Shown one piece after another: positions 1-64,000 of a stretch of 64,000 nucleotides of DNA (position 1 is the first letter of the stretch; each line of letters begins with the position of its first letter). The DNA lies in contig JAIPBH010000007.1 in the NCBI GenBank assembly GCA_021739635.1, positions 1 through 64,000 on the forward strand. The letters run 5' to 3'. A program made the translations under genes and the position numbers. Under the pieces are notes generated by a model. The model did no database searches. It was not told the DNA's origin and saw only the letters and a list, made by a program, of their open reading frames with translations. The stretch comes from Flavobacteriaceae bacterium (GTDB taxonomy: Bacteria; Bacteroidota; Bacteroidia; Flavobacteriales; Flavobacteriaceae).

Positions 1-84
1 AAGGAAAGCTTTCCATCGGTTTAACTACTTAAACCACTGATATACAACTACATATATCAGCCAACACAACTTCTTTGAAGTGCT

Positions 85-114
85 AAAAAAAGCCCTATTT
101 TACAGAGCCTTTTT
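85..114 (-). terminator. Terminator of tRNA-Asp
   Basis: On the minus strand an A-rich arm ending in GGCTC pairs, with G-U wobbles, with GGGC followed by a run of T. It lies just past the 3' end of tRNA-Asp, so it most likely ends that transcript. Weak GC content limits confidence. Confidence 0.5.
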
Positions 115-124
115 ATGCAATTTG

Positions 125-198
125 CGGTCTGGACGGGACTCGAACCCGCGACCTCCGCCGTGACAGGGCGGCATTCTAACCAGCTGAACTACCAGACC
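125..198 (-). tRNA. tRNA-Asp (anticodon GTC)
   Basis: Read on the minus strand it folds as a full cloverleaf. The acceptor stem is GGTCTGG/CCAGACC, the anticodon stem CCGCC/GGCGG encloses the loop CTGTCAC with anticodon GTC, and the T arm contains GTTCGAGTCC. The discriminator base is G, the usual identity base for aspartate. The 3' CCA is not fully encoded (GCA follows), so CCA is presumably added after transcription. Confidence 0.97.
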
Positions 199-216
199 GT
201 TGCTTTATTGCGGTTG

Positions 217-246
217 CAAATATACACGCCTTTTTTTATATGTCAA
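217..246 (-). promoter_or_regulatory. Promoter of tRNA-Asp
   Basis: On the minus strand TTGACA (241-246) is followed about 19 bases later by TATATTTG (217-224). This is a perfect match to the Bacteroidota -33 TTG / -7 TAnnTTTG promoter, ending about 18 bases before the mature tRNA. Confidence 0.75.
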
Positions 247-279
247 ACGTTTTTTGCTATTTTTTAAATATTATTTTTT

Positions 280-1221
280 CTAAGCGAATTTCTGTCTTTC
301 TATCATATAGGTAGTGAGGATGTTATTAAAATTATTGTTAATATCAGCCTCTTCATATTTAATCTTGTATTGAGCACATTTCAATTTTAAACTTTCAAAA
401 TAGTTATTCACAGCTTTACTGTAATTTTCCTTAATTGTATCAGCATATAAATTAATATACTCACCAGTTTCAACATCTACAAATTGTCGTGGTTTATTAT
501 CAAAATCAAAACTTAATTCTTTGTTTTTATCAAATACGTGGAATAATATGACTTCATGTTTATTGTACTTTAAATGACGAAGTGCTTCAAATAATTTTGC
601 TTCTTCAACAGAAGATTGAAACATATCAGTAAAAAGGAAAATTAATGACCTTCTGTGAATTTTTTCAGCAATTTCGTGCAAATACTTATAAGTGTCTGTG
701 CCCTTATTTAAAGGTCTTGAAATAACTACTTGACTAAGCTGATTTAATAACATTTGATGATGGCGTTCACTTCCTTTTTCTGGAGCATAATAATCATAAG
801 TATCACTATAAATACTTAACCCAATGGCATCACGCTGTTTTTTTAAAATATGCATTAAGGAGGCTGCTGCAAGTGCAGAAAAAGCTATTTTATTAAGATG
901 ATCCAGATTAAAAGTATCTATTTTAGGATAATGCATAGAACTGCTATTATCTATAATGATGTGGCATCTTAAATTTGTTTCATCGTCATAACGTTTGGTG
1001 TATAACTTATCTGTTTTTGCAAATAACTTCCAATCTATATGCCTTGTACTTTCACCTTGATTATATATTTTATGTTCTGAAAATTCAGCAGAAAACCCAT
1101 GAAAGGGACTTTTATGCATCCCTGCAATAAACCCTTCCACTACTTGTTTAGCTAATAGCTCAAGGTTTTTAAATCCGCTTACTTTATTAAGCTCTTGCTG
1201 AATATTCATTTTTTCAAACAT
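280..1221 (-). CDS. DUF58 / von Willebrand A-like protein
   Basis: This is a 313-residue protein of the DUF58 family. The family signature lies at about residues 40-82 (EFSEH, R60, IDWK, KRYDDETN). A MIDAS-like metal-binding motif DNSSS follows at 91-95, as in von Willebrand A folds. No signal peptide or membrane segment is seen, so it is probably cytoplasmic. DUF58 proteins usually sit beside MoxR AAA ATPases and are thought to act as chaperone partners. The moxR gene is not visible here and may lie outside the window. The start at 1221 is the longest choice; the ATG at 1209 (MNIQQEL), preceded by an A-rich stretch, is equally likely. It lies 82 bases downstream of clpP on the same strand. 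Confidence 0.85.
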   Translation of the reverse strand: MFEKMNIQQELNKVSGFKNLELLAKQVVEGFIAGMHKSPFHGFSAEFSEHKIYNQGESTRHIDWKLFAKTDKLYTKRYDDETNLRCHIIIDNSSSMHYPKIDTFNLDHLNKIAFSALAAASLMHILKKQRDAIGLSIYSDTYDYYAPEKGSERHHQMLLNQLSQVVISRPLNKGTDTYKYLHEIAEKIHRRSLIFLFTDMFQSSVEEAKLFEALRHLKYNKHEVILFHVFDKNKELSFDFDNKPRQFVDVETGEYINLYADTIKENYSKAVNNYFESLKLKCAQYKIKYEEADINNNFNNILTTYMIERQKFA

Positions 1222-1303
1222 TAGTCTATTTTGCTTCTAGAAACAAAATATATAACCATAAATAAATTAAAATTGGTATTTTCTCTTCTCTATACTCTCT
1301 TTT

Positions 1304-1846
1304 CTATATAATGCCGTCAACTATCCCATAGGCAACAGATTCTTCAGCTCCCATCCAATGGTCTCGGTTAAAATCTTTCATTACCTTATCAAATGATTGA
1401 CCACAGTTATCTGCTAGTATTTTGGCACTTAACTCTTTGGTTATAATAATTTCTTTAGCAGTAATTTCAATATCACTGGCTTGACCACGAGCGCCTCCAC
1501 TTGGTTGATGAATCATTACTCTGGCATGTGGTTGAATAAATCTTTTACCTTTTTGTCCGGCAGAAAGTATGATAGACCCCATTGACGCAGCAAAACCTGT
1601 ACATATAGTTGAAACATGACTGTTTAATGACTTCATACAATCATAAATAGCAAAGCCTGACGTTACATAACCACCTGGACTGTTTATATATAATTGAATA
1701 TCATTAGTTCCTATAGAATCTAAGTACATTAGTCTATCAATAACATGTTTTGCTGATTTATCATCAACTTGACCCCAAAGAAACACTTTACGTTGTTCTA
1801 TAAATTTAGCATCAATAGCGTCTTGAATTTTTATTTTATCACTCAT
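1304..1846 (-). CDS. clpP: ATP-dependent Clp protease proteolytic subunit ClpP
   Basis: A 180-residue serine protease subunit of the ClpP family, which forms the proteolytic barrel that degrades proteins unfolded by ClpA/ClpX-type ATPases. The catalytic triad is readable: Ser88 in GFAASMGS, His113 in MIHQPSGG and Asp162 in NRDHWM. The substrate-binding strand INSPGG is at about 55-59. The protein is slightly shorter than standard ClpP (about 190-200 residues): it begins close to the protease core without a propeptide and ends right after YGIVDGII. Flavobacteria often carry more than one clpP. With no clpX next to it, this may be the secondary copy. It is separated from trxA upstream by a terminator. 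Confidence 0.93.
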   Translation of the reverse strand: MSDKIKIQDAIDAKFIEQRKVFLWGQVDDKSAKHVIDRLMYLDSIGTNDIQLYINSPGGYVTSGFAIYDCMKSLNSHVSTICTGFAASMGSIILSAGQKGKRFIQPHARVMIHQPSGGARGQASDIEITAKEIIITKELSAKILADNCGQSFDKVMKDFNRDHWMGAEESVAYGIVDGII

Positions 1847-1870
1847 TACATTTAATTTTTAACTAAAATA

Positions 1871-1902
1871 AAAAAAGGTTTGCCATTACAGCAAACCTTT
1901 TT
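1871..1902 (-). terminator. Terminator of trxA
   Basis: The hairpin AAAGGTTTGC / GCAAACCTTT has a 7-base loop (CATTACA). It lies between the end of trxA and the start of clpP and is followed on the minus strand by a T run, which is the form of an intrinsic terminator. Confidence 0.8.
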
Positions 1903-1923
1903 GTTTTCTTTTTCAATTACTTT

Positions 1924-2241
1924 TTATAAAAGTGCGTCAATTGCTTCTGTGTAAGCATTTTTGGGTGCTACACCAACTTGACGCCCTACTACTTCACCAT
2001 TTTGAAAAACTAAAACAGTAGGTATGTTACGTACACCATATTTTGCAGCAAATTCTTGATTTGCATCAACATCTACCTTACCAACTATAGCTTTTCCAGC
2101 GTATTCTTCACTTATTTGTTCAATGATAGGTCCTACCATTCTACAAGGTCCGCACCATGCTGCCCAAAAATCAACCATTACAGGTTTATTGCTTTTCAAA
2201 ACAGTTTCTTCAAAAGATGCATCTGTTATTTCTAATGCCAT
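1924..2241 (-). CDS. trxA: Thioredoxin
   Basis: A 105-residue classical thioredoxin, a cytoplasmic disulfide reductase recycled by thioredoxin reductase. The active site WCGPC is at residues 29-33 and the cis-proline is Pro74 in RNIPT. Asp25-Phe26 before the active site and the length match the family. It has no signal peptide. It has its own predicted promoter upstream (TAATTTTG on the minus strand) and its own terminator, so it looks monocistronic. In flavobacterial genomes trxA is often found near dnaE, as here. Confidence 0.97.
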   Translation of the reverse strand: MALEITDASFEETVLKSNKPVMVDFWAAWCGPCRMVGPIIEQISEEYAGKAIVGKVDVDANQEFAAKYGVRNIPTVLVFQNGEVVGRQVGVAPKNAYTEAIDALL

Positions 2242-2281
2242 AATATTTAATTTAATTGTGTTTTAACTTCTAACTAATATA

Positions 2282-2315
2282 CAAAATTAATCAAAAAATT
2301 CTCTAAAGTTTACAA
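2282..2315 (-). promoter_or_regulatory. Predicted trxA promoter
   Basis: On the minus strand there is a perfect -7 element TAATTTTG (2282-2289), with a possible -33 TTG at 2313-2315 (spacing 23). The predicted start of transcription is about 35 bases before the trxA ATG. Confidence 0.5.
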
Positions 2316-2423
2316 GCTAGTAATTTGTTTTACTTATAACCTTATTGTTGCACTTTATTGTTGATGGATAAACTGACTTTTTTTAATTATCCAACGTAAA
2401 TAAATAATGAAAAATCTATAAAA

Positions 2424-2455
2424 AAAGAGCGGCCATTGGGATTTGGCAGCTCTTT
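2424..2455 (-). terminator. Terminator of the lipoprotein gene
   Basis: AAAGAGC pairs with GCTCTTT and GCCA with TGGC inside it. A T run follows on the minus strand. It lies about 23 bases past the stop of the lipoprotein gene. Confidence 0.7.
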
Positions 2456-2477
2456 AAAAAAGATATGGGGCTACTTG

Positions 2478-3344
2478 TTAATGATATCTTTTTCTTCCTA
2501 ATTCAATTTCTGTAACTGTACCATCTGGAGCTGTTTTGGTAGCAATATTATCACAAGTACCATCTCCATAATCTAGAATTGTAGTACCTTCAACCGTTGT
2601 ATATTCTTTAATTCCACTAGCTATATATAAACATTCTGATGGTTTTACAAGTGGTGTTGTGATTTCAACACTAAAGGTAGCTCCACTAACGTCTGTATAA
2701 ACACATGAACCTGTAATTGTTTTTTCATCATCAAAACAAGAATCTGTGTCTCCACCTGAAGTTATTTCAATTGTTCTTGTACCAACTTTTGAAAAAGTAC
2801 CTTCATCTGTTTCAACAGAAATATTTACTGTACCTGTCATTTCTGGGTTTCCATTTTCATTGCTTGATGTGAATACATAAGTTTTTGTGCCATTTATGAT
2901 GTAACCATTGATGCTTAAATTATCAATAGTGATGGTTCTTTCTGCATTGGTATCAGTAAGTGACCAAACTTTAGTGATGGTTCCGGTAATTATATTTCCA
3001 TCATTGTCTAAACAATCTCCGGTAAATGTGATTGTTGCGGTTATTGTATTTTCATCTATTGAAACAAGGATATCTGCACAATCTCTAAAAAAACCTGAGC
3101 GTCCAAATTTACTTGTGCCATCAGTTTTTGAAGTAACATCTTTGTTGGTTAAGGATGCAGACATATCTACACCAAAAGAGCTTTCAGAATACAAAGAAAT
3201 GTCATCTAAAACACTTTCTGCTTCTTCTATAACAGCTTCACTTGAAACAGCTATTTCACTTGTAATAGGTTCTGAAACTGTGTCGTCTTGGCAAGAAACA
3301 AAACCAAAAACGATTAATAAAAATAAAATTTTTAAAGTTTTCAT
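2478..3344 (-). CDS. Hypothetical cell-envelope lipoprotein
   Basis: A 288-residue protein with a lipoprotein signal: a hydrophobic stretch ending in FGFVSC, with the lipidated cysteine at residue 19. The rest is beta-rich and rich in Thr, Asp and Gly, with several spaced cysteines (FRDC, TGDC, DSC, TGSC, SEC, GTC) that could form disulfides outside the cytoplasm. A stretch such as TGTITKVWSLT suggests beta repeats. I do not recognise a catalytic domain and assign no function. It probably sits in the outer membrane or on the surface. It is monocistronic with its own terminator. The long open frame on the opposite strand across its 5' half is a shadow. Confidence 0.75.
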   Translation of the reverse strand: MKTLKILFLLIVFGFVSCQDDTVSEPITSEIAVSSEAVIEEAESVLDDISLYSESSFGVDMSASLTNKDVTSKTDGTSKFGRSGFFRDCADILVSIDENTITATITFTGDCLDNDGNIITGTITKVWSLTDTNAERTITIDNLSINGYIINGTKTYVFTSSNENGNPEMTGTVNISVETDEGTFSKVGTRTIEITSGGDTDSCFDDEKTITGSCVYTDVSGATFSVEITTPLVKPSECLYIASGIKEYTTVEGTTILDYGDGTCDNIATKTAPDGTVTEIELGRKRYH

Positions 3345-3420
3345 GATATGGGATTTTATTATATGTTATTTACTGATATAACACGCAAAGAATAAAATCT
3401 CCTACCCTTAAAATGAAAAA

Positions 3421-6400
3421 TTAATTTAATTTATAGTAAACTTGTTGATTTTCAAGTTCTTCTAATAACTCTTGTGATATTTTTATTTTTTTCTTTCTAC
3501 TTGGCATGTTAAGTTTAATACTTTCGTCATGATCATAAACCACAAAATTTAATATTTGACTTCCTGGATGCATATTCAATAAGTCATTTAAAGCAATAAT
3601 TTTATCGCTTTGAATCTCTTTAATATTTAGTTGTATTGATAATTTTTTTGCATAACTATCCATAACGTCATGCAATAACTGAAAATTATTAAATTGCAAA
3701 CGAGGCTCTCCCATTTTTTGAGTATCCTTGTTCATCCACCCTTCTCTAATAAAGGCTTTAACAAATACAAAACTATTTTTTAATAAAAAATGTCTGAACT
3801 TGAGATATTCTTCTCCAAAAATGCGAAACTCAAAACTGTCTGTATAATCTTCAACAGTAAAAGTAGCCCATCCTTTTCCTTGTTTTGTAACCCTATGTTG
3901 TACATCTGTAACTACGCCTCCAAAAGTGAGTTCTTTATTTACACAAGCTTCTAAATCTTTAAACATTGCCAAGCTTGCATTACAAAATGTATTCATTTCG
4001 GTTTTAAAATCATCTAACGGATGGCCAGAAATATAAATTCCTACCACTTCTTTTTCTCTCGCTAACTTTTCCATAGTTCCCCAAGTTTCGCATGGTGGCA
4101 CTTGTGGTTCTGCAATTTGAATATCACTAGCATCACCAAACAAACTCACCTGTGAGGAATTTTCATTTTCTTGATGCTTACTACCATATCTAATTGCTTT
4201 TTCTAAAAAAGTGATTCCGTCTCCTTCATCCTGAAAATATTGGGCTCTATGGGTTTCAGTAAAACAATCAAAACCTCCTGCTAAAGCTAAATTTTCAAAC
4301 GCTTTTTTGTTAGCCGCTCTTAAATCTATCCGTTTTGCTAAATCAAAAATGGATTTATAATGTCCATTTTCTTTTCTGTTTTCAACAATCGTTTTTACAG
4401 CGCCATGACCAACACCTTTAACAGCACCCATACCAAAACGAACCGCGTTATCTTTGTTAACTGAAAATTTATAATAGGATTCATTAACATCTGGCCCAAG
4501 CACATTTAATTTCATGCGTTTACATTCTTCCATAAAAAACGTAACTTGTTTGATATCATTCATGTTATTTGAAAGTACTGCTGCCATATATTCTGCAGGA
4601 TAATGTGCTTTTAAATAGGCTGTTTGATAAGCTATCCAAGCATAACAAGTAGAATGTGATTTATTGAAAGCGTAGCTGGCAAAAGCTTCCCAATCTTTCC
4701 AAATTTTTTCTAATTTATCTTTATCATGGCCTTTAGCTCCTGCTTGTTCAATAAATTTTGGTTTCATTTTATCTAAAACCGCAATTTGCTTTTTTCCCAT
4801 AGCTTTTCTTAAAACATCGGCTTCACCTTTTGTGAAATCAGCCAATTTTTGAGAAAGGAGCATTACCTGTTCTTGATAAACCGTAATACCATAAGTGTCT
4901 TTTAAATATTCTTCCATGGCTGGAAGATCATAATCAATGGTTTCTTCACCATGTTTACGTTTAACAAAACTTGGTATGTATTCCATGGGTCCTGGACGAT
5001 ATAAAGCGTTCATAGCAATAAGGTCATCAAAAACCGATGGCTTTAAATCTTTTAAATGCTTTTGCATTCCAGGTGATTCGTATTGAAATACGCCTACTGT
5101 TTCTCCTTTTTGAAATAATTCATAGGTTTTATCATCATCTAAAGGAAAATTATCTGGGTCTAATAAAATGCCATGTTTAGCTTTTACAATCTTTACCGTA
5201 TCCTTAATTAAGGTTAAGGTTTTTAATCCTAAGAAGTCCATTTTAAGTAATCCGGCTTCTTCAACCACAGAGTTGTCAAACTGAGTGACATATAAATCTG
5301 AATCTTTTGCAGTAGCTACCGGTACAAAATCTGTAATATCGCTTGGCGTAATAATAACACCACACGCATGAATTCCTGTATTTCTTAAAGACCCTTCTAA
5401 TATTTTGGCTAAGTTTATAGTTTCGGCCTCTAAATCTTCTCCTTCAGAAATATTTAATAATTGATTGACTTTTTCTAAGTCTTCAGCTCTAAATGTGCTA
5501 TTTAATTCTTTTTCACTTAAACCAAAAATCTTGTTCAGTTTAGACATGGTTGGAATTAATTTTGCAATCCTATCGGCATCAAACAAAGGTAAATCTAATA
5601 CTCGAGCTGTATCGCGAATAGAAGATTTAGCAGCCATAGTACCATAAGTGATAATTTGTGCCACTTGATTGCTACCGTATTTTTTAATAACGTAATCCAT
5701 AACCCGACCACGACCTTCATCATCAAAATCAATATCAATATCGGGCATGCTAATACGATCTGGATTTAAGAATCTCTCAAAAAGTAAATCATACTTTAAC
5801 GGGTCAATATTAGTTATCCAAAGGCAATACGCTACTACTGAACCTGCTGCAGAACCACGACCTGGACCAACAGACACATCCATATTTCTGGCTTCTCGAA
5901 TAAAATCTTCAACAATTAAAAAATAGCCCGGATATCCAGTTTTTTCAATAACTTCTAACTCAAAATCTAAGCGTTCTTTAATTTCAGGAGTTAAATCAGC
6001 ATAGCGTTTCTCGGCTCCTTGATAGGTTAAATGACGTAAATAGGCATTTTCACCACGCTTTCCGCCATCAATTTTATCTTCTTCATTTACAAATTCTTTT
6101 GGAATATCAAATTTTGGAAGTAAAACTTCTCGAGATAATTGATAGTCTTCAATTTTATCAACTACTTCTTTAATATTTGAAATGGCTTGAGGCAAATCTT
6201 TAAACAAGCTTTTCATAGCTTCAGAAGACTTGAAAAAGTATTCCTTATTTGGCATGCCATAACGATACCCGCGACCTCTTCCTATAGGTGTTGCCTGCTT
6301 TTCACCATCTTTAACACACAATAAAATATCATGTGCATTAGCATCTTCTTGCTCGGCATAATAAGTATTATTCGTGGCAATAATTTTAATGTTGTGTTGT

Positions 6401-7821
6401 TCTGCCAACTTAATTAAAGTTGGATTTACGCGTTTTTCATCTTCTTGATTATGGCGCATAATTTCAACATATAAATCATCCTGAAACTGTTCTTTCCACC
6501 ACAACAAAGCTTCTTCTGCCTGATTTTCTCCAATATTTAAAACCTTACTAGGCACTTCACCATATAAATTACCTGTAAGGACTATTAAATCATCTTTATA
6601 TCTTTCAATTAATTTTCGGTCAATTCTTGGCACATAATAAAACCCATCTGTATAAGCAATAGATGATAATTTTGCTAAACTATGATAACCTTTTTTGTTT
6701 TTTGCAAGCAGGACTATTTGATAGCCATTATCTTTCCTAGACTTATCTAAATGATTGTCACAAACAAAAAACTCACAACCTAAAATGGGTTTAATTTCAT
6801 TTAGAGTTGGCAATTCTCCTTTTGCAATGGCCTCTTCATTTTTGGCCTTTACTGCTTTATTATGAAACGTTACTTCTTTTACAAAATGAAAAGCACCCAT
6901 CATGTTTCCGTGATCGGTTAATGCTACTGCAGGCATATTATATTTTGCTGCTGAAGCCACTAATTTTTTAATACTTATGGTAGATTGTAAAATGGAAAAT
7001 TGCGAATGATTGTGAAGATGAACAAAATCAACATCTGCCAATTCTGCAATGTTTTCTTTAATCTCTTGTGATGAGATTGTTGTTGAAACAGATTTTTTTA
7101 ATTGCTCCCTAATTTTTGCACTTTCATTTTTTAGGTTGATATGTTTTAAACCTAAAAGTTGAATTTCTGTTGGATTGTACTCGTTGAATTCTTTAAAATA
7201 ATCTGGCTTAACATCTAATTGCTCTTTTGTAAATTCACTCAAACGAATCAATTCAAAAAAGCATCGTGTTGTAGCCTCCACATCGGCGGTTGCATTATGA
7301 GCTTCAACAAAGCGTTCATTAAACAAAAACTCATGCAATTCTGAAAGTGTAGGCAATTTAAATTTACCATATCGTCCACCAGGGATTTGACATAAAGCAG
7401 CTGTATGTTCTGTACAGGTATCTAAAACTGGTAATTGTTGCAATACATTATCTAGCCCTTCTCTGAAAAATTCAGCACCCATAATGTTTAAGTCAAACTT
7501 GACGTTTTGACCAACAATAAATTTAGTCTTACTTAAAGCTTCATTAAATTTTTGTAAAACCTCAATTAATGGGATACCTTGTTCTTGAGCCAACTCTGTA
7601 GAAATACCATGAATTTTCTCTGCATCAAAAGGAATATTAAACCCTTCTGGTTTAACCAAATAATCTTGGTGCTCTATACAATTACCAAAAGCATCATGCA
7701 ATTGCCATGCTATTTGTATGCATCTTGGCCAGTTGTTTGAATCACTAATAGGTGCATCCCAACGTTTTGGCAAACCTGTAGTTTCAGTATCAAAAATTAA
7801 ATACATAGAGTTATTTTTCAC
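3421..7821 (-). CDS. dnaE: DNA polymerase III alpha subunit with N-terminal proofreading exonuclease
   Basis: The 1466-residue replicative DNA polymerase. Residues about 5-195 are a DnaQ-type DEDDh 3'-5' exonuclease: D11 and E13 in FDTETTG, D110 in NVKFD, H175 and D180 in HNATAD. A linker leads to a PHP domain starting near 266 (FVHLHNHSQFS). The polymerase core has PGRGSAAGS and the catalytic aspartates in PDIDIDFDDEGR. A helix-hairpin-helix and an OB fold (LTFGGVVTDVQHR) form the C-terminal part. E. coli DnaE is about 1160 residues; the extra length is the exonuclease, normally a separate epsilon subunit. The arrangement is known from flavobacterial DnaE. No intein or frameshift is seen. 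It is transcribed divergently from the cytochrome locus. Confidence 0.97.
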   Translation of the reverse strand: MKNNSMYLIFDTETTGLPKRWDAPISDSNNWPRCIQIAWQLHDAFGNCIEHQDYLVKPEGFNIPFDAEKIHGISTELAQEQGIPLIEVLQKFNEALSKTKFIVGQNVKFDLNIMGAEFFREGLDNVLQQLPVLDTCTEHTAALCQIPGGRYGKFKLPTLSELHEFLFNERFVEAHNATADVEATTRCFFELIRLSEFTKEQLDVKPDYFKEFNEYNPTEIQLLGLKHINLKNESAKIREQLKKSVSTTISSQEIKENIAELADVDFVHLHNHSQFSILQSTISIKKLVASAAKYNMPAVALTDHGNMMGAFHFVKEVTFHNKAVKAKNEEAIAKGELPTLNEIKPILGCEFFVCDNHLDKSRKDNGYQIVLLAKNKKGYHSLAKLSSIAYTDGFYYVPRIDRKLIERYKDDLIVLTGNLYGEVPSKVLNIGENQAEEALLWWKEQFQDDLYVEIMRHNQEDEKRVNPTLIKLAEQHNIKIIATNNTYYAEQEDANAHDILLCVKDGEKQATPIGRGRGYRYGMPNKEYFFKSSEAMKSLFKDLPQAISNIKEVVDKIEDYQLSREVLLPKFDIPKEFVNEEDKIDGGKRGENAYLRHLTYQGAEKRYADLTPEIKERLDFELEVIEKTGYPGYFLIVEDFIREARNMDVSVGPGRGSAAGSVVAYCLWITNIDPLKYDLLFERFLNPDRISMPDIDIDFDDEGRGRVMDYVIKKYGSNQVAQIITYGTMAAKSSIRDTARVLDLPLFDADRIAKLIPTMSKLNKIFGLSEKELNSTFRAEDLEKVNQLLNISEGEDLEAETINLAKILEGSLRNTGIHACGVIITPSDITDFVPVATAKDSDLYVTQFDNSVVEEAGLLKMDFLGLKTLTLIKDTVKIVKAKHGILLDPDNFPLDDDKTYELFQKGETVGVFQYESPGMQKHLKDLKPSVFDDLIAMNALYRPGPMEYIPSFVKRKHGEETIDYDLPAMEEYLKDTYGITVYQEQVMLLSQKLADFTKGEADVLRKAMGKKQIAVLDKMKPKFIEQAGAKGHDKDKLEKIWKDWEAFASYAFNKSHSTCYAWIAYQTAYLKAHYPAEYMAAVLSNNMNDIKQVTFFMEECKRMKLNVLGPDVNESYYKFSVNKDNAVRFGMGAVKGVGHGAVKTIVENRKENGHYKSIFDLAKRIDLRAANKKAFENLALAGGFDCFTETHRAQYFQDEGDGITFLEKAIRYGSKHQENENSSQVSLFGDASDIQIAEPQVPPCETWGTMEKLAREKEVVGIYISGHPLDDFKTEMNTFCNASLAMFKDLEACVNKELTFGGVVTDVQHRVTKQGKGWATFTVEDYTDSFEFRIFGEEYLKFRHFLLKNSFVFVKAFIREGWMNKDTQKMGEPRLQFNNFQLLHDVMDSYAKKLSIQLNIKEIQSDKIIALNDLLNMHPGSQILNFVVYDHDESIKLNMPSRKKKIKISQELLEELENQQVYYKLN

Positions 7822-7945
7822 AATAAATAAGCGTGTTAAAAATACTAATTATTACCTATTTATACGGGTTAAATTATAATCACTTATAAACAAAAAAAAG
7901 TGCTTAAAATCACACTTTAAAGTTTTTTCAAAATAAAATCATATA

Positions 7946-7988
7946 TGACAAAAATCATATTTTGAGTAACATTTGTTACATAATTTTA
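7946..7988 (+). promoter_or_regulatory. CRP/FNR-type promoter of the multiheme cytochrome operon
   Basis: TGACAAAAATCA (7946-7957) fits TGAY-N4-RTCA. After exactly 23 bases comes TAATTTTA (7981-7988), one mismatch from the -7 consensus. Transcription would start near 7993, placing the palindrome centre at about -41.5 as in class II CRP/FNR activation. The same geometry recurs at seven other promoters in this window. The regulator is not encoded here. Confidence 0.65.
7966..7979. promoter_or_regulatory. GTAAC-N4-GTTAC palindrome
   Basis: The perfect inverted repeat GTAACATTTGTTAC has its centre 21 bases from the TGA palindrome and about 20 bases before the predicted transcription start, so a bound protein would overlap the promoter. 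Matching palindromes occur at 14642-14655 and 18479-18492, but upstream of the TGA box there. It is probably the site of a second regulator. Confidence 0.5.
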
Positions 7989-8026
7989 CACCAAGATTTT
8001 AAATAAAATATCAAAATACAGTTATT

Positions 8027-9166
8027 ATGAAAAATTTCAAATTAATAATAAACTTGGTTATCGTTGTATCCAGTTTAATGTTTTTCCAATGTACCAGTGA
8101 GTATACACCCATAGTAGGACCAGCTGGAGCAGATGGTGTTGATGGTGTTGACGGTGTTGATGGCGTGGATGCCTCAGCAGCGGCTTGTATTACATGTCAC
8201 TCTTCTACACATCGCAACCCAATAATTAATGCTTATGCCACTTCTGGACATGGTTCTGGTGGTTCATGGGCTAGAGGCACAAGTGCAGATTGCGCACAAT
8301 GTCACAACAATGAAGGTTATATTGATTACTTATCTGGTAATTTTTATGCTATTGATGGAACTACAGGCGATTATGCTACTCATCCTGTTACAGGTGAATT
8401 AATTCCTTCTGCAAATCCAAACGGATACGCTGTGTCTAATCCTATTAATTGTACAGGTTGTCATACCGCTCACAGATCATTTGATTTTGAAAATGATGGT
8501 AACGATTATGCTCTAAGAAATATTGATCCTGTTAAACTAGACTTAGACCCAACCATTACCATTGACTTTGCAAATAGCGCAGATGCACTAGGATTAAGTA
8601 ATGCTTGTATTACATGTCACCAACCAAGAACTAGTTATCCTATTCCTGTTGGAACAGCAGATATAACTATTACTAGTTCTAGATACGGACCACACCATGG
8701 CCCACAAAGTACCATGTTAGAAGGTATTATGGGTGCTAATATAGCTGGATCTACCGGTTATCCTGGAGTTGCTAGTTCTACACACAGAACTGGTTCTTCA
8801 TGCGTTGCATGTCATATGGGAGAATCTACAGTGGCTACCGAAGGTGGACATACTTGGATTCCTTCTCCTGATGCTTGTGTAACTTGCCATACCAATGGAG
8901 CTCCTACAGAAGTTGCAGGTTTTGCACAAGACTTTTCAACATTACATGATTTATTAGTGGCCAAAGGGTATATATCTGCAACTGGTAGTGTACTAGGTGC
9001 AAGCGGATCAAACGCTAGTGGAACAAACCCACTTGTTGTTCCAATAAAAGATGCGCAAGCTATTTGGAATTACAAAACTTTAGAAGAAGATAAAAGTAAC
9101 GGTGTACACAATCCAACGTATGCTAAAGCTTTACTTAAAAACTCTATTGAAGCCCTACAAGATTAA
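8027..9166 (+). CDS. Six-heme c-type cytochrome lipoprotein
   Basis: A 379-residue exported lipoprotein (signal ending MFFQC, lipid cysteine C22) with six CxxCH heme motifs starting at about residues 54, 89, 142, 194, 259 and 284. Extra histidines (GHGSGG, HTAH, GPHHGP, EGGHTW) could give bis-His hemes. Residues 37-49 are a collagen-like GVD repeat, probably a flexible stalk between the membrane anchor and the heme domain. It leads an operon with a one-heme lipoprotein and a DUF5777 barrel. The likely role is periplasmic or outer-membrane electron transfer, possibly as terminal reductase or surface conduit. The substrate cannot be deduced. It does not show the CxxCK heme typical of NrfA. Transcription probably starts at the CRP/FNR-type promoter 34 bases upstream. 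Confidence 0.88.
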   Translation: MKNFKLIINLVIVVSSLMFFQCTSEYTPIVGPAGADGVDGVDGVDGVDASAAACITCHSSTHRNPIINAYATSGHGSGGSWARGTSADCAQCHNNEGYIDYLSGNFYAIDGTTGDYATHPVTGELIPSANPNGYAVSNPINCTGCHTAHRSFDFENDGNDYALRNIDPVKLDLDPTITIDFANSADALGLSNACITCHQPRTSYPIPVGTADITITSSRYGPHHGPQSTMLEGIMGANIAGSTGYPGVASSTHRTGSSCVACHMGESTVATEGGHTWIPSPDACVTCHTNGAPTEVAGFAQDFSTLHDLLVAKGYISATGSVLGASGSNASGTNPLVVPIKDAQAIWNYKTLEEDKSNGVHNPTYAKALLKNSIEALQD

Positions 9167-9182
9167 TAGCTAGATATTTTAT

Positions 9183-9216
9183 ATAGCTCAGGAGATAAAA
9201 ATCACTCCTGAGCTAT
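9183..9216 (+). terminator. 12-bp hairpin after the six-heme cytochrome gene
   Basis: A perfect stem ATAGCTCAGGAG / CTCCTGAGCTAT with a 10-base loop, not followed by a T run. It is more likely a transcript-stabilising or attenuating hairpin than a full terminator, and could make the cytochrome mRNA more abundant than the downstream genes. Confidence 0.5.
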
Positions 9217-9247
9217 TAATAATGTCATGCTGTTTTTTAAAAATAGC

Positions 9248-9278
9248 TAACAAAAATTTCTAATTGACATTTTTGTTA
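9248..9278. repeat. Inverted repeat before the one-heme lipoprotein gene
   Basis: TAACAAAAAT / ATTTTTGTTA separated by 11 bases, 27 bases before the next start codon. It could be an RNA hairpin or an operator. No function is assigned. Confidence 0.35.
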
Positions 9279-9304
9279 AAAGTTAAAAATTAAAATAAAA
9301 CAAA

Positions 9305-9673
9305 ATGAAAAAACTATTAAAAATAGTTCTCGTTAGCAGTATAACTTTGTTGTTTTTTTCATGTTATTATGATGAATTCCCTGAAGAAGTTGCCGTGGTG
9401 ATACCAGAAAATCAAGTAGTTTCATTTGCAGATGATATTGCACCTATTTTTGTAACATACAACTGTACGGAATGTCATAATGCAACTGGACAAAGTCCAA
9501 ACTTAACTGCTAGCAGCCAATACACATCTTTGGTACCATCATATGTTATCGCAGGAAACAGCAATAGTAGTGACCTCTACACCATGCTAGCCATTAATGA
9601 TCATAGAAATGTAGATGCAGAATCTTTGGCGCTGATAAAAAAATGGATAGATGATGGCGCTGAGAATAACTAA
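9305..9673 (+). CDS. One-heme cytochrome c-like lipoprotein
   Basis: A 122-residue lipoprotein: signal ending LLFFSC (lipid cysteine C20), then a domain with a single heme motif CTECH at residues 54-58 preceded by DDIAPIFVTYN. That layout resembles the short cytochrome domains of Bacteroidota and Planctomycetes (DDIxPIF..xCxxCH) rather than class I cytochromes. The C-terminus ends KKWIDDGAEN, also typical of those domains. It sits between the six-heme lipoprotein and the DUF5777 barrel with short spacing, so it is probably a partner electron carrier at the outer membrane. A distal methionine ligand is possible (YTMLAIND) but uncertain. Confidence 0.82.
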   Translation: MKKLLKIVLVSSITLLFFSCYYDEFPEEVAVVIPENQVVSFADDIAPIFVTYNCTECHNATGQSPNLTASSQYTSLVPSYVIAGNSNSSDLYTMLAINDHRNVDAESLALIKKWIDDGAENN

Positions 9674-9690
9674 CCTTAAAGACGTTACAA

Positions 9691-10563
9691 ATGAAAAATT
9701 ATAAAATATTACTGTTTACTTTCTTAATGGCTCCAATATTTTGCTTTTCACAAGAAAAAGCAAAGGATTCAATTGAAGAAAAACCAGAACGTCCAGCGTT
9801 TGAAAGTTCTAGCATCATTGACAACCAAACCAATGTTCTTTTCCAAAAAAACACTTTAGAAGTGATGATGCAACATAGATTTGGATTGATTGATGAAGAA
9901 AACTCATTATTGGGAATTTACGGAGCCAATTCAAATATTAGAATAGGCTTATCATATGCTTTTTTAGATTGGGTAACCGTAGGTTATGGCATTACTAAAA
10001 AAAATAGGGTTAGCGATTTTAGCTTAAAAGTAGGCATTTTACAACAAACAAGATCTGGAAGCACACCTTTAAGTGCTACCTATTACGGAAACGTAGGCAT
10101 AGATGGCCGTTCTGGAGATTCAAATGATGGTCTTTTTATTACAAAACAAGACAGATACTCATATTTCCATCAATTAATTATTGCTCGTAGATTTAGCCCA
10201 AAAGTATCATTACAAATTGCCCCTAGTTTTTCTCATTACAATGCAGTAGATTTTGGGTATGAAAACGATAGATTTTCAGTTGCTTTTGGAGGACGCATAA
10301 AAATAAGCCCACAAACATCCATTATATTTGATTACAGTCAGCCGATAACAAGCTTTGAAGATGATGCTACAACCGGTTTAAGCTATAACAATCCTGGAAT
10401 TAGTTTAGGTGCAGAGTTTGCAACGTCTGCCCATGCATTTCAAATATTTATTACAAACTATAGCGGTATTGTACCACAACAAAACTATATGAGAAATACC
10501 AACGATTTCTTTGATAAAGGAATATTAATTGGATTTAATATTACAAGAGTTTATAATTTTTAG
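9691..10563 (+). CDS. DUF5777 family outer-membrane beta-barrel protein
   Basis: A 290-residue exported protein with a signal peptide ending CFSQ/EKAK. The mature part alternates hydrophobic and polar residues in strand-length blocks and ends in an aromatic residue (ITRVYNF), as outer-membrane barrels do. The sequence resembles the DUF5777 family (SIIDNQTN, LEVMMQHRFG, IRIGLSYAFLDW), which is common beside cytochromes in Bacteroidota. It lies 17 bases after the one-heme lipoprotein gene. The inferred role is a barrel that holds or positions the cytochromes, loosely like the porin of a porin-cytochrome conduit. A plain structural or transport role is equally possible. Confidence 0.8.
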   Translation: MKNYKILLFTFLMAPIFCFSQEKAKDSIEEKPERPAFESSSIIDNQTNVLFQKNTLEVMMQHRFGLIDEENSLLGIYGANSNIRIGLSYAFLDWVTVGYGITKKNRVSDFSLKVGILQQTRSGSTPLSATYYGNVGIDGRSGDSNDGLFITKQDRYSYFHQLIIARRFSPKVSLQIAPSFSHYNAVDFGYENDRFSVAFGGRIKISPQTSIIFDYSQPITSFEDDATTGLSYNNPGISLGAEFATSAHAFQIFITNYSGIVPQQNYMRNTNDFFDKGILIGFNITRVYNF

Positions 10564-10583
10564 TAAATTTTTCTTAACTTTAG

Positions 10584-10630
10584 CAGTATAACATATAAAA
10601 AACCATTAATATGTTATACTGTTTTTTTTT
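10584..10630 (+). terminator. Intrinsic terminator inside the electron-transfer locus
   Basis: A perfect 13-bp stem CAGTATAACATAT / ATATGTTATACTG with a 12-base loop, followed by nine T. It follows the DUF5777 gene by 20 bases and separates the cytochrome/barrel genes from the FeS/NrfD genes. I see no good TAnnTTTG promoter between it and the next gene, so read-through may set the ratio of the two halves. Confidence 0.85.
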
Positions 10631-10662
10631 AAGCATCATTTTTTTTACCTTAAAATAAATAT

Positions 10663-10932
10663 ATGTCAAACCCTTTAAAAAAAGATAAAAAATTATCCAG
10701 AAGGAGCTTCTTCCCTTTTTTAGGGACTTCTTTTCTTCTTCCCTTTTTAGGATTTGGCGAATCTTCAGCAAAAAAAACCATAGACAAAAGTGCTAATGAT
10801 GATTATGTAACATTGTTAAAACCAGACGGCACTATTGTAAAAGTAAAAGCAAACTCTTTAAAAAATTCAAGAGTCATTAATAAAAATATCTCAAATTCCT
10901 CATTTCTTAAGTGGCTAGATAAAAAAGTTTAA
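10663..10932 (+). CDS. Small Tat-signal protein sharing a module with the iron-sulfur subunits
   Basis: An 89-residue protein with a twin-arginine signal (SRRSFFPFLG followed by a hydrophobic stretch). Its mature part contains VTLLKPDGTIVKVKANSL. The same short module follows the Tat signals of both iron-sulfur subunits downstream (IELMTTDGTIVEVDASEV and IRVLTPDGKMVEVDAKSI). It has no cysteines and so cannot bind an Fe-S cluster. It ends in a basic tail (FLKWLDKKV). It could be an assembly or docking factor for the complex, or a remnant left when an iron-sulfur gene was lost. The context (24 bases before the FeS gene) supports cotranscription. No published function is known to me. Confidence 0.7.
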   Translation: MSNPLKKDKKLSRRSFFPFLGTSFLLPFLGFGESSAKKTIDKSANDDYVTLLKPDGTIVKVKANSLKNSRVINKNISNSSFLKWLDKKV

Positions 10933-10956
10933 TCAATACTAACACATACATTCACT

Positions 10957-11940
10957 ATGGAAAATAACAGTAAAAATAATAGGCGTTATTTTCTTGATAA
11001 TGGGTTAAAACTTGGATTGGCAGCAATAATTGGTGGAATAGGATTTTCAAAAATAGCTTCAAAACTATACGGAAAGCAAGACAACAATTCTAACAATAAA
11101 ATAGAATTGATGACTACCGATGGAACCATTGTTGAAGTTGATGCCTCAGAAGTTGTTGAAGTAACCCATTCTCAAGATCATGAAACCAAATACAATCTTC
11201 GAGAAGGTATGCCCAACAGAAAATTTGTAATGGTTATAGATTTGGCTAAATGTAAAAATGCCTTAAAATGCCAATCTGCCTGCAACAAACACCATTACAT
11301 AACAGGAGAACATGCTTGGTTAAAAGTTTATAAGATGCAGGAAGAGGAAGACACAGCTCCATATTGGATGCCAACTACCTGCATGCATTGTGATCATCCA
11401 GCCTGCGTTACTGTTTGCCCTGTTGATGCTACTTTTAAAAGAAGAGATGGCTTGGTGTTAATTGACAATGAACGTTGTATTGGATGCCGTTTTTGCATGG
11501 CAGCTTGCCCATACTCAACCCGAGTGTTTAATTGGAGTGAACCTGATTATGGAGAATCAAGTGAAATAGTAATGCATATGAACATGGCCCATGAACCTAA
11601 AAATTCTATTGAATTTGCTGGCATGCCAAGTAAAGTAGGCACTGTAGATAAATGTGATTTTTGCCCGCATGCAATTAAAGAAAATGAATTGCCACATTGC
11701 GTAACCGCTTGTCCTAATGGAGTGTTTTATTTTGGTGATAAATATGAAGATACGGTTACTAATGGTGACGAAACTCTACAATTAAGCAAACTCTTAAAAG
11801 ATAAGAGTGGTTACAGGCTCATGGAAGGATTAGGCACAAAACCAAGTGTATATTATCTGCCACCTGTAAATAGATTGGTTGATTTTAAAGATGGATTGGA
11901 TGATTTTAGAAATTTTAATTCTGTAGAAAAAATTAATTAA
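10957..11940 (+). CDS. Tat-exported iron-sulfur electron-transfer subunit, unit 1
   Basis: A 327-residue protein of the DmsB/NrfC/HybA iron-sulfur family. A Tat signal (NNRRYFLDNG plus a hydrophobic helix) directs it to the periplasm. After the DGTIVEVDAS module come four cluster motifs: CKNALKCQSAC, CMHCDHPACVTVC, CIGCRFCMAAC and CDFC...HCVTAC. The first motif has only three cysteines in the usual CxxCxxCxxxC frame (the second is Ala), so that cluster may be [3Fe-4S] or use another ligand. In this family the subunit takes electrons from, or gives them to, an NrfD-type membrane subunit, which is the next gene 3 bases on. No molybdopterin subunit follows, unlike Dms or alternative complex III. 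Confidence 0.93.
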   Translation: MENNSKNNRRYFLDNGLKLGLAAIIGGIGFSKIASKLYGKQDNNSNNKIELMTTDGTIVEVDASEVVEVTHSQDHETKYNLREGMPNRKFVMVIDLAKCKNALKCQSACNKHHYITGEHAWLKVYKMQEEEDTAPYWMPTTCMHCDHPACVTVCPVDATFKRRDGLVLIDNERCIGCRFCMAACPYSTRVFNWSEPDYGESSEIVMHMNMAHEPKNSIEFAGMPSKVGTVDKCDFCPHAIKENELPHCVTACPNGVFYFGDKYEDTVTNGDETLQLSKLLKDKSGYRLMEGLGTKPSVYYLPPVNRLVDFKDGLDDFRNFNSVEKIN

Positions 11941-11943
11941 TTT

Positions 11944-13275
11944 ATGGAAATTTCTAATAAACTAATCAACGACTTAGCTCCAACTAAGTTTGGAAAAAGA
12001 GGTGTTATTTGGACCATCTCATTAATTATAATCAGTATTGCAGGTATAATTGCCTATATAGATCAAGTCGTTAAAGGGCAAGTAGTCACCAATATGAATG
12101 ACTATGCCTTATGGGGCATTTATATTTCAAACTTTGTTTTTTTTGTAGCTACGAGTTTTGTTGGAGCTGTCACTGTCGCCGTTTTAAGACTGACCAACAA
12201 TGCATGGAGAACCCCTATTGTTAGAATAGCAGAGATTATTTCAGTAGCATCCATAATCATGGCAGGATTAACCATTATGATTGATATGGGTAGACCAGAC
12301 AGGTTATTGTACCTTTTTATTCATGGTAGAATGCAATCACCCATCATTTGGGATGTTATCATTATTCCAACCTACATTGTTATTTGTTTGTTACTCCTTT
12401 ATTTTCCATTATTACCAGATTTGGCCATACTCAAAAACCATTTTAGTAAAACAAATCCAAAACTAAGTAAATGGTACGGGATACTTTCCTTGAATTGGTC
12501 AGGCAGCGAAAAACAAAAATCCATCCAACTAAAGTCCATTCAAATTATTGCCATTCTAATTATTCCTGCTGGATTTGTTTTACAAACGGTTGACGCCTGG
12601 TTGTTTTCGACATTATTTAGAGTTGGTTGGGATAGCACCAATATGGGTGCTTACTTTATATCTGGAGCCTCTGTTGCTGGTGTTGGTGCTTTGGTAACCG
12701 TTATGTATGTTATTAGAAGAGCTAATAAATTGGAAGCCTATATTACAGATTATCATTTTGATAAACTAGGTAAGTTTTTAGTGCTAACCTGTTTAATATA
12801 TTTATATTTCAACATTAATGAATACGTTATCCCTGAGTTTACTTCAAAAAAAGAAGAAATAACGCATTTAAATCATTTATATTCTGGTCAATATGCCCCT
12901 TTATTTTGGTTTGTAATTATTGGTGGACTCATTATTCCAATCATCGTTCTATTATTTAAAAAAGGAAGAAAACCACTTCCTATGTTTTATGTAGGCATGC
13001 TAGTAGTTATAGGATCTTGGTGGAAACGCTTTTTAATTGTAACACCTACGCTATTACAACCTTTTTTACCCATTCAAGGTGTACCGGAATCTTGGCACCA
13101 TTATTTTCCAAGCTTTCATGAGTGGATTATTACATTCGCTACATTGGCCATGGCGCTTTTAATTATTACATTTTTGGTAAGATACTTGCCTATTGTTCCT
13201 ATACAAAGAACGGCAGATGAGCAAGAAGAAACTGAAATCAATAAGTCTGTAATCAGCAAAACAGTAACGCCATGA
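11944..13275 (+). CDS. NrfD/PsrC-like membrane quinone-interacting subunit, unit 1
   Basis: A 443-residue polytopic protein with about ten hydrophobic segments, matching the NrfD/HybB/PsrC family. The conserved arginine-rich loop DMGRPDR after the third helix is visible, as is an interhelical NDYALWGIYIS segment at the N-terminus. Family members exchange electrons with menaquinol or ubiquinol at the periplasmic face and pass them to a DmsB-like Fe-S subunit, here the gene just upstream. It overlaps the next gene by 4 bases (ATGA), indicating translational coupling. It shares its gene order and general sequence with the unit 2 protein at 15742-17076 but is clearly diverged from it. Confidence 0.9.
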   Translation: MEISNKLINDLAPTKFGKRGVIWTISLIIISIAGIIAYIDQVVKGQVVTNMNDYALWGIYISNFVFFVATSFVGAVTVAVLRLTNNAWRTPIVRIAEIISVASIIMAGLTIMIDMGRPDRLLYLFIHGRMQSPIIWDVIIIPTYIVICLLLLYFPLLPDLAILKNHFSKTNPKLSKWYGILSLNWSGSEKQKSIQLKSIQIIAILIIPAGFVLQTVDAWLFSTLFRVGWDSTNMGAYFISGASVAGVGALVTVMYVIRRANKLEAYITDYHFDKLGKFLVLTCLIYLYFNINEYVIPEFTSKKEEITHLNHLYSGQYAPLFWFVIIGGLIIPIIVLLFKKGRKPLPMFYVGMLVVIGSWWKRFLIVTPTLLQPFLPIQGVPESWHHYFPSFHEWIITFATLAMALLIITFLVRYLPIVPIQRTADEQEETEINKSVISKTVTP

Positions 13276-14165
13276 AGCATATAATTAAGATTCGGTATAT
13301 CATATATTTATCAATAGCATTAATGTTTATTGCCTTTGGTTTTCAAAAAAATTATGCTCAATCTAAAAATACAGTAAGATTAAAAGCAGATTATTTTAAA
13401 ATTATAAATGGAGACATTTATTTTGATATTAAAGCAAGTTCAAAGATTGATAAACAAACGGTAGACGTTTCAAATATTGAAATTTTAATATCAAATATTA
13501 TTAAAGATGATGAAGAAATTGAGATTGGAACCGTAACAACCAATATGAATGGTGAAGGTAGGTTTACATTAAAAAGTTTAAGTTTAATACAACCAGATTC
13601 TACAAACACCTATAATATTAATTTCGCGTTTAAGGGAAATACAGATTTTAAAAAAGCCTCAAAAACCATAAGCTTTAAAGACGCAAATATAGAAGCAGAA
13701 TTAATTGAAAAAGATAGCCTTAACTTTATTAAAGCAACTTTATTTGATGCTAGTTCTAATAAACCATTAACTGATAGATTACTAACCGTTCAACTACAAA
13801 GATTATTTAAACCATTAAGAGTTGGCTCTGAATTTAATTCCACAGATGAGAGTGGCACTATTATTGTACCTATAAAAGAACGTTTACCAGGTGTAGACAG
13901 AATTTTAGTTTTTGAAGTCGTTCTAAAAGATAGTGAAGATTATGGAACCGTAAAATCAATTATTAAAGCTCCTATTGGAATTCCCATTGTTGACGAATCA
14001 ACTTTTGATGAAAGAACCATGTGGTCTCCAAGAAACAAAACACCTTATTTATTGCTTATTTTCCCAAACTTGCTAATTTTGGCACTATGGGGTTTAATAA
14101 TTTATTTAATCATTAACCTATATAAAATTTCGAAATCTAAATTAAAAAACCATGAAAACAGTTAA
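13272..14165 (+). CDS. Signal-anchored periplasmic protein of unknown function, unit 1
   Basis: A 297-residue protein with an N-terminal signal (to about residue 30, ending NYAQ) and one C-terminal transmembrane helix (about 258-284) followed by a lysine-rich tail. The bulk therefore faces the periplasm with a short cytoplasmic end. The periplasmic part is beta-rich with two Ig-like stretches (TTNMNGEGRFTLKSL, STDESGTIIVPIKE) that resemble carboxypeptidase-regulatory or Big-type repeats. There is no cysteine or heme motif. It overlaps both neighbours (4 bases with NrfD, 14 with the cytochrome), so it is surely part of the same complex or operon. A counterpart occurs in unit 2. The function is not recognised; a scaffold for the cytochrome is a guess. 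Confidence 0.75.
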   Translation: MKHIIKIRYIIYLSIALMFIAFGFQKNYAQSKNTVRLKADYFKIINGDIYFDIKASSKIDKQTVDVSNIEILISNIIKDDEEIEIGTVTTNMNGEGRFTLKSLSLIQPDSTNTYNINFAFKGNTDFKKASKTISFKDANIEAELIEKDSLNFIKATLFDASSNKPLTDRLLTVQLQRLFKPLRVGSEFNSTDESGTIIVPIKERLPGVDRILVFEVVLKDSEDYGTVKSIIKAPIGIPIVDESTFDERTMWSPRNKTPYLLLIFPNLLILALWGLIIYLIINLYKISKSKLKNHENS

Positions 14166-14550
14166 AATTTTTACCATTTTAGGAATAGTTTCTTTTGTAT
14201 TCTTTTCATTTACAAGCATTATGCAAGACAAATGGGTTGTTCCTGCAAAATATCAAAGCATGAAAAACCCAACAGACCCAAAAGCAGATGTTGCCATAGG
14301 AAAATCTTTATACGATAAACACTGTAAATCTTGTCACGGCAAAGAAGGTTATGGCGATGGGCCAAAAGCAGATGGACTTAAAGGAGACTTAGGGGATTTT
14401 TCTTCAGCAGAATTCCAAAAACAATCTGACGGTGCCTTATTTTATAAAACCACATTTGGAAGAGATGATATGCCTGAGTATAGCAAAAAAGTACCATCAG
14501 ATGAAGACAGATGGCTTATTGTTAACTATATGAGAACATTAAAAGAGTAA
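14152..14550 (+). CDS. Mono-heme class I cytochrome c, unit 1
   Basis: A 132-residue cytochrome c with an N-terminal hydrophobic segment (signal or anchor, residues 4-23), heme motif CKSCH at 58-62 and a probable methionine ligand at about 107 (GRDDMPEY). The fold signature at the end, DRWLIVNYMRTL, is typical of class I cytochromes. It probably receives electrons from the FeS/NrfD unit. From residue 25 onward it is nearly identical to the unit 2 cytochrome, differing at two residues. It overlaps the preceding gene by 14 bases and is followed by a strong terminator. Confidence 0.93.
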   Translation: MKTVKIFTILGIVSFVFFSFTSIMQDKWVVPAKYQSMKNPTDPKADVAIGKSLYDKHCKSCHGKEGYGDGPKADGLKGDLGDFSSAEFQKQSDGALFYKTTFGRDDMPEYSKKVPSDEDRWLIVNYMRTLKE

Positions 14551-14600
14551 TTTTTTTTAATATATTTTCTTAAAACCCGAACAAAATTTGTTCGGGTTTT
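14224..14600 (+). repeat. Direct repeat copy 1 (cytochrome c gene end and terminator)
   Basis: This stretch recurs at 18061-18438 with a constant offset of 3837 bases through the coding part. By hand I count about 15 differences in 327 coding bases, 13 of them silent. It includes the terminator and grades into a similar regulatory region. The rest of the duplicated unit is far more diverged. Confidence 0.85.
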
Positions 14601-14603
14601 TTT
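14572..14603 (+). terminator. Terminator of unit 1
   Basis: AAAACCCGAACAAA pairs with TTTGTTCGGGTTTT and is followed by further T. It ends the 10663-14550 transcript. Confidence 0.9.
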
Positions 14604-14641
14604 GTTACAAAAATCCATAAAACCTTAAAAAGCTTCATTGT

Positions 14642-14704
14642 GTAACATTAGTTACAAAATATGATTTTAATCATATGTTTTTTAAATGCCATCCTCTAAT
14701 TTTG
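14642..14704 (+). promoter_or_regulatory. CRP/FNR-type promoter of unit 2 with second palindrome
   Basis: GTAACATTAGTTAC (14642-14655) is followed by TGATTTTAATCA (14662-14673), exactly 23 bases, and a perfect -7 element TAATTTTG (14697-14704). Transcription should start near 14709. The TGA palindrome would centre at about -41.5 and the GTAAC palindrome at about -60.5. The arrangement equals that before hemA. Confidence 0.75.
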
Positions 14705-14744
14705 ACTAAAATAATAACATATTAATATATGTTTCTCTAATATT

Positions 14745-15725
14745 ATGGCAAATAAAAAAACAGAAGAAGGCAGTAATAACAGACGTAATTTTTTACGTTT
14801 AGGTTTAATGTCAAGCGTAAGTGCTGTTGCTGGGGCGACTTTAATATCCAATTTAACAGCAGATGAAGTTGAACCTTCAGGAGAAAAAATTAGAGTACTT
14901 ACACCAGATGGTAAAATGGTTGAAGTTGATGCTAAAAGCATAAATAAATATCCTGAAGCTGTAATTACACCAACAGAGTCTAGAAAAGGCATTCCAGACA
15001 AAAAATTTGTAATGGTTATTGACTTGGCCAAATGTAAAAATGCAAGAAAATGCGTTGAAGGCTGCCAAAAAGCTCACAAGCTTGATGATCATGAAGAGTT
15101 TATGAAAGTTCAACTTATTCAAAATAATGAAGAAGGATCTCCATATTGGTTTCCAAAACCATGTTTCCATTGTGATGAGCCTCCTTGTGTAACAGTTTGT
15201 CCAACTGGTGCTACTTTTAAAAGAGAAGACGGCATAGTATTAATTGATAACGAACGTTGTATAGGTTGCAAATTTTGTATTACTAGTTGCCCTTATTCTG
15301 CAAGACAGTTCAATTGGGGTCATAAAGAAAAATTTGAAGATAAATCTCAACCATATTCACCAGAAACACAAGTTCCTGCTGCTGAAGGTACTGTTATGAA
15401 ATGCGATTTTTGTCCAGATATGCTAAGACAAGGAAAATTACCACATTGCGCAACAGCTTGCCCTATGGGAGTTATTTATTTTGGTGATAAAAATGAAGAT
15501 ATTGTTACCAATGGCTCTGAGACCGTAAGTTTTTCACAACTTATTAAAGACAGAGGTGGCTACAGACATTTAGAGCATTTAGGCACCAAACCTAACGTGT
15601 ATTATTTACCAGCTGTAAACAGACAATTCCCAGTAGAACGGGGCTTTGATGTTGATGAGGAAATTATAGAACGCTATAAAGATGTTCCCTTCGTTAAGGA
15701 ACTTAAAGAACAGGGAAAACTTTAA
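14745..15725 (+). CDS. Tat-exported iron-sulfur electron-transfer subunit, unit 2
   Basis: A 326-residue paralogue of the unit 1 iron-sulfur protein. It has a Tat signal NNRRNFLRLG, the module IRVLTPDGKMVEVDAKSI, and four cluster motifs: CKNARKCVEGC (three cysteines, second position Ala as in unit 1), CFHCDEPPCVTVC, CIGCKFCITSC and CDFC...HCATAC. Long blocks are shared with unit 1 (KFVMVIDLAKCKNA, LIDNERCIGC, HLGTKPNVYYLP) but the two have diverged clearly. The C-terminus carries an extra tail of about 25 residues (RGFDVDEEIIERY...). It acts in the periplasm with the NrfD-like protein 16 bases downstream. It is driven by its own CRP/FNR-type promoter, so it may be expressed independently of unit 1. 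Confidence 0.93.
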   Translation: MANKKTEEGSNNRRNFLRLGLMSSVSAVAGATLISNLTADEVEPSGEKIRVLTPDGKMVEVDAKSINKYPEAVITPTESRKGIPDKKFVMVIDLAKCKNARKCVEGCQKAHKLDDHEEFMKVQLIQNNEEGSPYWFPKPCFHCDEPPCVTVCPTGATFKREDGIVLIDNERCIGCKFCITSCPYSARQFNWGHKEKFEDKSQPYSPETQVPAAEGTVMKCDFCPDMLRQGKLPHCATACPMGVIYFGDKNEDIVTNGSETVSFSQLIKDRGGYRHLEHLGTKPNVYYLPAVNRQFPVERGFDVDEEIIERYKDVPFVKELKEQGKL

Positions 15726-15741
15726 CTTAAAATCTTAGATT

Positions 15742-17076
15742 ATGGACATTATAAAAAGAAAAAGTGAATTAGTTAATGAGTTTTCTCCTATGTTGGAAAA
15801 ATCTACTAAAACTTCCAAAATTTGGGTTTCATTTTTAATACTCGTCATATTAATAGGCCTAGTTGCCTTCATTATTCAAGTGGTAAATGGTCATATTGTA
15901 ACAGGCATGAGAGATAATGTAGTATGGGGAATTTATATCATTAATTTTATATTCTTTGTATGCCTTAGTTATTCCGGAGCATTTATCTCTGGAATATTAC
16001 ACTTTTTTAAATCCCCTTGGAAAAATTCTGTTTCAAGAATTGTTGAAATTATTACCGTACTCTCATTAATCATAGGCCCTATTTTTATTCTATTGTGTAT
16101 TGGTAGGTTAGATAGATTGTATTTCTTATTTCTGTATCCTAGAATTCAATCGCCTATTACTTGGGATATTATAGCTATTATGACCGATTTATTGGGTTGT
16201 TTCATTTATCTATATCTTACATTCATTCCAGATTTTGCCATGTTGAGAGATAATAGTGAAAACGCCCCTAAATGGAGGCAAAAAATGTATAAAATATTAG
16301 CCATTAAATATTACGATACGCCAACACAAAGAGAAGCCTTACATAAAATAACCAGAACTATGTCTGTCATGGTTATTGCATTGGCCATTGTTGCGTATTC
16401 TGTTTTAGCATGGATATTTAGTTTAACCGTACAACCTGGATGGAACAGTTCCATATTTGCGCCATACTTTATTATTGCTGGATTATATTCTGGAGTTAGT
16501 GTTATTATCATTGCTATGTATTTAATTCGCAAGTTTTATCATTTAGACCACTATATTAGAAAAGTTCATTTTATGGGAGCTGGTGTTATTCTCCTCATTA
16601 TTTCAATATTATTTGGATATTTTACTTTTAGTGAATATTTCTCAAGATGGTTTAGCCATAAAATTGAAGACACTAAACTTTTAGACACACTATTCAACAG
16701 ATATTTCTGGTACTTTATTTTCGCCAATTATATTGGTGTTTTGGTTCCTGTTTTTATTCTATTCTTTAAAAAATTTAGAACCATAAAATCCATAACATTT
16801 GCCGCAGTCATAGCTATTTTAGGTTTGTATGTAAATAGATACCTTATTGTTGTTCCTACTTTAGAAACACCTTATTTACCAATTCAAGACACAAGGCCAG
16901 AATATATTCATTATACAGCAACTTGGATTGAATGGGCTTTAAGCTTTGCAGGTATTGCAGCATTCATCTTGTTCTTCATTTTAATTATGAGATTGGTACC
17001 TATCATTCCAATGTCTGGAATTATTGATTATGAAAGAGAGCAAAAAAGAAAACCTCATGCATCCAATAATCATTAG
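15742..17076 (+). CDS. NrfD/PsrC-like membrane quinone-interacting subunit, unit 2
   Basis: A 444-residue polytopic membrane protein, about ten helices, paralogous to the unit 1 NrfD. Shared landmarks include VWGIYIINFIFFV near the N-terminus and the RIQSPITWDI segment. The loop that reads GRPDR in unit 1 is GRLDR here, so the proline is replaced in a motif that is usually conserved near the quinone site. The C-terminus is basic (REQKRKPHASNNH). It most likely binds menaquinone and pairs with the FeS protein immediately upstream. The sequence difference from unit 1 could mean a different quinone potential or partner, but that is inference. Confidence 0.9.
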   Translation: MDIIKRKSELVNEFSPMLEKSTKTSKIWVSFLILVILIGLVAFIIQVVNGHIVTGMRDNVVWGIYIINFIFFVCLSYSGAFISGILHFFKSPWKNSVSRIVEIITVLSLIIGPIFILLCIGRLDRLYFLFLYPRIQSPITWDIIAIMTDLLGCFIYLYLTFIPDFAMLRDNSENAPKWRQKMYKILAIKYYDTPTQREALHKITRTMSVMVIALAIVAYSVLAWIFSLTVQPGWNSSIFAPYFIIAGLYSGVSVIIIAMYLIRKFYHLDHYIRKVHFMGAGVILLIISILFGYFTFSEYFSRWFSHKIEDTKLLDTLFNRYFWYFIFANYIGVLVPVFILFFKKFRTIKSITFAAVIAILGLYVNRYLIVVPTLETPYLPIQDTRPEYIHYTATWIEWALSFAGIAAFILFFILIMRLVPIIPMSGIIDYEREQKRKPHASNNH

Positions 17077-17081
17077 AAATT

Positions 17082-17981
17082 ATGAAAACTAAAATATTTC
17101 AATATTTATTTATATTTACCGCTCTAGCCTTTGTAAATCCTAATAGTTTTGCTCAAGAAACAAATCTGAAAAACTACAAAATACGCTTTGGTTTAAGCAC
17201 CACAAAACAAGCCGATAATTCGCGCATTTTAGAAGCAAGCTATGTAGCAGCCAATAAAAAAGACCGAAAAGATAGAGTTCCAATTTATGATGCCAACATT
17301 AACTTTTATAATGTATTTGCAGATGAAGAAGTGCTTTTAGGAACTGCTAAAACAGATCAAGAAGGTATTGCACAATTAATTGTACCTGCCAATCAATCAT
17401 ATACCACAAATGAAGAAGGCTATATTAATTTTAAAGCTGTTTTTGATGGTACCGATGGATTAGATTATGAAGAAGCTGAAGTTGCCGTTAAAGATGTGTT
17501 TCTAGAATTAAATTTAGAAGATATTGATAGCGTTAAAACAGTTATTTTAAATGCCTATACCTTAGATAGTTTACAAACTAAAATACCACTTGAAGAAACC
17601 GAAATTATATTTTCTGTAGGTGGCATGCTTTCAAAAATGCCTATTAAGCAAGATAATATTTCGGAAGGACGTTTTGAATTTGAATTTCCAGAACATATTT
17701 CAGGCGATAAAAATGGCAACATTGATGTTTTTGCCTCAATTATTGATAATGATGAGTACGGAAATGTTATTCAGAAAAAAAATATTGCTTGGGGAATAAA
17801 CAAAAATATTATTACAGAAAGTAATCAGCTTTGGTCTGATGTTGCACCCATTTGGATGTATGTTGTACTATCCATTTTATTAATTGGTGTTTGGGCAAAT
17901 TATGCCTACAGCATTAAAAACTTATTTAATATTAAAAAAGAAGGAAAAGAATTAGAATTAAAATCAGAAAATGAAAACTAA
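17082..17981 (+). CDS. Signal-anchored periplasmic protein of unknown function, unit 2
   Basis: A 299-residue protein organised like the unit 1 protein at 13272-14165. The signal peptide ends NSFAQ/E, a large beta-rich periplasmic domain follows with stretches such as KTDQEGIAQLIVP and KAVFDGTDG, and then one C-terminal helix (about 259-280) and a charged cytoplasmic tail. It has no cysteines and no heme motif. Sequence similarity to unit 1 is low by eye, but position, length, topology and the DxEG-type beta repeats agree. It lies 5 bases after NrfD and just before the cytochrome gene. It is probably a structural subunit of the same complex; I do not recognise the family. Confidence 0.75.
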   Translation: MKTKIFQYLFIFTALAFVNPNSFAQETNLKNYKIRFGLSTTKQADNSRILEASYVAANKKDRKDRVPIYDANINFYNVFADEEVLLGTAKTDQEGIAQLIVPANQSYTTNEEGYINFKAVFDGTDGLDYEEAEVAVKDVFLELNLEDIDSVKTVILNAYTLDSLQTKIPLEETEIIFSVGGMLSKMPIKQDNISEGRFEFEFPEHISGDKNGNIDVFASIIDNDEYGNVIQKKNIAWGINKNIITESNQLWSDVAPIWMYVVLSILLIGVWANYAYSIKNLFNIKKEGKELELKSENEN

Positions 17982-17988
17982 ATTTAAC

Positions 17989-18387
17989 ATGAAAACAGTA
18001 AAATTATTAATGATCGTTGGAGTTATAAGCATTAGCCTTTTAGCATTCACAAAAGTAGAACAAGAAAAATGGGTGGTACCTGCAAAATATCAAAGCATGA
18101 AAAACCCAACAAACCCAAAAGCAGATGTTGCCATAGGCAAATCTTTATATGATAAACACTGCAAATCTTGCCACGGTAAAGAAGGTTATGGCGATGGCCC
18201 AAAAGCAGATGGCCTTAAAGGAGATTTAGGAGATTTTTCTTCAGCAGAATTCCAAAAACAATCTGACGGTGCCTTATTTTATAAAACCACATTTGGAAGA
18301 GATGATATGCCTGAATATAGTAAAAAAGTACCATCAGATGAAGACAGATGGCTTATTGTTAACTATATGAGAACATTAAAAGAGTAA
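17989..18387 (+). CDS. Mono-heme class I cytochrome c, unit 2
   Basis: A 132-residue cytochrome c with an N-terminal hydrophobic signal or anchor, heme motif CKSCH at 58-62 and a putative Met ligand at about 107. I chose the ATG at 17989 (MKTVKLLMIVG) rather than the one at 17971 because it aligns with the unit 1 start (MKTVKIFTILG); the upstream ATG lies inside the end of the previous gene. Residues 25 to the end match unit 1 except for two changes (Asp to Glu, Asp to Asn), while the leader peptides differ. It probably accepts electrons from the unit 2 FeS/NrfD proteins, and the near-identity suggests both units feed a common partner. Confidence 0.92.
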   Translation: MKTVKLLMIVGVISISLLAFTKVEQEKWVVPAKYQSMKNPTNPKADVAIGKSLYDKHCKSCHGKEGYGDGPKADGLKGDLGDFSSAEFQKQSDGALFYKTTFGRDDMPEYSKKVPSDEDRWLIVNYMRTLKE

Positions 18388-18438
18388 TATCTTTTTATAA
18401 ATATATTTTTTAAAACCGAACAAATTTTGTTCGGTTTT
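18061..18438 (+). repeat. Direct repeat copy 2 (cytochrome c gene end and terminator)
   Basis: Second copy of the repeat at 14224-14600. It is about 95 percent identical in the coding part by hand count, including two uninterrupted identical runs of more than 60 bases, and is followed by a matching terminator and regulatory region. Confidence 0.85.
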
Positions 18439-18441
18439 TTT
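18412..18441 (+). terminator. Terminator of unit 2
   Basis: AAAACCGAACAAA pairs with TTTGTTCGGTTTT, followed by more T. It is homologous to the terminator of unit 1, one base pair shorter in the stem. Confidence 0.9.
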
Positions 18442-18478
18442 GTTTAAAAATCAATAAAATTTTAAAAAACATCATTAT

Positions 18479-18541
18479 GTAACATATGTTACAAAATATG
18501 ATAAATGTCATTATCTATCTAAGCTTCTGTGCCTACCTTTG
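18479..18541 (+). promoter_or_regulatory. CRP/FNR-type promoter of hemA with second palindrome
   Basis: GTAACATATGTTAC (18479-18492), then TGATAAATGTCA (18499-18510), then exactly 23 bases and a perfect -7 element TACCTTTG (18534-18541). The spacing of all three elements equals that at 14642-14704. The predicted transcription start is near 18546, 50 bases before the hemA ATG. Confidence 0.75.
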
Positions 18542-18595
18542 ACAATATATCTATTAGTTATATAATTTTTTAAAGCCTTTAGAGTTAAGCTAATT

Positions 18596-19813
18596 ATGAA
18601 TAAAACATTGCGCTATATAAGTGTTTCCCATAAAACGGCAAATACTGAACAACGAGAAAAATTTCATATTTCAGAAGAAGAAAAACAACAATTAACCCAG
18701 CTTGTTTGTGATACTTTTACAGATATTTCTGGTCTGTTTATTTTAGCAACTTGTAATAGAACTGAACTTTATTTTGAATCAATTTCTACAACAGCAGAGA
18801 CTTTAATAGATTATTTAATTGAGTTTAAATCCATAAAAAACTCAAAAACTGAAAAAGAATTATTTCGTACAAGTGATAGCACAGAAACTTCCATAAAACA
18901 TTTATTAGAAGTTTCGTCAGGTTTAGAATCGCTCGTTTTTGGTGATGCCGAAATTATTTCACAAATAAAAAAAGCACATCAGTTTTCAATGGCGCATCAA
19001 TTACAAGGCTCTTTGCTAGAACGCGCTTTACAAGCAGTTTTTAAAACTCACAAACGCATCAGTAATGAAACAGATTTTAGAGATGGAACCACTTCTGTAG
19101 CTTATAAATCATTAAAAGTAATAAGACAAACATTTGACAGAGATTCTGTTAAATCTAAAAAAATATTGTTTATTGGTGCTGGTGATATTGTAAAACAATT
19201 GTTTAAGTATAATTCAAAATTTAATTTCAACAATATATATATTGGAAATCGTAGCTTAGAAAAAGCTATCATTTTAGCTCAAAGCAATCAAAGCAAAACC
19301 TATCCTTGGGAACATATAATTAGTAATAATTTTGATGATTTTGATGTGATTATTAGTGCCGCAAGCAATTGCCAAAATTTAATTAAAGACGGTGTTTCTA
19401 CAAATAAAAAAGTATTGCTAATTGATTTAGCGGTTCCATGTAACATTGACAAAAAACTAGCTAACAGAAACACTATTGTTTTCCATGATTTAGACTCAAT
19501 TTCTGTGGAACTTGAAGAAACCAAAGAACACAGATTAGCAGCAACAAATGAAGTAAATTGTATCATTTCTGAAGAAATAAATTCATATAATGAATGGCTT
19601 CAAGGAACTTCATTAAGAGCCCTTTTGGCAGAGTTTAAAATAACTATAAGCATTAAGGTTAAAACTCGTTTAGAACCTACTATTGAAGACTCTCAAATAA
19701 CCGAACTTACCAATCAAGTGATGAAAAAAATAATGATTAAAAATCAAATTTCAATTTCATCAGAAGACATAGATAATTTAATTTCAGCTGAACTTTCAAT
19801 GTTAAATATTTAA
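18596..19813 (+). CDS. hemA: Glutamyl-tRNA reductase
   Basis: A 405-residue enzyme that reduces glutamyl-tRNA to glutamate-1-semialdehyde, the first step of heme synthesis in the C5 pathway. The catalytic cysteine is C53 in ATCNRTELY, the NADPH site is ILFIGAGDIVKQL, and a C-terminal helical dimerisation domain follows. The conserved GExQILGQ segment is altered to GDAEIISQ, as seen in divergent flavobacterial enzymes. No other hem genes are adjacent; it follows the cytochrome locus behind a CRP/FNR-type promoter. That suggests it supplies extra heme when the c-type cytochromes are induced. It may be a second, conditionally expressed hemA, but the rest of the genome is not visible. Confidence 0.93.
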   Translation: MNKTLRYISVSHKTANTEQREKFHISEEEKQQLTQLVCDTFTDISGLFILATCNRTELYFESISTTAETLIDYLIEFKSIKNSKTEKELFRTSDSTETSIKHLLEVSSGLESLVFGDAEIISQIKKAHQFSMAHQLQGSLLERALQAVFKTHKRISNETDFRDGTTSVAYKSLKVIRQTFDRDSVKSKKILFIGAGDIVKQLFKYNSKFNFNNIYIGNRSLEKAIILAQSNQSKTYPWEHIISNNFDDFDVIISAASNCQNLIKDGVSTNKKVLLIDLAVPCNIDKKLANRNTIVFHDLDSISVELEETKEHRLAATNEVNCIISEEINSYNEWLQGTSLRALLAEFKITISIKVKTRLEPTIEDSQITELTNQVMKKIMIKNQISISSEDIDNLISAELSMLNI

Positions 19814-19893
19814 TTACAAAATCAGTCACTGAAATTATTTCAACAAAAATAGTTTAAAATATCATACTTTTAAGACATTAAATATTTCTTGAT

Positions 19894-20952
19894 ATGAATT
19901 TTAAACTATTTTTTTTATGCCTTATGATAAGTTTGTATAATAGCAAAGCGCAAACAATACCAATGTACATTGGAACCTATACCGATGGCAATAGTGAAGG
20001 CATTTACAGAATGCAATTTAATTTAAAAACAGGCGAACTTAGCAGTTTACAATTTGCAGCTGCTTCAGAAAACCCTTCGTTTATTGCCTATTCAAGAAAT
20101 AAAAGACACTTATATGCCGTAAACGAAAGTAGCGGAACGGTTTCTTCATTTAAAATTCAAGAAAATGGTTTGCTAAAATTTTTAAATAAAGTAAGTAGTA
20201 ACGGCGATTGGCCTTGTCATATCTCTATAAATAAATTGGGAAATAAAGCGGTTGTATCAAATTATGGTGGTGGCTCTGTTTCTATTTACAACATTTCAAG
20301 AGATGGAAAACTTAATGAAGCCTCACAAATTTTTCAGTACAATACCTCCGATAGAAAATCACATGCCCATTCAGCGCAATTTTTTAACGACGCCCTTTTT
20401 GTGTCAGATTTAGGCATGAATGCTGTTTATCGATACCAATTGAAAAATAATGATTATGAATTGTATTCATCCAACATCATTCCAATGTCTGGAAATCCAG
20501 GTCCACGACATTTTGCATTAACTAAAAATGGTCAATTTATATACATTATTAATGAATATGGAAGCTCAGTAACTTCAGTAAAAAAAACAGAAAATGGGTT
20601 TGAACAAATTGATTATGATGCTACGTTAGATGAAAACTATAAAGGAGAAAATTCTTGTGCCGATATTCATTTATCTAAAAATGAACACTTTTTATATGCT
20701 TCCAATAGAGGCGAAAACACCATAGCTGTATTTAAAAGAAATCTACATGACGGTACCATTGAAAAAACTCAAACTATCTCTGTTCAAGGTGATTGGCCAA
20801 GAAATTTTACAATAGACCCAACTGGAAATTTCATATTGGTTGCCAATCAAAAAAGTGATACTATTTCTGTTTTTAAAATTAACCCTAAAACAGGAATGCT
20901 ATCATTTTTAAATTCAGTTATGGCTCCAACGCCAGTATGTTTACTGTTCTAA
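19894..20952 (+). CDS. Lactonase family beta-propeller protein (6-phosphogluconolactonase-like)
   Basis: A 352-residue exported protein with a signal peptide ending SKAQ, then the family opening MYIGTYTDGNSEGIY and repeating seven-bladed propeller strands (SRNKRHLYAVNE, HFALTKNGQFIYIINE, NFTIDPTGNFILVANQ). These match the Pgl/YbhE lactonase family, which hydrolyses 6-phosphogluconolactone or related lactones. The signal peptide argues for a periplasmic or secreted enzyme rather than the cytoplasmic pentose-phosphate enzyme, so the natural lactone is unknown. It stands 80 bases after hemA and ends just before the rpsP promoter. Confidence 0.87.
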   Translation: MNFKLFFLCLMISLYNSKAQTIPMYIGTYTDGNSEGIYRMQFNLKTGELSSLQFAAASENPSFIAYSRNKRHLYAVNESSGTVSSFKIQENGLLKFLNKVSSNGDWPCHISINKLGNKAVVSNYGGGSVSIYNISRDGKLNEASQIFQYNTSDRKSHAHSAQFFNDALFVSDLGMNAVYRYQLKNNDYELYSSNIIPMSGNPGPRHFALTKNGQFIYIINEYGSSVTSVKKTENGFEQIDYDATLDENYKGENSCADIHLSKNEHFLYASNRGENTIAVFKRNLHDGTIEKTQTISVQGDWPRNFTIDPTGNFILVANQKSDTISVFKINPKTGMLSFLNSVMAPTPVCLLF

Positions 20953-20994
20953 AAACCATGCTTTTGCAATATTAAATTCGTTAAAAATAATGTA

Positions 20995-21023
20995 TTGCAA
21001 ATAAAAAAAATATAGTATCTTTG
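20995..21023 (+). promoter_or_regulatory. Promoter of rpsP
   Basis: -33 TTG (20995-20997) and a perfect -7 element TATCTTTG (21016-21023) with an 18-base gap. This is a strong Bacteroidota-type promoter, as expected for a ribosomal protein gene. Confidence 0.75.
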
Positions 21024-21040
21024 CACACTCATTAATAACC

Positions 21041-21055
21041 GAGGTCGAGAACCTC
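21041..21055 (+). promoter_or_regulatory. Leader hairpin of rpsP
   Basis: GAGGT / ACCTC with a 5-base loop in the 5' untranslated leader, 15 bases before the start codon. It could be a translational control element; the role is not known. Confidence 0.4.
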
Positions 21056-21070
21056 AAATAATTAATCATT

Positions 21071-21634
21071 ATGCCAGTAAAAATTAGATTACAAAGACAC
21101 GGTAAAAAAGGGAAACCTTTTTATTGGATCGTTGCAGCTGATGCGCGTTCAAAAAGAGATGGTAAATACTTAGAAAAATTAGGTATTTACAATCCAAACA
21201 CAAACCCAGCAACTGTTGAATTAAACGTTGATGGCGCTGTAACATGGTTACAAAATGGTGCTCAACCAACTGATACTGCAAGAGCAATTTTATCTTACAA
21301 AGGAGCTTTACTAAAAAACCATCTTGCTGGTGGTGTTAGAAAAGGTGCTTTAACTGAAGATCAAGCTGAAGCAAAATTCAATGCTTGGTTAGAAGAAAAA
21401 GGGTCTAAAGTTGTTGCTAAAACAGACGGTTTAGCTAAAGCACAAGCTGATGCTAAAGCTAAAGCTTTAGAAGCAGAAAAAGCAGTCAATGAAGCAAGAG
21501 CTGCTGCAGCTGTTGCTGAAGAAACTGTAGAAGAAGTTGCAGAAGTTGCGGCTGAAGAAACTACTGAAGACGTTGTTGAAGAAACTGCAGAAGCCGCAGT
21601 TGAAGAAGCTACTGAAACAAAAGACGAAGAATAA
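21071..21634 (+). CDS. rpsP: 30S ribosomal protein S16 with acidic C-terminal extension
   Basis: A 187-residue S16. Residues 1 to about 90 are the conserved core (PVKIRLQRHGKKGKPFYWIVAAD, ARSKRDGKYLEKLGIYNP) that binds 16S rRNA in the body of the small subunit. Typical S16 stops there. The remaining about 95 residues form an Ala/Glu/Val-rich, strongly acidic tail (repeats of EETxEE and EAxA) with no recognised domain. Long S16 proteins with such tails are usual in Flavobacteriia. It is followed by a terminator and then rimM, its common neighbour. Confidence 0.96.
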   Translation: MPVKIRLQRHGKKGKPFYWIVAADARSKRDGKYLEKLGIYNPNTNPATVELNVDGAVTWLQNGAQPTDTARAILSYKGALLKNHLAGGVRKGALTEDQAEAKFNAWLEEKGSKVVAKTDGLAKAQADAKAKALEAEKAVNEARAAAAVAEETVEEVAEVAAEETTEDVVEETAEAAVEEATETKDEE

Positions 21635-21656
21635 AAATAATATTTTTTATACTTTT

Positions 21657-21687
21657 AAACTCCGATAGCTTTATCGGAGTTTTTTAT
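21657..21687 (+). terminator. Terminator after rpsP
   Basis: AAACTCCGAT / ATCGGAGTTT with a 6-base loop (AGCTTT) and a T run follow the rpsP stop. This separates rpsP from rimM, although some read-through is likely. Confidence 0.85.
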
Positions 21688-21785
21688 TTCAAAAATCATG
21701 AGATATCCAATAGTAAATCTGATAATCCTTTCTGAATTTTTGCAAAGACATTCCGTCTCAACTCAAAAACATTAAATTCTAATAC

Positions 21786-22310
21786 ATGAACATTGAAGAT
21801 TGCTTTTATTTAGGAAAAATAGTGAGAAAGTATAGCTTTAATGGTGAACTACTCATTAAACTAGACACCGATCAGCCAGAACTATATGAAAACTTAGAGG
21901 CTGTTTTTATTAATTACAGAAACACATTTATGCCTTTTTTTATTGAAAGTTCACAATTTCATAAATCTGATTTATTACGTGTGCAATTTGAAGATGTTAC
22001 CACAGAAGCTGAAGCCGATTCATTATTAAAAAGCAACGTGTATTTACCTCTTGAATTTTTACCAAAACTAGAAGGTAATAAGTTCTATTTTCATGAAGTT
22101 ATTGGGTTTAATATGGATGATGTAAACTATGGATATGTTGGAACTATTATAAGCATAAATGATTCAACTGCACAGGCATTATTTGAAGTTGAAAAAGATG
22201 GAAAAGAAATTCTAATTCCTTTAAATGATGCATTTATTGTAAAAGTTGACAGAACTAAAAAAACCTTACTTGTAAATACTCCTGAAGGATTAATTGATTT
22301 ATACCTTTAA
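21786..22310 (+). CDS. rimM: Ribosome maturation factor RimM
   Basis: A 174-residue RimM, which binds S19 and helps mature the head of the 30S subunit. The N-terminal RimM domain opens with FYLGKIVRKYSFNGELLIKL, and the C-terminal PRC-barrel contains FHEVIGFNMDD and ends DAFIVKVDRTKKTLLVNTPEGLIDLY. The length matches the family. It follows rpsP, the usual partner. The next gene begins 2 bases later with a TTG start, so the two are translationally linked. trmD and rplS, which often follow in other phyla, are not here. Confidence 0.94.
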   Translation: MNIEDCFYLGKIVRKYSFNGELLIKLDTDQPELYENLEAVFINYRNTFMPFFIESSQFHKSDLLRVQFEDVTTEAEADSLLKSNVYLPLEFLPKLEGNKFYFHEVIGFNMDDVNYGYVGTIISINDSTAQALFEVEKDGKEILIPLNDAFIVKVDRTKKTLLVNTPEGLIDLYL

Positions 22311-22312
22311 TT

Positions 22313-23023
22313 TTGAAACCCTTTAAATTCAAACAATTTAAAGTAGAGCAAGACAAATGTGCCATGAAAATTGGTACCGATAGTGTTTTGCTTGGCGCTT
22401 GGACCTCTGTTAATCACAATCCATTTAATGTACTTGATATTGGTGCAGGTACAGGCATTTTAAGTTTAATGATTGCTCAAAGAAGCCATGCCCAGCAAAT
22501 TGAAGCCATTGAAATTGATGATGATGCTTATGAACAATGTGTGGATAACTTTGAAAATTCACCTTGGAATGACAAACTTTTTTGCTTTCATGCCTCTATA
22601 CTTGAATATATTGAAGCTGTAAATGAAAAGTTTGACCTCATCATTTGCAATCCACCATTTTATTCAGAAGATTATAAAACACCTGACAAAGCTAGAAATT
22701 TAGCACGTTTTAGTGATGCCATGCCATTAGAGCATATAATTTTTGCCGTTATCTATTTTCTATCAAAAAAAGGAAAGTTTTCCATTGTGGCACCTTTTAA
22801 AGAAGAAAAAAACATTATTGAAGAAGCGAGTCTTATTAATCTCTATCCAAATCGCATTCTTAGAGTAAAAGGCAATCCAAATTCAGAAATTAAACGAAGC
22901 CTTATTGAGTTTTCTTTCAGCGAAAGCGATATAAAAACAAGTGAACTTATTATTGAAAACGAAAGACATCAGTACACTCAAGACTATATAAGTTTGACCA
23001 AAGATTTTTATTTGAAAATGTAA
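22313..23023 (+). CDS. trmN6: tRNA1(Val) adenine-N6 methyltransferase (TrmN6/YfiC)
   Basis: A 236-residue class I SAM-dependent methyltransferase. The N-terminal KQFKVEQDKCAMKIGTDSVLLGAW is the family signature, then the SAM motif DIGAGTGILSLM and the amino-methyl catalytic motif NPPFY. It modifies A37 of tRNA-Val. The start is TTG at 22313; the next in-frame ATG (residue 18) would remove the conserved N-terminal motif, so TTG is chosen. It lies 2 bases after rimM. An alternative is a closely related small-molecule or rRNA methyltransferase, but the motif set favours TrmN6. Confidence 0.9.
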   Translation: MKPFKFKQFKVEQDKCAMKIGTDSVLLGAWTSVNHNPFNVLDIGAGTGILSLMIAQRSHAQQIEAIEIDDDAYEQCVDNFENSPWNDKLFCFHASILEYIEAVNEKFDLIICNPPFYSEDYKTPDKARNLARFSDAMPLEHIIFAVIYFLSKKGKFSIVAPFKEEKNIIEEASLINLYPNRILRVKGNPNSEIKRSLIEFSFSESDIKTSELIIENERHQYTQDYISLTKDFYLKM

Positions 23024-23030
23024 CTTAATA

Positions 23031-23061
23031 TTGTTACTCGCAAACGTTTTAGTTACTTTTG
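23031..23061 (+). promoter_or_regulatory. Promoter of the acyl-CoA dehydrogenase gene
   Basis: TTG at 23031-23033 and a perfect -7 element TACTTTTG at 23054-23061, 20 bases apart. It overlaps the TTG that would start a longer reading frame, which argues for the ATG at 23083 as the true start. Confidence 0.65.
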
Positions 23062-23082
23062 TATTTCAATAAAAACTCACTT

Positions 23083-24261
23083 ATGAAGCCAGATTTATTT
23101 GAAGCTCCTGATTATTATAATTTAGATGATCTTTTAACCGAAGAACATAAATTAGTACGAGATGCCGCCAGAGAATGGGTAAAACGCGAGGTTTCACCTA
23201 TTATAGAAGATTATGCGCAACGAGCAGAATTTCCTAAGCAAATAATTAAAGGATTGGCTGATATTGGTGCTTTTGGCCCTTATATTCCTATGGAATATGG
23301 TGGTGCTGGTTTAGACCAAATGTCATACGGATTAATCATGCAGGAAATTGAACGTGGCGATTCTGGTGTTAGAAGTACGGCTTCTGTACAATCATCACTA
23401 GTTATGTATCCTATATGGAAATATGGTAACGAGGCTCAACGTCAAAAATATTTACCAAAATTAGCAAGTGGCGAATGGATGGGTTGTTTTGGTTTAACCG
23501 AGCCAGACCATGGAAGTAATCCTGCGGGAATGACCACAAATTTTAAAGATAAAGGAGACCACTATCTTTTAAATGGTGCTAAAATGTGGATTTCAAATGC
23601 TCCTTTTGCACAAATTGCTGTTGTTTGGGCAAAAGATGAAAGTGGTCGCATTCAAGGATTAATTGTTGAACGTGGCATGGAAGGGTTTTCAACTCCAGAA
23701 ACACATAATAAATGGTCGCTTCGTGCTAGTGCTACTGGCGAACTTATTTTTGACAATGTGAAAGTTCCTAAAGAAAATTTATTGCCAAACAAATCAGGAT
23801 TAGGTGCGCCGCTTGGTTGTTTAGATTCTGCAAGATATGGTATTGCTTGGGGCGCTATTGGAGCCGCTATGGATTGCTATGACACAGCACTTAGATATAG
23901 CAAAGAGCGTATGCAATTTGGAAAACCAATTGGACAATTTCAGTTACAACAAAAAAAATTAGCTGAAATGATTACAGAAATTACTAAAGCACAATTACTA
24001 ACTTGGCGATTAGGTGCCTTGCGTAACGAAGGTAAAGCAACATCTGCACAAATATCTATGGCAAAACGTAATAATGTAGATATGGCTATTAAAATTGCCA
24101 GAGAAGCTAGACAAATGTTAGGCGGTATGGGAATTACTGGTGAATATAGTATTATGCGTCACTCCATGAACCTAGAAAGTGTTATTACCTATGAAGGCAC
24201 ACATGATATTCATTTATTAATTACTGGTTTAGATATAACTGGGTTAAATGCTTTCAAATAA
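23083..24261 (+). CDS. Acyl-CoA dehydrogenase, glutaryl-CoA dehydrogenase type
   Basis: A 392-residue FAD-dependent acyl-CoA dehydrogenase. Family landmarks are FGLTEPDHGSNPAGM, MWISNAPFA, RMQFGKPIGQFQLQQ and MLGGMGITGEYSIMRH, with the catalytic glutamate in TYEGTHDIH. The sequence is closest by eye to the glutaryl-CoA dehydrogenase branch, which works in lysine and tryptophan breakdown. Some members only oxidise without decarboxylating. An upstream TTG at 23059 would add eight residues but lies within the predicted promoter. It is followed by a strong terminator, so it is probably monocistronic. Confidence 0.92.
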   Translation: MKPDLFEAPDYYNLDDLLTEEHKLVRDAAREWVKREVSPIIEDYAQRAEFPKQIIKGLADIGAFGPYIPMEYGGAGLDQMSYGLIMQEIERGDSGVRSTASVQSSLVMYPIWKYGNEAQRQKYLPKLASGEWMGCFGLTEPDHGSNPAGMTTNFKDKGDHYLLNGAKMWISNAPFAQIAVVWAKDESGRIQGLIVERGMEGFSTPETHNKWSLRASATGELIFDNVKVPKENLLPNKSGLGAPLGCLDSARYGIAWGAIGAAMDCYDTALRYSKERMQFGKPIGQFQLQQKKLAEMITEITKAQLLTWRLGALRNEGKATSAQISMAKRNNVDMAIKIAREARQMLGGMGITGEYSIMRHSMNLESVITYEGTHDIHLLITGLDITGLNAFK

Positions 24262-24290
24262 TTTCAGAAAGATTATCATGTATAAATCAT

Positions 24291-24322
24291 AAAAAGCGGT
24301 TCAATATGAACCGCTTTTTTTA
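24291..24322 (+). terminator. Terminator after acyl-CoA dehydrogenase
   Basis: A perfect 13-bp stem AAAAAGCGGTTCA / TGAACCGCTTTTT with a 3-base loop and extra T. Confidence 0.92.
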
Positions 24323-24334
24323 TTACATTTACTT

Positions 24335-25234
24335 ATGCTTACTTCTAAAAAACGCTTAGATAACGCCTATAAAACAGCTAAAGTTGTTGAGTTTAATAAT
24401 AACTCAAAATTTATTCTGTTTAGTGATTGCCACAGAGGAGACAACAGTTTTGCCGATGATTTTGCCAATAACCGTAATATTTACTTTCATGCGTTAAAGC
24501 ATTATTACAACAATAACTTTATTTACTGTGAACTAGGTGATGGTGATGAGTTATGGGAAAACCTTTCATTCAAATCTATTTTTGAAGCCCATAAGAATGT
24601 GTATTTGTTGATGAAACAATTTTATATTGAGAATAGATTGCATATTATTTGGGGAAATCATGATATGGTATATAAAAACCCATTTTATGTCAAAAAATAC
24701 CTTTCAAACTATTTTGATGAGAAAACTGGTGAAGATGTTGAATTATTTAAAGACATCACTTACCAAGAAGGCATCATTTTAAAACATTCTGAAACACAAC
24801 AAGAACTGTTTTTAACTCACGGTCATCAAGCCGATTGGTGGAATTATTTATTCTGGAAATGGAGTCGTTTTATGGTTAGAATTCTTTGGAAACCATTAAA
24901 TGTTATGGGAATTGCTGACCCAACAAGTCCAGCCAAAAACTACAAAGAACTCATTAAAGTAGAACGCAGAATAAAAAAATGGATTGCTGATAATAATAAT
25001 TTAATAACTGTCGTTGGGCACACACACAGACCACGATTTTCGCAACCTGGAGAAATAGCCTTTTTTAACGATGGAAGTTGTGTACATCCCAGAAGTATTA
25101 CTGGTATTGAAATTGAAAATGGTGAAATCTCTCTTATTAAATGGCAAATTTCAACAAAAGAAGATGGCACACTTCAAATAATAAGAGATATTCTTGAAGG
25201 CCCAAAAAAACTGATTGATTATAAAACAGAATAA
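24335..25234 (+). CDS. Calcineurin-like metallophosphoesterase
   Basis: A 299-residue metallophosphoesterase. The five metal and phosphate motifs are in order: FSDCHRGD, GDGDELWE, GNHD, THGHQAD and GHTHRP. Downstream segments (WWNYLFWKWSRFMVR, FNDGSCVHPRSITGIEI) suggest a membrane-associated enzyme resembling UDP-2,3-diacylglucosamine hydrolases (LpxH/LpxG-like), but the match is not strong enough to name the substrate. There is no signal peptide. It lies 23 bases before the chitinase gene, with which it may be cotranscribed by chance. Confidence 0.85.
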   Translation: MLTSKKRLDNAYKTAKVVEFNNNSKFILFSDCHRGDNSFADDFANNRNIYFHALKHYYNNNFIYCELGDGDELWENLSFKSIFEAHKNVYLLMKQFYIENRLHIIWGNHDMVYKNPFYVKKYLSNYFDEKTGEDVELFKDITYQEGIILKHSETQQELFLTHGHQADWWNYLFWKWSRFMVRILWKPLNVMGIADPTSPAKNYKELIKVERRIKKWIADNNNLITVVGHTHRPRFSQPGEIAFFNDGSCVHPRSITGIEIENGEISLIKWQISTKEDGTLQIIRDILEGPKKLIDYKTE

Positions 25235-25257
25235 CCTAATTTTATAAAGAAGAAAAT

Positions 25258-26457
25258 ATGAAATATATAAAATACTCTCTTTTTTTAGTTTTTATATTAT
25301 CTATGTCTGTAATAGACATGCATACAAGTGATGTAAAACATCAAAAAAAACAGCCTTTTACTATAATGGCATATTATGTCCCAGAAAAAAATTACAAACC
25401 AGAAGAACTCCCACTAAATCAACTTACACATATTATTTTTTCTTTTAGTCATGTCATTGATAATGAAATGAAATTTAATAATGATTCTAATTACAAAAAA
25501 CTCAATCAATTAGTAGCACAAAGAAAAAAATATCCTAATCTTAAAATTATGATAGCTTGTGGTGGTTGGGGATCAAAAGGTTTTTCAGATATGACGTTTA
25601 ACACAGAAAATCGTCAAAAATTTGTGCAAAGTGTAATTGATTTTAACAAAAAACACCAATTAGATGGCATAGATATAGATTGGGAATACCCGTGTATTCC
25701 TGCCGCCAATACTAAAGCGCGACCAGAAGACAAGGAAAACTTTACACTTTTAATGAAAGAACTTCGAATAGCTTTAAACACTTTAGACAGAAAACAAACC
25801 TTAACATTTGCCTCAGCCGGCTGGAAGTCTTATTATAAAAACATAGAAATTAATGAAGTGATGAAATATGCTGACTATATGAATATCATGACCTACGATC
25901 AGATAAGTGGAAGTTCACCATTTACAGGTCATCATACTCCTCTTGGTTGGATAAAGCCTGAACATTTCAAAGATTCGCTGGTTTCCGGTTTTTATGAAGA
26001 AATGAAAATACGGGATGCCAATCATGGTGTTGAATACGAAACAGGTTCTGCTGAAATGATTATTGATTATTGTATTTCTCAAGGGATTAATTCTAAACAA
26101 ATTGTGATTGGTGCAGCTTTTTATGGGAAAGCATGGAAAGGAGTGTCTCCAATTAATAATGGATTATATCAAACTAATAAAGGAGCTTTTGGGACGAGTG
26201 CTTACAAGGATATTAGAGAAAAGTATGAAAATGATAAAAATTATAAAAGGCATTGGGATTCTGTAGCTAAATCACCATATTTATTTAATGCAACTGATAG
26301 TATTTTTATTACTTATGACGATACAGTTTCTGTTAAACTGAAAACTAAATATGCTATAAAGAATAAATTAGGCGGTATTATGTTTTGGCAACTTGGTCAA
26401 GATGTTAAAGAAAAAAACAGCCTTTTAAACGCTATTTATAAAGCTAGCAAAAATTGA
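25258..26457 (+). CDS. Glycoside hydrolase family 18 chitinase
   Basis: A 399-residue GH18 enzyme that hydrolyses chitin or related GlcNAc polymers. The catalytic motif DGIDIDWE is at residues 136-143 with Glu143 as the acid/base, and the substrate strand CGGWGSKG is at 101-108. Later TIM-barrel strands MNIMTYD and GGIMFWQLGQD are also present. The N-terminal hydrophobic stretch is a signal peptide, so the protein is exported. It has no type IX sorting domain and no carbohydrate-binding module, so it is probably periplasmic or attached and acts on oligosaccharides. The two-exoglutamate insertion domain of larger chitinases is present (about 290-350). Confidence 0.92.
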   Translation: MKYIKYSLFLVFILSMSVIDMHTSDVKHQKKQPFTIMAYYVPEKNYKPEELPLNQLTHIIFSFSHVIDNEMKFNNDSNYKKLNQLVAQRKKYPNLKIMIACGGWGSKGFSDMTFNTENRQKFVQSVIDFNKKHQLDGIDIDWEYPCIPAANTKARPEDKENFTLLMKELRIALNTLDRKQTLTFASAGWKSYYKNIEINEVMKYADYMNIMTYDQISGSSPFTGHHTPLGWIKPEHFKDSLVSGFYEEMKIRDANHGVEYETGSAEMIIDYCISQGINSKQIVIGAAFYGKAWKGVSPINNGLYQTNKGAFGTSAYKDIREKYENDKNYKRHWDSVAKSPYLFNATDSIFITYDDTVSVKLKTKYAIKNKLGGIMFWQLGQDVKEKNSLLNAIYKASKN

Positions 26458-26461
26458 AAAA

Positions 26462-26797
26462 TTAGCTCTCAGGAGCTAATTCTACTTCTAATCCATGAAG
26501 TTGGGCTGTAATAGGAATTTGACAACCTAATCTGCTGTTTTGCTTTACATAAAATGCTTCAGATAACATAGCATCTTCCTCATCTCCTATTTCTGGTAAT
26601 TCCGTATTACTAAGTATATAACATTGGCAAGAAGCACACATGGCCATCCCGCCACAAACACCTATAGTTCCTTCAGGAGCTAATTCATAAGAACGAACAA
26701 CTTCCATAAGGTTCATAGCCATATCAGTTGGAGCTACAATATGGTGTTTTGTTCCGTCTCTATCTGTTATTTTTATAGTTATATCTTGCATTTTCAA
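26462..26797 (-). CDS. Adrenodoxin-type [2Fe-2S] ferredoxin
   Basis: A 111-residue plant/adrenodoxin-like ferredoxin. The cluster cysteines are C48, C54 and C57 in CGGMAMCASC and C92 in RLGCQIP. An extra C59 is next to the cluster. The length and the LGCQI ending match the mitochondrial/bacterial Isc-type ferredoxins that serve Fe-S assembly or hydroxylases. It converges on the chitinase gene with 4 bases between the stops. The start could also be the second Met (26791). It stands alone and is not in the nuo operon, whose terminator lies between the two. Confidence 0.92.
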   Translation of the reverse strand: MKMQDITIKITDRDGTKHHIVAPTDMAMNLMEVVRSYELAPEGTIGVCGGMAMCASCQCYILSNTELPEIGDEEDAMLSEAFYVKQNSRLGCQIPITAQLHGLEVELAPES

Positions 26798-26895
26798 ATA
26801 GGTTTTTAAGGGCTTTTTCTTATTGTTTTCAATAAAAATCTTTAAAAATTATACGAAATAGCTGCAAAAATAATATTTAAATTTAAATAAAAAAA

Positions 26896-26920
26896 TATTC
26901 CTATTAAAACAATAGGAATA
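26896..26920 (-). terminator. Terminator of the nuo operon
   Basis: A perfect 10-bp stem TATTCCTATT / AATAGGAATA with a 5-base loop. On the minus strand it is followed by a T-rich run. It lies about 94 bases past the last gene of the operon. Confidence 0.7.
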
Positions 26921-27013
26921 ATAGAATAAATGTATGATAAAAACGTTTACAGATAGGAATATAGGTGAATTCCAGTTTTAATTTAGTTAAAAAATGTTGA
27001 AAATTTACAGCGA

Positions 27014-27346
27014 CTAAGATTTATCGCCGTTATTCCAATACTGCGGATTGGTATCTTCTGAGCGTTGTTCCCAATAATCTTGGTTTACTTTTTTACCGTC
27101 AAAAGTTTTTAATTTTCTTTGGTATACCCAAATGGTCGGATTGAAAACCATATCAGTAACTGCAACAGTAAATAATTGTGGATCGTCTTCTACTTTCTTT
27201 TTGTCTTCTTCAATGATAACTTCAAATCCATTATGCTCAAGCAATCGTTTTAAAAACTCTTTTCGGTTTTCAGAAACGCCTTTTTCAACAAAAGTGACTC
27301 TTGTTTCTTCAATACTTCCAAACATATGACTTCCTGATAATGGCAT
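27014..27346 (-). CDS. Conserved hypothetical protein at the end of the nuo operon
   Basis: A 110-residue soluble protein without signal peptide or cysteines. It begins with MPLSGSHMFGSIEETRVTFVEKGVSENR, has a predicted alpha-beta layout (FLKRLLEHNGFEVIIEED, LFTVAVTDMVFNPTIWVYQ), and ends in a polar WEQRSEDTNPQYWN tail. I do not recognise the family. It begins only 5 bases after the nuoN stop and precedes the operon terminator, so it is cotranscribed with complex I. A role as assembly factor or accessory subunit is possible but is inferred from position only. Confidence 0.75.
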   Translation of the reverse strand: MPLSGSHMFGSIEETRVTFVEKGVSENRKEFLKRLLEHNGFEVIIEEDKKKVEDDPQLFTVAVTDMVFNPTIWVYQRKLKTFDGKKVNQDYWEQRSEDTNPQYWNNGDKS

Positions 27347-27351
27347 AATCT

Positions 27352-28779
27352 TTAATTTAAATGTTTACTTAATTCAAAAATATAATCATATAATGGACTA
27401 TACAAACCTAAAACCAAAATACCAATAACGGTTACTAAAAGCCCTAATTTCATATATAATTTATTTTTAAAATATGGAATAGCTTGATCACTGGTTCTTA
27501 AAAACATAGCCCTTACTACTAATAAATAATAGTAAAGTGAAATAGTTACATTAACAACCGCTAAAAATACTAATAAGTAATATCCTTTACTAGCTGCAGC
27601 TGTAAACAAGAAAAATTTACCAAAAAAACCTGCTACTGGTGGAATTCCAGCTAAGGAGAACAAAGCCAGCATCATGACCAAACTTAAGTTGGGATTGGTT
27701 CTGTATAACCCTTCATAATCATTCATGTTTTCTTTACCTGTTTTTAATGAAATGGCTTGAACCACGCCAAAAGCTGCTAAATTTGAAAAGACATAAATCA
27801 TTACAAAATAAATAATAGTAGCCGTTCCTAATTGGTTTCCAGTCATTAATCCTAACAAAATAAAACCTGCTTGTGCAATAGATGAAAATGCTAAAAAGCG
27901 TTTCATGTTTTGTTGACGCAAAGCGAATAAATTACCTATAAACATGGTTGCTAACGCGACAACATAAATGATGTTCTCCCAAACGTGCATCAAGTTTTTA
28001 AATACAGTAAACAATAAAATCATGAGTATAAAAACGGCTGCTCCTTTTGAAATAACTGATAAATAAGAAGCGACGCTAATAGGTGCTCCTTCATACACAT
28101 CGGCAGTCCAAAAATGAAATGGCACTAAAGATATTTTAAAAGCTAATCCAGCAAAGAATAAAATAAATCCTAACAAGGTTAGGTTTGTAGATGCAATCAT
28201 CGTGATAATATCATCAAAATAAATAGAACCCGATGTGGCATACAACATGGATATTCCAAACAAGGAAACGCCAGAAGCTAATGCAGCAGACAAAATAAAT
28301 TTAATTCCAGCTTCACTAGATATTCTTTTGGTAACTTCAAAAGCAGCTAATGCAGCCACTGGCAAGGTAGAAAGTTCCAATCCTAAATAGAACATTAAAA
28401 AATCTCCTGCGGAAATCATAAAATACATGCCTAGTAAAGAAGAAAACAACAGGATGAAAAACTCTGTACCTTTATTATTATCTACTATTTTTTCTTGCAA
28501 CCAATCTGCTGACTGAAGTAATAAAATAAAAACGCCTACATTAAGAACATTTTTAAAGAAATGTATTAATCCATTGGTATGAAACATACCACCAAACCAA
28601 CTGCTTGTTTCTATGGCAAAAAAGCCAACTATGGTATTAATTCCGAATAAGAAAATAGCCAAGTGAACAATACTTTGTTTTTTGGCTTTAGGCAATGAAA
28701 TTTCTGCAACTAATAACAATAATATAATTGTTAAAAGTATCATCTCTTGTCTCATTAATAAAAAGCTACTAAAATTCAT
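27352..28779 (-). CDS. nuoN: NADH-quinone oxidoreductase-like subunit N
   Basis: A 475-residue antiporter-like membrane subunit of complex I with about 14 helices. The conserved core is present: GLELSTLPVAALAAF, the lysine helix EAGIKFILSAALASG, and SLAGIPPVAGFFGKFFLF. In the complex it forms one of the three proton-pumping channels. The N-terminal hydrophobic segment fits the family. It is the last nuo subunit gene in the operon, 19 bases after nuoM. Confidence 0.96.
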   Translation of the reverse strand: MNFSSFLLMRQEMILLTIILLLLVAEISLPKAKKQSIVHLAIFLFGINTIVGFFAIETSSWFGGMFHTNGLIHFFKNVLNVGVFILLLQSADWLQEKIVDNNKGTEFFILLFSSLLGMYFMISAGDFLMFYLGLELSTLPVAALAAFEVTKRISSEAGIKFILSAALASGVSLFGISMLYATSGSIYFDDIITMIASTNLTLLGFILFFAGLAFKISLVPFHFWTADVYEGAPISVASYLSVISKGAAVFILMILLFTVFKNLMHVWENIIYVVALATMFIGNLFALRQQNMKRFLAFSSIAQAGFILLGLMTGNQLGTATIIYFVMIYVFSNLAAFGVVQAISLKTGKENMNDYEGLYRTNPNLSLVMMLALFSLAGIPPVAGFFGKFFLFTAAASKGYYLLVFLAVVNVTISLYYYLLVVRAMFLRTSDQAIPYFKNKLYMKLGLLVTVIGILVLGLYSPLYDYIFELSKHLN

Positions 28780-28798
28780 TTTAGTTATCTGTTTAATT

Positions 28799-30289
28799 TT
28801 ATAATACCCCTTGAATAAAAGGTTCTAAACTTTTCATAATCATGTCACTTAACCAAAGTGGAGCGACTCCAATACCAATAACCGGAATCATTAGTAATAA
28901 AATACCCGTTTTTTCATACCATGTTGCTCTTGGTAAATCTTGAACATCATTGGTAATTAATGGTCCCATCATTATTTTTCCAACTAACCTCAGGATATAT
29001 ACTGAAGTCACAACTATTGAAGACACTACTAGAACCGTTAAGACTCTATGAAACGTATCGGGGTTTTGCTGAAAAGCTCCCACAAAAATGTTCATTTCTG
29101 CTACAAATCCGCTAAATCCGGGCAAGCCCAAATATGCTAATCCTGTGATGACATAAATGGCCCCTATAAAAGGTAAAATTTTCATCATGCCTCCTAATTT
29201 TGTAATATCTCGTGTGTGTGTTCTACCATAAATCATTCCTATAAGAGCAAAAAACATTGCGGTTAATAATCCATGAGATAATGATTGAATGATGGCGCCA
29301 TTCCAAGCTATTTTATTTAGGGTTAACAACGCAAACAACACCAAACCTAAATGGCTCACTGAAGCATACGCATTGATATATTTTAAATCGGTTTGCCTAA
29401 TAGCAGAAAAGGCCCCATAAACAACGCCTGTTGCTGCTAAAATAATAAAGAACCATGACCAATGAATGGCGCCAAGTGGCAATAAATACATAGCGACTCT
29501 AAACACGCCATATCCACCTAATTTCATTAACACACCAGCATGTAACATAGAAACTGCTGTTGGTGCTGAAGCATGACCATCGGGCGACCAGGTGTGAAAT
29601 GGAAATAAGGCGCTAATAACTGCAAAACCAATAAACACTAAAGGAAAAAATAATTTTTGTGCTGCCTCTGGAATATTTACTTGAGCAATATCTAGTATAT
29701 TAAATGTTAATGGCCCACCATCAGCATTTGAATTAAAGTAAATTCCTAAAATGCCCACTAATAAAACCGCTGAAGCTGCCATAAGCATTATAGTTAATTT
29801 CATGGCAGAATATTCTCTTGGACCAGAACCCCAAATACCAATTAACAAATACATTGGTATTACGGCAATCTCAAAAAACACAAATAAGGTAAACAAATCA
29901 ATAGAGATAAAAACGCCATACACACCTACCGATAATACAATGAGCGAAATAAAAAATTCCTTAGGCAATTCGCTTGTTTTCCAAGAAATAAAAACACCTG
30001 CCAAAACCACAATAGCTGTTAATAATATTAAAGCCACTGAAATTCCATCAACACCAATATTATAATGAATATTAAAATTTTTAAACCACACAACATCTTT
30101 GGTAAAAACCATGATGCCATCATTAACAGCTCGTTCTTTAAAATAGGCAAACACTAAATTGATTGCCATACCCAATTGAATAATACTTCCAATCATGGAA
30201 ACAACGCGAGTACGTTCCAATCCTTTTGAAAAGACTAAAGCTATAATGGTTAGTACAGGTACAATTATGAAAAGAGTTAGAATATCCAT
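28799..30289 (-). CDS. nuoM: NADH-quinone oxidoreductase-like subunit M
   Basis: A 496-residue antiporter-like proton-pumping subunit. Landmarks are FFEIAVIPMYLLIGIWG with the conserved glutamate, FPFHTWSPDGHASAPTAVSMLHAGVLMKLGG, and YLGLPGFSGFVAEMNIFVG. It has about 14 helices and normal family length. It lies 6 bases after nuoL, in the standard order L-M-N. Confidence 0.97.
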   Translation of the reverse strand: MDILTLFIIVPVLTIIALVFSKGLERTRVVSMIGSIIQLGMAINLVFAYFKERAVNDGIMVFTKDVVWFKNFNIHYNIGVDGISVALILLTAIVVLAGVFISWKTSELPKEFFISLIVLSVGVYGVFISIDLFTLFVFFEIAVIPMYLLIGIWGSGPREYSAMKLTIMLMAASAVLLVGILGIYFNSNADGGPLTFNILDIAQVNIPEAAQKLFFPLVFIGFAVISALFPFHTWSPDGHASAPTAVSMLHAGVLMKLGGYGVFRVAMYLLPLGAIHWSWFFIILAATGVVYGAFSAIRQTDLKYINAYASVSHLGLVLFALLTLNKIAWNGAIIQSLSHGLLTAMFFALIGMIYGRTHTRDITKLGGMMKILPFIGAIYVITGLAYLGLPGFSGFVAEMNIFVGAFQQNPDTFHRVLTVLVVSSIVVTSVYILRLVGKIMMGPLITNDVQDLPRATWYEKTGILLLMIPVIGIGVAPLWLSDMIMKSLEPFIQGVL

Positions 30290-30295
30290 ATTATT

Positions 30296-32215
30296 TTAGT
30301 TTGTCCATAAATAAATAAACACCAATGCGATGATGACAGCTCCCATAACAAATGAAAACGCGTAATCTTGAAACTTACCAGATTGAATTCCTTTAATTTT
30401 ATTAGAAATCAAAATTGTTTTGTTTCCAATACCTTCCATGGTACCGTCTACATATTTTTTATCAAATTTTGCAATGGGTGCCGATATAAGGTTGAAAATA
30501 ATTTTCTTAGTGATGAACAAATAAATTTCATCAAAATAGAATTTATCAGATGCCCATTTATAAAAAGGTCCAAATGCCTTCGCATAGGTATCTGATAAGC
30601 TGTTTTCGTTTTTATAAAATATCCAAGCAAAGAAAATTCCAAATAATCCAACACCAGTTGCAATGGCCGCTAACGGATAATTTAAATGTGCTTCAAACCC
30701 AACTTTATCTGGAGTAATAAATTCACTAAAAGGAATAAATCCTGCCACAACACTTAACAAGGCTAAAACCATTAAAGGAATTGTCATAGATAAAGGTGAT
30801 TCATGAGGTTTATGTTCATAGGTTTTTTCTTTTCCCCAGAATATTCCGAAGTAAATTCTAAACATATAAAAAGCAGTTAGTCCAGCTACAAAAACACCTA
30901 TATAGTAAATAAACTTATTGTGTTCAAAAGCTGCTACTAAAATTTCATCTTTACTCCAAAACCCTGCAAATGGAGGTACGCCTGCAATGGCTAAAGCAGC
31001 TATTAGGAAAGTGATATTGGTAATAGGCATATACTTATACAAACCACCCATATCTTTTAAATAATTACTATGTACCGCATGTATTACAGAACCGGCACCT
31101 AAAAACAATAATGCTTTAAACATGGCATGCGTAAACAAATGAAACATAGAAGCCATATAACCAACACCTTCATGTCCATCGTACCCAGAAACACCCAAAG
31201 CCAACATCATATATCCTAATTGAGACATCGTTGAAAATGCTAAGACACGCTTTATATCGGTTTGAGTAATGGCTATGATGGCTGCAAATAGTGCAGAAAA
31301 TGCCCCAACATAGGCCACAATATTTAGTGCAAATCCGTTTTCAACAAAATAGAACATAGGAAATAATCGAGCCACTAAAAAAACACCCGCCACAACCATG
31401 GTAGCAGCATGGATTAAGGCAGAAACAGGCGTTGGTCCTTCCATAGCATCAGGTAACCAAATATGTAATGGAAACATGGCCGATTTACCTGCGCCTCCCA
31501 TAAATATTAATAAGAGTGCCCATGTGATGACTGAAAGCCCCATAAAGGATGTTGATGCCCCGTTTAATATAACACTTCCTTCTGGATTGTTTAAGGTTTC
31601 AAAATCGTAGCTTCCGGCATAATATCCCATGATTAAAATCCCAATAAGGAATCCTAAATCGGCAAATCTAGTCACTATAAATGCTTTTTTAGCTGCCGAA
31701 ACTGCTGATGGTTTAGTATAATAATACCCTATTAGTAAAAAAGAAGATACGCCTACCAACTCCCAAAAAATATAAATCTGAAATAGATTGGTTGCCAATA
31801 CCAAACCATACATAGAGAATGTAAATAATGATAGATATGCAAAAAACCGTGTGTAACCTTCGTCTCCTTTCATATAACCTCGGCTATAAATATGCACCAT
31901 TAAGGAAACTGTGGATACCACTACAAGCATCATGACTGAAATAGGGTCTATTAAAATACCAATATCAATATGCAATGTTTCTGTAAAGTTCATCCAAACG
32001 CTTTTGTTTACAAATGTTTGGTAAACATCATCAACTTTGCCATCTACTAAAAAGTATTGATAAGCTGTATAAAATGATAGTGCTGCAGAAACAGATAACC
32101 CAAGAACACCTATATATCCTGAGATTGCTGGTTTAATTTTTTGACTATTAAGCCCAAGCAATAAAAATACTGCCAATGGAATTAAAGGAATTAATACAGT
32201 GTAACTAATATTCAT
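30296..32215 (-). CDS. nuoL: NADH-quinone oxidoreductase-like subunit L
   Basis: A 639-residue subunit, the largest antiporter-like membrane protein of complex I, with the C-terminal lateral helix expected from the extra length. Conserved segments are FWELVGVSSFLLIGYYY, FPLHIWLPDAMEGPTPVSALIHAATMVVAG and AIAGVPPFAGFWSKDEI. It carries one proton channel and the coupling helix that spans the membrane arm. It lies 11 bases after nuoK. An internal frame of 75 codons on the other strand is a shadow. Confidence 0.97.
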   Translation of the reverse strand: MNISYTVLIPLIPLAVFLLLGLNSQKIKPAISGYIGVLGLSVSAALSFYTAYQYFLVDGKVDDVYQTFVNKSVWMNFTETLHIDIGILIDPISVMMLVVVSTVSLMVHIYSRGYMKGDEGYTRFFAYLSLFTFSMYGLVLATNLFQIYIFWELVGVSSFLLIGYYYTKPSAVSAAKKAFIVTRFADLGFLIGILIMGYYAGSYDFETLNNPEGSVILNGASTSFMGLSVITWALLLIFMGGAGKSAMFPLHIWLPDAMEGPTPVSALIHAATMVVAGVFLVARLFPMFYFVENGFALNIVAYVGAFSALFAAIIAITQTDIKRVLAFSTMSQLGYMMLALGVSGYDGHEGVGYMASMFHLFTHAMFKALLFLGAGSVIHAVHSNYLKDMGGLYKYMPITNITFLIAALAIAGVPPFAGFWSKDEILVAAFEHNKFIYYIGVFVAGLTAFYMFRIYFGIFWGKEKTYEHKPHESPLSMTIPLMVLALLSVVAGFIPFSEFITPDKVGFEAHLNYPLAAIATGVGLFGIFFAWIFYKNENSLSDTYAKAFGPFYKWASDKFYFDEIYLFITKKIIFNLISAPIAKFDKKYVDGTMEGIGNKTILISNKIKGIQSGKFQDYAFSFVMGAVIIALVFIYLWTN

Positions 32216-32226
32216 GATTAGATATA

Positions 32227-32544
32227 TTAATATTTCATAATTTCAGTGTCTTTAACCTCAACCGAACTAATTTGCCTGTAAAGATTAATGATGATGGATA
32301 CAGCCAAAGCGGTTTCTGCCGCAGCAACTGCTATAATAAAAATGGCAAAAATGACGCCTTGTAGCATATCGGGATATAAATATTTGTTGATAACAACAAA
32401 ATTTACAACCGATGCATTCAATATCAATTCAATTGAAATCAATACCGAAATCAAATTTTTTCTTGTTATAAAACCGTAAATTCCAATGAAAAATAAGATG
32501 GATGTTACTGTTAAAATTTCGTATATACTAATGCCTGCTATCAT
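32227..32544 (-). CDS. nuoK: NADH-quinone oxidoreductase-like subunit K
   Basis: A 105-residue, three-helix membrane subunit. The conserved membrane glutamates are in SIELILNAS and the AAETALAVSI helix (MRP antiporter MnhC-like fold). It overlaps nuoJ by 4 bases, giving translational coupling. Its length is standard. Confidence 0.96.
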   Translation of the reverse strand: MIAGISIYEILTVTSILFFIGIYGFITRKNLISVLISIELILNASVVNFVVINKYLYPDMLQGVIFAIFIIAVAAAETALAVSIIINLYRQISSVEVKDTEIMKY

Positions 32545-33065
32545 AACGCTTCGTTATTTTTGTCATTTAGTTTTCTTCCTTTAGCTATCACAATAGCTCC
32601 AATCATAGAAGCCAAAAGCAGTAAACTTATCACCTCAAATGGCAGTATAAATCCGCCAGCATCATAGCTTAAAAGTTTAGCTCCTATATCATAAGTTGTT
32701 GTTGTAACTTGGTTTTCAACTACATTAAAATCATTATTATAAATAGTATATAAGAAAACAGCTAGACCCAATAAACATAATAAGCCAGTAAGAATTTTTC
32801 TTGATACTTTGGCCATTTCAAGTTCCATTTCAATATGATGAACCAGTAAGACTGAAAATATAATAAGCACTATAATACCTCCAGCATATACTGTAAGTTG
32901 AATAGCTGCTAGAAAATTATAATCAATTAAGAAATAAATACCAGCTATGCCACACAGAACAAATAAGAGGTAAATAACAGAACGAAGCATTTTGCGACTA
33001 CTGACTGAAGCCACAGCAAACACTATAATGATAACCGATAAAATGTAAAATATATATTTTTCCAT
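32541..33065 (-). CDS. nuoJ: NADH-quinone oxidoreductase-like subunit J
   Basis: A 174-residue membrane subunit with five predicted helices. The conserved third helix LTVYAGGIIVLIIFSVLL, with its pi-bulge tyrosine, takes part in the proton pathway. Helices IYFLIDYNFLAAIQL and FEVISLLLLASMIGAIVIAK complete the family pattern. It lies 4 bases after nuoI. Confidence 0.96.
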   Translation of the reverse strand: MEKYIFYILSVIIIVFAVASVSSRKMLRSVIYLLFVLCGIAGIYFLIDYNFLAAIQLTVYAGGIIVLIIFSVLLVHHIEMELEMAKVSRKILTGLLCLLGLAVFLYTIYNNDFNVVENQVTTTTYDIGAKLLSYDAGGFILPFEVISLLLLASMIGAIVIAKGRKLNDKNNEAL

Positions 33066-33069
33066 ATTC

Positions 33070-33546
33070 TTAATCTTCTATACCAGCTTTAACTTTTGAT
33101 CCAGGTCTGTTCAACACTTTTGTTAATTGTGTTCTATCATAGGTTGAATTCTCAAAATTTTGAGCCCAAACAATAGCATCTGTAGGGCATGCTTCAATAC
33201 ACAACCCACACATAGTACACAATCCTAAATGATACACGTGCTTATCAATTTTTTTCTTCTTTTTGCCTGTGGTTTCATCAATAGCTCTGTCCCAGATTAT
33301 TTCAATACTTCCATTTGGGCAAGCAAGCTCACACTTTTGACAACCTGTACATTGATGCTCATTGTTTTCATCATGAGGCATCACCACTTCGCCACGAAAA
33401 CGTTCAAACATTTTTAAAGTAGCCCTGTTATCTGGATATTGTTGTGTAATTGCTCCTTTTCTTGAGGTTAAAAAATACTTTCCGGTAACGCTCATACCGG
33501 TTAGCAGTGTTTTTATTCCTTTATATATATCTGAAAAATAACTCAT
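33070..33546 (-). CDS. nuoI: NADH-quinone oxidoreductase-like subunit I (two [4Fe-4S])
   Basis: A 158-residue ferredoxin-like subunit that carries clusters N6a and N6b. The two motifs are CTGCQKCELACPNG and CTMCGLCIEACPTD. It links the peripheral arm to NuoB and the quinone site. In an enzyme without NuoEFG this subunit, with NuoB, is the most likely place for a soluble ferredoxin to deliver electrons. The N-terminal membrane-binding helix (KGIKTLLTGMSVTGKYF) is present. It lies 4 bases after nuoH. Confidence 0.96.
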   Translation of the reverse strand: MSYFSDIYKGIKTLLTGMSVTGKYFLTSRKGAITQQYPDNRATLKMFERFRGEVVMPHDENNEHQCTGCQKCELACPNGSIEIIWDRAIDETTGKKKKKIDKHVYHLGLCTMCGLCIEACPTDAIVWAQNFENSTYDRTQLTKVLNRPGSKVKAGIED

Positions 33547-33550
33547 ACCT

Positions 33551-34624
33551 CTAAAATTTAATGGTTAAATTCAACCAAACCATGACGGCCATTATCACGA
33601 TATTAACCAAATTGATTGGCAACAAATATTTCCATTCAAGCGTTAATAATTGATCTACTCTTAGTCTTGGAAATGTCCATCTAAACCACATCATTAAAAA
33701 CACTAATACTATTGTTTTGCCTAAGAACCAGAAAACACCTAACCAAGGAAGAGATTCTGTAATGCCGAAAGGTGATAACCATGCTCCAAAAAATACTGTG
33801 GTTGCTATGGCAGCAATAATGAACATATTGATAAATTCTGCTAAAAAGAAGTAGGCGAATTTCATTCCGGAATATTCGGTGTGAAAACCTGCTCCTAATT
33901 CAGATTCAGCTTCAACCATATCAAAAGGTGCTCTGTTAGTTTCTGCTGTTCCTGCAATCATATAAACCATAAAGGCTATAATAGCAGGCACATGCCCTTG
34001 TAAAATGAGCCAGCCTTCTTTTTGTGATTCCACAATTTCTGATAATTGTAAACTTCCTGTTAATAATACCATCGTTAATAATGAGAGTCCAACAGACAAT
34101 TCATAACTTATAGTTTGAACACCGCTACGCATGGCTCCAATAAGTGCAAATTTGTTATTACTACTCCAACCGGCTAATAAAATGCCTATGACACCAACGG
34201 ATGAAATGGCAATTAAAAAGAAGATACCTATGTTGATATCAAAAGCTTGAAATTCTTTGGTAAATGGAAACACCGCTAAAGCCATGAGTGATGATATAAT
34301 CACAAAATAAGGTGCTAAATTGTATAAAAACTTATCTGCTTTAACCGTTCCTGTTAACTCTTTTGAAACGAGTTTTAGGGCATCGGCCATGGTTTGAAGT
34401 AATCCCCAATATCCAACTCTGTTTGGGCCAATTCGCAATTGAAACCAGGCAGCAACTTTACGCTCAAGAAGTACTAAATACAATCCTGCAACTGCAAAAA
34501 TTATTAAATAAATTAAAGCCACTGATACCATGGCCGCAATACTTGCAACTCCTTCTGGCATCATACTCATGAGCCAGTCTTGAATTGTTTCTGTTATATT
34601 TAAAGATATATTCATTACGCTCAT
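33551..34624 (-). CDS. nuoH: NADH-quinone oxidoreductase-like subunit H
   Basis: An approximately 357-residue eight-helix membrane subunit forming the quinone chamber with NuoB and NuoD. Landmarks are LLERKVAAWFQLRIGPNRVGYWGLLQTMADALKL, RAPFDMVEAESELGAGFHTEYSGM and WFRWTFPRLRVDQLL. I chose the ATG at 34624, directly after the nuoD stop, over the longer start at 34636, which would overlap nuoD. ATG 34615 is also possible. Confidence 0.95.
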   Translation of the reverse strand: MSVMNISLNITETIQDWLMSMMPEGVASIAAMVSVALIYLIIFAVAGLYLVLLERKVAAWFQLRIGPNRVGYWGLLQTMADALKLVSKELTGTVKADKFLYNLAPYFVIISSLMALAVFPFTKEFQAFDINIGIFFLIAISSVGVIGILLAGWSSNNKFALIGAMRSGVQTISYELSVGLSLLTMVLLTGSLQLSEIVESQKEGWLILQGHVPAIIAFMVYMIAGTAETNRAPFDMVEAESELGAGFHTEYSGMKFAYFFLAEFINMFIIAAIATTVFFGAWLSPFGITESLPWLGVFWFLGKTIVLVFLMMWFRWTFPRLRVDQLLTLEWKYLLPINLVNIVIMAVMVWLNLTIKF

Positions 34625-34625
34625 T

Positions 34626-35753
34626 TTATCTATCAATATCTGGTATTACAAGGTCTAAGGTTGCCATAGATGCTACTAAATCTCCTATTTTTCCACCAAC
34701 AGCTATATGATTTAGTAATGATAAATTTGAAAATCCTGGAGAACGGAATTTTACACGATACGGATTTTTTGTACCAGTACTAATAATGTAAACGCCCAAT
34801 TCACCCCTAGCAGTTTCCACTTTTTGATAAAATTCTCCTTTAGGCAATTTTATAACGGCATTGGTAGCCACTTGAACATCTCCTTCAGGAATATTATCTA
34901 TTAATTGTTCTATGATATTCATAGATTCCCACATTTCCTGAATTCTAACTTGATAACGTGCAAAACTATCACCATCCGGTTTTAACGCTTCATTAAATGT
35001 TACTTTATCGTAAGCACTGTACGGATGATGCTTTCTAACATCACAAGAATAGCCTGAACCACGCCCTACTGGACCAGATGCTCCAAAAGAAATGGCATCT
35101 TCTTTTGATAATATTCCAACGCCTTTCATACGCTTCTGAAATATTACGTTCCCTGTTAATAAGGTGTCATATTCTGGAAGTTTTGTTTTAAAATGCGCAA
35201 TAAATTCCTTGGTTCTCTTTACAAAATTCGGATGAATATCAAACATTAATCCGCCAGGAATATTATAATTCATGGTTAATCTAGCACCACAAGTTTCCTC
35301 AAAAATATCATTAATCATTTCTCTATCTCTGAAACCATAGAAGTACGTGGTTAATGCACCGACATCCATGCCCATAACGCCCCACCATAAACAATGCGAT
35401 GCAATTCTGGTTAATTCACTAAGAATGGTCCTTACGACTTTTACACGGTCTGGAAGTTCTAGTTGAAGGGCATTTTCAACCGTTAAACAAACGGCTTCGT
35501 TATTAATATGAGAAGACAAATAATCCATTCTATCAGTAAGATGAACTATTTGCTGATAGCTATCACGTTCACACATTTTTTCAATGGAACGATGAATATA
35601 TCCTAAGTCTGGTTCTATTTTTTTAATAATTTCACCATCAATGGTTAACAACAAACGTAACACACCATGCGTTGCAGGATGTTGCGGCCCCATATTGATG
35701 AAATATTCTTCTGATTTGAAATTGCTTTTAACTACAGTTGTTTCCATAATCAT
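34626..35753 (-). CDS. nuoD: NADH-quinone oxidoreductase-like subunit D (49 kDa)
   Basis: A 375-residue peripheral-arm subunit related to the large subunit of [NiFe] hydrogenases, without the nickel cysteines. It forms the quinone-binding site: the conserved loop NMGPQHPATHGVLR near residues 21-34 carries the catalytic histidine. Other landmarks are YIHRSIEK, the helix RDREMINDIFE and the C-terminal MATLDLVIPDIDR. It is a separate polypeptide from NuoC here (fused in E. coli) and starts right after the nuoC stop. Confidence 0.96.
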   Translation of the reverse strand: MIMETTVVKSNFKSEEYFINMGPQHPATHGVLRLLLTIDGEIIKKIEPDLGYIHRSIEKMCERDSYQQIVHLTDRMDYLSSHINNEAVCLTVENALQLELPDRVKVVRTILSELTRIASHCLWWGVMGMDVGALTTYFYGFRDREMINDIFEETCGARLTMNYNIPGGLMFDIHPNFVKRTKEFIAHFKTKLPEYDTLLTGNVIFQKRMKGVGILSKEDAISFGASGPVGRGSGYSCDVRKHHPYSAYDKVTFNEALKPDGDSFARYQVRIQEMWESMNIIEQLIDNIPEGDVQVATNAVIKLPKGEFYQKVETARGELGVYIISTGTKNPYRVKFRSPGFSNLSLLNHIAVGGKIGDLVASMATLDLVIPDIDR

Positions 35754-36215
35754 CTATTTAATAACCATGTTAATGTCATCTTCATAGTCTTTTCTTAATG
35801 GAAATCCTTCCCATTCATCCGTTAAGAATAAACGCTTTAAATTTGGATGATTTTTGAATTTAATTCCGAAGAAATCAAACACTTCTCGTTCATGAAATTC
35901 TGCGGTTTTCCAGATGTCACAAACAGAATCAAACATTGGATTTTCCCTATCGTCAGTTTTTACTTTTACAACTATACTATGTCTGTGTGTAGTGGATTCT
36001 AAATGATATACAACCCCTAATTCTGGTTGCCAATCCACACCACTTAAACAGAATAAATAATCAAAACTTGTTTCATTATTAGTCTTTAAGTCTGTCATTA
36101 ATTGATGAAGATGTTCTGGAGTGACCAAAATATTTAAAAACTGAGATCCTTCTTCAGAAAACTCTAACTCTGGAATCCAGTTACTTATTAAATTTTGTAA
36201 GGCTTCGTTAGTCAT
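35754..36215 (-). CDS. nuoC: NADH-quinone oxidoreductase-like subunit C (30 kDa)
   Basis: A 153-residue peripheral subunit. The family signature FHEREVFDFFGIKFKNHPNLKRLFLTDEWEGFPLRKDY is at the C-terminal half, and the DYLFCLSGVDW strand precedes it. It docks beside NuoD and NuoI. It lies 11 bases after nuoB and abuts nuoD. Confidence 0.96.
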   Translation of the reverse strand: MTNEALQNLISNWIPELEFSEEGSQFLNILVTPEHLHQLMTDLKTNNETSFDYLFCLSGVDWQPELGVVYHLESTTHRHSIVVKVKTDDRENPMFDSVCDIWKTAEFHEREVFDFFGIKFKNHPNLKRLFLTDEWEGFPLRKDYEDDINMVIK

Positions 36216-36226
36216 AACTTCTTATT

Positions 36227-36817
36227 TTATTTACCTTCATCAAATCCATCAATAGGATTTTCTTTATGCTTCATGTTTTCAGTTCTAATTTTATCCTGAA
36301 GCATCAACATGCCTTGCAATAAAGCTTCTGGACGAGGCGGACAACCTGGTACATACACATCAACCGGAATGACATGGTCTGCACCTTTGACTACCGAATA
36401 TGAATTATAAAAAAATGGGCCGCCAGAAATGGCACATGCACCCATGGCAATAACATATTTTGGTTCGGCCATTTGATCGTATAAACGACGTAAAACAGGT
36501 GCCATTTTATTAACAATGGTTCCTGCAATAATAATTAAATCGGCTTGTCTTGGTGAAGGACGTGCTACCTCAAAACCAAATCGAGAATAATCATGTCTGG
36601 CAGCTCCTGTTTGCATCATTTCAATAGCGCAACAACTGGTTCCAAAATAAAGTGACCAAAGCGAGTTTGATCGTCCCCAATTGATTATTTGATCTAACGA
36701 CGTAACAATGACGTTAGCTCCATTTCCTGCTGGAATAACTTCTCCAGGAAAATCCTTAGGAATTTCTTGACTTCTATATTCCGTTTGTGATAAATATCGT
36801 TCTTTGTCTACTCCCAT
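36227..36817 (-). CDS. nuoB: NADH-quinone oxidoreductase-like subunit B (cluster N2)
   Basis: A 196-residue subunit that holds N2, the terminal [4Fe-4S] cluster that reduces quinone. Ligands are visible: the tandem cysteines in [11 protein letters not shown], then GACAISGG and [12 protein letters not shown] prefer the ATG at 36817 (MGVDKERY), which overlaps the end of nuoA by 10 bases, over 36838, which overlaps by 31. The C-terminus is a short charged tail. Confidence 0.95.
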
Positions 36818-37158
36818 TTTAATGCTCCTTTTTTCCATGCATAAATTAACCCCAACCCTAAAATGAATAAGAAAACGAGTATTTCAATCAAGGCAACAGC
36901 TCCAAAGTCTTTAAAAACAACGGCCCAAGGCACTAAAAAAGCCACCTCAACATCAAAAATTAAAAACAAGATGGCGAATAAATAATAGCCTACTTTAAAT
37001 TGCACCCAAGTAGGTCCAATAGTAGTCATACCACTTTCATAAGGCTCTCTTTTTTGAGGATTGTCTGATTTATGTGAAATTAAATTTGATAAGAAATTAG
37101 CGCCTGCAACTAAAACAATTCCGGCTAATAAAAATACAATGATAGCTTCTGATCCCAT
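36808..37158 (-). CDS. nuoA: NADH-quinone oxidoreductase-like subunit A
   Basis: A 116-residue, three-helix membrane subunit. The family loop [13 protein letters not shown] and the second helix [22 protein letters not shown] are clear. It is the first gene of the nuo operon and starts about 18 bases after the predicted transcription start of a CRP/FNR-type promoter. Confidence 0.96.
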
Positions 37159-37180
37159 TTAAATATTTTCTTTTAAAATT

Positions 37181-37223
37181 CAAAATTAGTGGTATTAATT
37201 AACCTGATTACTGACTTATGTCA
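37181..37223 (-). promoter_or_regulatory. CRP/FNR-type promoter of the nuo operon
   Basis: On the minus strand TGACATAAGTCA (37212-37223), then exactly 23 bases, then a perfect -7 element TAATTTTG (37181-37188). Transcription should start near 37176. The palindrome is the same 12-mer as the nifJ-proximal site at 40823-40834. Confidence 0.75.
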
Positions 37224-37234
37224 GTTTTCAAAAT

Positions 37235-38248
37235 TTAATTTACCATATATATTTCTCCTGAAAAGAACAAGTCGTTTGTTTTTGTAAACTTAGAATTAGC
37301 CTTGACTTGTTTGGTTAAAGCATCTTCACGTTCTTCAAGAGTTACATCGTCAAAACTTCTAATAATTCCTGTTGCAACAGGGTATTCTAACCTTACTAAC
37401 ATTTGATGCATTGTAGGGTCTTTTTCTTTAGCATTGTGCACCAAAATATCTGCTTCGGTAATACCATTTTCGCCTATGGTAACCACTTCTAATTTTAGTT
37501 TATTCAAAATTAAACCTTTGTCACGATTTTTACCAAAAATCATGGGTTTACCATGTTCTAAATAAATTTGTTTATCTTCTTTTACATCTTTATTAGTAAT
37601 ATTATTATAACACCCATCATTAAAAATAACACAATTCTGTAAGACTTCAATTAAAGAAGTCCCTTTAAATTTATGGGCTTCCACCAAAATTTGAGAAATA
37701 TCTTTTGGAACATTCCCTCCTATTCTTGCAAAAAACCTAGCATTGGCACCAAGTGCTAATTCTCCAGGATTAAACGGTGGTTGTGTGTTTCCGTAAGGTG
37801 ATGATTTTGTTTTTTGACCTACTACAGATGTTGGTGAAAACTGCCCTTTTGTTAACCCGTAAATTTCATTATTAAAAAGTACAATATTTAAATCGATGTT
37901 TCTACGCAACACATGAATAAAATGGTTTCCACCAATAGCCATGGCATCACCGTCTCCAGTCATAACCCAAACACTTAATTTTGGATTTGCCAATTTTATA
38001 CCAGATGCAATTCCTGGTGCTCTTCCATGAATAGAATGCATCCCGTACGTATTCATATAATAAGGAAAGCGCGATGAACAACCAATCCCTGAAACAAATA
38101 CAACCTCTTCTTTTTTAACCCCCATTTCTGGAAGTGCTTTTTGCATGGAGCGTAAAATAACATAGTCATCACAACCTGGACACCATCTTACCTCTTGATC
38201 ACTTTCAAAATCTTTATAAGTATATTTTTTTTCTACGATTGCTTCCAT
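37235..38248 (-). CDS. korB: 2-oxoacid:ferredoxin oxidoreductase beta subunit (2-oxoglutarate type)
   Basis: A 337-residue subunit carrying thiamine diphosphate and one [4Fe-4S] cluster. The motif CPGCDDYVI gives two ligands, the ThDP/Mg segment is GDGDAMAIGGNHFIHV...NNEIYGLTKGQ, and further cysteines (IGCSSRF, NCVIFNDGC) complete the cluster. With KorA it oxidises 2-oxoglutarate to succinyl-CoA and reduces ferredoxin. Assignment to KOR rather than pyruvate rests on the two-subunit form (gamma-alpha fusion plus beta) and the presence of a separate PFOR nearby. It starts 2 bases after korA. The nuo promoter lies just past its 3' end. Confidence 0.9.
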   Translation of the reverse strand: MEAIVEKKYTYKDFESDQEVRWCPGCDDYVILRSMQKALPEMGVKKEEVVFVSGIGCSSRFPYYMNTYGMHSIHGRAPGIASGIKLANPKLSVWVMTGDGDAMAIGGNHFIHVLRRNIDLNIVLFNNEIYGLTKGQFSPTSVVGQKTKSSPYGNTQPPFNPGELALGANARFFARIGGNVPKDISQILVEAHKFKGTSLIEVLQNCVIFNDGCYNNITNKDVKEDKQIYLEHGKPMIFGKNRDKGLILNKLKLEVVTIGENGITEADILVHNAKEKDPTMHQMLVRLEYPVATGIIRSFDDVTLEEREDALTKQVKANSKFTKTNDLFFSGEIYMVN

Positions 38249-38250
38249 AA

Positions 38251-40107
38251 TTATTTTACTAGTTTTTTAAATTCATCTAAAAGTTCATTATTTCCAAAAG
38301 GTAAGCCCTGTATTTTATTAAATTGTAAAAATTCAAAACCATTAAAATTCATTCTAAGGATGTTAACAAACTGTCCATTGTTTAACTCACAAACTAATAT
38401 TTTTTTGAATCTTTTAAATAAAGCTTCCGTGTTTTTTGGTAGTGGATTAATATAATTAAAGTGAGCAAATCCAATATTTTTATAGCCTTCTAAGTTTACT
38501 TGTTTCACGGCAGAATGTAAAGAACCATAGGTTCCGCCCCAACCAACAACTAACAAGTCACCAGAATCTGCAAACTCAGTTTTAATTTCTGGAATGTAAT
38601 TTTGAACACGTTTTACTTTTTCGGCTCTAATTTTAGTCATTTTTTCATGGTTCTCTGGAGCCTGATTTACGTTACCTGTCACACTGTCTTTTTCTAAACC
38701 ACCAATTCTATGTTCAAGTCCAGGCGTTCCCGGTATGCCCCAATTTCTGGCTAGAGTATCTTCATTTCTAGTATAAGGCTGCCAATTTTCATAAGCAGTC
38801 TTAGTTATATTATTTTTTATTTCTGGAAGTTCTTCCATGCTTTGAATTTTCCAAGGCGCGGACCCATTTGCAATGTAACCGTCTGTTAACAATATAACAG
38901 GAGTCATATGTTCTAAAGCCAGTTTAGCAGCTTGAAATGCAAAATTGAAACAATTTGCAGGGGTACTTGCTGCAATAACAATAACAGGACTTTCTCCATT
39001 TCTACCATACATGGCTTGCATTAAGTCTGATTGTTCTGTTTTTGTAGGTAATCCTGTTGAAGGACCACCTCGTTGAACATTCACAACTACTAATGGTAAT
39101 TCCATAATCATTGCCAACCCAAGCGCTTCACCTTTTAGAGCTAAACCAGGGCCTGAGGTGGTAGTAATGGCTAAATCGCCAGCAAAAGCAGCACCAATAG
39201 CCGATGCTATCCCAGCAATTTCATCTTCTGCCTGAAACGCTTTTACACCAAAATGTTTGTGTTTTACCATTTCGTGTAAAATATCGGTTGCAGGTGTTAT
39301 GGGGTAAGACCCTAAAAAAAGTTCTAACCCAGATTTTTCAGCCGCAGCTAAAAATCCCCAAGCAGTTGCCGTATTACCCATAATAACTCTATAGGTTCCA
39401 GAGGGCATTTTTGCTGGAGAAATGGTATAAGCATTTGGTATCAGTTCTAAAGTTTCAGCAAAATAATATCCTGCATTCAAAACCTTCGTATTAGATTCAA
39501 TTAAATGCGGTTTAGTTTTAAACTTTTTATTAAAGAAATCAATAGTGTGCTCTTTGGCTCGTCCATACATCCAATACACCATTCCTAAAGCAAACATGTT
39601 TTTACTTCTTGTAATGGCTTTATTATCTAATCCTTCAACATTTTTTAAAGCTTCTTTAGTTAAAGAAGTCATATCAACCTGAATCACTCTATAGTTATCT
39701 AAACTATGATCTTCAAGAGGATTGGTATCATATTGCGCCTTTTCTAAATTCTTTTTATTAAAGGCATCTGTATCTACTATAATAGTATGGCCTGGTTTTA
39801 ATGCATATAAATTTGTTTTTAAACCCGCAGGATTCATGGCTACCAACAAATCTAAATTATCACCTGGTGTACTTACTTCAACACTACCAATATGTACTTG
39901 AAATCCCGAAACCCCATACAAACTCCCTTGTGGAGCCCTAATTTCTGAAGGATAATTTGGAAATGTAGCTATATCATTCCCAAACATTGCTGAGGTGTCA
40001 GAAAACTGGGTTCCTGTTAATTGCATGCCGTCTCCAGAATCTCCAACAAATCTAATTACTACAGCTTCTAAGACCTCAGGTTGGAGTTTCAATTTTTCTG
40101 TTATCAT
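38251..40107 (-). CDS. korA: 2-oxoacid:ferredoxin oxidoreductase gamma-alpha fusion subunit
   Basis: A 618-residue fusion. Residues about 14-200 are the gamma domain (RFVGDSGDGMQLTGTQFS, FPNYPSEIRAPQG). From about 215 comes the alpha, pyrimidine-binding domain (LGSYPITPATDILHEM, FQAEDEIAGIASAIGAAFAG, TTTSGPGLALKGEALGLA) ending in a transketolase C-terminal-like domain (GGTYGSLHSAVKQ). It is the partner of KorB. It is divergent from the ferredoxin gene, with both promoters predicted to share one TGATTTTTATCA site. The predicted leader is about 53 bases. Confidence 0.92.
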   Translation of the reverse strand: MITEKLKLQPEVLEAVVIRFVGDSGDGMQLTGTQFSDTSAMFGNDIATFPNYPSEIRAPQGSLYGVSGFQVHIGSVEVSTPGDNLDLLVAMNPAGLKTNLYALKPGHTIIVDTDAFNKKNLEKAQYDTNPLEDHSLDNYRVIQVDMTSLTKEALKNVEGLDNKAITRSKNMFALGMVYWMYGRAKEHTIDFFNKKFKTKPHLIESNTKVLNAGYYFAETLELIPNAYTISPAKMPSGTYRVIMGNTATAWGFLAAAEKSGLELFLGSYPITPATDILHEMVKHKHFGVKAFQAEDEIAGIASAIGAAFAGDLAITTTSGPGLALKGEALGLAMIMELPLVVVNVQRGGPSTGLPTKTEQSDLMQAMYGRNGESPVIVIAASTPANCFNFAFQAAKLALEHMTPVILLTDGYIANGSAPWKIQSMEELPEIKNNITKTAYENWQPYTRNEDTLARNWGIPGTPGLEHRIGGLEKDSVTGNVNQAPENHEKMTKIRAEKVKRVQNYIPEIKTEFADSGDLLVVGWGGTYGSLHSAVKQVNLEGYKNIGFAHFNYINPLPKNTEALFKRFKKILVCELNNGQFVNILRMNFNGFEFLQFNKIQGLPFGNNELLDEFKKLVK

Positions 40108-40135
40108 AATTTATACTTCATTAATTTATGAAAAA

Positions 40136-40148
40136 TGACCAATTGTCA
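40136..40148. promoter_or_regulatory. Imperfect TGAC/GTCA palindrome in the korA leader
   Basis: TGACCAATTGTCA has the same half sites as the CRP/FNR-type boxes but five bases between them instead of four. It lies about 18 bases downstream of the predicted korA transcription start. It could be a weak or repressing site, or chance. Confidence 0.3.
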
Positions 40149-40164
40149 TTATATTTAAAGTAAC

Positions 40165-40238
40165 CAAATATAATTTCACTTTTTAATATGAAATATGATT
40201 TTTATCATTTACTGAAAGTCTAATTAAGGTTAATATTG
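40165..40238. promoter_or_regulatory. Divergent korA / ferredoxin promoters sharing one CRP/FNR-type box
   Basis: TGATTTTTATCA (40196-40207) sits in the middle. To the right, 23 bases lead to TAATATTG (40231-40238) for ferredoxin. To the left, 23 bases lead on the minus strand to a perfect TATATTTG (40165-40172) for korA. One bound dimer could thus activate both genes from position -41.5. Confidence 0.7.
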
Positions 40239-40267
40239 TACTACATTATAATAAAAAATTAAAAATT

Positions 40268-40618
40268 ATGGCTATAATTATAACAGACGAATGCATAAAC
40301 TGTGATGCTTGTATTTCAGAATGTCCAAACAATGCAATCTATGAGCCAGATCAAAATTGGTCTTACTCAGATGAAACTGCTTTATCAGGAATTGTAAAAA
40401 CACCTTCAGGAAAAGAAGTTGATGCCAATGCAGAAAATGATCCAATTTCAGATGAGTTCTATTTTATTGTTTCAGATAAATGTACTGAGTGTAAAGGATT
40501 TCATGACGAACCACAATGTGCTTCTGTATGTCCTGTAGATTGTTGTATTCCTGATGAAAATCATGTAGAATCTGAAGATGCTCTTTTAGCTAAAAAAGCA
40601 TGGTTACATGGCGAATAA
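40268..40618 (+). CDS. 2[4Fe-4S] ferredoxin, Alvin type
   Basis: A 116-residue bacterial ferredoxin. The first cluster motif is CINCDACISECP. The second is the extended form CTECKGFHDEPQCASVCPVDCC, with the longer loop between the second and third cysteines and the C-terminal helix (ALLAKKAWLHG) that mark the Allochromatium/YfhL-type low-potential ferredoxins. It is the probable electron carrier between PFOR, KOR and the NuoEFG-less complex I encoded around it. It has its own promoter and terminator. Confidence 0.93.
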   Translation: MAIIITDECINCDACISECPNNAIYEPDQNWSYSDETALSGIVKTPSGKEVDANAENDPISDEFYFIVSDKCTECKGFHDEPQCASVCPVDCCIPDENHVESEDALLAKKAWLHGE

Positions 40619-40710
40619 TTTTGCCTTTAACAAAAACTAGCACAATCACTATTTATAAATAATAGTATTTTTTAAGTGTTATTAATATACTGTATAAGTA
40701 TGGTATATTG

Positions 40711-40750
40711 AAAAAAGTATAGACCTTTTATTGGTTTATACTTTTTTTTA
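40711..40750 (+). terminator. Terminator of the ferredoxin gene
   Basis: AAAAAAGTATAGACC pairs with GGTTTATACTTTTTT around TTTTATT, followed by T. It lies about 95 bases after the ferredoxin stop. Confidence 0.8.
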
Positions 40751-40778
40751 TGAATCAACTACACCTTGATTCACAACA

Positions 40779-40865
40779 TGATATATATCATAAAAATGAA
40801 ATGATTGACTTTTTTTTAGAACTGACATAAGTCATAGAATTACTGATACAATGTTTATAATTTCA
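40779..40865 (+). promoter_or_regulatory. CRP/FNR-type promoter of nifJ with a second upstream box
   Basis: TGATATATATCA (40779-40790) and TGACATAAGTCA (40823-40834) are 44 bases apart, about four helical turns. The second is followed by exactly 23 bases and a weaker -7 element TAATTTCA (40858-40865). Transcription would start near 40870, 39 bases before the ATG. The weak -7 element implies dependence on the activator. Confidence 0.6.
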
Positions 40866-40908
40866 CCCCACTTATTTAGTATCAGAATTAATAAATTATA
40901 AATGTATT

Positions 40909-43900
40909 ATGGAAAAAGGATTTGAAAAGCTCATATGTGACGCTAATGAAGCCGTAGCAAGAGTAGCACACAAAACCAATGAGGTTTGTGCTATTTATCC
41001 AATAACACCTGCATCACCCATGGGCGAGCATGTAGATGTTTACAGTTCAAAAGGACAAAAAAATATTTGGAATAATATTCCACGAATTGTTGAAATGCAA
41101 AGTGAAGGCGGTGCCGCTGGAGCAGTTCATGGCTCATTACAAGCTGGAGCTTTAACTACAACGTTTACAGCTTCACAGGGATTACTTCTTATGATTCCTA
41201 ATATGTATAAAATAGCTGGCGAACTTTTACCAAGTGTTATTCATGTAGCTGCAAGAACTATTGCCACACATGCTTTATCAATTTTTGGTGACCACTCAGA
41301 TGTTATGGCAGCAAGACAAACAGGATTTTCAATGCTATTTGGTGGTTCTGTTCAAGAAGCACAAGATTTTGCATTAATATCTCAAGTAGCAACTTTAAAA
41401 TCTAGAGTGCCTTTTTTAAATATTTTTGACGGTTTTAGAACGTCTCATGAGATTTCAAAAATTGATGCTATTCCAGATAGTATCATTAAAACCATGATGC
41501 CTGAAGATAAAATCATGGAGCATAAAAAACGCTCTTTAGATCCTGATCATCCTGTTGTTAGAGGGACATCTCAAAACCCAGATGTATTTTTCCAAGCAAG
41601 AGAAGCTGCTAATACATATTACCAAAGAGTTCCTGAAATTGTACAAAATGCCATGGATGAATTTTATGAACTGTCAGGAAGACGTTATAATTTATTTGAT
41701 TACATAGGTCATCCAGAAGCAGAACGTATTATTATCATCATGGGTTCAGGTGAAGGCGCCGTTAAAGAAACTGTCAATGAAATGATAGAAAGAGGCGAAA
41801 AAGTAGGCGCAGTTATTATTAGATTATTCAGACCATTCTCTATAAAAGATTTTATAAAAGTTATCCCTAACACTGTTAAAAAAATTGCAGTTTTAGACAG
41901 AACTAAAGAACCAGGTAGTGTTGGAGAACCTTTATATTTAGATGTTATTTCTGCTATTTCAGAAAGCGACATGCCAATGCCAACTGTTGTTGGTGGTCGT
42001 TACGGATTATCATCAAAAGAGTTTAACCCAAGAATGGTTAAAGGTATTTATGATGAATTGTTAAAAGCGAAGCCTAAAAATCATTTTACTGTCGGTATTT
42101 ATGATGATGTCACTCACACTAATCTTGAAATTGATGATTATTTCTCTGTAAAACGTTCTACTATTAATTGTATGTTTTATGGTTTAGGTTCTGATGGTAC
42201 TGTTGGAGCTAACAAAAACTCTATCAAAATTATTGGAGATACTACCGATAATTATGTTCAAGGTTATTTTGTTTATGACTCTAAAAAAGCTGGCGCTCAA
42301 ACCATTTCTCATTTACGTTTTGGTCCAAATCCTATTCATTCAACCTATTTAATTGATAAAGCAGATTTTATTGCGAGTCATCAATTTAATTTTATTGAGA
42401 AATATAATATGTTGTCTGACCTTAAATTAGGTGGCACCTTTTTATTAAACTCACCATTTTCTAAAGAAGAAATTTGGGATCAATTACCTAAAAAACTTCA
42501 AAAAGAAATTATTGAAAAAGAAGCCGAATTTTATATTATAGATGCTAGTAAAGTTGCTCAAGAAGCTAATCTAGGAAAACGTGCTAATACTATTTTACAA
42601 ACATGTTTCTTTGCTATTTCTGGAATCTTACCTAAAGATGAAGCCATTCAAAAAATTAAAGATGCCATTGTAAAATCATATTCTCATAAAGGAGAAAAAG
42701 TGGTAAAAATGAATTTCAATGCCGTTGATAAGTCTCTTGAAAATTTACAAAAAGTAAATTATCCAAAAGCATCAAGTAGCGAAAAACCATTATTGTCTGC
42801 AATGACAGATGCACCTGACGGATTTGTTAAAGAAGTATTAGAAAAAATATTAGCCGGTGCTGGTGATGAACTTCCTGTAAGTGCTTTCCCGGTAGATGGA
42901 ACATTCCCAACAGGAACCACACAATACGAAAAACGTGGTATCGCAGATTTTATTCCAATTTGGGATGATGCAGACTTATGTACACAATGTAACAAGTGTG
43001 TTGCTATTTGTCCTCATGCTGCTATCAGATCAAAAGTGGTTTCAAATGATTTATTAGCTAATGCTCCATCATCATTAAAACATGTTCCTGCAAAAGGAAG
43101 ACCATTTGATGCTGCTATAGAATCTTATGTTTTACAAGTATCTCCTGAAGATTGTACAGGATGCGACCTTTGTGTAGCTGTTTGTCCAGCTGTAAGCAAA
43201 GAGATAGATGATTTCAAATCTATCAACATGAGAAAAAAATTAGATAATAAAACTGAAGAAGTTAATAACTGGGATTATTTCACAAGTCTTCCTTATTATG
43301 ACAGAAACGAGCTTCAAATAACCAATGTAAAAGGCTCACAGTTTTTAGAACCATTATTTGAGTTCTCAGGCGCTTGTTCTGGTTGTGGTGAAACTCCTTA
43401 TATCAAATTACTTACCCAATTATATGGTGATAGTATTTTAATTGCAAATGCTACAGGATGTTCTTCAATCTACGGTGGTAATTTACCAACAACTCCTTAT
43501 AAAACCAATCAGTTTGGTAGAGGACCAGCTTGGGCAAACTCACTATTTGAAGATAATGCTGAGTTTGGTTTAGGTATGCGATTAGCATTAACCAAAAAAC
43601 AAGAAATAGCCGTTGATTTATTAAAATCATTAGAGTTTTTAGTTGGTACTGAAATTGTAGAATCTATTTTAAACAACCCTGAAGTAACCGAAACAGAAAA
43701 ATCTAAAAAAATAGCAGATATTGAAGAACTTAAGAAAACACTTAAAATTCTTGATAATAATGATGACGCTATTAAACTAAGCAACCTAACTGAATATCTT
43801 CGTAAAAAAGCTGTTTGGATTATAGGTGGTGATGGTTGGGCTTATGATATAGGTTATGGTGGTGTAGACCATGTGTTAGCTTCTGGTGAAGATATTAATA

Positions 43901-44442
43901 TTTTAATATTAGATACTGAAGTATATTCAAATACTGGTGGACAAACCTCTAAAGCTACTCCACTTGGGGCAAGTGCTAAGTTCTCTGTATCAGGAAAACG
44001 CACCAGCAAAAAGAATTTAGGATTACAAGCCGTTTCATATCAAAACGTATATGTGGCTCAAGTTGCTATTGGTGCTAAAGATTTACAAACACTAAAAGCC
44101 TTAGAGGAAGCTGCTGCTTATCCTGGTCCTTCAGTAATTATTGCTTACTCACATTGTGGTGAACATGGTTATGATTTAAAACATGGTGCTGAACAACAAG
44201 AAAAAGCTGTAGACTCTGGTTATTGGCCTCTATTTAGATTTGATCCTCAACAACCAAAAGGGAAAAAATTTAAGTTAGATTCTAAAAAACCAACAATTCC
44301 TTTAAGTGACTTCATGTATAATGAAACCCGATTTACAAGAGTTGTAAAAGATGATGCTGTTTTAGGAAAAGCTTTACTAACTCAGGCACAAGAGGAAGTT
44401 GATTCAAAATGGGAACGCTTAGAAATTTATAGAGATATGTAA
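40909..44442 (+). CDS. nifJ: Pyruvate:ferredoxin (flavodoxin) oxidoreductase
   Basis: A 1177-residue single-chain PFOR that converts pyruvate and CoA to acetyl-CoA and CO2 and reduces ferredoxin. Domains in order: pyrimidine-binding alpha (AIYPITPASPMGEH, EGGAAGAVHGSLQAGAL), CoA/transketolase C-like, gamma domain (GLGSDGTVGANKNS), and a ferredoxin domain with CTQCNKCVAICP from about residue 691 and CTGCDLCVAVCP near 748. The ThDP domain follows (CSGCGETPY, ATGCSSIYGG, GDGWAYDIGYGG). The length is typical and all cluster cysteines are present. The enzyme is oxygen-sensitive in most organisms, which fits the low-oxygen type promoter. In aerobic flavobacteria pyruvate dehydrogenase usually does this job. 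Confidence 0.96.
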   Translation: MEKGFEKLICDANEAVARVAHKTNEVCAIYPITPASPMGEHVDVYSSKGQKNIWNNIPRIVEMQSEGGAAGAVHGSLQAGALTTTFTASQGLLLMIPNMYKIAGELLPSVIHVAARTIATHALSIFGDHSDVMAARQTGFSMLFGGSVQEAQDFALISQVATLKSRVPFLNIFDGFRTSHEISKIDAIPDSIIKTMMPEDKIMEHKKRSLDPDHPVVRGTSQNPDVFFQAREAANTYYQRVPEIVQNAMDEFYELSGRRYNLFDYIGHPEAERIIIIMGSGEGAVKETVNEMIERGEKVGAVIIRLFRPFSIKDFIKVIPNTVKKIAVLDRTKEPGSVGEPLYLDVISAISESDMPMPTVVGGRYGLSSKEFNPRMVKGIYDELLKAKPKNHFTVGIYDDVTHTNLEIDDYFSVKRSTINCMFYGLGSDGTVGANKNSIKIIGDTTDNYVQGYFVYDSKKAGAQTISHLRFGPNPIHSTYLIDKADFIASHQFNFIEKYNMLSDLKLGGTFLLNSPFSKEEIWDQLPKKLQKEIIEKEAEFYIIDASKVAQEANLGKRANTILQTCFFAISGILPKDEAIQKIKDAIVKSYSHKGEKVVKMNFNAVDKSLENLQKVNYPKASSSEKPLLSAMTDAPDGFVKEVLEKILAGAGDELPVSAFPVDGTFPTGTTQYEKRGIADFIPIWDDADLCTQCNKCVAICPHAAIRSKVVSNDLLANAPSSLKHVPAKGRPFDAAIESYVLQVSPEDCTGCDLCVAVCPAVSKEIDDFKSINMRKKLDNKTEEVNNWDYFTSLPYYDRNELQITNVKGSQFLEPLFEFSGACSGCGETPYIKLLTQLYGDSILIANATGCSSIYGGNLPTTPYKTNQFGRGPAWANSLFEDNAEFGLGMRLALTKKQEIAVDLLKSLEFLVGTEIVESILNNPEVTETEKSKKIADIEELKKTLKILDNNDDAIKLSNLTEYLRKKAVWIIGGDGWAYDIGYGGVDHVLASGEDINILILDTEVYSNTGGQTSKATPLGASAKFSVSGKRTSKKNLGLQAVSYQNVYVAQVAIGAKDLQTLKALEEAAAYPGPSVIIAYSHCGEHGYDLKHGAEQQEKAVDSGYWPLFRFDPQQPKGKKFKLDSKKPTIPLSDFMYNETRFTRVVKDDAVLGKALLTQAQEEVDSKWERLEIYRDM

Positions 44443-44488
44443 TCTTTATAAATCTAAGGATTGATAGTTGAATACCTTAAAAGTTAAC

Positions 44489-44522
44489 ATTCTAAATGCC
44501 AGATAACACTAGCATTTAGAAT
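44489..44522 (+). terminator. Hairpin between nifJ and the HEPN gene
   Basis: A perfect 11-bp stem ATTCTAAATGC / GCATTTAGAAT with a 12-base loop, followed by AAAACTTTTT. It is probably the nifJ terminator, with leakage into the HEPN gene. Confidence 0.6.
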
Positions 44523-44560
44523 AAAACTTTTTCAATTATAAACTTTAAAATCCATTAGAT

Positions 44561-44935
44561 ATGGGAACAAAAGCCAAAAAATATTTTGAAATTGCCATAG
44601 ACAAATTAAATGAAGCTAAAGAAGAGCTTTTTAGACCTGAAGAAGATATGGTATCTTATATGGTTTGTAAAAACTCTCAATTTGCCATTGAAAACTATTT
44701 AAAAGGTTATCTTTTAAAAAATGGTGTAGATGTTGAAGATTGTGATTCTATTGATAGTCTTTACAATCAATGCCTTATTATTAATAAAAATTTTGAAAAG
44801 GTTGATTTATCAGATTTTCAGTGTAGAGCACTTCATTTAAATTCTCAATATTGTACTGAAATACCAAAAGTGAGCAATTGTTTTGACGCTGCTGATAATT
44901 TAGATACCTTTCTTAGAAGAGAAAAAATTATTTAA
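44561..44935 (+). CDS. HEPN-domain protein
   Basis: A 124-residue all-helical protein with the HEPN layout: KAKKYFEIAIDKLNEAKEEL, then CKNSQFAIENYLKGYLLKNGV, where the alanine-rich second helix is typical. It lacks the RNase motif Rx4-6H, so it is not an obvious toxin. Five cysteines are scattered through it (C52, C62, C72 region and others) without a CxxC cluster motif. No partner nucleotidyltransferase is adjacent. It lies between nifJ and a terminator shared with nfu, so it may be cotranscribed with nifJ. Its function is not known. Confidence 0.75.
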   Translation: MGTKAKKYFEIAIDKLNEAKEELFRPEEDMVSYMVCKNSQFAIENYLKGYLLKNGVDVEDCDSIDSLYNQCLIINKNFEKVDLSDFQCRALHLNSQYCTEIPKVSNCFDAADNLDTFLRREKII

Positions 44936-44952
44936 ACTAGACTAATTATTCC

Positions 44953-44990
44953 AAAAAAAAGGTGGCTTGTATTTTACAGCCACTTTTTTT
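44953..44990. terminator. Bidirectional terminator between HEPN gene and nfu
   Basis: GTGGCT / AGCCAC flanked by runs of A on the left and T on the right, so it can stop both converging transcripts. Confidence 0.85.
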
Positions 44991-45007
44991 ATTTTTAAAT
45001 CAATTAA

Positions 45008-45247
45008 TTAAAGAATATTCACCACTGTTTCAATTTGAGGTGCATATTTTTTTATAGTCATTTCAACACCAGATTTTAGTGTCATTTGATTCACACTACA
45101 GCCTACACAAGCGCCTTTTAACTGAACCTTCACATGCTTATCATCATCAATAGAAATCAATGAAATGTCGCCACCATCACTTTGCAAAAAAGGACGAATT
45201 TCATCTAAAGCCTTTTCAATATTCTCTCTTAATTGTTCTGTTGTCAT
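45008..45247 (-). CDS. NifU C-terminal domain (Nfu) Fe-S scaffold protein
   Basis: A 79-residue Nfu-type protein. The cluster-binding motif is CVGCS within LKGACVGCSVNQMTLKSGVE, and the N-terminal part ENIEKALDEIRPFLQSDGGDISL is the family signature. It transfers [4Fe-4S] clusters to target enzymes. It starts 3 bases after mrp, another Fe-S carrier, forming a two-gene operon. The pair is predicted to share a CRP/FNR-type promoter, in keeping with demand from PFOR, ferredoxin and complex I. Confidence 0.94.
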   Translation of the reverse strand: MTTEQLRENIEKALDEIRPFLQSDGGDISLISIDDDKHVKVQLKGACVGCSVNQMTLKSGVEMTIKKYAPQIETVVNIL

Positions 45248-45250
45248 ATT

Positions 45251-46387
45251 CTATTTTTTTACAGAAGAGCATCCTGCCATGGTTGTAATTTTTATTGCTT
45301 CAGTAGGTGGCAATGATTCATTTCTATTGACTAATTCTTGAACCACATTTTGAGTAATTTCTTTAAATGCTTCTGATAAAGGTGTGTCAATTTGTAATGC
45401 TGCAGGACTTCCAACATCACCAGCCTCACGAATACTTTGCACTAAAGGAATGGCACCTAAAAATTTAACACCTATATCTTCTGCTAGATTTTTTGCGCCA
45501 TCTTTTCCAAAAATATAATATTTATAATTTGGTAATTCATTTGGTGTAAAGTATGCCATGTTTTCAATAATTCCTAAAACAGGCACATTAATACTTTCTT
45601 GTTGAAACATGGCTACTCCCTTTTTAGCATCTGCTAAGGCTACTACTTGAGGCGTACTTACAATAACAGCTCCTGTTATAGGAAGTGATTGCATGATGCT
45701 TAAATGAATATCACCAGTTCCCGGAGGCAAATCAATTAATAAGAAATCAATCTCTCCCCAATGGGCATCAAAAATCATCTGATTTAAAGCTTTAGCCGCC
45801 ATGGGTCCACGCCAAACTACAGCTTGGTCTGGTTGTGTAAAAAATCCAATAGATAAAATTTTAACCCCATAATTTTCAATAGGTCTCATTTTAGATTTTC
45901 CATTAATATCAACTGCCAAAGGACGCTCTTTTTCTACATCAAACATAATAGGTATTGACGGACCGTATATATCTGCATCTAAAACACCAACTTTAAAGCC
46001 CATTTTTTGTAATGACACTGCTAAATTTGCTGTAACAGTAGACTTTCCTACACCTCCTTTTCCTGAAGCTACTGCAATAATATTTTTAATACCTGGAATG
46101 GCATTCCCTTTAATCACATTTACTTTTGGTTTTTCAGGGGCTTCCACTTTTACATTTACAGAAATTTTAGCCTTTTCATATACTTTTTCATGAATTGTTT
46201 TCATGATATCAACCTCTGTTCGTTTTTTTGCTTGCAAACTTGGGTTTGTAATAGTTATATCTACTATGACTTCATCACCAAAAGTCATCACATTTTTTAC
46301 GGCTCCTGTTTCTACCATATTACCACCTTCTCCTGGAACTGAGATTGTTTCAAGAGCTGTAAGTATGTCTTGTTTAGTTAATTTCAT
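45251..46387 (-). CDS. mrp: Mrp/NBP35-family Fe-S carrier ATPase
   Basis: A 378-residue protein: an N-terminal MIP18/DUF59 domain (KQDILTALETISVPGEGG) and then a deviant Walker A P-loop ASGKGGVGKSTVTANLA near 105, with LLIDLPPGTGDIHLS as Walker B region. Members bind and deliver [4Fe-4S] clusters. The usual CxxC pair near the C-terminus is not evident; a single cysteine is seen in MAGCSSVKK. I chose the ATG at 46387 (MKLTKQDIL), because the 16 extra residues of the longer frame are not family-like. It heads the mrp-nfu operon. Confidence 0.93.
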   Translation of the reverse strand: MKLTKQDILTALETISVPGEGGNMVETGAVKNVMTFGDEVIVDITITNPSLQAKKRTEVDIMKTIHEKVYEKAKISVNVKVEAPEKPKVNVIKGNAIPGIKNIIAVASGKGGVGKSTVTANLAVSLQKMGFKVGVLDADIYGPSIPIMFDVEKERPLAVDINGKSKMRPIENYGVKILSIGFFTQPDQAVVWRGPMAAKALNQMIFDAHWGEIDFLLIDLPPGTGDIHLSIMQSLPITGAVIVSTPQVVALADAKKGVAMFQQESINVPVLGIIENMAYFTPNELPNYKYYIFGKDGAKNLAEDIGVKFLGAIPLVQSIREAGDVGSPAALQIDTPLSEAFKEITQNVVQELVNRNESLPPTEAIKITTMAGCSSVKK

Positions 46388-46596
46388 GTGTTTAAATTTA
46401 TTATTTGTTTTCTGTGACATGCAACACTCATACAATCACTTCTTTGCGCGACTAAATATATAGTCATGAATGTTTCATTTGATTTTCAAATCATCACAAT
46501 AAATCTAATTAATTTTTAATAATTTAGATTTATTCTAAAGTACAAATATACACTGAAAAGTTAATATTATAAAGCAGATTTATTGAAATGATTTTG

Positions 46597-46639
46597 TAAA
46601 TATATATGCTTTTGTAATGAATTAAACTGATATAAATCA
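46597..46639 (-). promoter_or_regulatory. CRP/FNR-type promoter of mrp-nfu
   Basis: The palindrome TGATATAAATCA (46628-46639 on plus; it reads TGATTTATATCA on minus) is followed on the minus strand by exactly 23 bases and then TATATTTA (46597-46604), one mismatch from the -7 consensus. The transcript would start near 46592 and carry a leader of about 205 bases before mrp. Confidence 0.55.
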
Positions 46640-46681
46640 TATCAGAAAATAAGCTATTGGAAGTTAAAATATGTGATGGTT

Positions 46682-47011
46682 TTACAATTCCTTGATAGGA
46701 TTCCAGAAATGAGTATCCAAATTTTGAACTTGATTGTCTTTAACTATTATGCCTTCACTCTCTAAAAGTTGTTGCATTAAATTGGTTCCATCAAAATGTT
46801 GCTTTCCTGTCAAAAGTCCTTTTCTATTTACAACTCTATGTGCAGGAACATCTTTAGCTACTGAACCATTCATGGCATAACCAACCATTCGGGCACTTCT
46901 GGCAGCTCCAAGATATTCAGCAATAGCACCGTAACTTGTTACTTTTCCAAAAGGTATTTGTTTAGCAACCTCATAAACTTTTTCAAAAAAATTTAAAGAT
47001 TCTGCTTTCAT
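46682..47011 (-). CDS. Alkyltransferase-like (ATL) DNA-binding protein
   Basis: A 109-residue protein with the DNA-binding fold of O6-alkylguanine-DNA alkyltransferase (IPFGKVTSYGAIAEYLGAARSARMVGYAMNGS). The active-site motif PCHRV reads PAHRVV: the cysteine that accepts the alkyl group is alanine. It therefore cannot repair by self-alkylation and belongs to the ATL group, which binds O6-alkylguanine and recruits nucleotide excision repair. The arginine finger (ARSARMVG) is retained, as needed for flipping the base. It is 3 bases after the LysE gene, in an operon trmB-lysE-atl. Confidence 0.9.
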   Translation of the reverse strand: MKAESLNFFEKVYEVAKQIPFGKVTSYGAIAEYLGAARSARMVGYAMNGSVAKDVPAHRVVNRKGLLTGKQHFDGTNLMQQLLESEGIIVKDNQVQNLDTHFWNPIKEL

Positions 47012-47014
47012 AAA

Positions 47015-47644
47015 TTACATCTCTTTAATGATATTAATCAAAGTAATTATAGAGATAATGCCTGTAATGCCGCCTATGAGATAATTCATGCTTTTTTGAG
47101 AAGAAATGGACTTATTTTTAATCTTATCAAAAAAGAAAATATACATGTACAACATTACAAAAGTTCCCATTCCGGCACCAGCCACATAACTAATAATGCT
47201 AAAAGTATCAAATTCTAACCAGCCAAATGACGCCAAAGTAATGGTCATATAAGCTTGATATGGAATTGGAAACACATTAATGCCTGACAGAAACATACCT
47301 TGAAAAAAACGACTATGTTTACTTCGTATTTGAGGTTCTATTTGAGGTTTTGATTGCTGTTTAGCTACAAATAAATAGTAAACCGTTATTAAAACAAAAA
47401 TTACAAAAGCTACTCGTTGTAGAATGTCAATAACTTCAGCATGATTAGATAAATATTTTGCGAAAATAGACGCTAAATACGTTTGGACAAAAACAATGAT
47501 ACATACACCTATTGAAAACATTATACCTCTTACATGCCCTTCCTTTAAGCTAATTTTTGCAGCAGTCATATTCAACAACCCAGGAGGAACAACTCCAATT
47601 AAAGCTACAATCAGCCCCAAGAAAAAAATAAAAGTAATGTTCAA
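47015..47644 (-). CDS. LysE family amino-acid/metabolite exporter
   Basis: A 209-residue membrane protein with six predicted helices and the LysE/RhtB opening: FFLGLIVALIGVVPPGLLNMTAAKISLKEG. The central loop is basic (AKQQSKPQIEPQIRSKHSRFFQG), followed by FLSGINVFPIPYQAYM. Family members export basic amino acids, threonine, or other small molecules. The substrate here is not known. It lies between trmB and the ATL gene with 2-3 base gaps, so all three are cotranscribed. Confidence 0.87.
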   Translation of the reverse strand: MNITFIFFLGLIVALIGVVPPGLLNMTAAKISLKEGHVRGIMFSIGVCIIVFVQTYLASIFAKYLSNHAEVIDILQRVAFVIFVLITVYYLFVAKQQSKPQIEPQIRSKHSRFFQGMFLSGINVFPIPYQAYMTITLASFGWLEFDTFSIISYVAGAGMGTFVMLYMYIFFFDKIKNKSISSQKSMNYLIGGITGIISIITLINIIKEM

Positions 47645-47646
47645 TG

Positions 47647-48321
47647 TTATTTAATTTTAAATCTAATATAAGTAATCGCTTTGTTTTTTTCTAAATATTG
47701 CGACTCATAAAAGGTTTGAATACTGGTAACCTCTTCAGGACTTCCTTCTTGTTTATATACATGATGGTTGGCATATAATACTTCATGACCTTCGCCATGC
47801 AACAAACCAAGTGTGTACCCATGCATAAACTCGCTATCTGTTTTTAAATTAACAACACCTTCTGGTTTTAATATGGATTTATATTTCTTTAAAAAAGAGG
47901 AGTTGGTCATGCGGTGTTTGGTTCGCTTATATTTTATTTGAGGATCTGGAAATGTAATCCATATTTCATCGACTTCGTTTTTTGCAAAAGCAAAATCTAT
48001 AAGCTCTATTTGAGTTCTTAAAAAGGCTGCATTTTCAAGGTTTTCTTCAACAGCTGTTTTAGCACCACGCCAAAAACGTGCTCCTTTTATATCAATACCT
48101 ATAAAGTTTTTATGAGGATATCTCTTGGCTAAAGCCACCGTGTATTCACCTTTTCCACAGCCTAATTCTAAAACTAAAGGATTATCATTTTTAAAATAAG
48201 TTTCGTTCCAATGTCCTTTTAATGAATATGCTTCACTAACTAATTCATCTCTAGTTGGTTGAAATACATTTTTAAAAGTCTCGTTTTCTTTAAATCGTCT
48301 AAGTTTATTTTTGCTTCCCAC
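47647..48321 (-). CDS. trmB: tRNA (guanine-N7)-methyltransferase
   Basis: A 224-residue SAM-dependent methyltransferase that makes m7G46 in tRNA. The SAM motif VLELGCGKGEYTVALAKRYP and the family signatures DIKGARFWRGAK, IWITFPDPQIKYKRTKHRMTNSSFL and LKTDSEFMH are all visible. The length is standard. It heads the minus-strand operon trmB-lysE-atl and is divergent from the glycosyltransferase gene. Confidence 0.96.
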   Translation of the reverse strand: MGSKNKLRRFKENETFKNVFQPTRDELVSEAYSLKGHWNETYFKNDNPLVLELGCGKGEYTVALAKRYPHKNFIGIDIKGARFWRGAKTAVEENLENAAFLRTQIELIDFAFAKNEVDEIWITFPDPQIKYKRTKHRMTNSSFLKKYKSILKPEGVVNLKTDSEFMHGYTLGLLHGEGHEVLYANHHVYKQEGSPEEVTSIQTFYESQYLEKNKAITYIRFKIK

Positions 48322-48448
48322 GTGTTTTAAAAATTTTGGTAAAATTAAGGAAACAAATTAGCTTTATCTTTGTTTTTATTTGAAATGCCTATTAATATAT
48401 TTTGAAAATGCAATCATGCAGTTTTTTAAAAGCTTTTGCATCTAACGG

Positions 48449-49519
48449 ATGAATGATAAAAAACGAATTTTAGTGGCTCCTTTAAATTGGGGTTTAGGTC
48501 ATGCTACAAGGTGCATTCCTATTATTAATGCCTTGATTGAGCAACAATTTGAACCGATTATTGCAAGTGATGGCGCCGCTTTAGCGTTGCTTAAAAAAGA
48601 GTTTCCAGAATTAATCTGTTTAGAACTTCCTTCTTACCATATTTCCTATTCAAAATACGGCTTTTTGTTAAAATGGCAACTTTTTAAAACACTTCCAAAA
48701 CTAATTGTAGCTATTAACAAAGAAAAAAGCATGGTTCAAAACATCATTAAAGCGTATGATATTAAAGGTATTATTTCAGATAATCGCTTTGGGGTTTACA
48801 GTTTAAATAATGATATTCCGGCAGCTTATATGACACATCAATTAAGAGTTTTTAGCGGAATAACTACTTGTTTTACAAGCAAAATGCATCAAAAAATTAT
48901 TAGAAATTATCATGAATATTGGATTCCCGATTTTGAAAACTCCCCAAATCTTAGTGGTAAACTTGGTCATTTAAAATCTCATACCTTAAGCCTTAAATAT
49001 ATTGGTGCTTTAAGCAGATTTTCAAAAACAGAAACACCATCTTATAGATATGCTATTATGGTTATACTATCTGGTCCTGAACCTCAACGAAGTCTTTTAG
49101 AAAACACCATTTTAGAAGCCTTTAAAGATTACCAAGAACCACTTATTTTGGTTAGAGGCGTTATTGAAAATGTACAAACACAAACAAAAAACAAGAACCT
49201 AAGCATCTATAATTTTATGGAAAGTCATGAGCTTGAAAAAGCCATTCAAAACAGTCGTTTAATTATTTCTCGTTCTGGTTATACTACTATCATGGATTTA
49301 GCAATTCTTAAAAAGAAAGCCTTTTTTATACCTACGCCTGGACAAAACGAACAACTATATTTAGCAAAACGATTAGAAAAAATGAAGATTGCTCCGTTTT
49401 GTAATCAGTCTGAATTTTGTTTAGAAAAACTTAAGCAATTAGAAAATTATAGCGGTTTTATTGGCTTTAAAAAAGAACCCCATTTTAAAACTTTATTTAG
49501 TCTTTTCAAGGGTGAATGA
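48449..49519 (+). CDS. MurG-like GT-B glycosyltransferase
   Basis: A 356-residue cytoplasmic protein with a GT-B fold. The N-terminal loop NWGLGHATRCIPIINAL resembles the GxGHxxR motif of MurG/GT28 enzymes. The C-terminal half has SRSGYTTIMDLAIL and FIPTPGQNEQLYLAKRL, the donor-nucleotide region of GT28. UDP-GlcNAc or another nucleotide sugar is likely, but the acceptor is unknown. It is not near other cell-wall genes, so it is unlikely to be the main MurG. Its last 27 bases overlap the 3' end of the converging histidine kinase gene. Confidence 0.85.
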   Translation: MNDKKRILVAPLNWGLGHATRCIPIINALIEQQFEPIIASDGAALALLKKEFPELICLELPSYHISYSKYGFLLKWQLFKTLPKLIVAINKEKSMVQNIIKAYDIKGIISDNRFGVYSLNNDIPAAYMTHQLRVFSGITTCFTSKMHQKIIRNYHEYWIPDFENSPNLSGKLGHLKSHTLSLKYIGALSRFSKTETPSYRYAIMVILSGPEPQRSLLENTILEAFKDYQEPLILVRGVIENVQTQTKNKNLSIYNFMESHELEKAIQNSRLIISRSGYTTIMDLAILKKKAFFIPTPGQNEQLYLAKRLEKMKIAPFCNQSEFCLEKLKQLENYSGFIGFKKEPHFKTLFSLFKGE

Positions 49520-50536
49520 AAACTCACTACCAACACCAAATTCACTTTCTACATAAATTTTTTCTTCGTGAGCTTCAATAATATGCTTAACAATAGAAAG
49601 GCCTAAACCAGAACCACCTTCAGCCCTTGACCCACTTTTATCAACTCTGTAAAAACGTTCAAATAAACGAGGTAAATCAGATTTACCTATTCCAATACCG
49701 TTATCGGTTATTCTAACAATTACCTTGTTTTTTATCAAGTTTTCTATGCTAACCTCTGTGGTGCCTTTTTCGCGCCCGTATTTAATAGAGTTTACAATAA
49801 GGTTTATTAATACTTGCTGAATACGCTCTTTATCGGCGTTCACAAAAATGGGTTTTGGGTATTCAATATCAAACGTTAAGGTTATCTTTTTTTCACTGGC
49901 ACGCATTTCAAACATTTCAAACACGTTTTTCACCATTTCAACCATATCAAAACTTTCAATGTTTAAACTTAAATCACCTATTTCTAATTTGGTAATCATA
50001 TCTAAATCATTCACAATATAAACTAAGCGTTCAACCCCTTTACTGGCGCGTTCAAGATATTTTTCACGAATTTTTTTATCGTTCATAGCACCATCAAGCA
50101 GGGTTAAAATATACCCTTGCACGGTAAATAATGGCGTTTTTAACTCGTGTGATACATTACCAAAAAACTCTTTTCTGTATTGCTCTCGTACTTTTAAAGT
50201 TTCAATTTCTAGTTTTTTGTCTCTGGCAAACTTATCAATTTCTTGGGTAAGCGTTCCCATATCGGTATTTATGGGTCCGCGAGTTAAATTGGTAGATTCT
50301 AAAAGGGTTAAATCGTCATATATTTTTTTAACTCTTTTATAAATAAACCGTTCTACTCTAAACTGTATCACAACAAATGAAAAAACATAGGAAATAATGG
50401 CAAATGCTAAAAGCAATAACCAACTAATGGTATAAAAACTGTATAAAAAAACACCCATTAAGAGCGTTATAAAAACAGTGATATACAGCGATGTTTTAAT
50501 CGCGAACTTGTATGTTTTTTTAAATTTTGGACGCAT
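49493..50536 (-). CDS. PhoR-type sensor histidine kinase
   Basis: A 347-residue membrane kinase. Two hydrophobic segments lie close together (about 13-33 and 37-57) with almost no periplasmic loop, so it probably senses within the membrane or cytoplasm. The HisKA box FFGNVSHELKTPLFTVQGY has the phospho-acceptor His130. The ATP domain shows N (INLIVNSIKYG), G1 (DNGIGIGKSDLPRLFERFYRVD) and G2 (GGSGLGLSIVKHI) boxes. It shares a junction base with the response regulator gene just upstream. The arrangement resembles PhoB-PhoR pairs of flavobacteria. Confidence 0.94.
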   Translation of the reverse strand: MRPKFKKTYKFAIKTSLYITVFITLLMGVFLYSFYTISWLLLLAFAIISYVFSFVVIQFRVERFIYKRVKKIYDDLTLLESTNLTRGPINTDMGTLTQEIDKFARDKKLEIETLKVREQYRKEFFGNVSHELKTPLFTVQGYILTLLDGAMNDKKIREKYLERASKGVERLVYIVNDLDMITKLEIGDLSLNIESFDMVEMVKNVFEMFEMRASEKKITLTFDIEYPKPIFVNADKERIQQVLINLIVNSIKYGREKGTTEVSIENLIKNKVIVRITDNGIGIGKSDLPRLFERFYRVDKSGSRAEGGSGLGLSIVKHIIEAHEEKIYVESEFGVGSEFSFTLEKTK

Positions 50537-51216
50537 TAATCTACAAACTTATAGCCTACTCCTTTTATGGTTTTAAAACAATCATCTCCTATTTTTTCGC
50601 GCAACTTTCTAATGTGTACGTCTATGGTTCTGCCACCAACAACAACCTCGTTACCCCAAACTTTATCTAGAATTTCATCGCGTTTAAAAACTTTTCCAGG
50701 CTTAGAAGCTAACAAAGATAGTAATTCAAATTCTTTTCGAGGCAATACAATTTCTGTTCCTTTTAAAATGATTTTGTATTCATCTCTGTTAATAACCAAA
50801 TTACCTATTTTAACAGAATCTACAACTTCTTCTTGTTTAAAGCGTCTTAAAAGTGCTTGTACTTTGCTTACCAATACTTTTGGCTTGATGGGTTTTGTAA
50901 TGTAATCATCAGCACCTGCATCAAAACCTGCCACTTGCGAATAATCTTCGCCTCTTGCTGTTAAAAACGTAATAATAGTATCTTTTAAATCAGGATTCTT
51001 TCTTATATTTTCACAAGCTTCAATGCCATCCATTTCTGGCATCATAACATCTAAAATGATTAAATGAGGGAGTTCTTTTTTAGCTTTCTTTACAGCTTCA
51101 ATGCCATTTTCTGCTGTAAATATTTGGTAGCCTTCGTTAGATAAATTATAACCAACTATTTCTAAAATATCTGGTTCATCATCAACTAAAAGAATTTTAA
51201 TGTCTTTTTTATTCAT
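50536..51216 (-). CDS. PhoB/OmpR-family response regulator
   Basis: A 226-residue regulator. The receiver domain has the acidic pair DDE at 12-14, phospho-acceptor Asp56 in ILDVMMPEMDG, Thr in FLTARGED and Lys in YITKPIKPK. The C-terminal winged helix has LPRKEFELLSLLASKPGKVFKRDEILDKVWG and TIDVHIRKLREKIG. It pairs with the adjacent kinase. A phosphate-responsive role is plausible from the PhoB-like sequence but not proven. A -7-like element TATCTTTA lies upstream. Confidence 0.95.
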   Translation of the reverse strand: MNKKDIKILLVDDEPDILEIVGYNLSNEGYQIFTAENGIEAVKKAKKELPHLIILDVMMPEMDGIEACENIRKNPDLKDTIITFLTARGEDYSQVAGFDAGADDYITKPIKPKVLVSKVQALLRRFKQEEVVDSVKIGNLVINRDEYKIILKGTEIVLPRKEFELLSLLASKPGKVFKRDEILDKVWGNEVVVGGRTIDVHIRKLREKIGDDCFKTIKGVGYKFVD

Positions 51217-51408
51217 TTGTTAGAATTTATTTTCAATAGTAAAGATAAAATTAATAACACAGATTTACCGTAAATTTAGTATAAATAACCATTTGGTAAC
51301 GTATAGCTTACAGTGTTTTAACCTTTCGATGTAAAACAGAAACTTTTAACAATACTTTGGTATAACTTTTGAAGTTATTTCTTTAATTTGCAGTAATAAA
51401 CGCCTACT

Positions 51409-51750
51409 ATGAAAAAAAACTACATTGTATTATTTATTTTTTCCTTTTTGTTTTTGATAGCCCAGCAAGGGTTTTCACAATCAGGATTTAATAATATGCC
51501 CCAGCAAGATCATATTGATGGCCTATCAATATACCCAAACCCTGTAAATAATGGTAGAGTATTTGTTTATATTACTACCAATAAGAACCTTACTAAACAC
51601 GTTGAAATTTTTAATGTTTTAGGAAAACAAATATATGCAACTGATTTATCGGGTAAAGAATTAAATATTGCCCAACTAAGTACTGGTGTGTATATTTTAA
51701 AGATTACTGAAAATAACATTAGTGAAACTAGGAAATTAGTGATAAAGTAA
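51409..51750 (+). CDS. Minimal type IX secretion (T9SS) sorting-domain protein
   Basis: A 113-residue exported protein made almost only of a signal peptide (ending QGFSQ) and a type A T9SS C-terminal sorting domain: SIYPNPVNNGRVFVY, VEIFNVLGKQIY, LNIAQLSTGVYILKI and TRKLVIK. Only about 20 residues lie between them, rich in Gln, Asn and Met. T9SS proteins normally carry a large cargo here. It may be a small surface peptide or regulator, or a gene that lost its cargo. It has its own terminator and is followed by a larger T9SS protein gene. Confidence 0.88.
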   Translation: MKKNYIVLFIFSFLFLIAQQGFSQSGFNNMPQQDHIDGLSIYPNPVNNGRVFVYITTNKNLTKHVEIFNVLGKQIYATDLSGKELNIAQLSTGVYILKITENNISETRKLVIK

Positions 51751-51771
51751 CTAAAATGTTATTTCATTGTT

Positions 51772-51799
51772 AAAAAACAGCCTAATGGGCTGTTTTTTA
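51772..51799 (+). terminator. Terminator of the small T9SS protein gene
   Basis: AAAAAACAGCC / GGCTGTTTTTT with a short loop and T run, about 20 bases after the stop. Confidence 0.9.
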
Positions 51800-51854
51800 G
51801 TTTATATTCAAATAAATCATTATTTTTATCACTTAATTAATTAATCCTCTTATT

Positions 51855-53621
51855 ATGAAAAAACTTTACTTTTTACTTTTTACAATTTTAATATCTGGCT
51901 TGTCTTTTGGGCAGGTTTTCATCACAGAATTAGCAGATCCAAATAATAATGCTAATGCTCGTTATATTGAATTGTACAACGCTGGAGCTTCACCTGTTGA
52001 TTTTACAGAAGGAACTGGCTGGAGAATCGATAAGTACACCAATGCTAGTGCAACTGTTTCTCAAACTTTATCATTAACTGGAACAATCCCTGCTGGTGGT
52101 TTTTATATAATAGCAGCTGGAGCAACTAGCACAGTTATATTTAACACCTGGGGAGTTACACCTGATCAATGGGATGGTGCAATTGACAATGTTGCTGGTA
52201 GTAATGGTGATGATAATTTAGAATTATATGATGGCACCAATACTTTGGTTGATCAATTTGGTGTTCCTGGAGAAGATGGTACTGGAACTTGTCATGAATT
52301 TGAAGATGGTAGAGCAGAAAGAAAAACAAGTGTAACTACAGGTTCAGCTACTTGGAATGAAGCTGAATGGAATATTTGGGCAGACAGTGCAACATCAGGT
52401 TCTTGTACTAGCTATGTTTTTGCTGCTCAAGACGCACCAGGTAATTTTGATCCAGGAGTTTGGGGAACTCCAACATGTGATTTAATATTAAACAATCCAT
52501 CCGCAACTTGTGATGTTATCACTACAGGTGTAGATACTTATACTGCAACTGTTAATTTTTCAGGTGGTGGAACCGCTACTTATACAGTTACCGCAGATTC
52601 TGGATCTGTTGACCTAACAGGTGGTGACCCAACCACAGACGCAACTGGAACTATAACTGTTACAGGTGTTGCTGAAGGTACTGATGTTATTATTAATGTT
52701 ACTGATGGATCTATTTGCGATGTTGATTATACAGTATTTTCACCTATTTGCTATCCTCCAATAACATTACCTCATTATGAAAATTTCGCTTATGCAGATG
52801 GTAGTTTGTCAGGAAATAGTGCTTGGGCTTCTTCTGGTGGAACTGCAGGAGATTTATTAGTTTCATCGGGTCAAGTACTTGTTAAAGCGGATAATACGAC
52901 GAGTGAAGATCTCTACTTACCATTTACGTCTGTTACTGGCAAAATCTATTTTGGAATAGATATTACTGTTAATGCTGCTGCAACAATTTCAGGAGATGAT
53001 TATGAATATTTTGCGCATTTTAAAGATAGTGGCTTTGGCTATTTTGGTCGTCTTGACATCGTCGCTCCTTCTGCTTCAGGAGATTATACACTTGGAATAT
53101 CTACAGAATCAAGTACTGCTCAAGCAACTTGGGGTACAGATTTAACATTTGGAGTAACATATAGAGCTGTCGTTATGTATGACCAAGATGCTAATATATC
53201 TCAACTCTGGATTGATGCCTCAGCCGATACTGATCCTTCAATATTAGGTACAGATTTAGCAGATCCTGGTATTTCAATCGAATCATTTCAACTTCGCCAA
53301 TCAGGTTCTTCAGGTTCTGAAACAATTACTGTTGACAATTTGAATATAGGAACGACTTTTGGTGGGGTACTTTCAACAAAAGCAAATCAAATTCAAGGTT
53401 TTGCCATGTACCCTAACCCAACCTCATTAGGTTATGTTACATTATCAAGCAAAAACAATACTAAAATGAACGTTGCTGTTTATGATATGTTAGGCAAACA
53501 AGTACTTAATAAAACAGTAACTAACAATAAACTGGATGTTACTAGTTTAAATTCTGGTGTTTACATCATGAAAGTATCACAAGATAATGCGAGTGTTACT
53601 AAAAAATTAGTCATTCAATAA
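51855..53621 (+). CDS. Secreted T9SS protein with lamin-tail domain
   Basis: A 588-residue secreted protein. The signal peptide ends SFGQ/V. Residues about 19-145 form a lamin-tail-like domain (VFITELADPNNNANARYIELYNAG, GWRIDKYTNAS, NLELYDGTN). A middle region has Thr/Gly/Asp-rich Ig-like repeats (TATVNFSGGGTATYTV), followed by a jelly-roll-like domain (about 305-500). A type A sorting domain ends it (FAMYPNPTSLGYV, VAVYDMLGKQVLNK, LNSGVYIMKVSQ, KKLVIQ). It is secreted by the type IX system and probably bound to the cell surface through lipopolysaccharide. No catalytic motif is seen; adhesion is likely. Confidence 0.88.
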   Translation: MKKLYFLLFTILISGLSFGQVFITELADPNNNANARYIELYNAGASPVDFTEGTGWRIDKYTNASATVSQTLSLTGTIPAGGFYIIAAGATSTVIFNTWGVTPDQWDGAIDNVAGSNGDDNLELYDGTNTLVDQFGVPGEDGTGTCHEFEDGRAERKTSVTTGSATWNEAEWNIWADSATSGSCTSYVFAAQDAPGNFDPGVWGTPTCDLILNNPSATCDVITTGVDTYTATVNFSGGGTATYTVTADSGSVDLTGGDPTTDATGTITVTGVAEGTDVIINVTDGSICDVDYTVFSPICYPPITLPHYENFAYADGSLSGNSAWASSGGTAGDLLVSSGQVLVKADNTTSEDLYLPFTSVTGKIYFGIDITVNAAATISGDDYEYFAHFKDSGFGYFGRLDIVAPSASGDYTLGISTESSTAQATWGTDLTFGVTYRAVVMYDQDANISQLWIDASADTDPSILGTDLADPGISIESFQLRQSGSSGSETITVDNLNIGTTFGGVLSTKANQIQGFAMYPNPTSLGYVTLSSKNNTKMNVAVYDMLGKQVLNKTVTNNKLDVTSLNSGVYIMKVSQDNASVTKKLVIQ

Positions 53622-53646
53622 GCATTTAAAAACTTATAAATTTTTT

Positions 53647-53675
53647 AAAAGCGTTGCCACAAGCAACGCTTTTTT
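53647..53675 (+). terminator. Terminator of the large T9SS protein gene
   Basis: A perfect 11-bp stem AAAAGCGTTGC / GCAACGCTTTT with loop CACAA and following T. The 155 bases after it hold no gene; they contain an imperfect inverted segment (ATCGAATCTTCGAT) of the sort found in dispersed repeats. Confidence 0.9.
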
Positions 53676-53830
53676 ATTTTTCTGCCTATCATTGACTTCA
53701 TCGAATCTTCGATTTCAAAGCGCAGCGAAGCTTCTCAACACCCTTTGTCATTCAGAGCAAGGCATTGTGATAATACCAGAAAAAAGGTAAACACAATTAA
53801 ACATATAAGAAATTTGATTATTTTTGAGAT

Positions 53831-54133
53831 ATGAAAATAAACGACAAAAATATAAAACGAATTAAAAAGCTTTGCAAACAAAATAAAGTTCGAACATTCT
53901 CCGCTTTTGGTTCAGTAACTAGAGATGATTTTAAAGATGAATCTGACATCGATTTTGTTGTGGACTTTGATGAAAATGACCCGTTTGAATACACAAACTT
54001 ATACTTTCAATTAAAAGATAACTTAGAAAAGTTATTGAAACGTCAAATTGACCTTATTGAATACAGAGCTATTAAAAACAAATATTTCAGAAAAGAACTT
54101 GATGAAACCAAAGTGTTGATTTATGGACAATAG
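53831..54133 (+). CDS. mntA: MNT nucleotidyltransferase antitoxin
   Basis: A 100-residue minimal nucleotidyltransferase. The motif GSVTRDDFKDESDID (G27-S28, D39, D41) holds the metal-binding aspartates, with a third acidic residue in QIDLIEY. Such proteins neutralise HEPN toxins by adding AMP to a tyrosine of the toxin. It overlaps the HEPN gene by 11 bases, the usual toxin-antitoxin coupling. The pair lies in a repeat-flanked accessory island between a T9SS gene and a LuxE-like gene. Confidence 0.9.
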   Translation: MKINDKNIKRIKKLCKQNKVRTFSAFGSVTRDDFKDESDIDFVVDFDENDPFEYTNLYFQLKDNLEKLLKRQIDLIEYRAIKNKYFRKELDETKVLIYGQ

Positions 54134-54458
54134 GATTAACTCTTGGCTTGAAGACATTGAAAGGTCTATTGATGAAATTTTTGACTTCCTACCCGAGCAA
54201 CGTGACTTTTTCGTGTATCAAAAAGACTTAAAAACAAAAAAAGCAGTAGAACGAAATATAGAAATTATAGGAGAAGCAATTAATAGGATTTTAAAATATA
54301 AAAAATTCGAAATTGAAATTGAAAATGCTCAAAAAATAATTGGAACTAGAAATCGAATCGCTCACGAATATGACAGCATTTCGGATGAAGTAATTTGGAC
54401 TATCATTATAAAGGAACTTCCCGAACTGAAAAAAGAAATTAACAGATTGAAAAAATAA
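54123..54458 (+). CDS. hepT: HEPN-domain RNase toxin (HepT/DUF86)
   Basis: A 111-residue helical protein of the HepT family. The catalytic RNase motif Rx4HxY is complete: R76, H81 and Y83 in TRNRIAHEYDSI. In the studied HEPN/MNT systems the tyrosine is AMPylated by MntA, which blocks RNase activity; the same residue is present here. The early helices (IERSIDEIFDFL, AVERNIEIIGEAINR) match the family. An intact motif suggests a working module. Confidence 0.9.
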   Translation: MDNRINSWLEDIERSIDEIFDFLPEQRDFFVYQKDLKTKKAVERNIEIIGEAINRILKYKKFEIEIENAQKIIGTRNRIAHEYDSISDEVIWTIIIKELPELKKEINRLKK

Positions 54459-54470
54459 GTACTGCCCATA

Positions 54471-54583
54471 ATACCATATAAAAAATTGCTAGTTTTTACG
54501 TTGCTCGTTTGCTAGCTTCTAATTTTCCTTCTGAAAATCCTTGCTCACAAAACCGCAACGTTCCTTACACAAACAAGTGGTAT
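54471..54583. repeat. Nested inverted structure downstream of the toxin-antitoxin pair
   Basis: The 414-base stretch 54459-54872 has no gene. Its first part contains nested inverted repeats: ATACCA (54471-54476) with TGGTAT (54578-54583), and ACGTTGC (54498-54504) with GCAACGT (54555-54561), with a small hairpin TTTTCCTTCTGAAAA between. It is similar in style to imperfect recombination sites that follow gene cassettes in Bacteroidota. An attC-like role is inferred, not shown. Confidence 0.4.
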
Positions 54584-54660
54584 CTCACACGTATTCATCC
54601 TGATAGTTTTTTAAGTTTATAAGCATCATATATTAAATTGCTGTACAGAAATAATAATTT

Positions 54661-54763
54661 TTCTCTAGGGAAATTACACTATTCCTCTAGGGAAATTATA
54701 CTATTTCTCTAGGGGAATTATATAATTTCTCTAGGGGAATTAATTATATCTCCTAGAGAAACT
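54661..54763. repeat. Five-copy palindrome array with 22-bp period
   Basis: Five copies of a palindrome close to TTTCYCTAGRGAAA. Their central CTAG tetramers start at 54665, 54687, 54709, 54731 and 54753, exactly 22 bases apart. Between them lie AT-rich fillers (ATTATACTA and variants). The array lies 100-200 bases before the LuxE-like gene. The period of two helical turns puts all copies on one face of the DNA, as in iterons or cooperative operators. Confidence 0.85.
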
Positions 54764-54853
54764 AAAAAAAATGTAAGGTAAAGTGAAAAAATTAGACCTG
54801 ATGCCTTTAAAAAGACTAAGTAAAGAACCTTTTTTATTCATGAAAAAATGATA

Positions 54854-54861
54854 TACTTTTG
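54854..54861 (+). promoter_or_regulatory. -7 element before the LuxE-like gene
   Basis: TACTTTTG matches TAnnTTTG perfectly, 11 bases before the ATG, so the leader would be only about 7 bases. There is no clear -33 TTG, so an activator bound at the upstream array could be needed. Confidence 0.45.
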
Positions 54862-54872
54862 TTTTTTATACC

Positions 54873-55853
54873 ATGACAACTACTCAAGCCATTTTTAATA
54901 TTCAAACTGAACAAGAGTTCAGGGCATTGGCTTTAGAGATTTTTAACTATCAGTTTAAAAATAATAAAGTGTATCGATCGTTTTGCGATTTGCTATACAA
55001 ACACCCAAGTGATGTAAAAAGCATACAAGACATTCCGTTTTTACCTATTCAGTTTTTTAAAACGCATCAGGTTGTAAGTTCTTTAGAACCCATTCAAACC
55101 ACCTTTATAAGTTCGGGAACTACCGGAAGTATTACCAGCAAACATTTGGTTACCGATTTAAATATGTATAAAACAAGCTTTACAAAAGGCTTTGAAACAT
55201 TTTATGGTGCTATTGACAATTATGTGATTTTGGCTTTGTTACCTTCGTATTTAGAGCGAGAAGGCTCGTCGTTAATTTATATGGTGGATGCCCTAATAAA
55301 GCAATCCAAGCATCCTGAAAGTGGGTTTTACCTCAACAATCTATCTGAATTAAAAAATACCTTAATCCACTTAGATTCTCAAGGAAAAAAAGTATTGCTT
55401 ATTGGCGTGTCTTTTGCTCTATTGGATTTAATTGAAGTCTACCAATTTCAATTACAAAACACGATTATTATGGAAACTGGTGGCATGAAAGGACGACGAA
55501 AAGAATTGATTCGTGAAGAATTGCACTATACATTAAAACAAGGGTTTGGTGTTAAAACCATTCATAGTGAATATGGCATGACTGAATTATTAAGTCAGGC
55601 ATATTCAAAAGGAAACGGTATTTATAATGGCCCAAATTGGATGCGCATTTTTACTCGTGATACTGAAGATGCTTTAAGCATTCAACCTGTTGGAAAAACT
55701 GGTGGGATTAATGTGATTGATTTAGCCAATGTTAATTCTTGCTCTTTTATTGCCACACAAGATTTAGGACGCGTTCACCAAGATGGCTCTTTTGAAGTTA
55801 TAGGGCGTTTTGACCATTCTGATATTAGAGGTTGTAACTTAATGGTTTTGTAA
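54873..55853 (+). CDS. LuxE-like acyl-activating enzyme / acyl transferase
   Basis: A 326-residue member of the adenylate-forming family related to LuxE acyl-protein synthetase. The ATP loop FISSGTTGSITS is at about 85, and the core motif HSEYGMTELLSQAYS precedes the C-terminal hinge (DLGRVHQDGSFEVIGRFDHSDIRGCNLMVL). Homologues in flavobacteria are often next to ketoacyl synthase or lipid genes. No lux genes are nearby and the acyl substrate is unknown. It is preceded by the 22-bp repeat array and a short leader. Confidence 0.85.
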   Translation: MTTTQAIFNIQTEQEFRALALEIFNYQFKNNKVYRSFCDLLYKHPSDVKSIQDIPFLPIQFFKTHQVVSSLEPIQTTFISSGTTGSITSKHLVTDLNMYKTSFTKGFETFYGAIDNYVILALLPSYLEREGSSLIYMVDALIKQSKHPESGFYLNNLSELKNTLIHLDSQGKKVLLIGVSFALLDLIEVYQFQLQNTIIMETGGMKGRRKELIREELHYTLKQGFGVKTIHSEYGMTELLSQAYSKGNGIYNGPNWMRIFTRDTEDALSIQPVGKTGGINVIDLANVNSCSFIATQDLGRVHQDGSFEVIGRFDHSDIRGCNLMVL

Positions 55854-56002
55854 TTTAGTTTATTGAGTGTGCAACAAGGCCTCATCATATAAACTCAAAT
55901 TAATAAGCCAACTTATACGCATTGCCACTTATAATAACACATAACAATCTCATAAAAAAATTATTTCGTGTTGTAAGTTTTTTAAAATATTAACGACAAA
56001 AA

Positions 56003-56040
56003 AACCAGCTATGAAAAAGAAAATTTTTTATTAGCTGGTT
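56003..56040 (-). terminator. Terminator of tyrS
   Basis: AACCAGCTA / TAGCTGGTT with a 20-base AT-rich loop. On the minus strand it is followed by seven T, so it ends the tyrS transcript. Confidence 0.75.
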
Positions 56041-56050
56041 GGTTAGTTTT

Positions 56051-56080
56051 AAAAGCCTGATTTCCCTGTCAGGCTTTTTT
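56051..56080 (+). terminator. Terminator facing the LuxE-like gene
   Basis: AAAAGCCTGA / TCAGGCTTTT with an 8-base loop, followed by more T on the plus strand. It lies against the tyrS stop codon, and stops the converging plus-strand transcript. Confidence 0.8.
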
Positions 56081-57374
56081 ATGAAATACGTATTACAAAG
56101 TAATTTTTCTTACCGCGTTGTAGCAATACAAACTTATTATTAATTAAATCTGAAGTAGTAATTTTATAGGCTTCTCCTACCTTTTCTTTATTCACAGAAA
56201 TGGAATTTTCATTTAAAGCTCTTCGAGCTTCACCATTTGATTTTAAAAACCCAGTTTTTTCAGCCAAAGCCCCAATAATATCCAATCCGTTTTCAACATC
56301 AGCCATCGTCACTTCTGCTTGTGGTACACCATCAAATACATCTAAAAAGGTTTGTTCATTTAAATGTTTTAAATCATCACCTGTTGAATTTCCAAATAAT
56401 ATATTACTGGCTTTAATGGCATTTTCCAAATCGTCTTTTGAATGAACCATCACCGTTATTTCTTCCGCCAAACGTTTTTGTAACACACGTAAATGTGGCG
56501 CTTCTTGATGCTCTTTTATTAAGGCTTCAATATCTGCTTGTGTTAAAAATGTGAAGATTTTAATATACTTTTCAGCGTCTTCATCACTTGAATTTAACCA
56601 ATATTGATAAAATTTATAAGGTGATGTTCTGTTAGCGTCTAACCACACATTGCCACCTTCTGACTTGCCAAATTTAGAGCCATCAGATTTTGTAATTAAC
56701 GGACAGGTAATGGCAAACCCTTTACCGTTGCCTATTCTTCTTATCAATTCCGTTCCTGTGGTGATATTTCCCCATTGGTCACTACCACCCATTTGAATGG
56801 TGCAATTTTTATCATTATATAAATGTAAAAAGTCATAGCCTTGAACCAATTGATAGGTAAACTCAGTAAAACTCATACCTTCAGAAGCATCTGACGAAAT
56901 TCTGTTTTTTACAGAATCTTTGGCCATCATATAATTTACGGTAATGTGTTTACCCACATCGCGAATAAATTCAAGGAATGAAAAGTTTTTCATCCAATCG
57001 TAATTATTCACCAAAATAGCTGCATTTTCAGCTTGGCTTTCAAAATCTAAAAAGTGAGCTAATTGCTTTTTTATAGCTTCTTGATTATGACGTAACGTAT
57101 TTTCATCCAACAAATTACGTTCGTTTGATTTTCCTGAAGGATCACCAATCATACCTGTTGCGCCACCAACTAAAGCAACCGGACGATGTCCGCAACGTTG
57201 ATAATGCGCTAATAACATGATAGGCACCAAATTCCCAATATGTAAAGAATCAGCCGTTGGGTCAAAACCTACATACGCACTGCGCATGCTTTCCATTAAA
57301 TGTTCTTCTGCTCCAGGCATTACAGTATGAATCATACCTCTCCAAGTCAATTCTTCAACAAAATTTTTAATCAT
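56079..57374 (-). CDS. tyrS: Tyrosyl-tRNA synthetase
   Basis: A 431-residue class I aminoacyl-tRNA synthetase. The HIGH motif is HIGN in [14 protein letters not shown], the KMSKS motif reads KFGKS ([14 protein letters not shown]), and the tyrosine pocket includes QGYDFLHLY and [14 protein letters not shown]. The C-terminal S4 RNA-binding domain starts near 365. The length and the KFGKS variant match the bacterial TyrS type. A -7 element TATCTTTG lies 27 bases upstream. Confidence 0.97.
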
Positions 57375-57400
57375 TTTTTAATGTTTTTGGTAATCTACGG

Positions 57401-57408
57401 CAAAGATA
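57401..57408 (-). promoter_or_regulatory. -7 element of tyrS
   Basis: On the minus strand TATCTTTG is a perfect TAnnTTTG element. No clear TTG lies at the -33 position. Confidence 0.5.
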
Positions 57409-57461
57409 AAAATACATGTATAATTACTTATGTATTCTGAATAATTCTTTACATTAGTTGC

Positions 57462-58475
57462 ATGATTTTAGTAACAGGTGGTACAGGTTTGGTGGGTTCA
57501 CATTTGCTATACAAATTAGCAAGTACTGGTGAAAAAGTTCGAGCTATCTATAGAAATGAAAAAAAACTGGCTAATATTAAACACGTGTTCTCTTGTTACA
57601 CCAATGATTATGAACCCATTTTTAATGTTATAGATTGGTTTGAGGCCGATATTTTAGATATCCCATCACTTACTGATGCTTTTAATGGTATTACCTATGT
57701 TTACCATTGTGCCGCTTTTGTATCTTTTGAACCTGACAAGTATCGCCTTTTAAGAAAAACAAATATTGAAGGCACTGCTAATATTGTAAATCTTTGCCTT
57801 TCAAATAACATAAAAAAATTATGTCATGTTAGTTCTATAGCAACTTTAGGAATTACAAATCATAAGACTATGATAACAGAAGAGGCCGAATGGAATCAGG
57901 AAACTAGTAATACTATTTATAGCATCACTAAATACGGTGCAGAAATTGAAGTATGGCGAGGTTCACAAGAAGGGCTTGACGTAGTTATGGTAAATCCTGG
58001 TGTTATTTTAGGAGCTGGTATTTGGCGTTATGGCAGCGGCAGCTTATTTAAAAAAGCTCATAAAGGCCTTACATACTATCCCTCTGGCTCTATTGGATTG
58101 GTTGATGTTGCAGACGTAGTGGCTATAATGATAGCTTTAACTAAAAGTAGCATAGCTAATGAACGCTTTATTTTAGTAGCTGAAAATTGGAGTTATAAAG
58201 ATTTTTTACAAGCCATGGCAAAGGCCGTTAACGCAAAGCCACCTGGAAAATTAGCTTCTACAGTATTGTTACAGATTGGATGGCGATTGGATTGGGTAAA
58301 ACATAAACTATTAGGATCTCGCAGACAACTTACTAAACATTTAGCAGTTTCGTTATGCAACCAAAAAACGTTTAGCAACGCAAAAATTAAATCTCAATTA
58401 CCATATAATTTTAAACCCGTTTCAAAAAGTATTACAGAGATTGGTGCGTTATTTTTAAAACAAAACGTATCTTAA
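57462..58475 (+). CDS. NAD-dependent epimerase/dehydratase (extended SDR)
   Basis: A 337-residue extended short-chain dehydrogenase. The Rossmann motif ILVTGGTGLVGSHLL is at the N-terminus, followed by VYHCAAFVSF and CHVSSIATLG and the catalytic YSITKYGAE (YxxxK). The sequence is closest in style to dihydroflavonol reductase/3-beta-HSD-like NAD(P) proteins of Bacteroidota (VNPGVILGAG, FILVAENWSYKDFLQAMA). The substrate is unknown. It is divergent from tyrS. Confidence 0.88.
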   Translation: MILVTGGTGLVGSHLLYKLASTGEKVRAIYRNEKKLANIKHVFSCYTNDYEPIFNVIDWFEADILDIPSLTDAFNGITYVYHCAAFVSFEPDKYRLLRKTNIEGTANIVNLCLSNNIKKLCHVSSIATLGITNHKTMITEEAEWNQETSNTIYSITKYGAEIEVWRGSQEGLDVVMVNPGVILGAGIWRYGSGSLFKKAHKGLTYYPSGSIGLVDVADVVAIMIALTKSSIANERFILVAENWSYKDFLQAMAKAVNAKPPGKLASTVLLQIGWRLDWVKHKLLGSRRQLTKHLAVSLCNQKTFSNAKIKSQLPYNFKPVSKSITEIGALFLKQNVS

Positions 58476-58511
58476 TAAAGACCATTTAAACGAATGGCAA
58501 AAAAACCTTAA

Positions 58512-59075
58512 TTACACCTCATGATACCTAAAACAACCCACTTCATGGTCATTTACCATTCCTGTGGCTTGCATATGGGCATATATAACGGTTGAACCAA
58601 CAAATTTAAATCCTCTTTTTTTTAAATCTTTACTTAAAGCATCACTTATTGCGGTTGTAGCAACGGCTTCTTTATGTGTTTTAAGGCTGTTTTTTATAGG
58701 CTTTCCATCAACAAACTCCCAAATATATTTTGAAAAACTTCCAAACTCCTTTTGTATAGTCATAAAGGCTTGTGCATTTGTAATAGTGGCCTGTATTTTA
58801 AGTTTGTTTCTGATGATACCTTCATCTTGAATTAAAGTATCAATTTTTTCCTGTTTATACTCGGCAATCTTTTTATAGTCAAAATCATCAAAGGCTTTTC
58901 TAAAATTTTCTCGTTTTCGCAAAATGGTAATCCAACTTAAACCTGCTTGAAAGGTTTCTAAAATTAAAAACTCAAACAACGTGGCGTCATCATAAACTGG
59001 TACGCCCCATTCTTGATCATGATAGGTTTCATACAACTTATCACCAACACACCAACCACATCTCTGTTTTTCCAT
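58512..59075 (-). CDS. tag: DNA-3-methyladenine glycosylase I
   Basis: A 187-residue base-excision repair enzyme that removes 3-methyladenine. The family opening RCGWCVGDKLYETYHDQEWG carries the conserved zinc-binding cysteine. The core has FEFLILETFQAGLSWITILRKRENFRKAF, and C-terminal HMQATGMVNDHEVGCFRY completes the zinc site (His and Cys). I chose the ATG at 59075 (MEKQRCGW). A longer frame would start with TTG at 59111 and add residues foreign to the family. Confidence 0.95.
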   Translation of the reverse strand: MEKQRCGWCVGDKLYETYHDQEWGVPVYDDATLFEFLILETFQAGLSWITILRKRENFRKAFDDFDYKKIAEYKQEKIDTLIQDEGIIRNKLKIQATITNAQAFMTIQKEFGSFSKYIWEFVDGKPIKNSLKTHKEAVATTAISDALSKDLKKRGFKFVGSTVIYAHMQATGMVNDHEVGCFRYHEV

Positions 59076-59105
59076 AATAAAACTGTAAGTATTTCTATAA
59101 AAGTA

Positions 59106-59148
59106 TGACAAATATCATCTAAATTAAAATATCAAGATTGTAATTTTG
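59106..59148 (+). promoter_or_regulatory. CRP/FNR-type promoter of the thioredoxin-like gene
   Basis: TGACAAATATCA (59106-59117), exactly 23 bases, then a perfect -7 element TAATTTTG (59141-59148). Transcription would start near 59153. Confidence 0.65.
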
Positions 59149-59168
59149 TTGTATTAAATATGAAACTT

Positions 59169-59789
59169 ATGAATACCATTATTAAGAATAGTTTACAACA
59201 TAGCATGTCTTATTCAACCTATAGAGAGTTTTTAAAAACATTGATTGAAGCTAATTCAAATTCAGGCAATGAAAAAAGCGAAAGTTTAGCCGAGTTTACT
59301 AAACTTAATGATAAACGTATGAATCGTTGGGATAAAACCTTAAAAATTTCGGAAGAAGACCAAAATAGATTAAGTCATTTTAATGACAACATTACATGGC
59401 TTGTAATAACTGAAAGCTGGTGTGGTGATGCCGCACATATTGTGCCTGTTTTATATAAAGTTGCTGAGTTAATAAATATTAATTTTAGAATAGTACTTAG
59501 AGATGAAAATTTAGAATTAATGGATATGTTTTTAACCAATGGAGCCAGTGCTGTACCTAAATTAATTATGATTGACAATGTTACTGGAGAGGTATTAAAT
59601 ACATACGGCCCAAGACCAACTGAGGCTACTAAAATGGTGCTAGATTATAAAGAAAAACATGGCGTGATTACTGCAGAATTTAAAGAAGAATTACAACATT
59701 GGTATAATAACAATAAAGGACAGAATATTGTTGATGATTTAACTAAAATGCTTTGTAAACTAGAACCTAGTATTTGCTTACAAAATTAA
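59169..59789 (+). CDS. Thioredoxin-family protein with single active-site cysteine
   Basis: An approximately 206-residue cytoplasmic protein with a thioredoxin fold in the middle. The active-site position reads SWCGDAAH, so the second cysteine of CxxC is alanine; this is usual for this Bacteroidota family. A cis-proline follows in ASAVPKLIMID. The likely role is redox handling of low-molecular thiols or protein mixed disulfides, but the target is unknown. The ATG at 59169 fits the predicted transcription start near 59153 better than the ATG at 59160. Its 3' end overlaps the converging TonB-like gene by 23 bases. Confidence 0.85.
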   Translation: MNTIIKNSLQHSMSYSTYREFLKTLIEANSNSGNEKSESLAEFTKLNDKRMNRWDKTLKISEEDQNRLSHFNDNITWLVITESWCGDAAHIVPVLYKVAELININFRIVLRDENLELMDMFLTNGASAVPKLIMIDNVTGEVLNTYGPRPTEATKMVLDYKEKHGVITAEFKEELQHWYNNNKGQNIVDDLTKMLCKLEPSICLQN

Positions 59790-60495
59790 AGGTAATAGAC
59801 CCTAATTGAGGTTTTTTACCTGGACTAGCATTAAATTTTGCTTGTTTAGCATATTCCAAAGCGCTTTCAATTAAACACTCATTGGTAGAGGTTGATGAGT
59901 TATTTACGTAAGTATCTATTACTTTGCCTTGGTCATTAACCGTTATATTAATAACAATGGTTCCACCATCTTCACAAAGATAAATGGGTATTGGTAAATA
60001 GTCATCTGTTCTGTCAACTAATGAGTAGCGTATGGTACTTTTTCTATTAGAACTTGCAGGCGCTTCCTTTTTTTTGGTTCTGTTATCTAAAATGCTTTTT
60101 ACTTTTGAAAATGATGAGATTTCTTCATGATTTAAATCTGATATCTCATTATTGTTACTAGCAGATTCATCTGAGGCTTCTTGTGGCTGATTAAATTCTG
60201 GTTTCACATAATCTTCTGGTGGCGCTATAGGTTTATAAGCTTCAGAAAAAGATTTTTCTTTTACCGTTTCATTATAGGCTTTATTAGTTTCGGCTTTTGT
60301 GTTATTTAGCTTTTCTAAGGCTTCTAAAATTTTTGCTTCTTCTTCAGTAAGTTCTTTTTCAGGTTCAACTTCATAATAACTTTCTGAAGCCAGTTTATTG
60401 TGTTGATTTAGGTTAAAATTAAAAACAGACATGACCACAGTTCCTGAAAGGAAAAAAGTAATAAGTAGGGCTTTATGTTGATTTGTTAGGTTCAA
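59767..60495 (-). CDS. TonB-like energy-transducing protein
   Basis: A 242-residue inner-membrane protein with an N-terminal helix (about 9-29), a long charged periplasmic linker (EPEKELTEEEAKILEALEKL, low in proline), and a C-terminal TonB-like domain (GGTIVINITVNDQGKVIDTYV, NECLIESALEYAKQAKFNASPGKKPQLGSITFNFV). It would couple proton-motive force to outer-membrane transporters. The linker is shorter in proline than classical TonB, so a structural role is possible. ExbB/ExbD are not adjacent. Confidence 0.85.
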   Translation of the reverse strand: MNLTNQHKALLITFFLSGTVVMSVFNFNLNQHNKLASESYYEVEPEKELTEEEAKILEALEKLNNTKAETNKAYNETVKEKSFSEAYKPIAPPEDYVKPEFNQPQEASDESASNNNEISDLNHEEISSFSKVKSILDNRTKKKEAPASSNRKSTIRYSLVDRTDDYLPIPIYLCEDGGTIVINITVNDQGKVIDTYVNNSSTSTNECLIESALEYAKQAKFNASPGKKPQLGSITFNFVSKY

Positions 60496-60551
60496 ATTAT
60501 TAAACTACATGTGAAACACATAGATATATACGACAATTTAAGAGAAAAAGT

Positions 60552-61103
60552 TTAAAACAACATAAATTCTAAGAAAATTGAGACGCTTGATAAGCCTTCA
60601 AGTGTTTTATAACCAAAGCGTTTTCTTGTAAAATCGAGTCCTATTAAAAATGAATTTCTAAAGTTATCATCAAAGGTTTGTAGGCCAAGACCAAACTTAT
60701 ACATGTTGCCTTTTTCAAAAGATTTACCCAACCCTAAAAGCGTTCCATAACCACCTCTTATAAACATATTATCATCATCAGCAATCACATTGTATTGAAA
60801 ACTTAAATACGCAGGTGCAAAATGAAGTCCTTGTTGGGAATGCCAATCATATTCAAAATTCAAACCCAATAATGAACGTTTATCAAATTGGTATCCAATG
60901 GTATTATTTATAAATAACGCACTTGGGTTAATAAGTGGTCCTGTATCATCATCTTGATCTAAAGTATATTCTTTATTAATAGTTAACGTTGAGGCTAAAG
61001 AGATTTTGTAAAACAGGCCGTTTTCTTTTTCTTCGTTTATTTGAGAAAAAGCTTGTGAGCTAATAATTAAAAGGAAAAGAAGAGTAATTTTATTGACTTT
61101 CAT
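60552..61103 (-). CDS. Hypothetical outer-membrane beta-barrel protein
   Basis: A 183-residue exported protein with a signal peptide ending QAFSQ/I. The mature part has alternating strands with aromatic residues (LLGLNFEYDWHSQQG, MYKFGLGLQTFDDNF, NSFLIGLDFTRKRFGYKT) and ends in a phenylalanine (LEFMLF), typical of small outer-membrane barrels. I do not recognise a named family. It lies between the TonB-like gene and truB on the same strand. Confidence 0.75.
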   Translation of the reverse strand: MKVNKITLLFLLIISSQAFSQINEEKENGLFYKISLASTLTINKEYTLDQDDDTGPLINPSALFINNTIGYQFDKRSLLGLNFEYDWHSQQGLHFAPAYLSFQYNVIADDDNMFIRGGYGTLLGLGKSFEKGNMYKFGLGLQTFDDNFRNSFLIGLDFTRKRFGYKTLEGLSSVSIFLEFMLF

Positions 61104-61135
61104 ATATTAGTTTTAGAAAAACCTATTATCAAAAA

Positions 61136-61831
61136 TTATTCCGAAGGTAAGGATTTTAAAAAAATTTCTACAGTTTGAGACTGTATCACATTAAACTCAC
61201 CAATTTTTGTGCGTCTTAAAGCAGATAAGTGAGCTCCAGATTTAAGCGCTTTTCCAAAATCATGTGCCAATGACCTAATGTAGGTGCCTTTGCTACAAAC
61301 TATTCTAAAATCTATTTGAAGCCCATCAATTTTGGTAATTTCAAATACTTCAACCCTTACTTTTCTAGATTTTATTTCAACCTGTTCTCCAGCTCTTGCA
61401 AATTGATACAATCGTTTCCCATCTTGTTTTAATGCAGAAAAAACTGGTGGAATTTGCTCAATATCACCAATAAATTGGTTGGTGGTTTGATGTATTAAAT
61501 CTTCTGAAATATGATTTGTAGAAAATGTTTCATTTATTTCAGTTTCTAAATCATATGATGGTGTGGTGCTGCCTAAAACTAATGTGCCAGTGTATTCTTT
61601 AATTTGCCCTTGAAAAGTATCTATTTGCTTGGTCATTTTACCTGTACATAGCACTAATAATCCGGTAGCTAAAGGGTCTAGCGTACCAGCATGACCAACC
61701 TTTATGTTTTTAATATTGAATGCTTTTTTTATTTCATAACGCAGCTTATTTACCACTTGAAATGAGGTCCAATGTAAAGGTTTGTCAATTAATAACACTT
61801 GACCTGTAAGATAGTCTTCTGCCGTTAACAT
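61136..61831 (-). CDS. truB: tRNA pseudouridine(55) synthase
   Basis: A 231-residue enzyme that makes pseudouridine 55 in the T loop of tRNA. The catalytic aspartate is D52 in VGHAGTLDPLATGLL. Further motifs are VLLIDKPLHWTSFQVVN at the N-terminus, IPPVFSALKQDGKRLYQFARAGE and KGTYIRSLAHDFG. It lacks the C-terminal PUA domain of longer homologues. It begins at the last base of uppP. Confidence 0.96.
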   Translation of the reverse strand: MLTAEDYLTGQVLLIDKPLHWTSFQVVNKLRYEIKKAFNIKNIKVGHAGTLDPLATGLLVLCTGKMTKQIDTFQGQIKEYTGTLVLGSTTPSYDLETEINETFSTNHISEDLIHQTTNQFIGDIEQIPPVFSALKQDGKRLYQFARAGEQVEIKSRKVRVEVFEITKIDGLQIDFRIVCSKGTYIRSLAHDFGKALKSGAHLSALRRTKIGEFNVIQSQTVEIFLKSLPSE

Positions 61832-62643
61832 TATATAGTTGTTAAAGGATAAATAAAGAAATGGATTAGCAATAAGGCTATTCCTAAAATGATACGGTAA
61901 TAACCAAAAACTTTAAAGCCTTTTTTGCTTAAGTAATCTATAAATGATTTTATAGCTATTAAAGCCACAATAAAAGCGACTACATTGCCAATAATTAAAT
62001 AGTTAATTTGACTACTGCTAAGCTCAAAACCCGCTTGATAATAATCGTATAATTTTTTAGATGTAGCACCTAACATCGTTGGAATTGCCAAGAAAAAAGA
62101 AAATTCGGCGGCCGTTTTTCTATTTAATTTTTGAGTCATCCCACCTACTATGCTTGCGCCACTTCGTGAGGTTCCTGGAATCATGGCTAAACATTGAAAA
62201 AAACCAATTTTTAATGCTGTGAGATAACTTATTTTAGTGTGTGCGTCTGGATTAGCCTTGTCATAAATTTCGTTTGCTTTAAACCAATCATCTACTTTGA
62301 GTAAAAGAAAGCCTCCTAAAACTAATGATATAGCAACAACAAGTGGACTTTCAAGTAGTTCATCAATAACATCATTCAATAATAAGCCTAAAATAGCGGC
62401 AGGAATAAAAGCTACTAATAATTTAAAGTAGAAATCTAAACTTTGAAAAAAACGCTTCCAATACAATACTAAAACCGATAATATAGCACCTAGTTGAATA
62501 ACAATGGTAAATAGTTTTGTAAAATCATCACCTGCTATCTTCATAAGTGATGAGGCAATAATCATATGGCCAGTTGATGAAATAGGAAGATACTCTGTAA
62601 CACCTTCAATAACAGCTAAAATAATAGCTTCAATACTAGTCAT
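61831..62643 (-). CDS. uppP: Undecaprenyl-diphosphate phosphatase
   Basis: A 270-residue membrane enzyme that recycles the lipid carrier for peptidoglycan synthesis and confers bacitracin resistance. The family motifs are [21 protein letters not shown] and [14 protein letters not shown], with about eight helices. The start overlaps the DUF3098 gene by 8 bases and the end touches truB, so the three form an operon. Confidence 0.96.
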
Positions 62644-62896
62644 TAGTCTTGTTAGGATTCAATAAAATAGCGTAAATCTGAATTCCAAAACCAATAAGTA
62701 CAAGCGTTGGCGCTAACCTAATACGTCTGAAATTAAATATTTCAGAATTAAAAACATTGGGATCATCACTTCCGCCACCAGACATTAAAATAAAACCAAG
62801 TGCAATACAAGCTAAACCTATAAACATAAACTTATAGTTTTTCTTTCCAAAAACAAATACGCTACTTGAAGCTTCTTTACGTTTTTTTTCTCCCAT
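62636..62896 (-). CDS. DUF3098 small membrane protein
   Basis: An 86-residue protein with two hydrophobic helices ([21 protein letters not shown] and [19 protein letters not shown]) joined by a polar loop [18 protein letters not shown]. This matches DUF3098, which in Bacteroidota lies between ftsX and uppP, as here. Its function is unknown. Confidence 0.88.
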
Positions 62897-62984
62897 GATT
62901 ATTTAAAGTAATGATGCAAATTAACATAAATATTTAAAAACTATACGTTAAGAGTGTTATAAATTATTGACTTTATAGTATTAG

Positions 62985-63070
62985 TTGCTTTTTGCGTTAG
63001 GGATTGCAGCGACATCCTTTTGCCTAAGCAAAAGATATAGCGAAAAGCCCGACCCTTGTGGTAACGCCCA
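62985..63070 (-). repeat. Structured intergenic repeat, flavobacterial dispersed family
   Basis: Directly after the ftsX stop. GGGCGTTACC-like ends pair (CGTTA 62995-62999 with TAACG 63062-63066). A perfect 7-bp hairpin CTTTTGC / GCAAAAG with loop CTAA (63017-63034) sits in the centre. The element reads GGGTCGGGCTTTTCGC on the minus strand, a string I recall as abundant in flavobacterial genomes. It may be a REP-like or MITE element; that is from memory and needs a search. Confidence 0.5.
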
Positions 63071-63072
63071 AA

Positions 63073-63951
63073 TTAATAATATAACTGGTCTGTTTTTAAA
63101 TTTAAAAAACGCTGCGTTGCTATATGCGTACTAATCCATGTGATGATAATTCCTAAAATAAATACAAAAACAAATAACATGATTACCAACACCGGATTGC
63201 TTAATAACTCTAATTCAGGAAAGGTATTATTCATATAATACAATACAATGGCCATACCAATGAGAGCTAAAACTCCGCCAATAATTCCTAACCGAACGCT
63301 TTTCCACACAAAAGGTCTTCTGATAAACTGTTTGGTGGCACCTACCATTTGCATGGTTTTAATGGTAAAACGTTTTGAATAAACGGCTAGCCTAATAGAA
63401 CTGTTTATAAGAAGTACGGCTATCAACGTGAAAATGCCACTGATTACCAACACCCAAAAGGTTATTTTTTTAACGTTGTTGTTCATTAAAGTCACTAAAT
63501 CATTATCATAAGTTACCTCATCAACAAAGTTTTTAGTTAAGGCGTCTTCTGAAATTTTTTCTAACTGGTCTGATGTTACAAAATCAGCTTTTAAATGCAC
63601 ATCTATGCTATTTTGAAGTGGATTATACCCAACAAAATCCATAAAATCTTCGCCATTTTCGGCTTTCATAAATTCGGCCGCTTGCTCTTTTGAGACATAT
63701 TCTGTAGATTTTACATAGTCTGCCATAGCTAAACTTTTTTCAAGCTGTTTGGTTTCTACATCTTTGGCGGTATCTTTTAAATAAATAGTTAAAACCACTT
63801 GCTCTTTAAAATGGTCGGATACTTTTTTGGCATTAAGCACCAGCATGCCTAACAATCCTAATAAAAATAAAACCAAAGCTATACTTAATACTACTGAAAA
63901 GTAGGAGGAAATAAGGCGACGTTTTTGATGATTCTCAAATGATAAACTCAT
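63073..63951 (-). CDS. ftsX: Cell division protein FtsX
   Basis: A 292-residue membrane protein of the FtsX permease type. A first helix at about 20-43 is followed by a periplasmic loop (FMKAENGEDFMDFVGYNPLQNSIDVHLK), then three more helices near the C-terminus (KITFWVLVISGIFTLIAVLLI, GIIGGVLALIGMAIVLYYM, IMLFVFVFILGIIITWI). With FtsE it controls cell-wall hydrolases at the septum. ftsE is not in the window. It is followed by DUF3098-uppP-truB, a common flavobacterial order. Confidence 0.95.
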   Translation of the reverse strand: MSLSFENHQKRRLISSYFSVVLSIALVLFLLGLLGMLVLNAKKVSDHFKEQVVLTIYLKDTAKDVETKQLEKSLAMADYVKSTEYVSKEQAAEFMKAENGEDFMDFVGYNPLQNSIDVHLKADFVTSDQLEKISEDALTKNFVDEVTYDNDLVTLMNNNVKKITFWVLVISGIFTLIAVLLINSSIRLAVYSKRFTIKTMQMVGATKQFIRRPFVWKSVRLGIIGGVLALIGMAIVLYYMNNTFPELELLSNPVLVIMLFVFVFILGIIITWISTHIATQRFLNLKTDQLYY

Positions 63952-64000
63952 AAAAATGGATTAATGATGTAAAAATAATAAAGTATATTTAAACTCTATT

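Follow-up and report, generated by a model that had tools for sequence, protein, structure and literature searches.

The locus analysed here raises the question of what two tandem NrfD-type units exchange electrons with when no orphan PF00384 molybdoenzyme or clear NrfA is at hand to serve them. It lies in a window of 64,000 nucleotides from a Flavobacteriaceae genome, and all of its genes are on the + strand. As originally predicted, it encodes a six-heme lipoprotein (hex6), a one-heme c-type lipoprotein (lipo1) and a DUF5777 outer-membrane beta-barrel, together with two tandem units that each consist of a Tat-exported ferredoxin subunit (FeS), a quinone-interacting NrfD membrane subunit, an anchored periplasmic protein (per) and a mono-heme cytochrome c (cyt). 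An 89-aa Tat-signal ORF (tatS, 10663-10932) that was absent from the earlier description resembles the extension that the FeS subunits have at their N terminus and lacks cluster cysteines. Intrinsic terminator-like hairpins occur 3' of the first unit (14572-14600, 13 pairs and a T tail) and 3' of the second (18412-18438, 12 pairs and a T tail). The reading that we favor, with a probability of about 0.55, is that the block is one respiratory module that would draw electrons at the inner membrane from menaquinol and deliver them to the outer cell face.

Conservation of the block

Related loci were taken as the best 79 of at least 594 matches to an NrfD alignment pattern, and all neighbor counts are conditional on NrfD. 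Within this set, the 64 loci with enough upstream sequence have an FeS gene upstream of NrfD1 in every case, the barrel in 63, lipo1 in 62 and tatS in 56; for FeS, barrel and lipo1 this exceeds chance, and the block is conserved. Among the matches listed, per is found in at least 62 of 66 loci and cyt in at least 64 of 66; the per figure is a lower bound, as three loci (L054, L065 and L107) have the gene and were scored as lacking it. Contig ends conceal neighbors at some loci.

In a sample of 60 genomes that includes the source genome, the NrfD family is present in eight, with best matches of at least 270 bits as against 160 bits or less in the others. Seven of these eight genomes have a hex6 gene (E 1e-10), as against none of the remaining 52; the exception, G001, has a contig that begins 92 bases before lipo1. 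The NrfD family is a minority feature of the phylum, found in 8 of the 296 genomes sampled, and this rarity was counted against the module reading. These observations support the existence of a conserved, uncharacterized redox block, and a literature search over titles and abstract openings found no description of a hex6/lipo1/barrel/NrfD arrangement. The carriers are some marine flavobacteria, with Yeosuana and Lutibacter type strains as cultured examples.

The NrfD units

The first unit comprises FeS1 (10957-11940), NrfD1 (11944-13275), per1 (13272-14165) and cyt1 (14152-14550), and the second comprises FeS2 (14745-15725), NrfD2 (15742-17076), per2 (17082-17981) and cyt2 (17971-18387). Both FeS subunits have an RR motif and 15 cysteines; FeS1 belongs to PF13247, and FeS2 was placed by an NCBIfam scan. 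Their cysteine pattern recurs in 100 of 100 aligned rows and includes one three-Cys motif, which suggests that one cluster of FeS1 may be [3Fe-4S]. NrfD1 and NrfD2 score 102.1 and 118.6 bits against PF03916 (cut-off 25.8). The per1 and per2 proteins both have a hydrophobic C-terminal segment, and neither matches a Pfam family above cut-off. Each cytochrome contains one CXXCH motif. cyt1 matches PF13442/PF00034, and the identity of cyt2 rests on its likeness to cyt1, with which it is nearly identical after the signal region (92% DNA identity over 446 columns).

The best NCBIfam models for FeS1 and NrfD1 come from DsrMKJOP, yet the DsrO-type scores of FeS1 and FeS2 (173.9 and 172.7 bits, cut-off 200) and the DsrP-type score of NrfD1 (115.8 bits, cut-off 350) fall below the curated cut-offs, and DsrM, DsrK and DsrJ are absent from the block. 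NrfD-like quinone sites carry D, E, H or S at a TMH2 position linked to quinone protonation and a serine near the pocket entry (PMC8076601). NrfD1 has Asp114 and Ser132 here. In the TMH2 alignment column, all 87 unit 1 proteins and all 13 proteins of a third unit type have Asp, and all 17 unit 2 proteins have Cys, whereas the pocket serine is kept in 117 of 117 NrfDs of the three types (a few sequences are present twice). The missing acid in NrfD2 was counted against the module reading. The suggestion that the two units may work with different quinones draws on this one residue difference, Cys in place of Asp114 at a protonation-linked position, which might alter the quinone used. A role for NrfD2 as an ActF-like subunit without a quinone was considered on account of the Cys and not adopted: one genome (G037) has a unit of the second type without the first, and the pocket serine is retained.

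Because FeS, NrfD and mono-heme cytochrome components also make up part of alternative complex III (ActABCDEF), the units could represent a trimmed complex of this kind, a minimal quinol:cytochrome c oxidoreductase feeding haem-copper oxidases or other enzymes, with hex6 as one more client. The three-Cys motif fits such an origin, since ActB and QrcC are each assigned one [3Fe-4S] cluster (PMC8076601, Table 1), and the genome has two COX1 genes. However, an ACIII-type NrfD pair already exists at C26 near one of them, and no pentaheme ActA, large ActB, ActD or ActF is encoded beside the units. The ActC-type NrfD of the genome is 26% identical to NrfD2. In a separate comparison, four of five ActC rows were used, and L013, a misread frame, was left out. 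In addition, unit 1 NrfDs almost always lie beside lipo1 and the barrel, and hex6 co-occurs with the family, while a general complex III needs neither. This explanation survives best among the alternatives and is still improbable. The ACIII-type pair and the two COX1 genes do indicate that the genome can respire oxygen, which was counted against the module reading.

A catalytic candidate with a predicted nitrite reductase fold

The original prediction also stated that no catalytic subunit is present. This holds for the familiar candidates. A PF00384 search of the genome found a single molybdoenzyme, C20, which has FeS and NrfD genes of its own after it; there is no orphan PF00384 protein that would be free for the block NrfDs, as a molybdoenzyme of the CISM type (Psr, Dms, Ttr, Arr) would have to be, and no clear NrfA was found in the genome. 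It does not hold for hex6 (8027-9166), whose predicted membership of the NrfA superfamily puts a candidate catalytic protein, and a possible terminal surface oxidoreductase, within the block.

The hex6 protein has a lipoprotein-like start at Cys22 and CXXCH motifs at residues 54, 89, 142, 194, 259 and 284. It contains no CXXCK, the active-site heme motif of nitrite reductase, and its score against the NrfA family PF02335 is 22.6 bits, below the gathering score of 24.1. The Pfam models that it matches above cut-off are generic multiheme models, including one MtrC/MtrF domain (30.3 bits, cut-off 30), which was counted against the module reading. The best of five AlphaFold2 models has a mean pLDDT of 81, and the other four range from 65 to 77, a spread that was counted against the module reading. 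Foldseek places OcwA first (E 9e-5, TM 0.44), and the VIA superposition of the hex6 model on OcwA gives Z 13.1 and rmsd 3.5 over 234 aligned residues with 23% identity. The model also superposes on OmhA (Z 13.0, 241 residues), NrfA (Z 11.9), Onr (Z 11.7) and MccA (Z 8.0); across OcwA, OmhA, NrfA and Onr, Z values span 10.8-13.1 for 225-254 residues. A profile search of the PDB retrieves Onr (E 1.6e-12) and OcwA (E 8.3e-11). Thus, hex6 is predicted to adopt an NrfA-type multiheme fold with its C-terminal helices and to be closest to OcwA and OmhA, which supports its proposed role as the terminal reductase and makes this role likely. The concern that homologues might already be assigned to a known enzyme applies to hex6 in that the PDB contains assigned members of its superfamily, and not to FeS1, FeS2 and NrfD1, given their sub-threshold NCBIfam scores.

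OcwA (PDB 6i5b; PMC6703420), a cytochrome at the surface of Thermincola potens, has nine hemes, and the six of hex6 match its hemes 4-9 in order. Hemes 2, 3, 5 and 6 of hex6 align with OcwA hemes 5, 6, 8 and 9, and hemes 1 and 4 were assigned by order. In the profile alignment, heme 2 takes the position that the CXXCK heme has in Onr and heme 5 has in OcwA; the latter is described as an open-site heme (PMC6703420). Six histidines outside the motifs are conserved, H75 in 35 of 36 rows and H149, H223, H253, H275 and H361 in all 36. H223 forms a pair with H224 (28 of 36) between corresponding hemes, a possible counterpart of the His-His pair above the open-site heme in OcwA-type reductases. OmhA (PDB 6qvm), the 11-heme cytochrome that Carboxydothermus ferrireducens has, is a proposed surface reductase (PMC7829351), and its fold is similar to that predicted for hex6. 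Both relatives are surface cytochromes of Gram-positive iron reducers, whereas hex6 is a lipoprotein of a Gram-negative envelope, encoded beside NrfD units, a barrel and a one-heme lipoprotein.

Relatives of hex6 in other classes were followed from hex6-type matches in 44 other genomes, from eight of which nine stretches with matches in open frames shorter than 500 aa were examined. Five of the nine contain clustered cytochromes with 3 to 14 hemes, which was counted in favor of the module reading. One stretch (L159) fits neither of the two settings seen.

The same fold and sequence grouping, which unites hex6 with NrfA, Onr and MccA, would also suit a reductase of a soluble substrate such as nitrite, hydroxylamine or sulfite, supplied by an NrfCD-type pair in a lipoprotein version of NrfABCD that serves respiration or detoxification. 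NrfC/NrfD-type genes do adjoin hex6, as they do an NrfA-superfamily cytochrome in the NrfABCD/Onr systems, and nitrite and hydroxylamine are both reduced by OcwA as well (PMC6703420). The block differs from those systems in its extra mono-heme and barrel parts and in the lack of a CXXCK heme in hex6. Its Arg201 stands opposite the tyrosine of the Onr CHVEY motif, and it has no histidine opposite the QHPEAE segment; we take this tyrosine and the QHPEAE histidine to be catalytic in Onr. With an acidic lipoprotein start on hex6 and an outer-membrane barrel alongside it, we regard a soluble substrate as slightly less probable again than a trimmed complex III.

The lipoprotein start bears on location. 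An acidic residue is present at position +4 in 36 of 36 hex6 proteins, 18 of 18 EB_dh-related proteins and 10 of 10 diheme cytochromes, as against 10 of 37 other lipoprotein-like ORFs, a comparison of related, unthinned block proteins with a mixed control of distinct tails. The published lipoprotein export signal of Flavobacterium is S-D-D-F-E (PMC5080379). The lipoprotein start, mostly C-T-S-D/E, resembles it without being the same, and this and the mixed control were counted against the module reading. We infer from these starts that hex6 may be located at the cell surface.

The barrel, lipo1 and an interchangeable slot

The lipo1 gene (9305-9673) encodes one CXXCH motif and a C-Y-Y-D-E start after the signal, and the barrel gene (9691-10563) encodes a 290-aa DUF5777 protein (PF19089, 252.7 bits, cut-off 23.1). 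AlphaFold2 predicts 12 strands (pLDDT 90), and fold searches return the generic barrels FapF, KdgM, NalP and NanC (Z about 17-18), which are uninformative on function. His 62, 182 and 248 are invariant in 40 of 40 DUF5777 rows. By residue alternation they fall in register with the hydrophobic positions, so no lumenal heme or metal is proposed. A full-text literature search for DUF5777 found no paper.

MtrCAB and Cyc2 are porin-cytochrome conduits, and in the Mtr type a multiheme cytochrome sits inside a large barrel. Such conduits, which like the block combine an outer-membrane barrel with c-type cytochromes, are larger than a 12-strand barrel and an unfused one-heme lipoprotein, and this too counts against the module reading. 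An Mtr-type multiheme conduit was therefore rejected as the main reading, and the alternative first offered for hex6, that with the barrel it forms an extracellular conduit, becomes unlikely as a wide Mtr-type multiheme conduit with 12 predicted strands.

While lipo1 and the barrel are constant partners, the protein encoded before them differs between loci. Among 66 lipo1 loci, the preceding gene is hex6 in 24, a member of an EB_dh-related CX3CH group in 22 and a diheme cytochrome in 10. The EB_dh and diheme groups were named from Pfam matches of one member each (L043 of 22 and L097 of 10, respectively), and the others were joined by BLAST. At 4 of the 66 loci, the slot gene reads as an efflux-adaptor-like, non-redox protein, which was counted against the module reading. 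A link to heavy-metal efflux was itself considered and dismissed, as genes whose sequences read as efflux-type adjoin the block at a minority of loci and were treated as neighbors. Proteins of 423-458 aa are, at a guess, porins.

Proposed electron route

In the favored module, NrfD and the Tat-exported FeS protein would oxidize menaquinol on the periplasmic side and reduce the mono-heme cytochrome, with per1 and per2 as their anchored partners. The cytochrome would pass electrons to lipo1, which would act at the outer membrane together with the DUF5777 barrel, and from there they would reach hex6. As terminal reductase, hex6 might then act on extracellular acceptors such as oxidized metals, flavins or quinones, or N-oxides. 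In other species, an EB_dh-related CX3CH protein or a diheme cytochrome would take the place of hex6 or share it. The variation of the slot protein between species suggests an inner part that supplies electrons generally and an outer protein that sets the substrate.

The opposite direction, in which surface proteins oxidize an extracellular donor (a reduced metal, sulfur compound or organic molecule) and NrfD/FeS reduces menaquinone, has precedent in the cytochrome:quinone oxidoreductases QrcABCD and NhcABCD (PMC8076601, Table 1) and some echo in the QrcC score of FeS1 (124.2 bits, under the NCBIfam cut-off of 400) and in the EB_dh family, which is named after a dehydrogenase, but the two proteins closest to hex6, OcwA and OmhA, have been studied as reductases, no known donor system was seen beside the block, and we judge inward flow the least probable of the alternatives.

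Part of the favored module has a precedent. For Melioribacter roseus, an NrfCD pair without a molybdoenzyme is proposed to supply both multihaem cytochromes and a postulated outer Fe(III) reductase, so this idea is already published (PMC3534657); the passages of that paper describing the system include no hexaheme protein, barrel or one-heme lipoprotein like those of the block.

A bolder version, which we offer tentatively and think rather doubtful, is that the block defines a flavobacterial kind of extracellular electron transfer in its own right. Here lipo1 and the 12-strand barrel would act as a small, split porin-cytochrome spanning the outer membrane and fed by three paralogous NrfD/FeS/cytochrome types, three unrelated surface families (the OcwA-like hexaheme, the CX3CH EB_dh proteins and the diheme cytochromes) would share one slot, and the Cys-bearing second unit would suit a different quinone or redox state.

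If the module reading is correct, then scattered Flavobacteriaceae, represented by at least 13 loci from named species, could deliver electrons to their surface along a path that would be missed by anyone looking for MtrCAB, Cyc2 or NrfA. It would also give DUF5777 its first functional setting and place a compact surface cytochrome built on the nitrite reductase fold outside the Gram-positive bacteria.

Organization and conservation of the block

The block (8027-18387, all genes on the forward strand) lies between genes that we read from the sequence as dnaE-type (3421-7821, reverse strand) and hemA-type (18596-19813). It contains every part in the original prediction: a lipoprotein with six CXXCH motifs (hex6), a lipoprotein with one (lipo1), a DUF5777 barrel (family match 252.7 bits) and two units that each encode FeS, NrfD, anchored periplasmic (per) and mono-heme cytochrome (cyt) proteins. 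A small Tat ORF (10663-10932) is also present; it looks like the N-terminal extension found on the FeS subunits (LLKPDGTIVKVKANSL) and has none of their cluster cysteines. Terminator-like hairpins follow cyt1 (14572-14600) and cyt2 (18412-18438), so the genes from hex6 to cyt1 and those of unit 2 may form separate transcripts; 16 terminator-like sites occur on both strands of 7700-18800 versus 5.1 in shuffles.

The block is a conserved redox module. The best 79 named loci in a longer list of matches to an NrfD alignment are the basis of all neighbor counts. These best loci belong mostly to Flavobacteriaceae (Yeosuana, Lutibacter, Eudoraea, Muriicola, Robiginitalea, Lutimonas, Seonamhaeicola and Aestuariivivens are represented) and to MAGs, and some are labelled Cyclobacteriaceae. 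Conservation as a block, which had been proposed for checking, is borne out among the 64 listed loci with at least 3.3 kb upstream of NrfD1, where FeS (64), the barrel (63), lipo1 (62) and the small Tat ORF (56) accompany it. Of the 66 listed loci with at least 1.7 kb downstream, at least 62 have per and at least 64 have cyt. One flavobacterial-type block (L101) comes from a MAG record titled Bifidobacterium breve, a label that is probably wrong.

In a sample of 296 genomes of the phylum, NrfD scores above 400 bits in eight, and the next match (278 bits) falls in the ActC-type range. The NrfD family likewise occurs in eight genomes of a 60-genome sample that includes the window genome (G000-G005, G031 and G037). 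Matches to hex6 (E 1e-10) occur in seven of these eight and in none of the other 52; the contig of the eighth (G001) begins 92 bases before lipo1. A genome of the same genus (G006) has neither NrfD family nor hex6, and the block therefore seems to be gained or lost as a whole.

In three relatives the block is separated from the hemA-type gene by an extra cassette in the opposite orientation (L028:15627-18041, L029:15714-18123 and L034:1709-4118), with an NrfD of 398 aa, an FeS protein of 258-259 aa and a tetraheme protein of 150 aa; this cassette is absent from the same interval of the window. An eleven-heme protein of 565 aa is encoded near the block of G031 (L032:17270-18967).

The inner units

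The NrfD proteins form three clades: unit 1 (n = 87, support 0.89), unit 2 (n = 17, 0.91) and a third type (n = 13, 1.0). At the quinone-protonation position described in section 7 of PMC8076601, Asp is present in 87/87 unit 1 and 13/13 third-type proteins, and Cys in 17/17 unit 2 proteins. The pocket Ser is present in all 117. Fifteen cysteines are conserved in 100/100 FeS rows, while the sixteenth place is Cys in 0/100 and Ala in 98/100. One cluster may therefore be [3Fe-4S], as in ActB and QrcC, which are listed with one such cluster in Table 1 of PMC8076601.

The DNA of cyt1 and cyt2 is 92% identical over 446 columns versus 66% over 681 columns for FeS1 and FeS2, and the cytochrome pair is similarly alike in G003, which points to homogenization by gene conversion. 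It is as if both units serve the same partner. The two cytochrome genes also end in similar terminator-like hairpins (genes with hairpins, 14152-14600 and 17971-18438).

The predicted outer proteins

The predicted fold of hex6 places it in the NrfA superfamily as an OcwA-like protein. Its Pfam matches over cut-off are all generic (Cytochrome_C7, 36.8 bits; MtrC/MtrF domain, 30.3, cut-off 30; Paired_CXXCH, 26.2; Cytochrom_c3_2, 25.3). Five structure models were built from 36 sequences (best pLDDT 81, others 65-77). Foldseek ranks OcwA, a surface cytochrome of a Gram-positive iron reducer, at the top (E 9e-5, TM 0.44), followed by OmhA (E 0.013) and the nitrite reductase Onr (E 0.04). VIA gives OcwA (Z 13.1, rmsd 3.5, 234 aligned), OmhA (13.0, 3.9, 241), NrfA (11.9, 4.3, 240), Onr (11.7, 4.3, 228) and MccA (8.0, 5.3, 185). 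Against PDB sequences, the hex6 profile matches Onr (E 1.6e-12) and OcwA (E 8.3e-11).

Heme 2 of hex6 aligns with the CXXCK heme of Onr. Hex6 contains no CXXCK, and the Tyr of the Onr CHVEY motif aligns with Arg201, invariant in 36 sequences, which speaks against a conventional nitrite reductase.

For the OcwA-like reading, direct alignment pairs hex6 hemes 2, 3, 5 and 6 with OcwA hemes 5, 6, 8 and 9, the segment joining heme 2 to heme 5 being weaker (17.2 bits); heme order gives the counterparts of hemes 1 and 4. OcwA heme 5 is described in PMC6703420 as open, with the His pair 380/381 over it. An earlier His pair, 281/282, has chain index 252/253 and so sets a numbering offset of 29, which puts 380/381 between hemes 7 and 8 of OcwA. 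The H223-H224 pair of hex6, between hemes 4 and 5, may occupy the matching place; H223 is present in 36/36 and H224 in 28/36, with Tyr in the other eight. Together with H75 (35/36) and H149, H253, H275 and H361 (36/36 each), the conserved His outside the heme motifs would suffice to give five hemes bis-His ligation and leave one open.

The barrel model has 12 strands (pLDDT 90) and resembles generic barrels. Second DUF5777 copies in the window genome (contig C10, L152:7640-10071) and in G031 (L153:1809-3627) also adjoin a one-heme lipoprotein, and thus this pairing recurs. The G031 copy has a YceI-like gene, and YceI-like and cupredoxin-like genes lie beside the C10 copy, all named from sequence.

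The gene directly upstream of lipo1 varies among 66 listed loci: hex6 (24), an EB_dh group (22), a diheme cytochrome (10), an EB_dh-like protein with CXXCH (1), an efflux-adaptor-like protein (4) or a gene that lies out of view (5). Pfam named one member per redox group (EB_dh, 109 bits; Cytochrom_C for the diheme protein, 41.9). A CX3CH motif is invariant in the EB_dh proteins (22/22), and hex6 is found further upstream in 8 of these 22 loci; the window genome has no EB_dh protein. An acidic residue at lipoprotein position +4 occurs in hex6 (36/36), EB_dh (18/18) and diheme (10/10) proteins, and in 10/37 other lipoprotein-like ORFs of the same loci. This start resembles, but does not exactly match, the Bacteroidetes signal for surface export, given as S-D-D-F-E for Flavobacterium in PMC5080379. 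The surface location of the module, like its electron order, direction and substrate, is one that we infer.

Search for catalytic subunits elsewhere in the genome

Searches with PF00384 and PF02335 found no orphan catalytic subunit elsewhere in the window genome. The only PF00384 enzyme (C20) precedes FeS and NrfD genes of its own, in agreement with the claim that the units have no molybdoenzyme of this family. The broader claim that a catalytic subunit is missing holds for PF00384 molybdoenzymes and NrfA proper, but hex6 itself is predicted to belong to the NrfA superfamily. PF02335 weakly matches two proteins. One is hex6, which scores below cut-off; the other is a 755-aa protein with eight hemes (G000:C10:1874, L151:776-3043) that reaches 26.6 bits with frame neighbors included (cut-off 24.1). 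NrfD genes occupy four places: unit 1, unit 2, C20 and C26. The tandem C26 pair aligns as ActC and ActF, and C26 is therefore probably alternative complex III.

Within 28799-44442 of the window, complex I genes (three tested) adjoin a pair of genes for 2-oxoacid:ferredoxin oxidoreductases, at 38251-40107 and 40909-44442, which hints at a partly anaerobic metabolism.

Relatives of hex6 in other classes

The analysis covered nine stretches, in eight genomes that belong to other classes, with relatives of hex6 (25-32% identity). Three encode a 408-431-aa protein with one CXXCH near its N-terminus (L158:5008-6234, L161:5565-6860 and L164:9614-10873), possibly a fused cytochrome-barrel, and an adjoining small Tat-like protein, which Pfam assigns to Rieske in the single case tested. 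Five others (L160, L162, L163, L165 and L166) encode a 423-458-aa protein with cytochromes of 12-14 and 6-8 hemes, and most also carry 3-4- and 11-heme cytochromes. L159 has neither setting. No Pfam family was found in any of the five large neighboring proteins tested, which we guess to be barrels or porins. If the 423-458-aa proteins are such, then the setting they share would be a porin-cytochrome type cluster.
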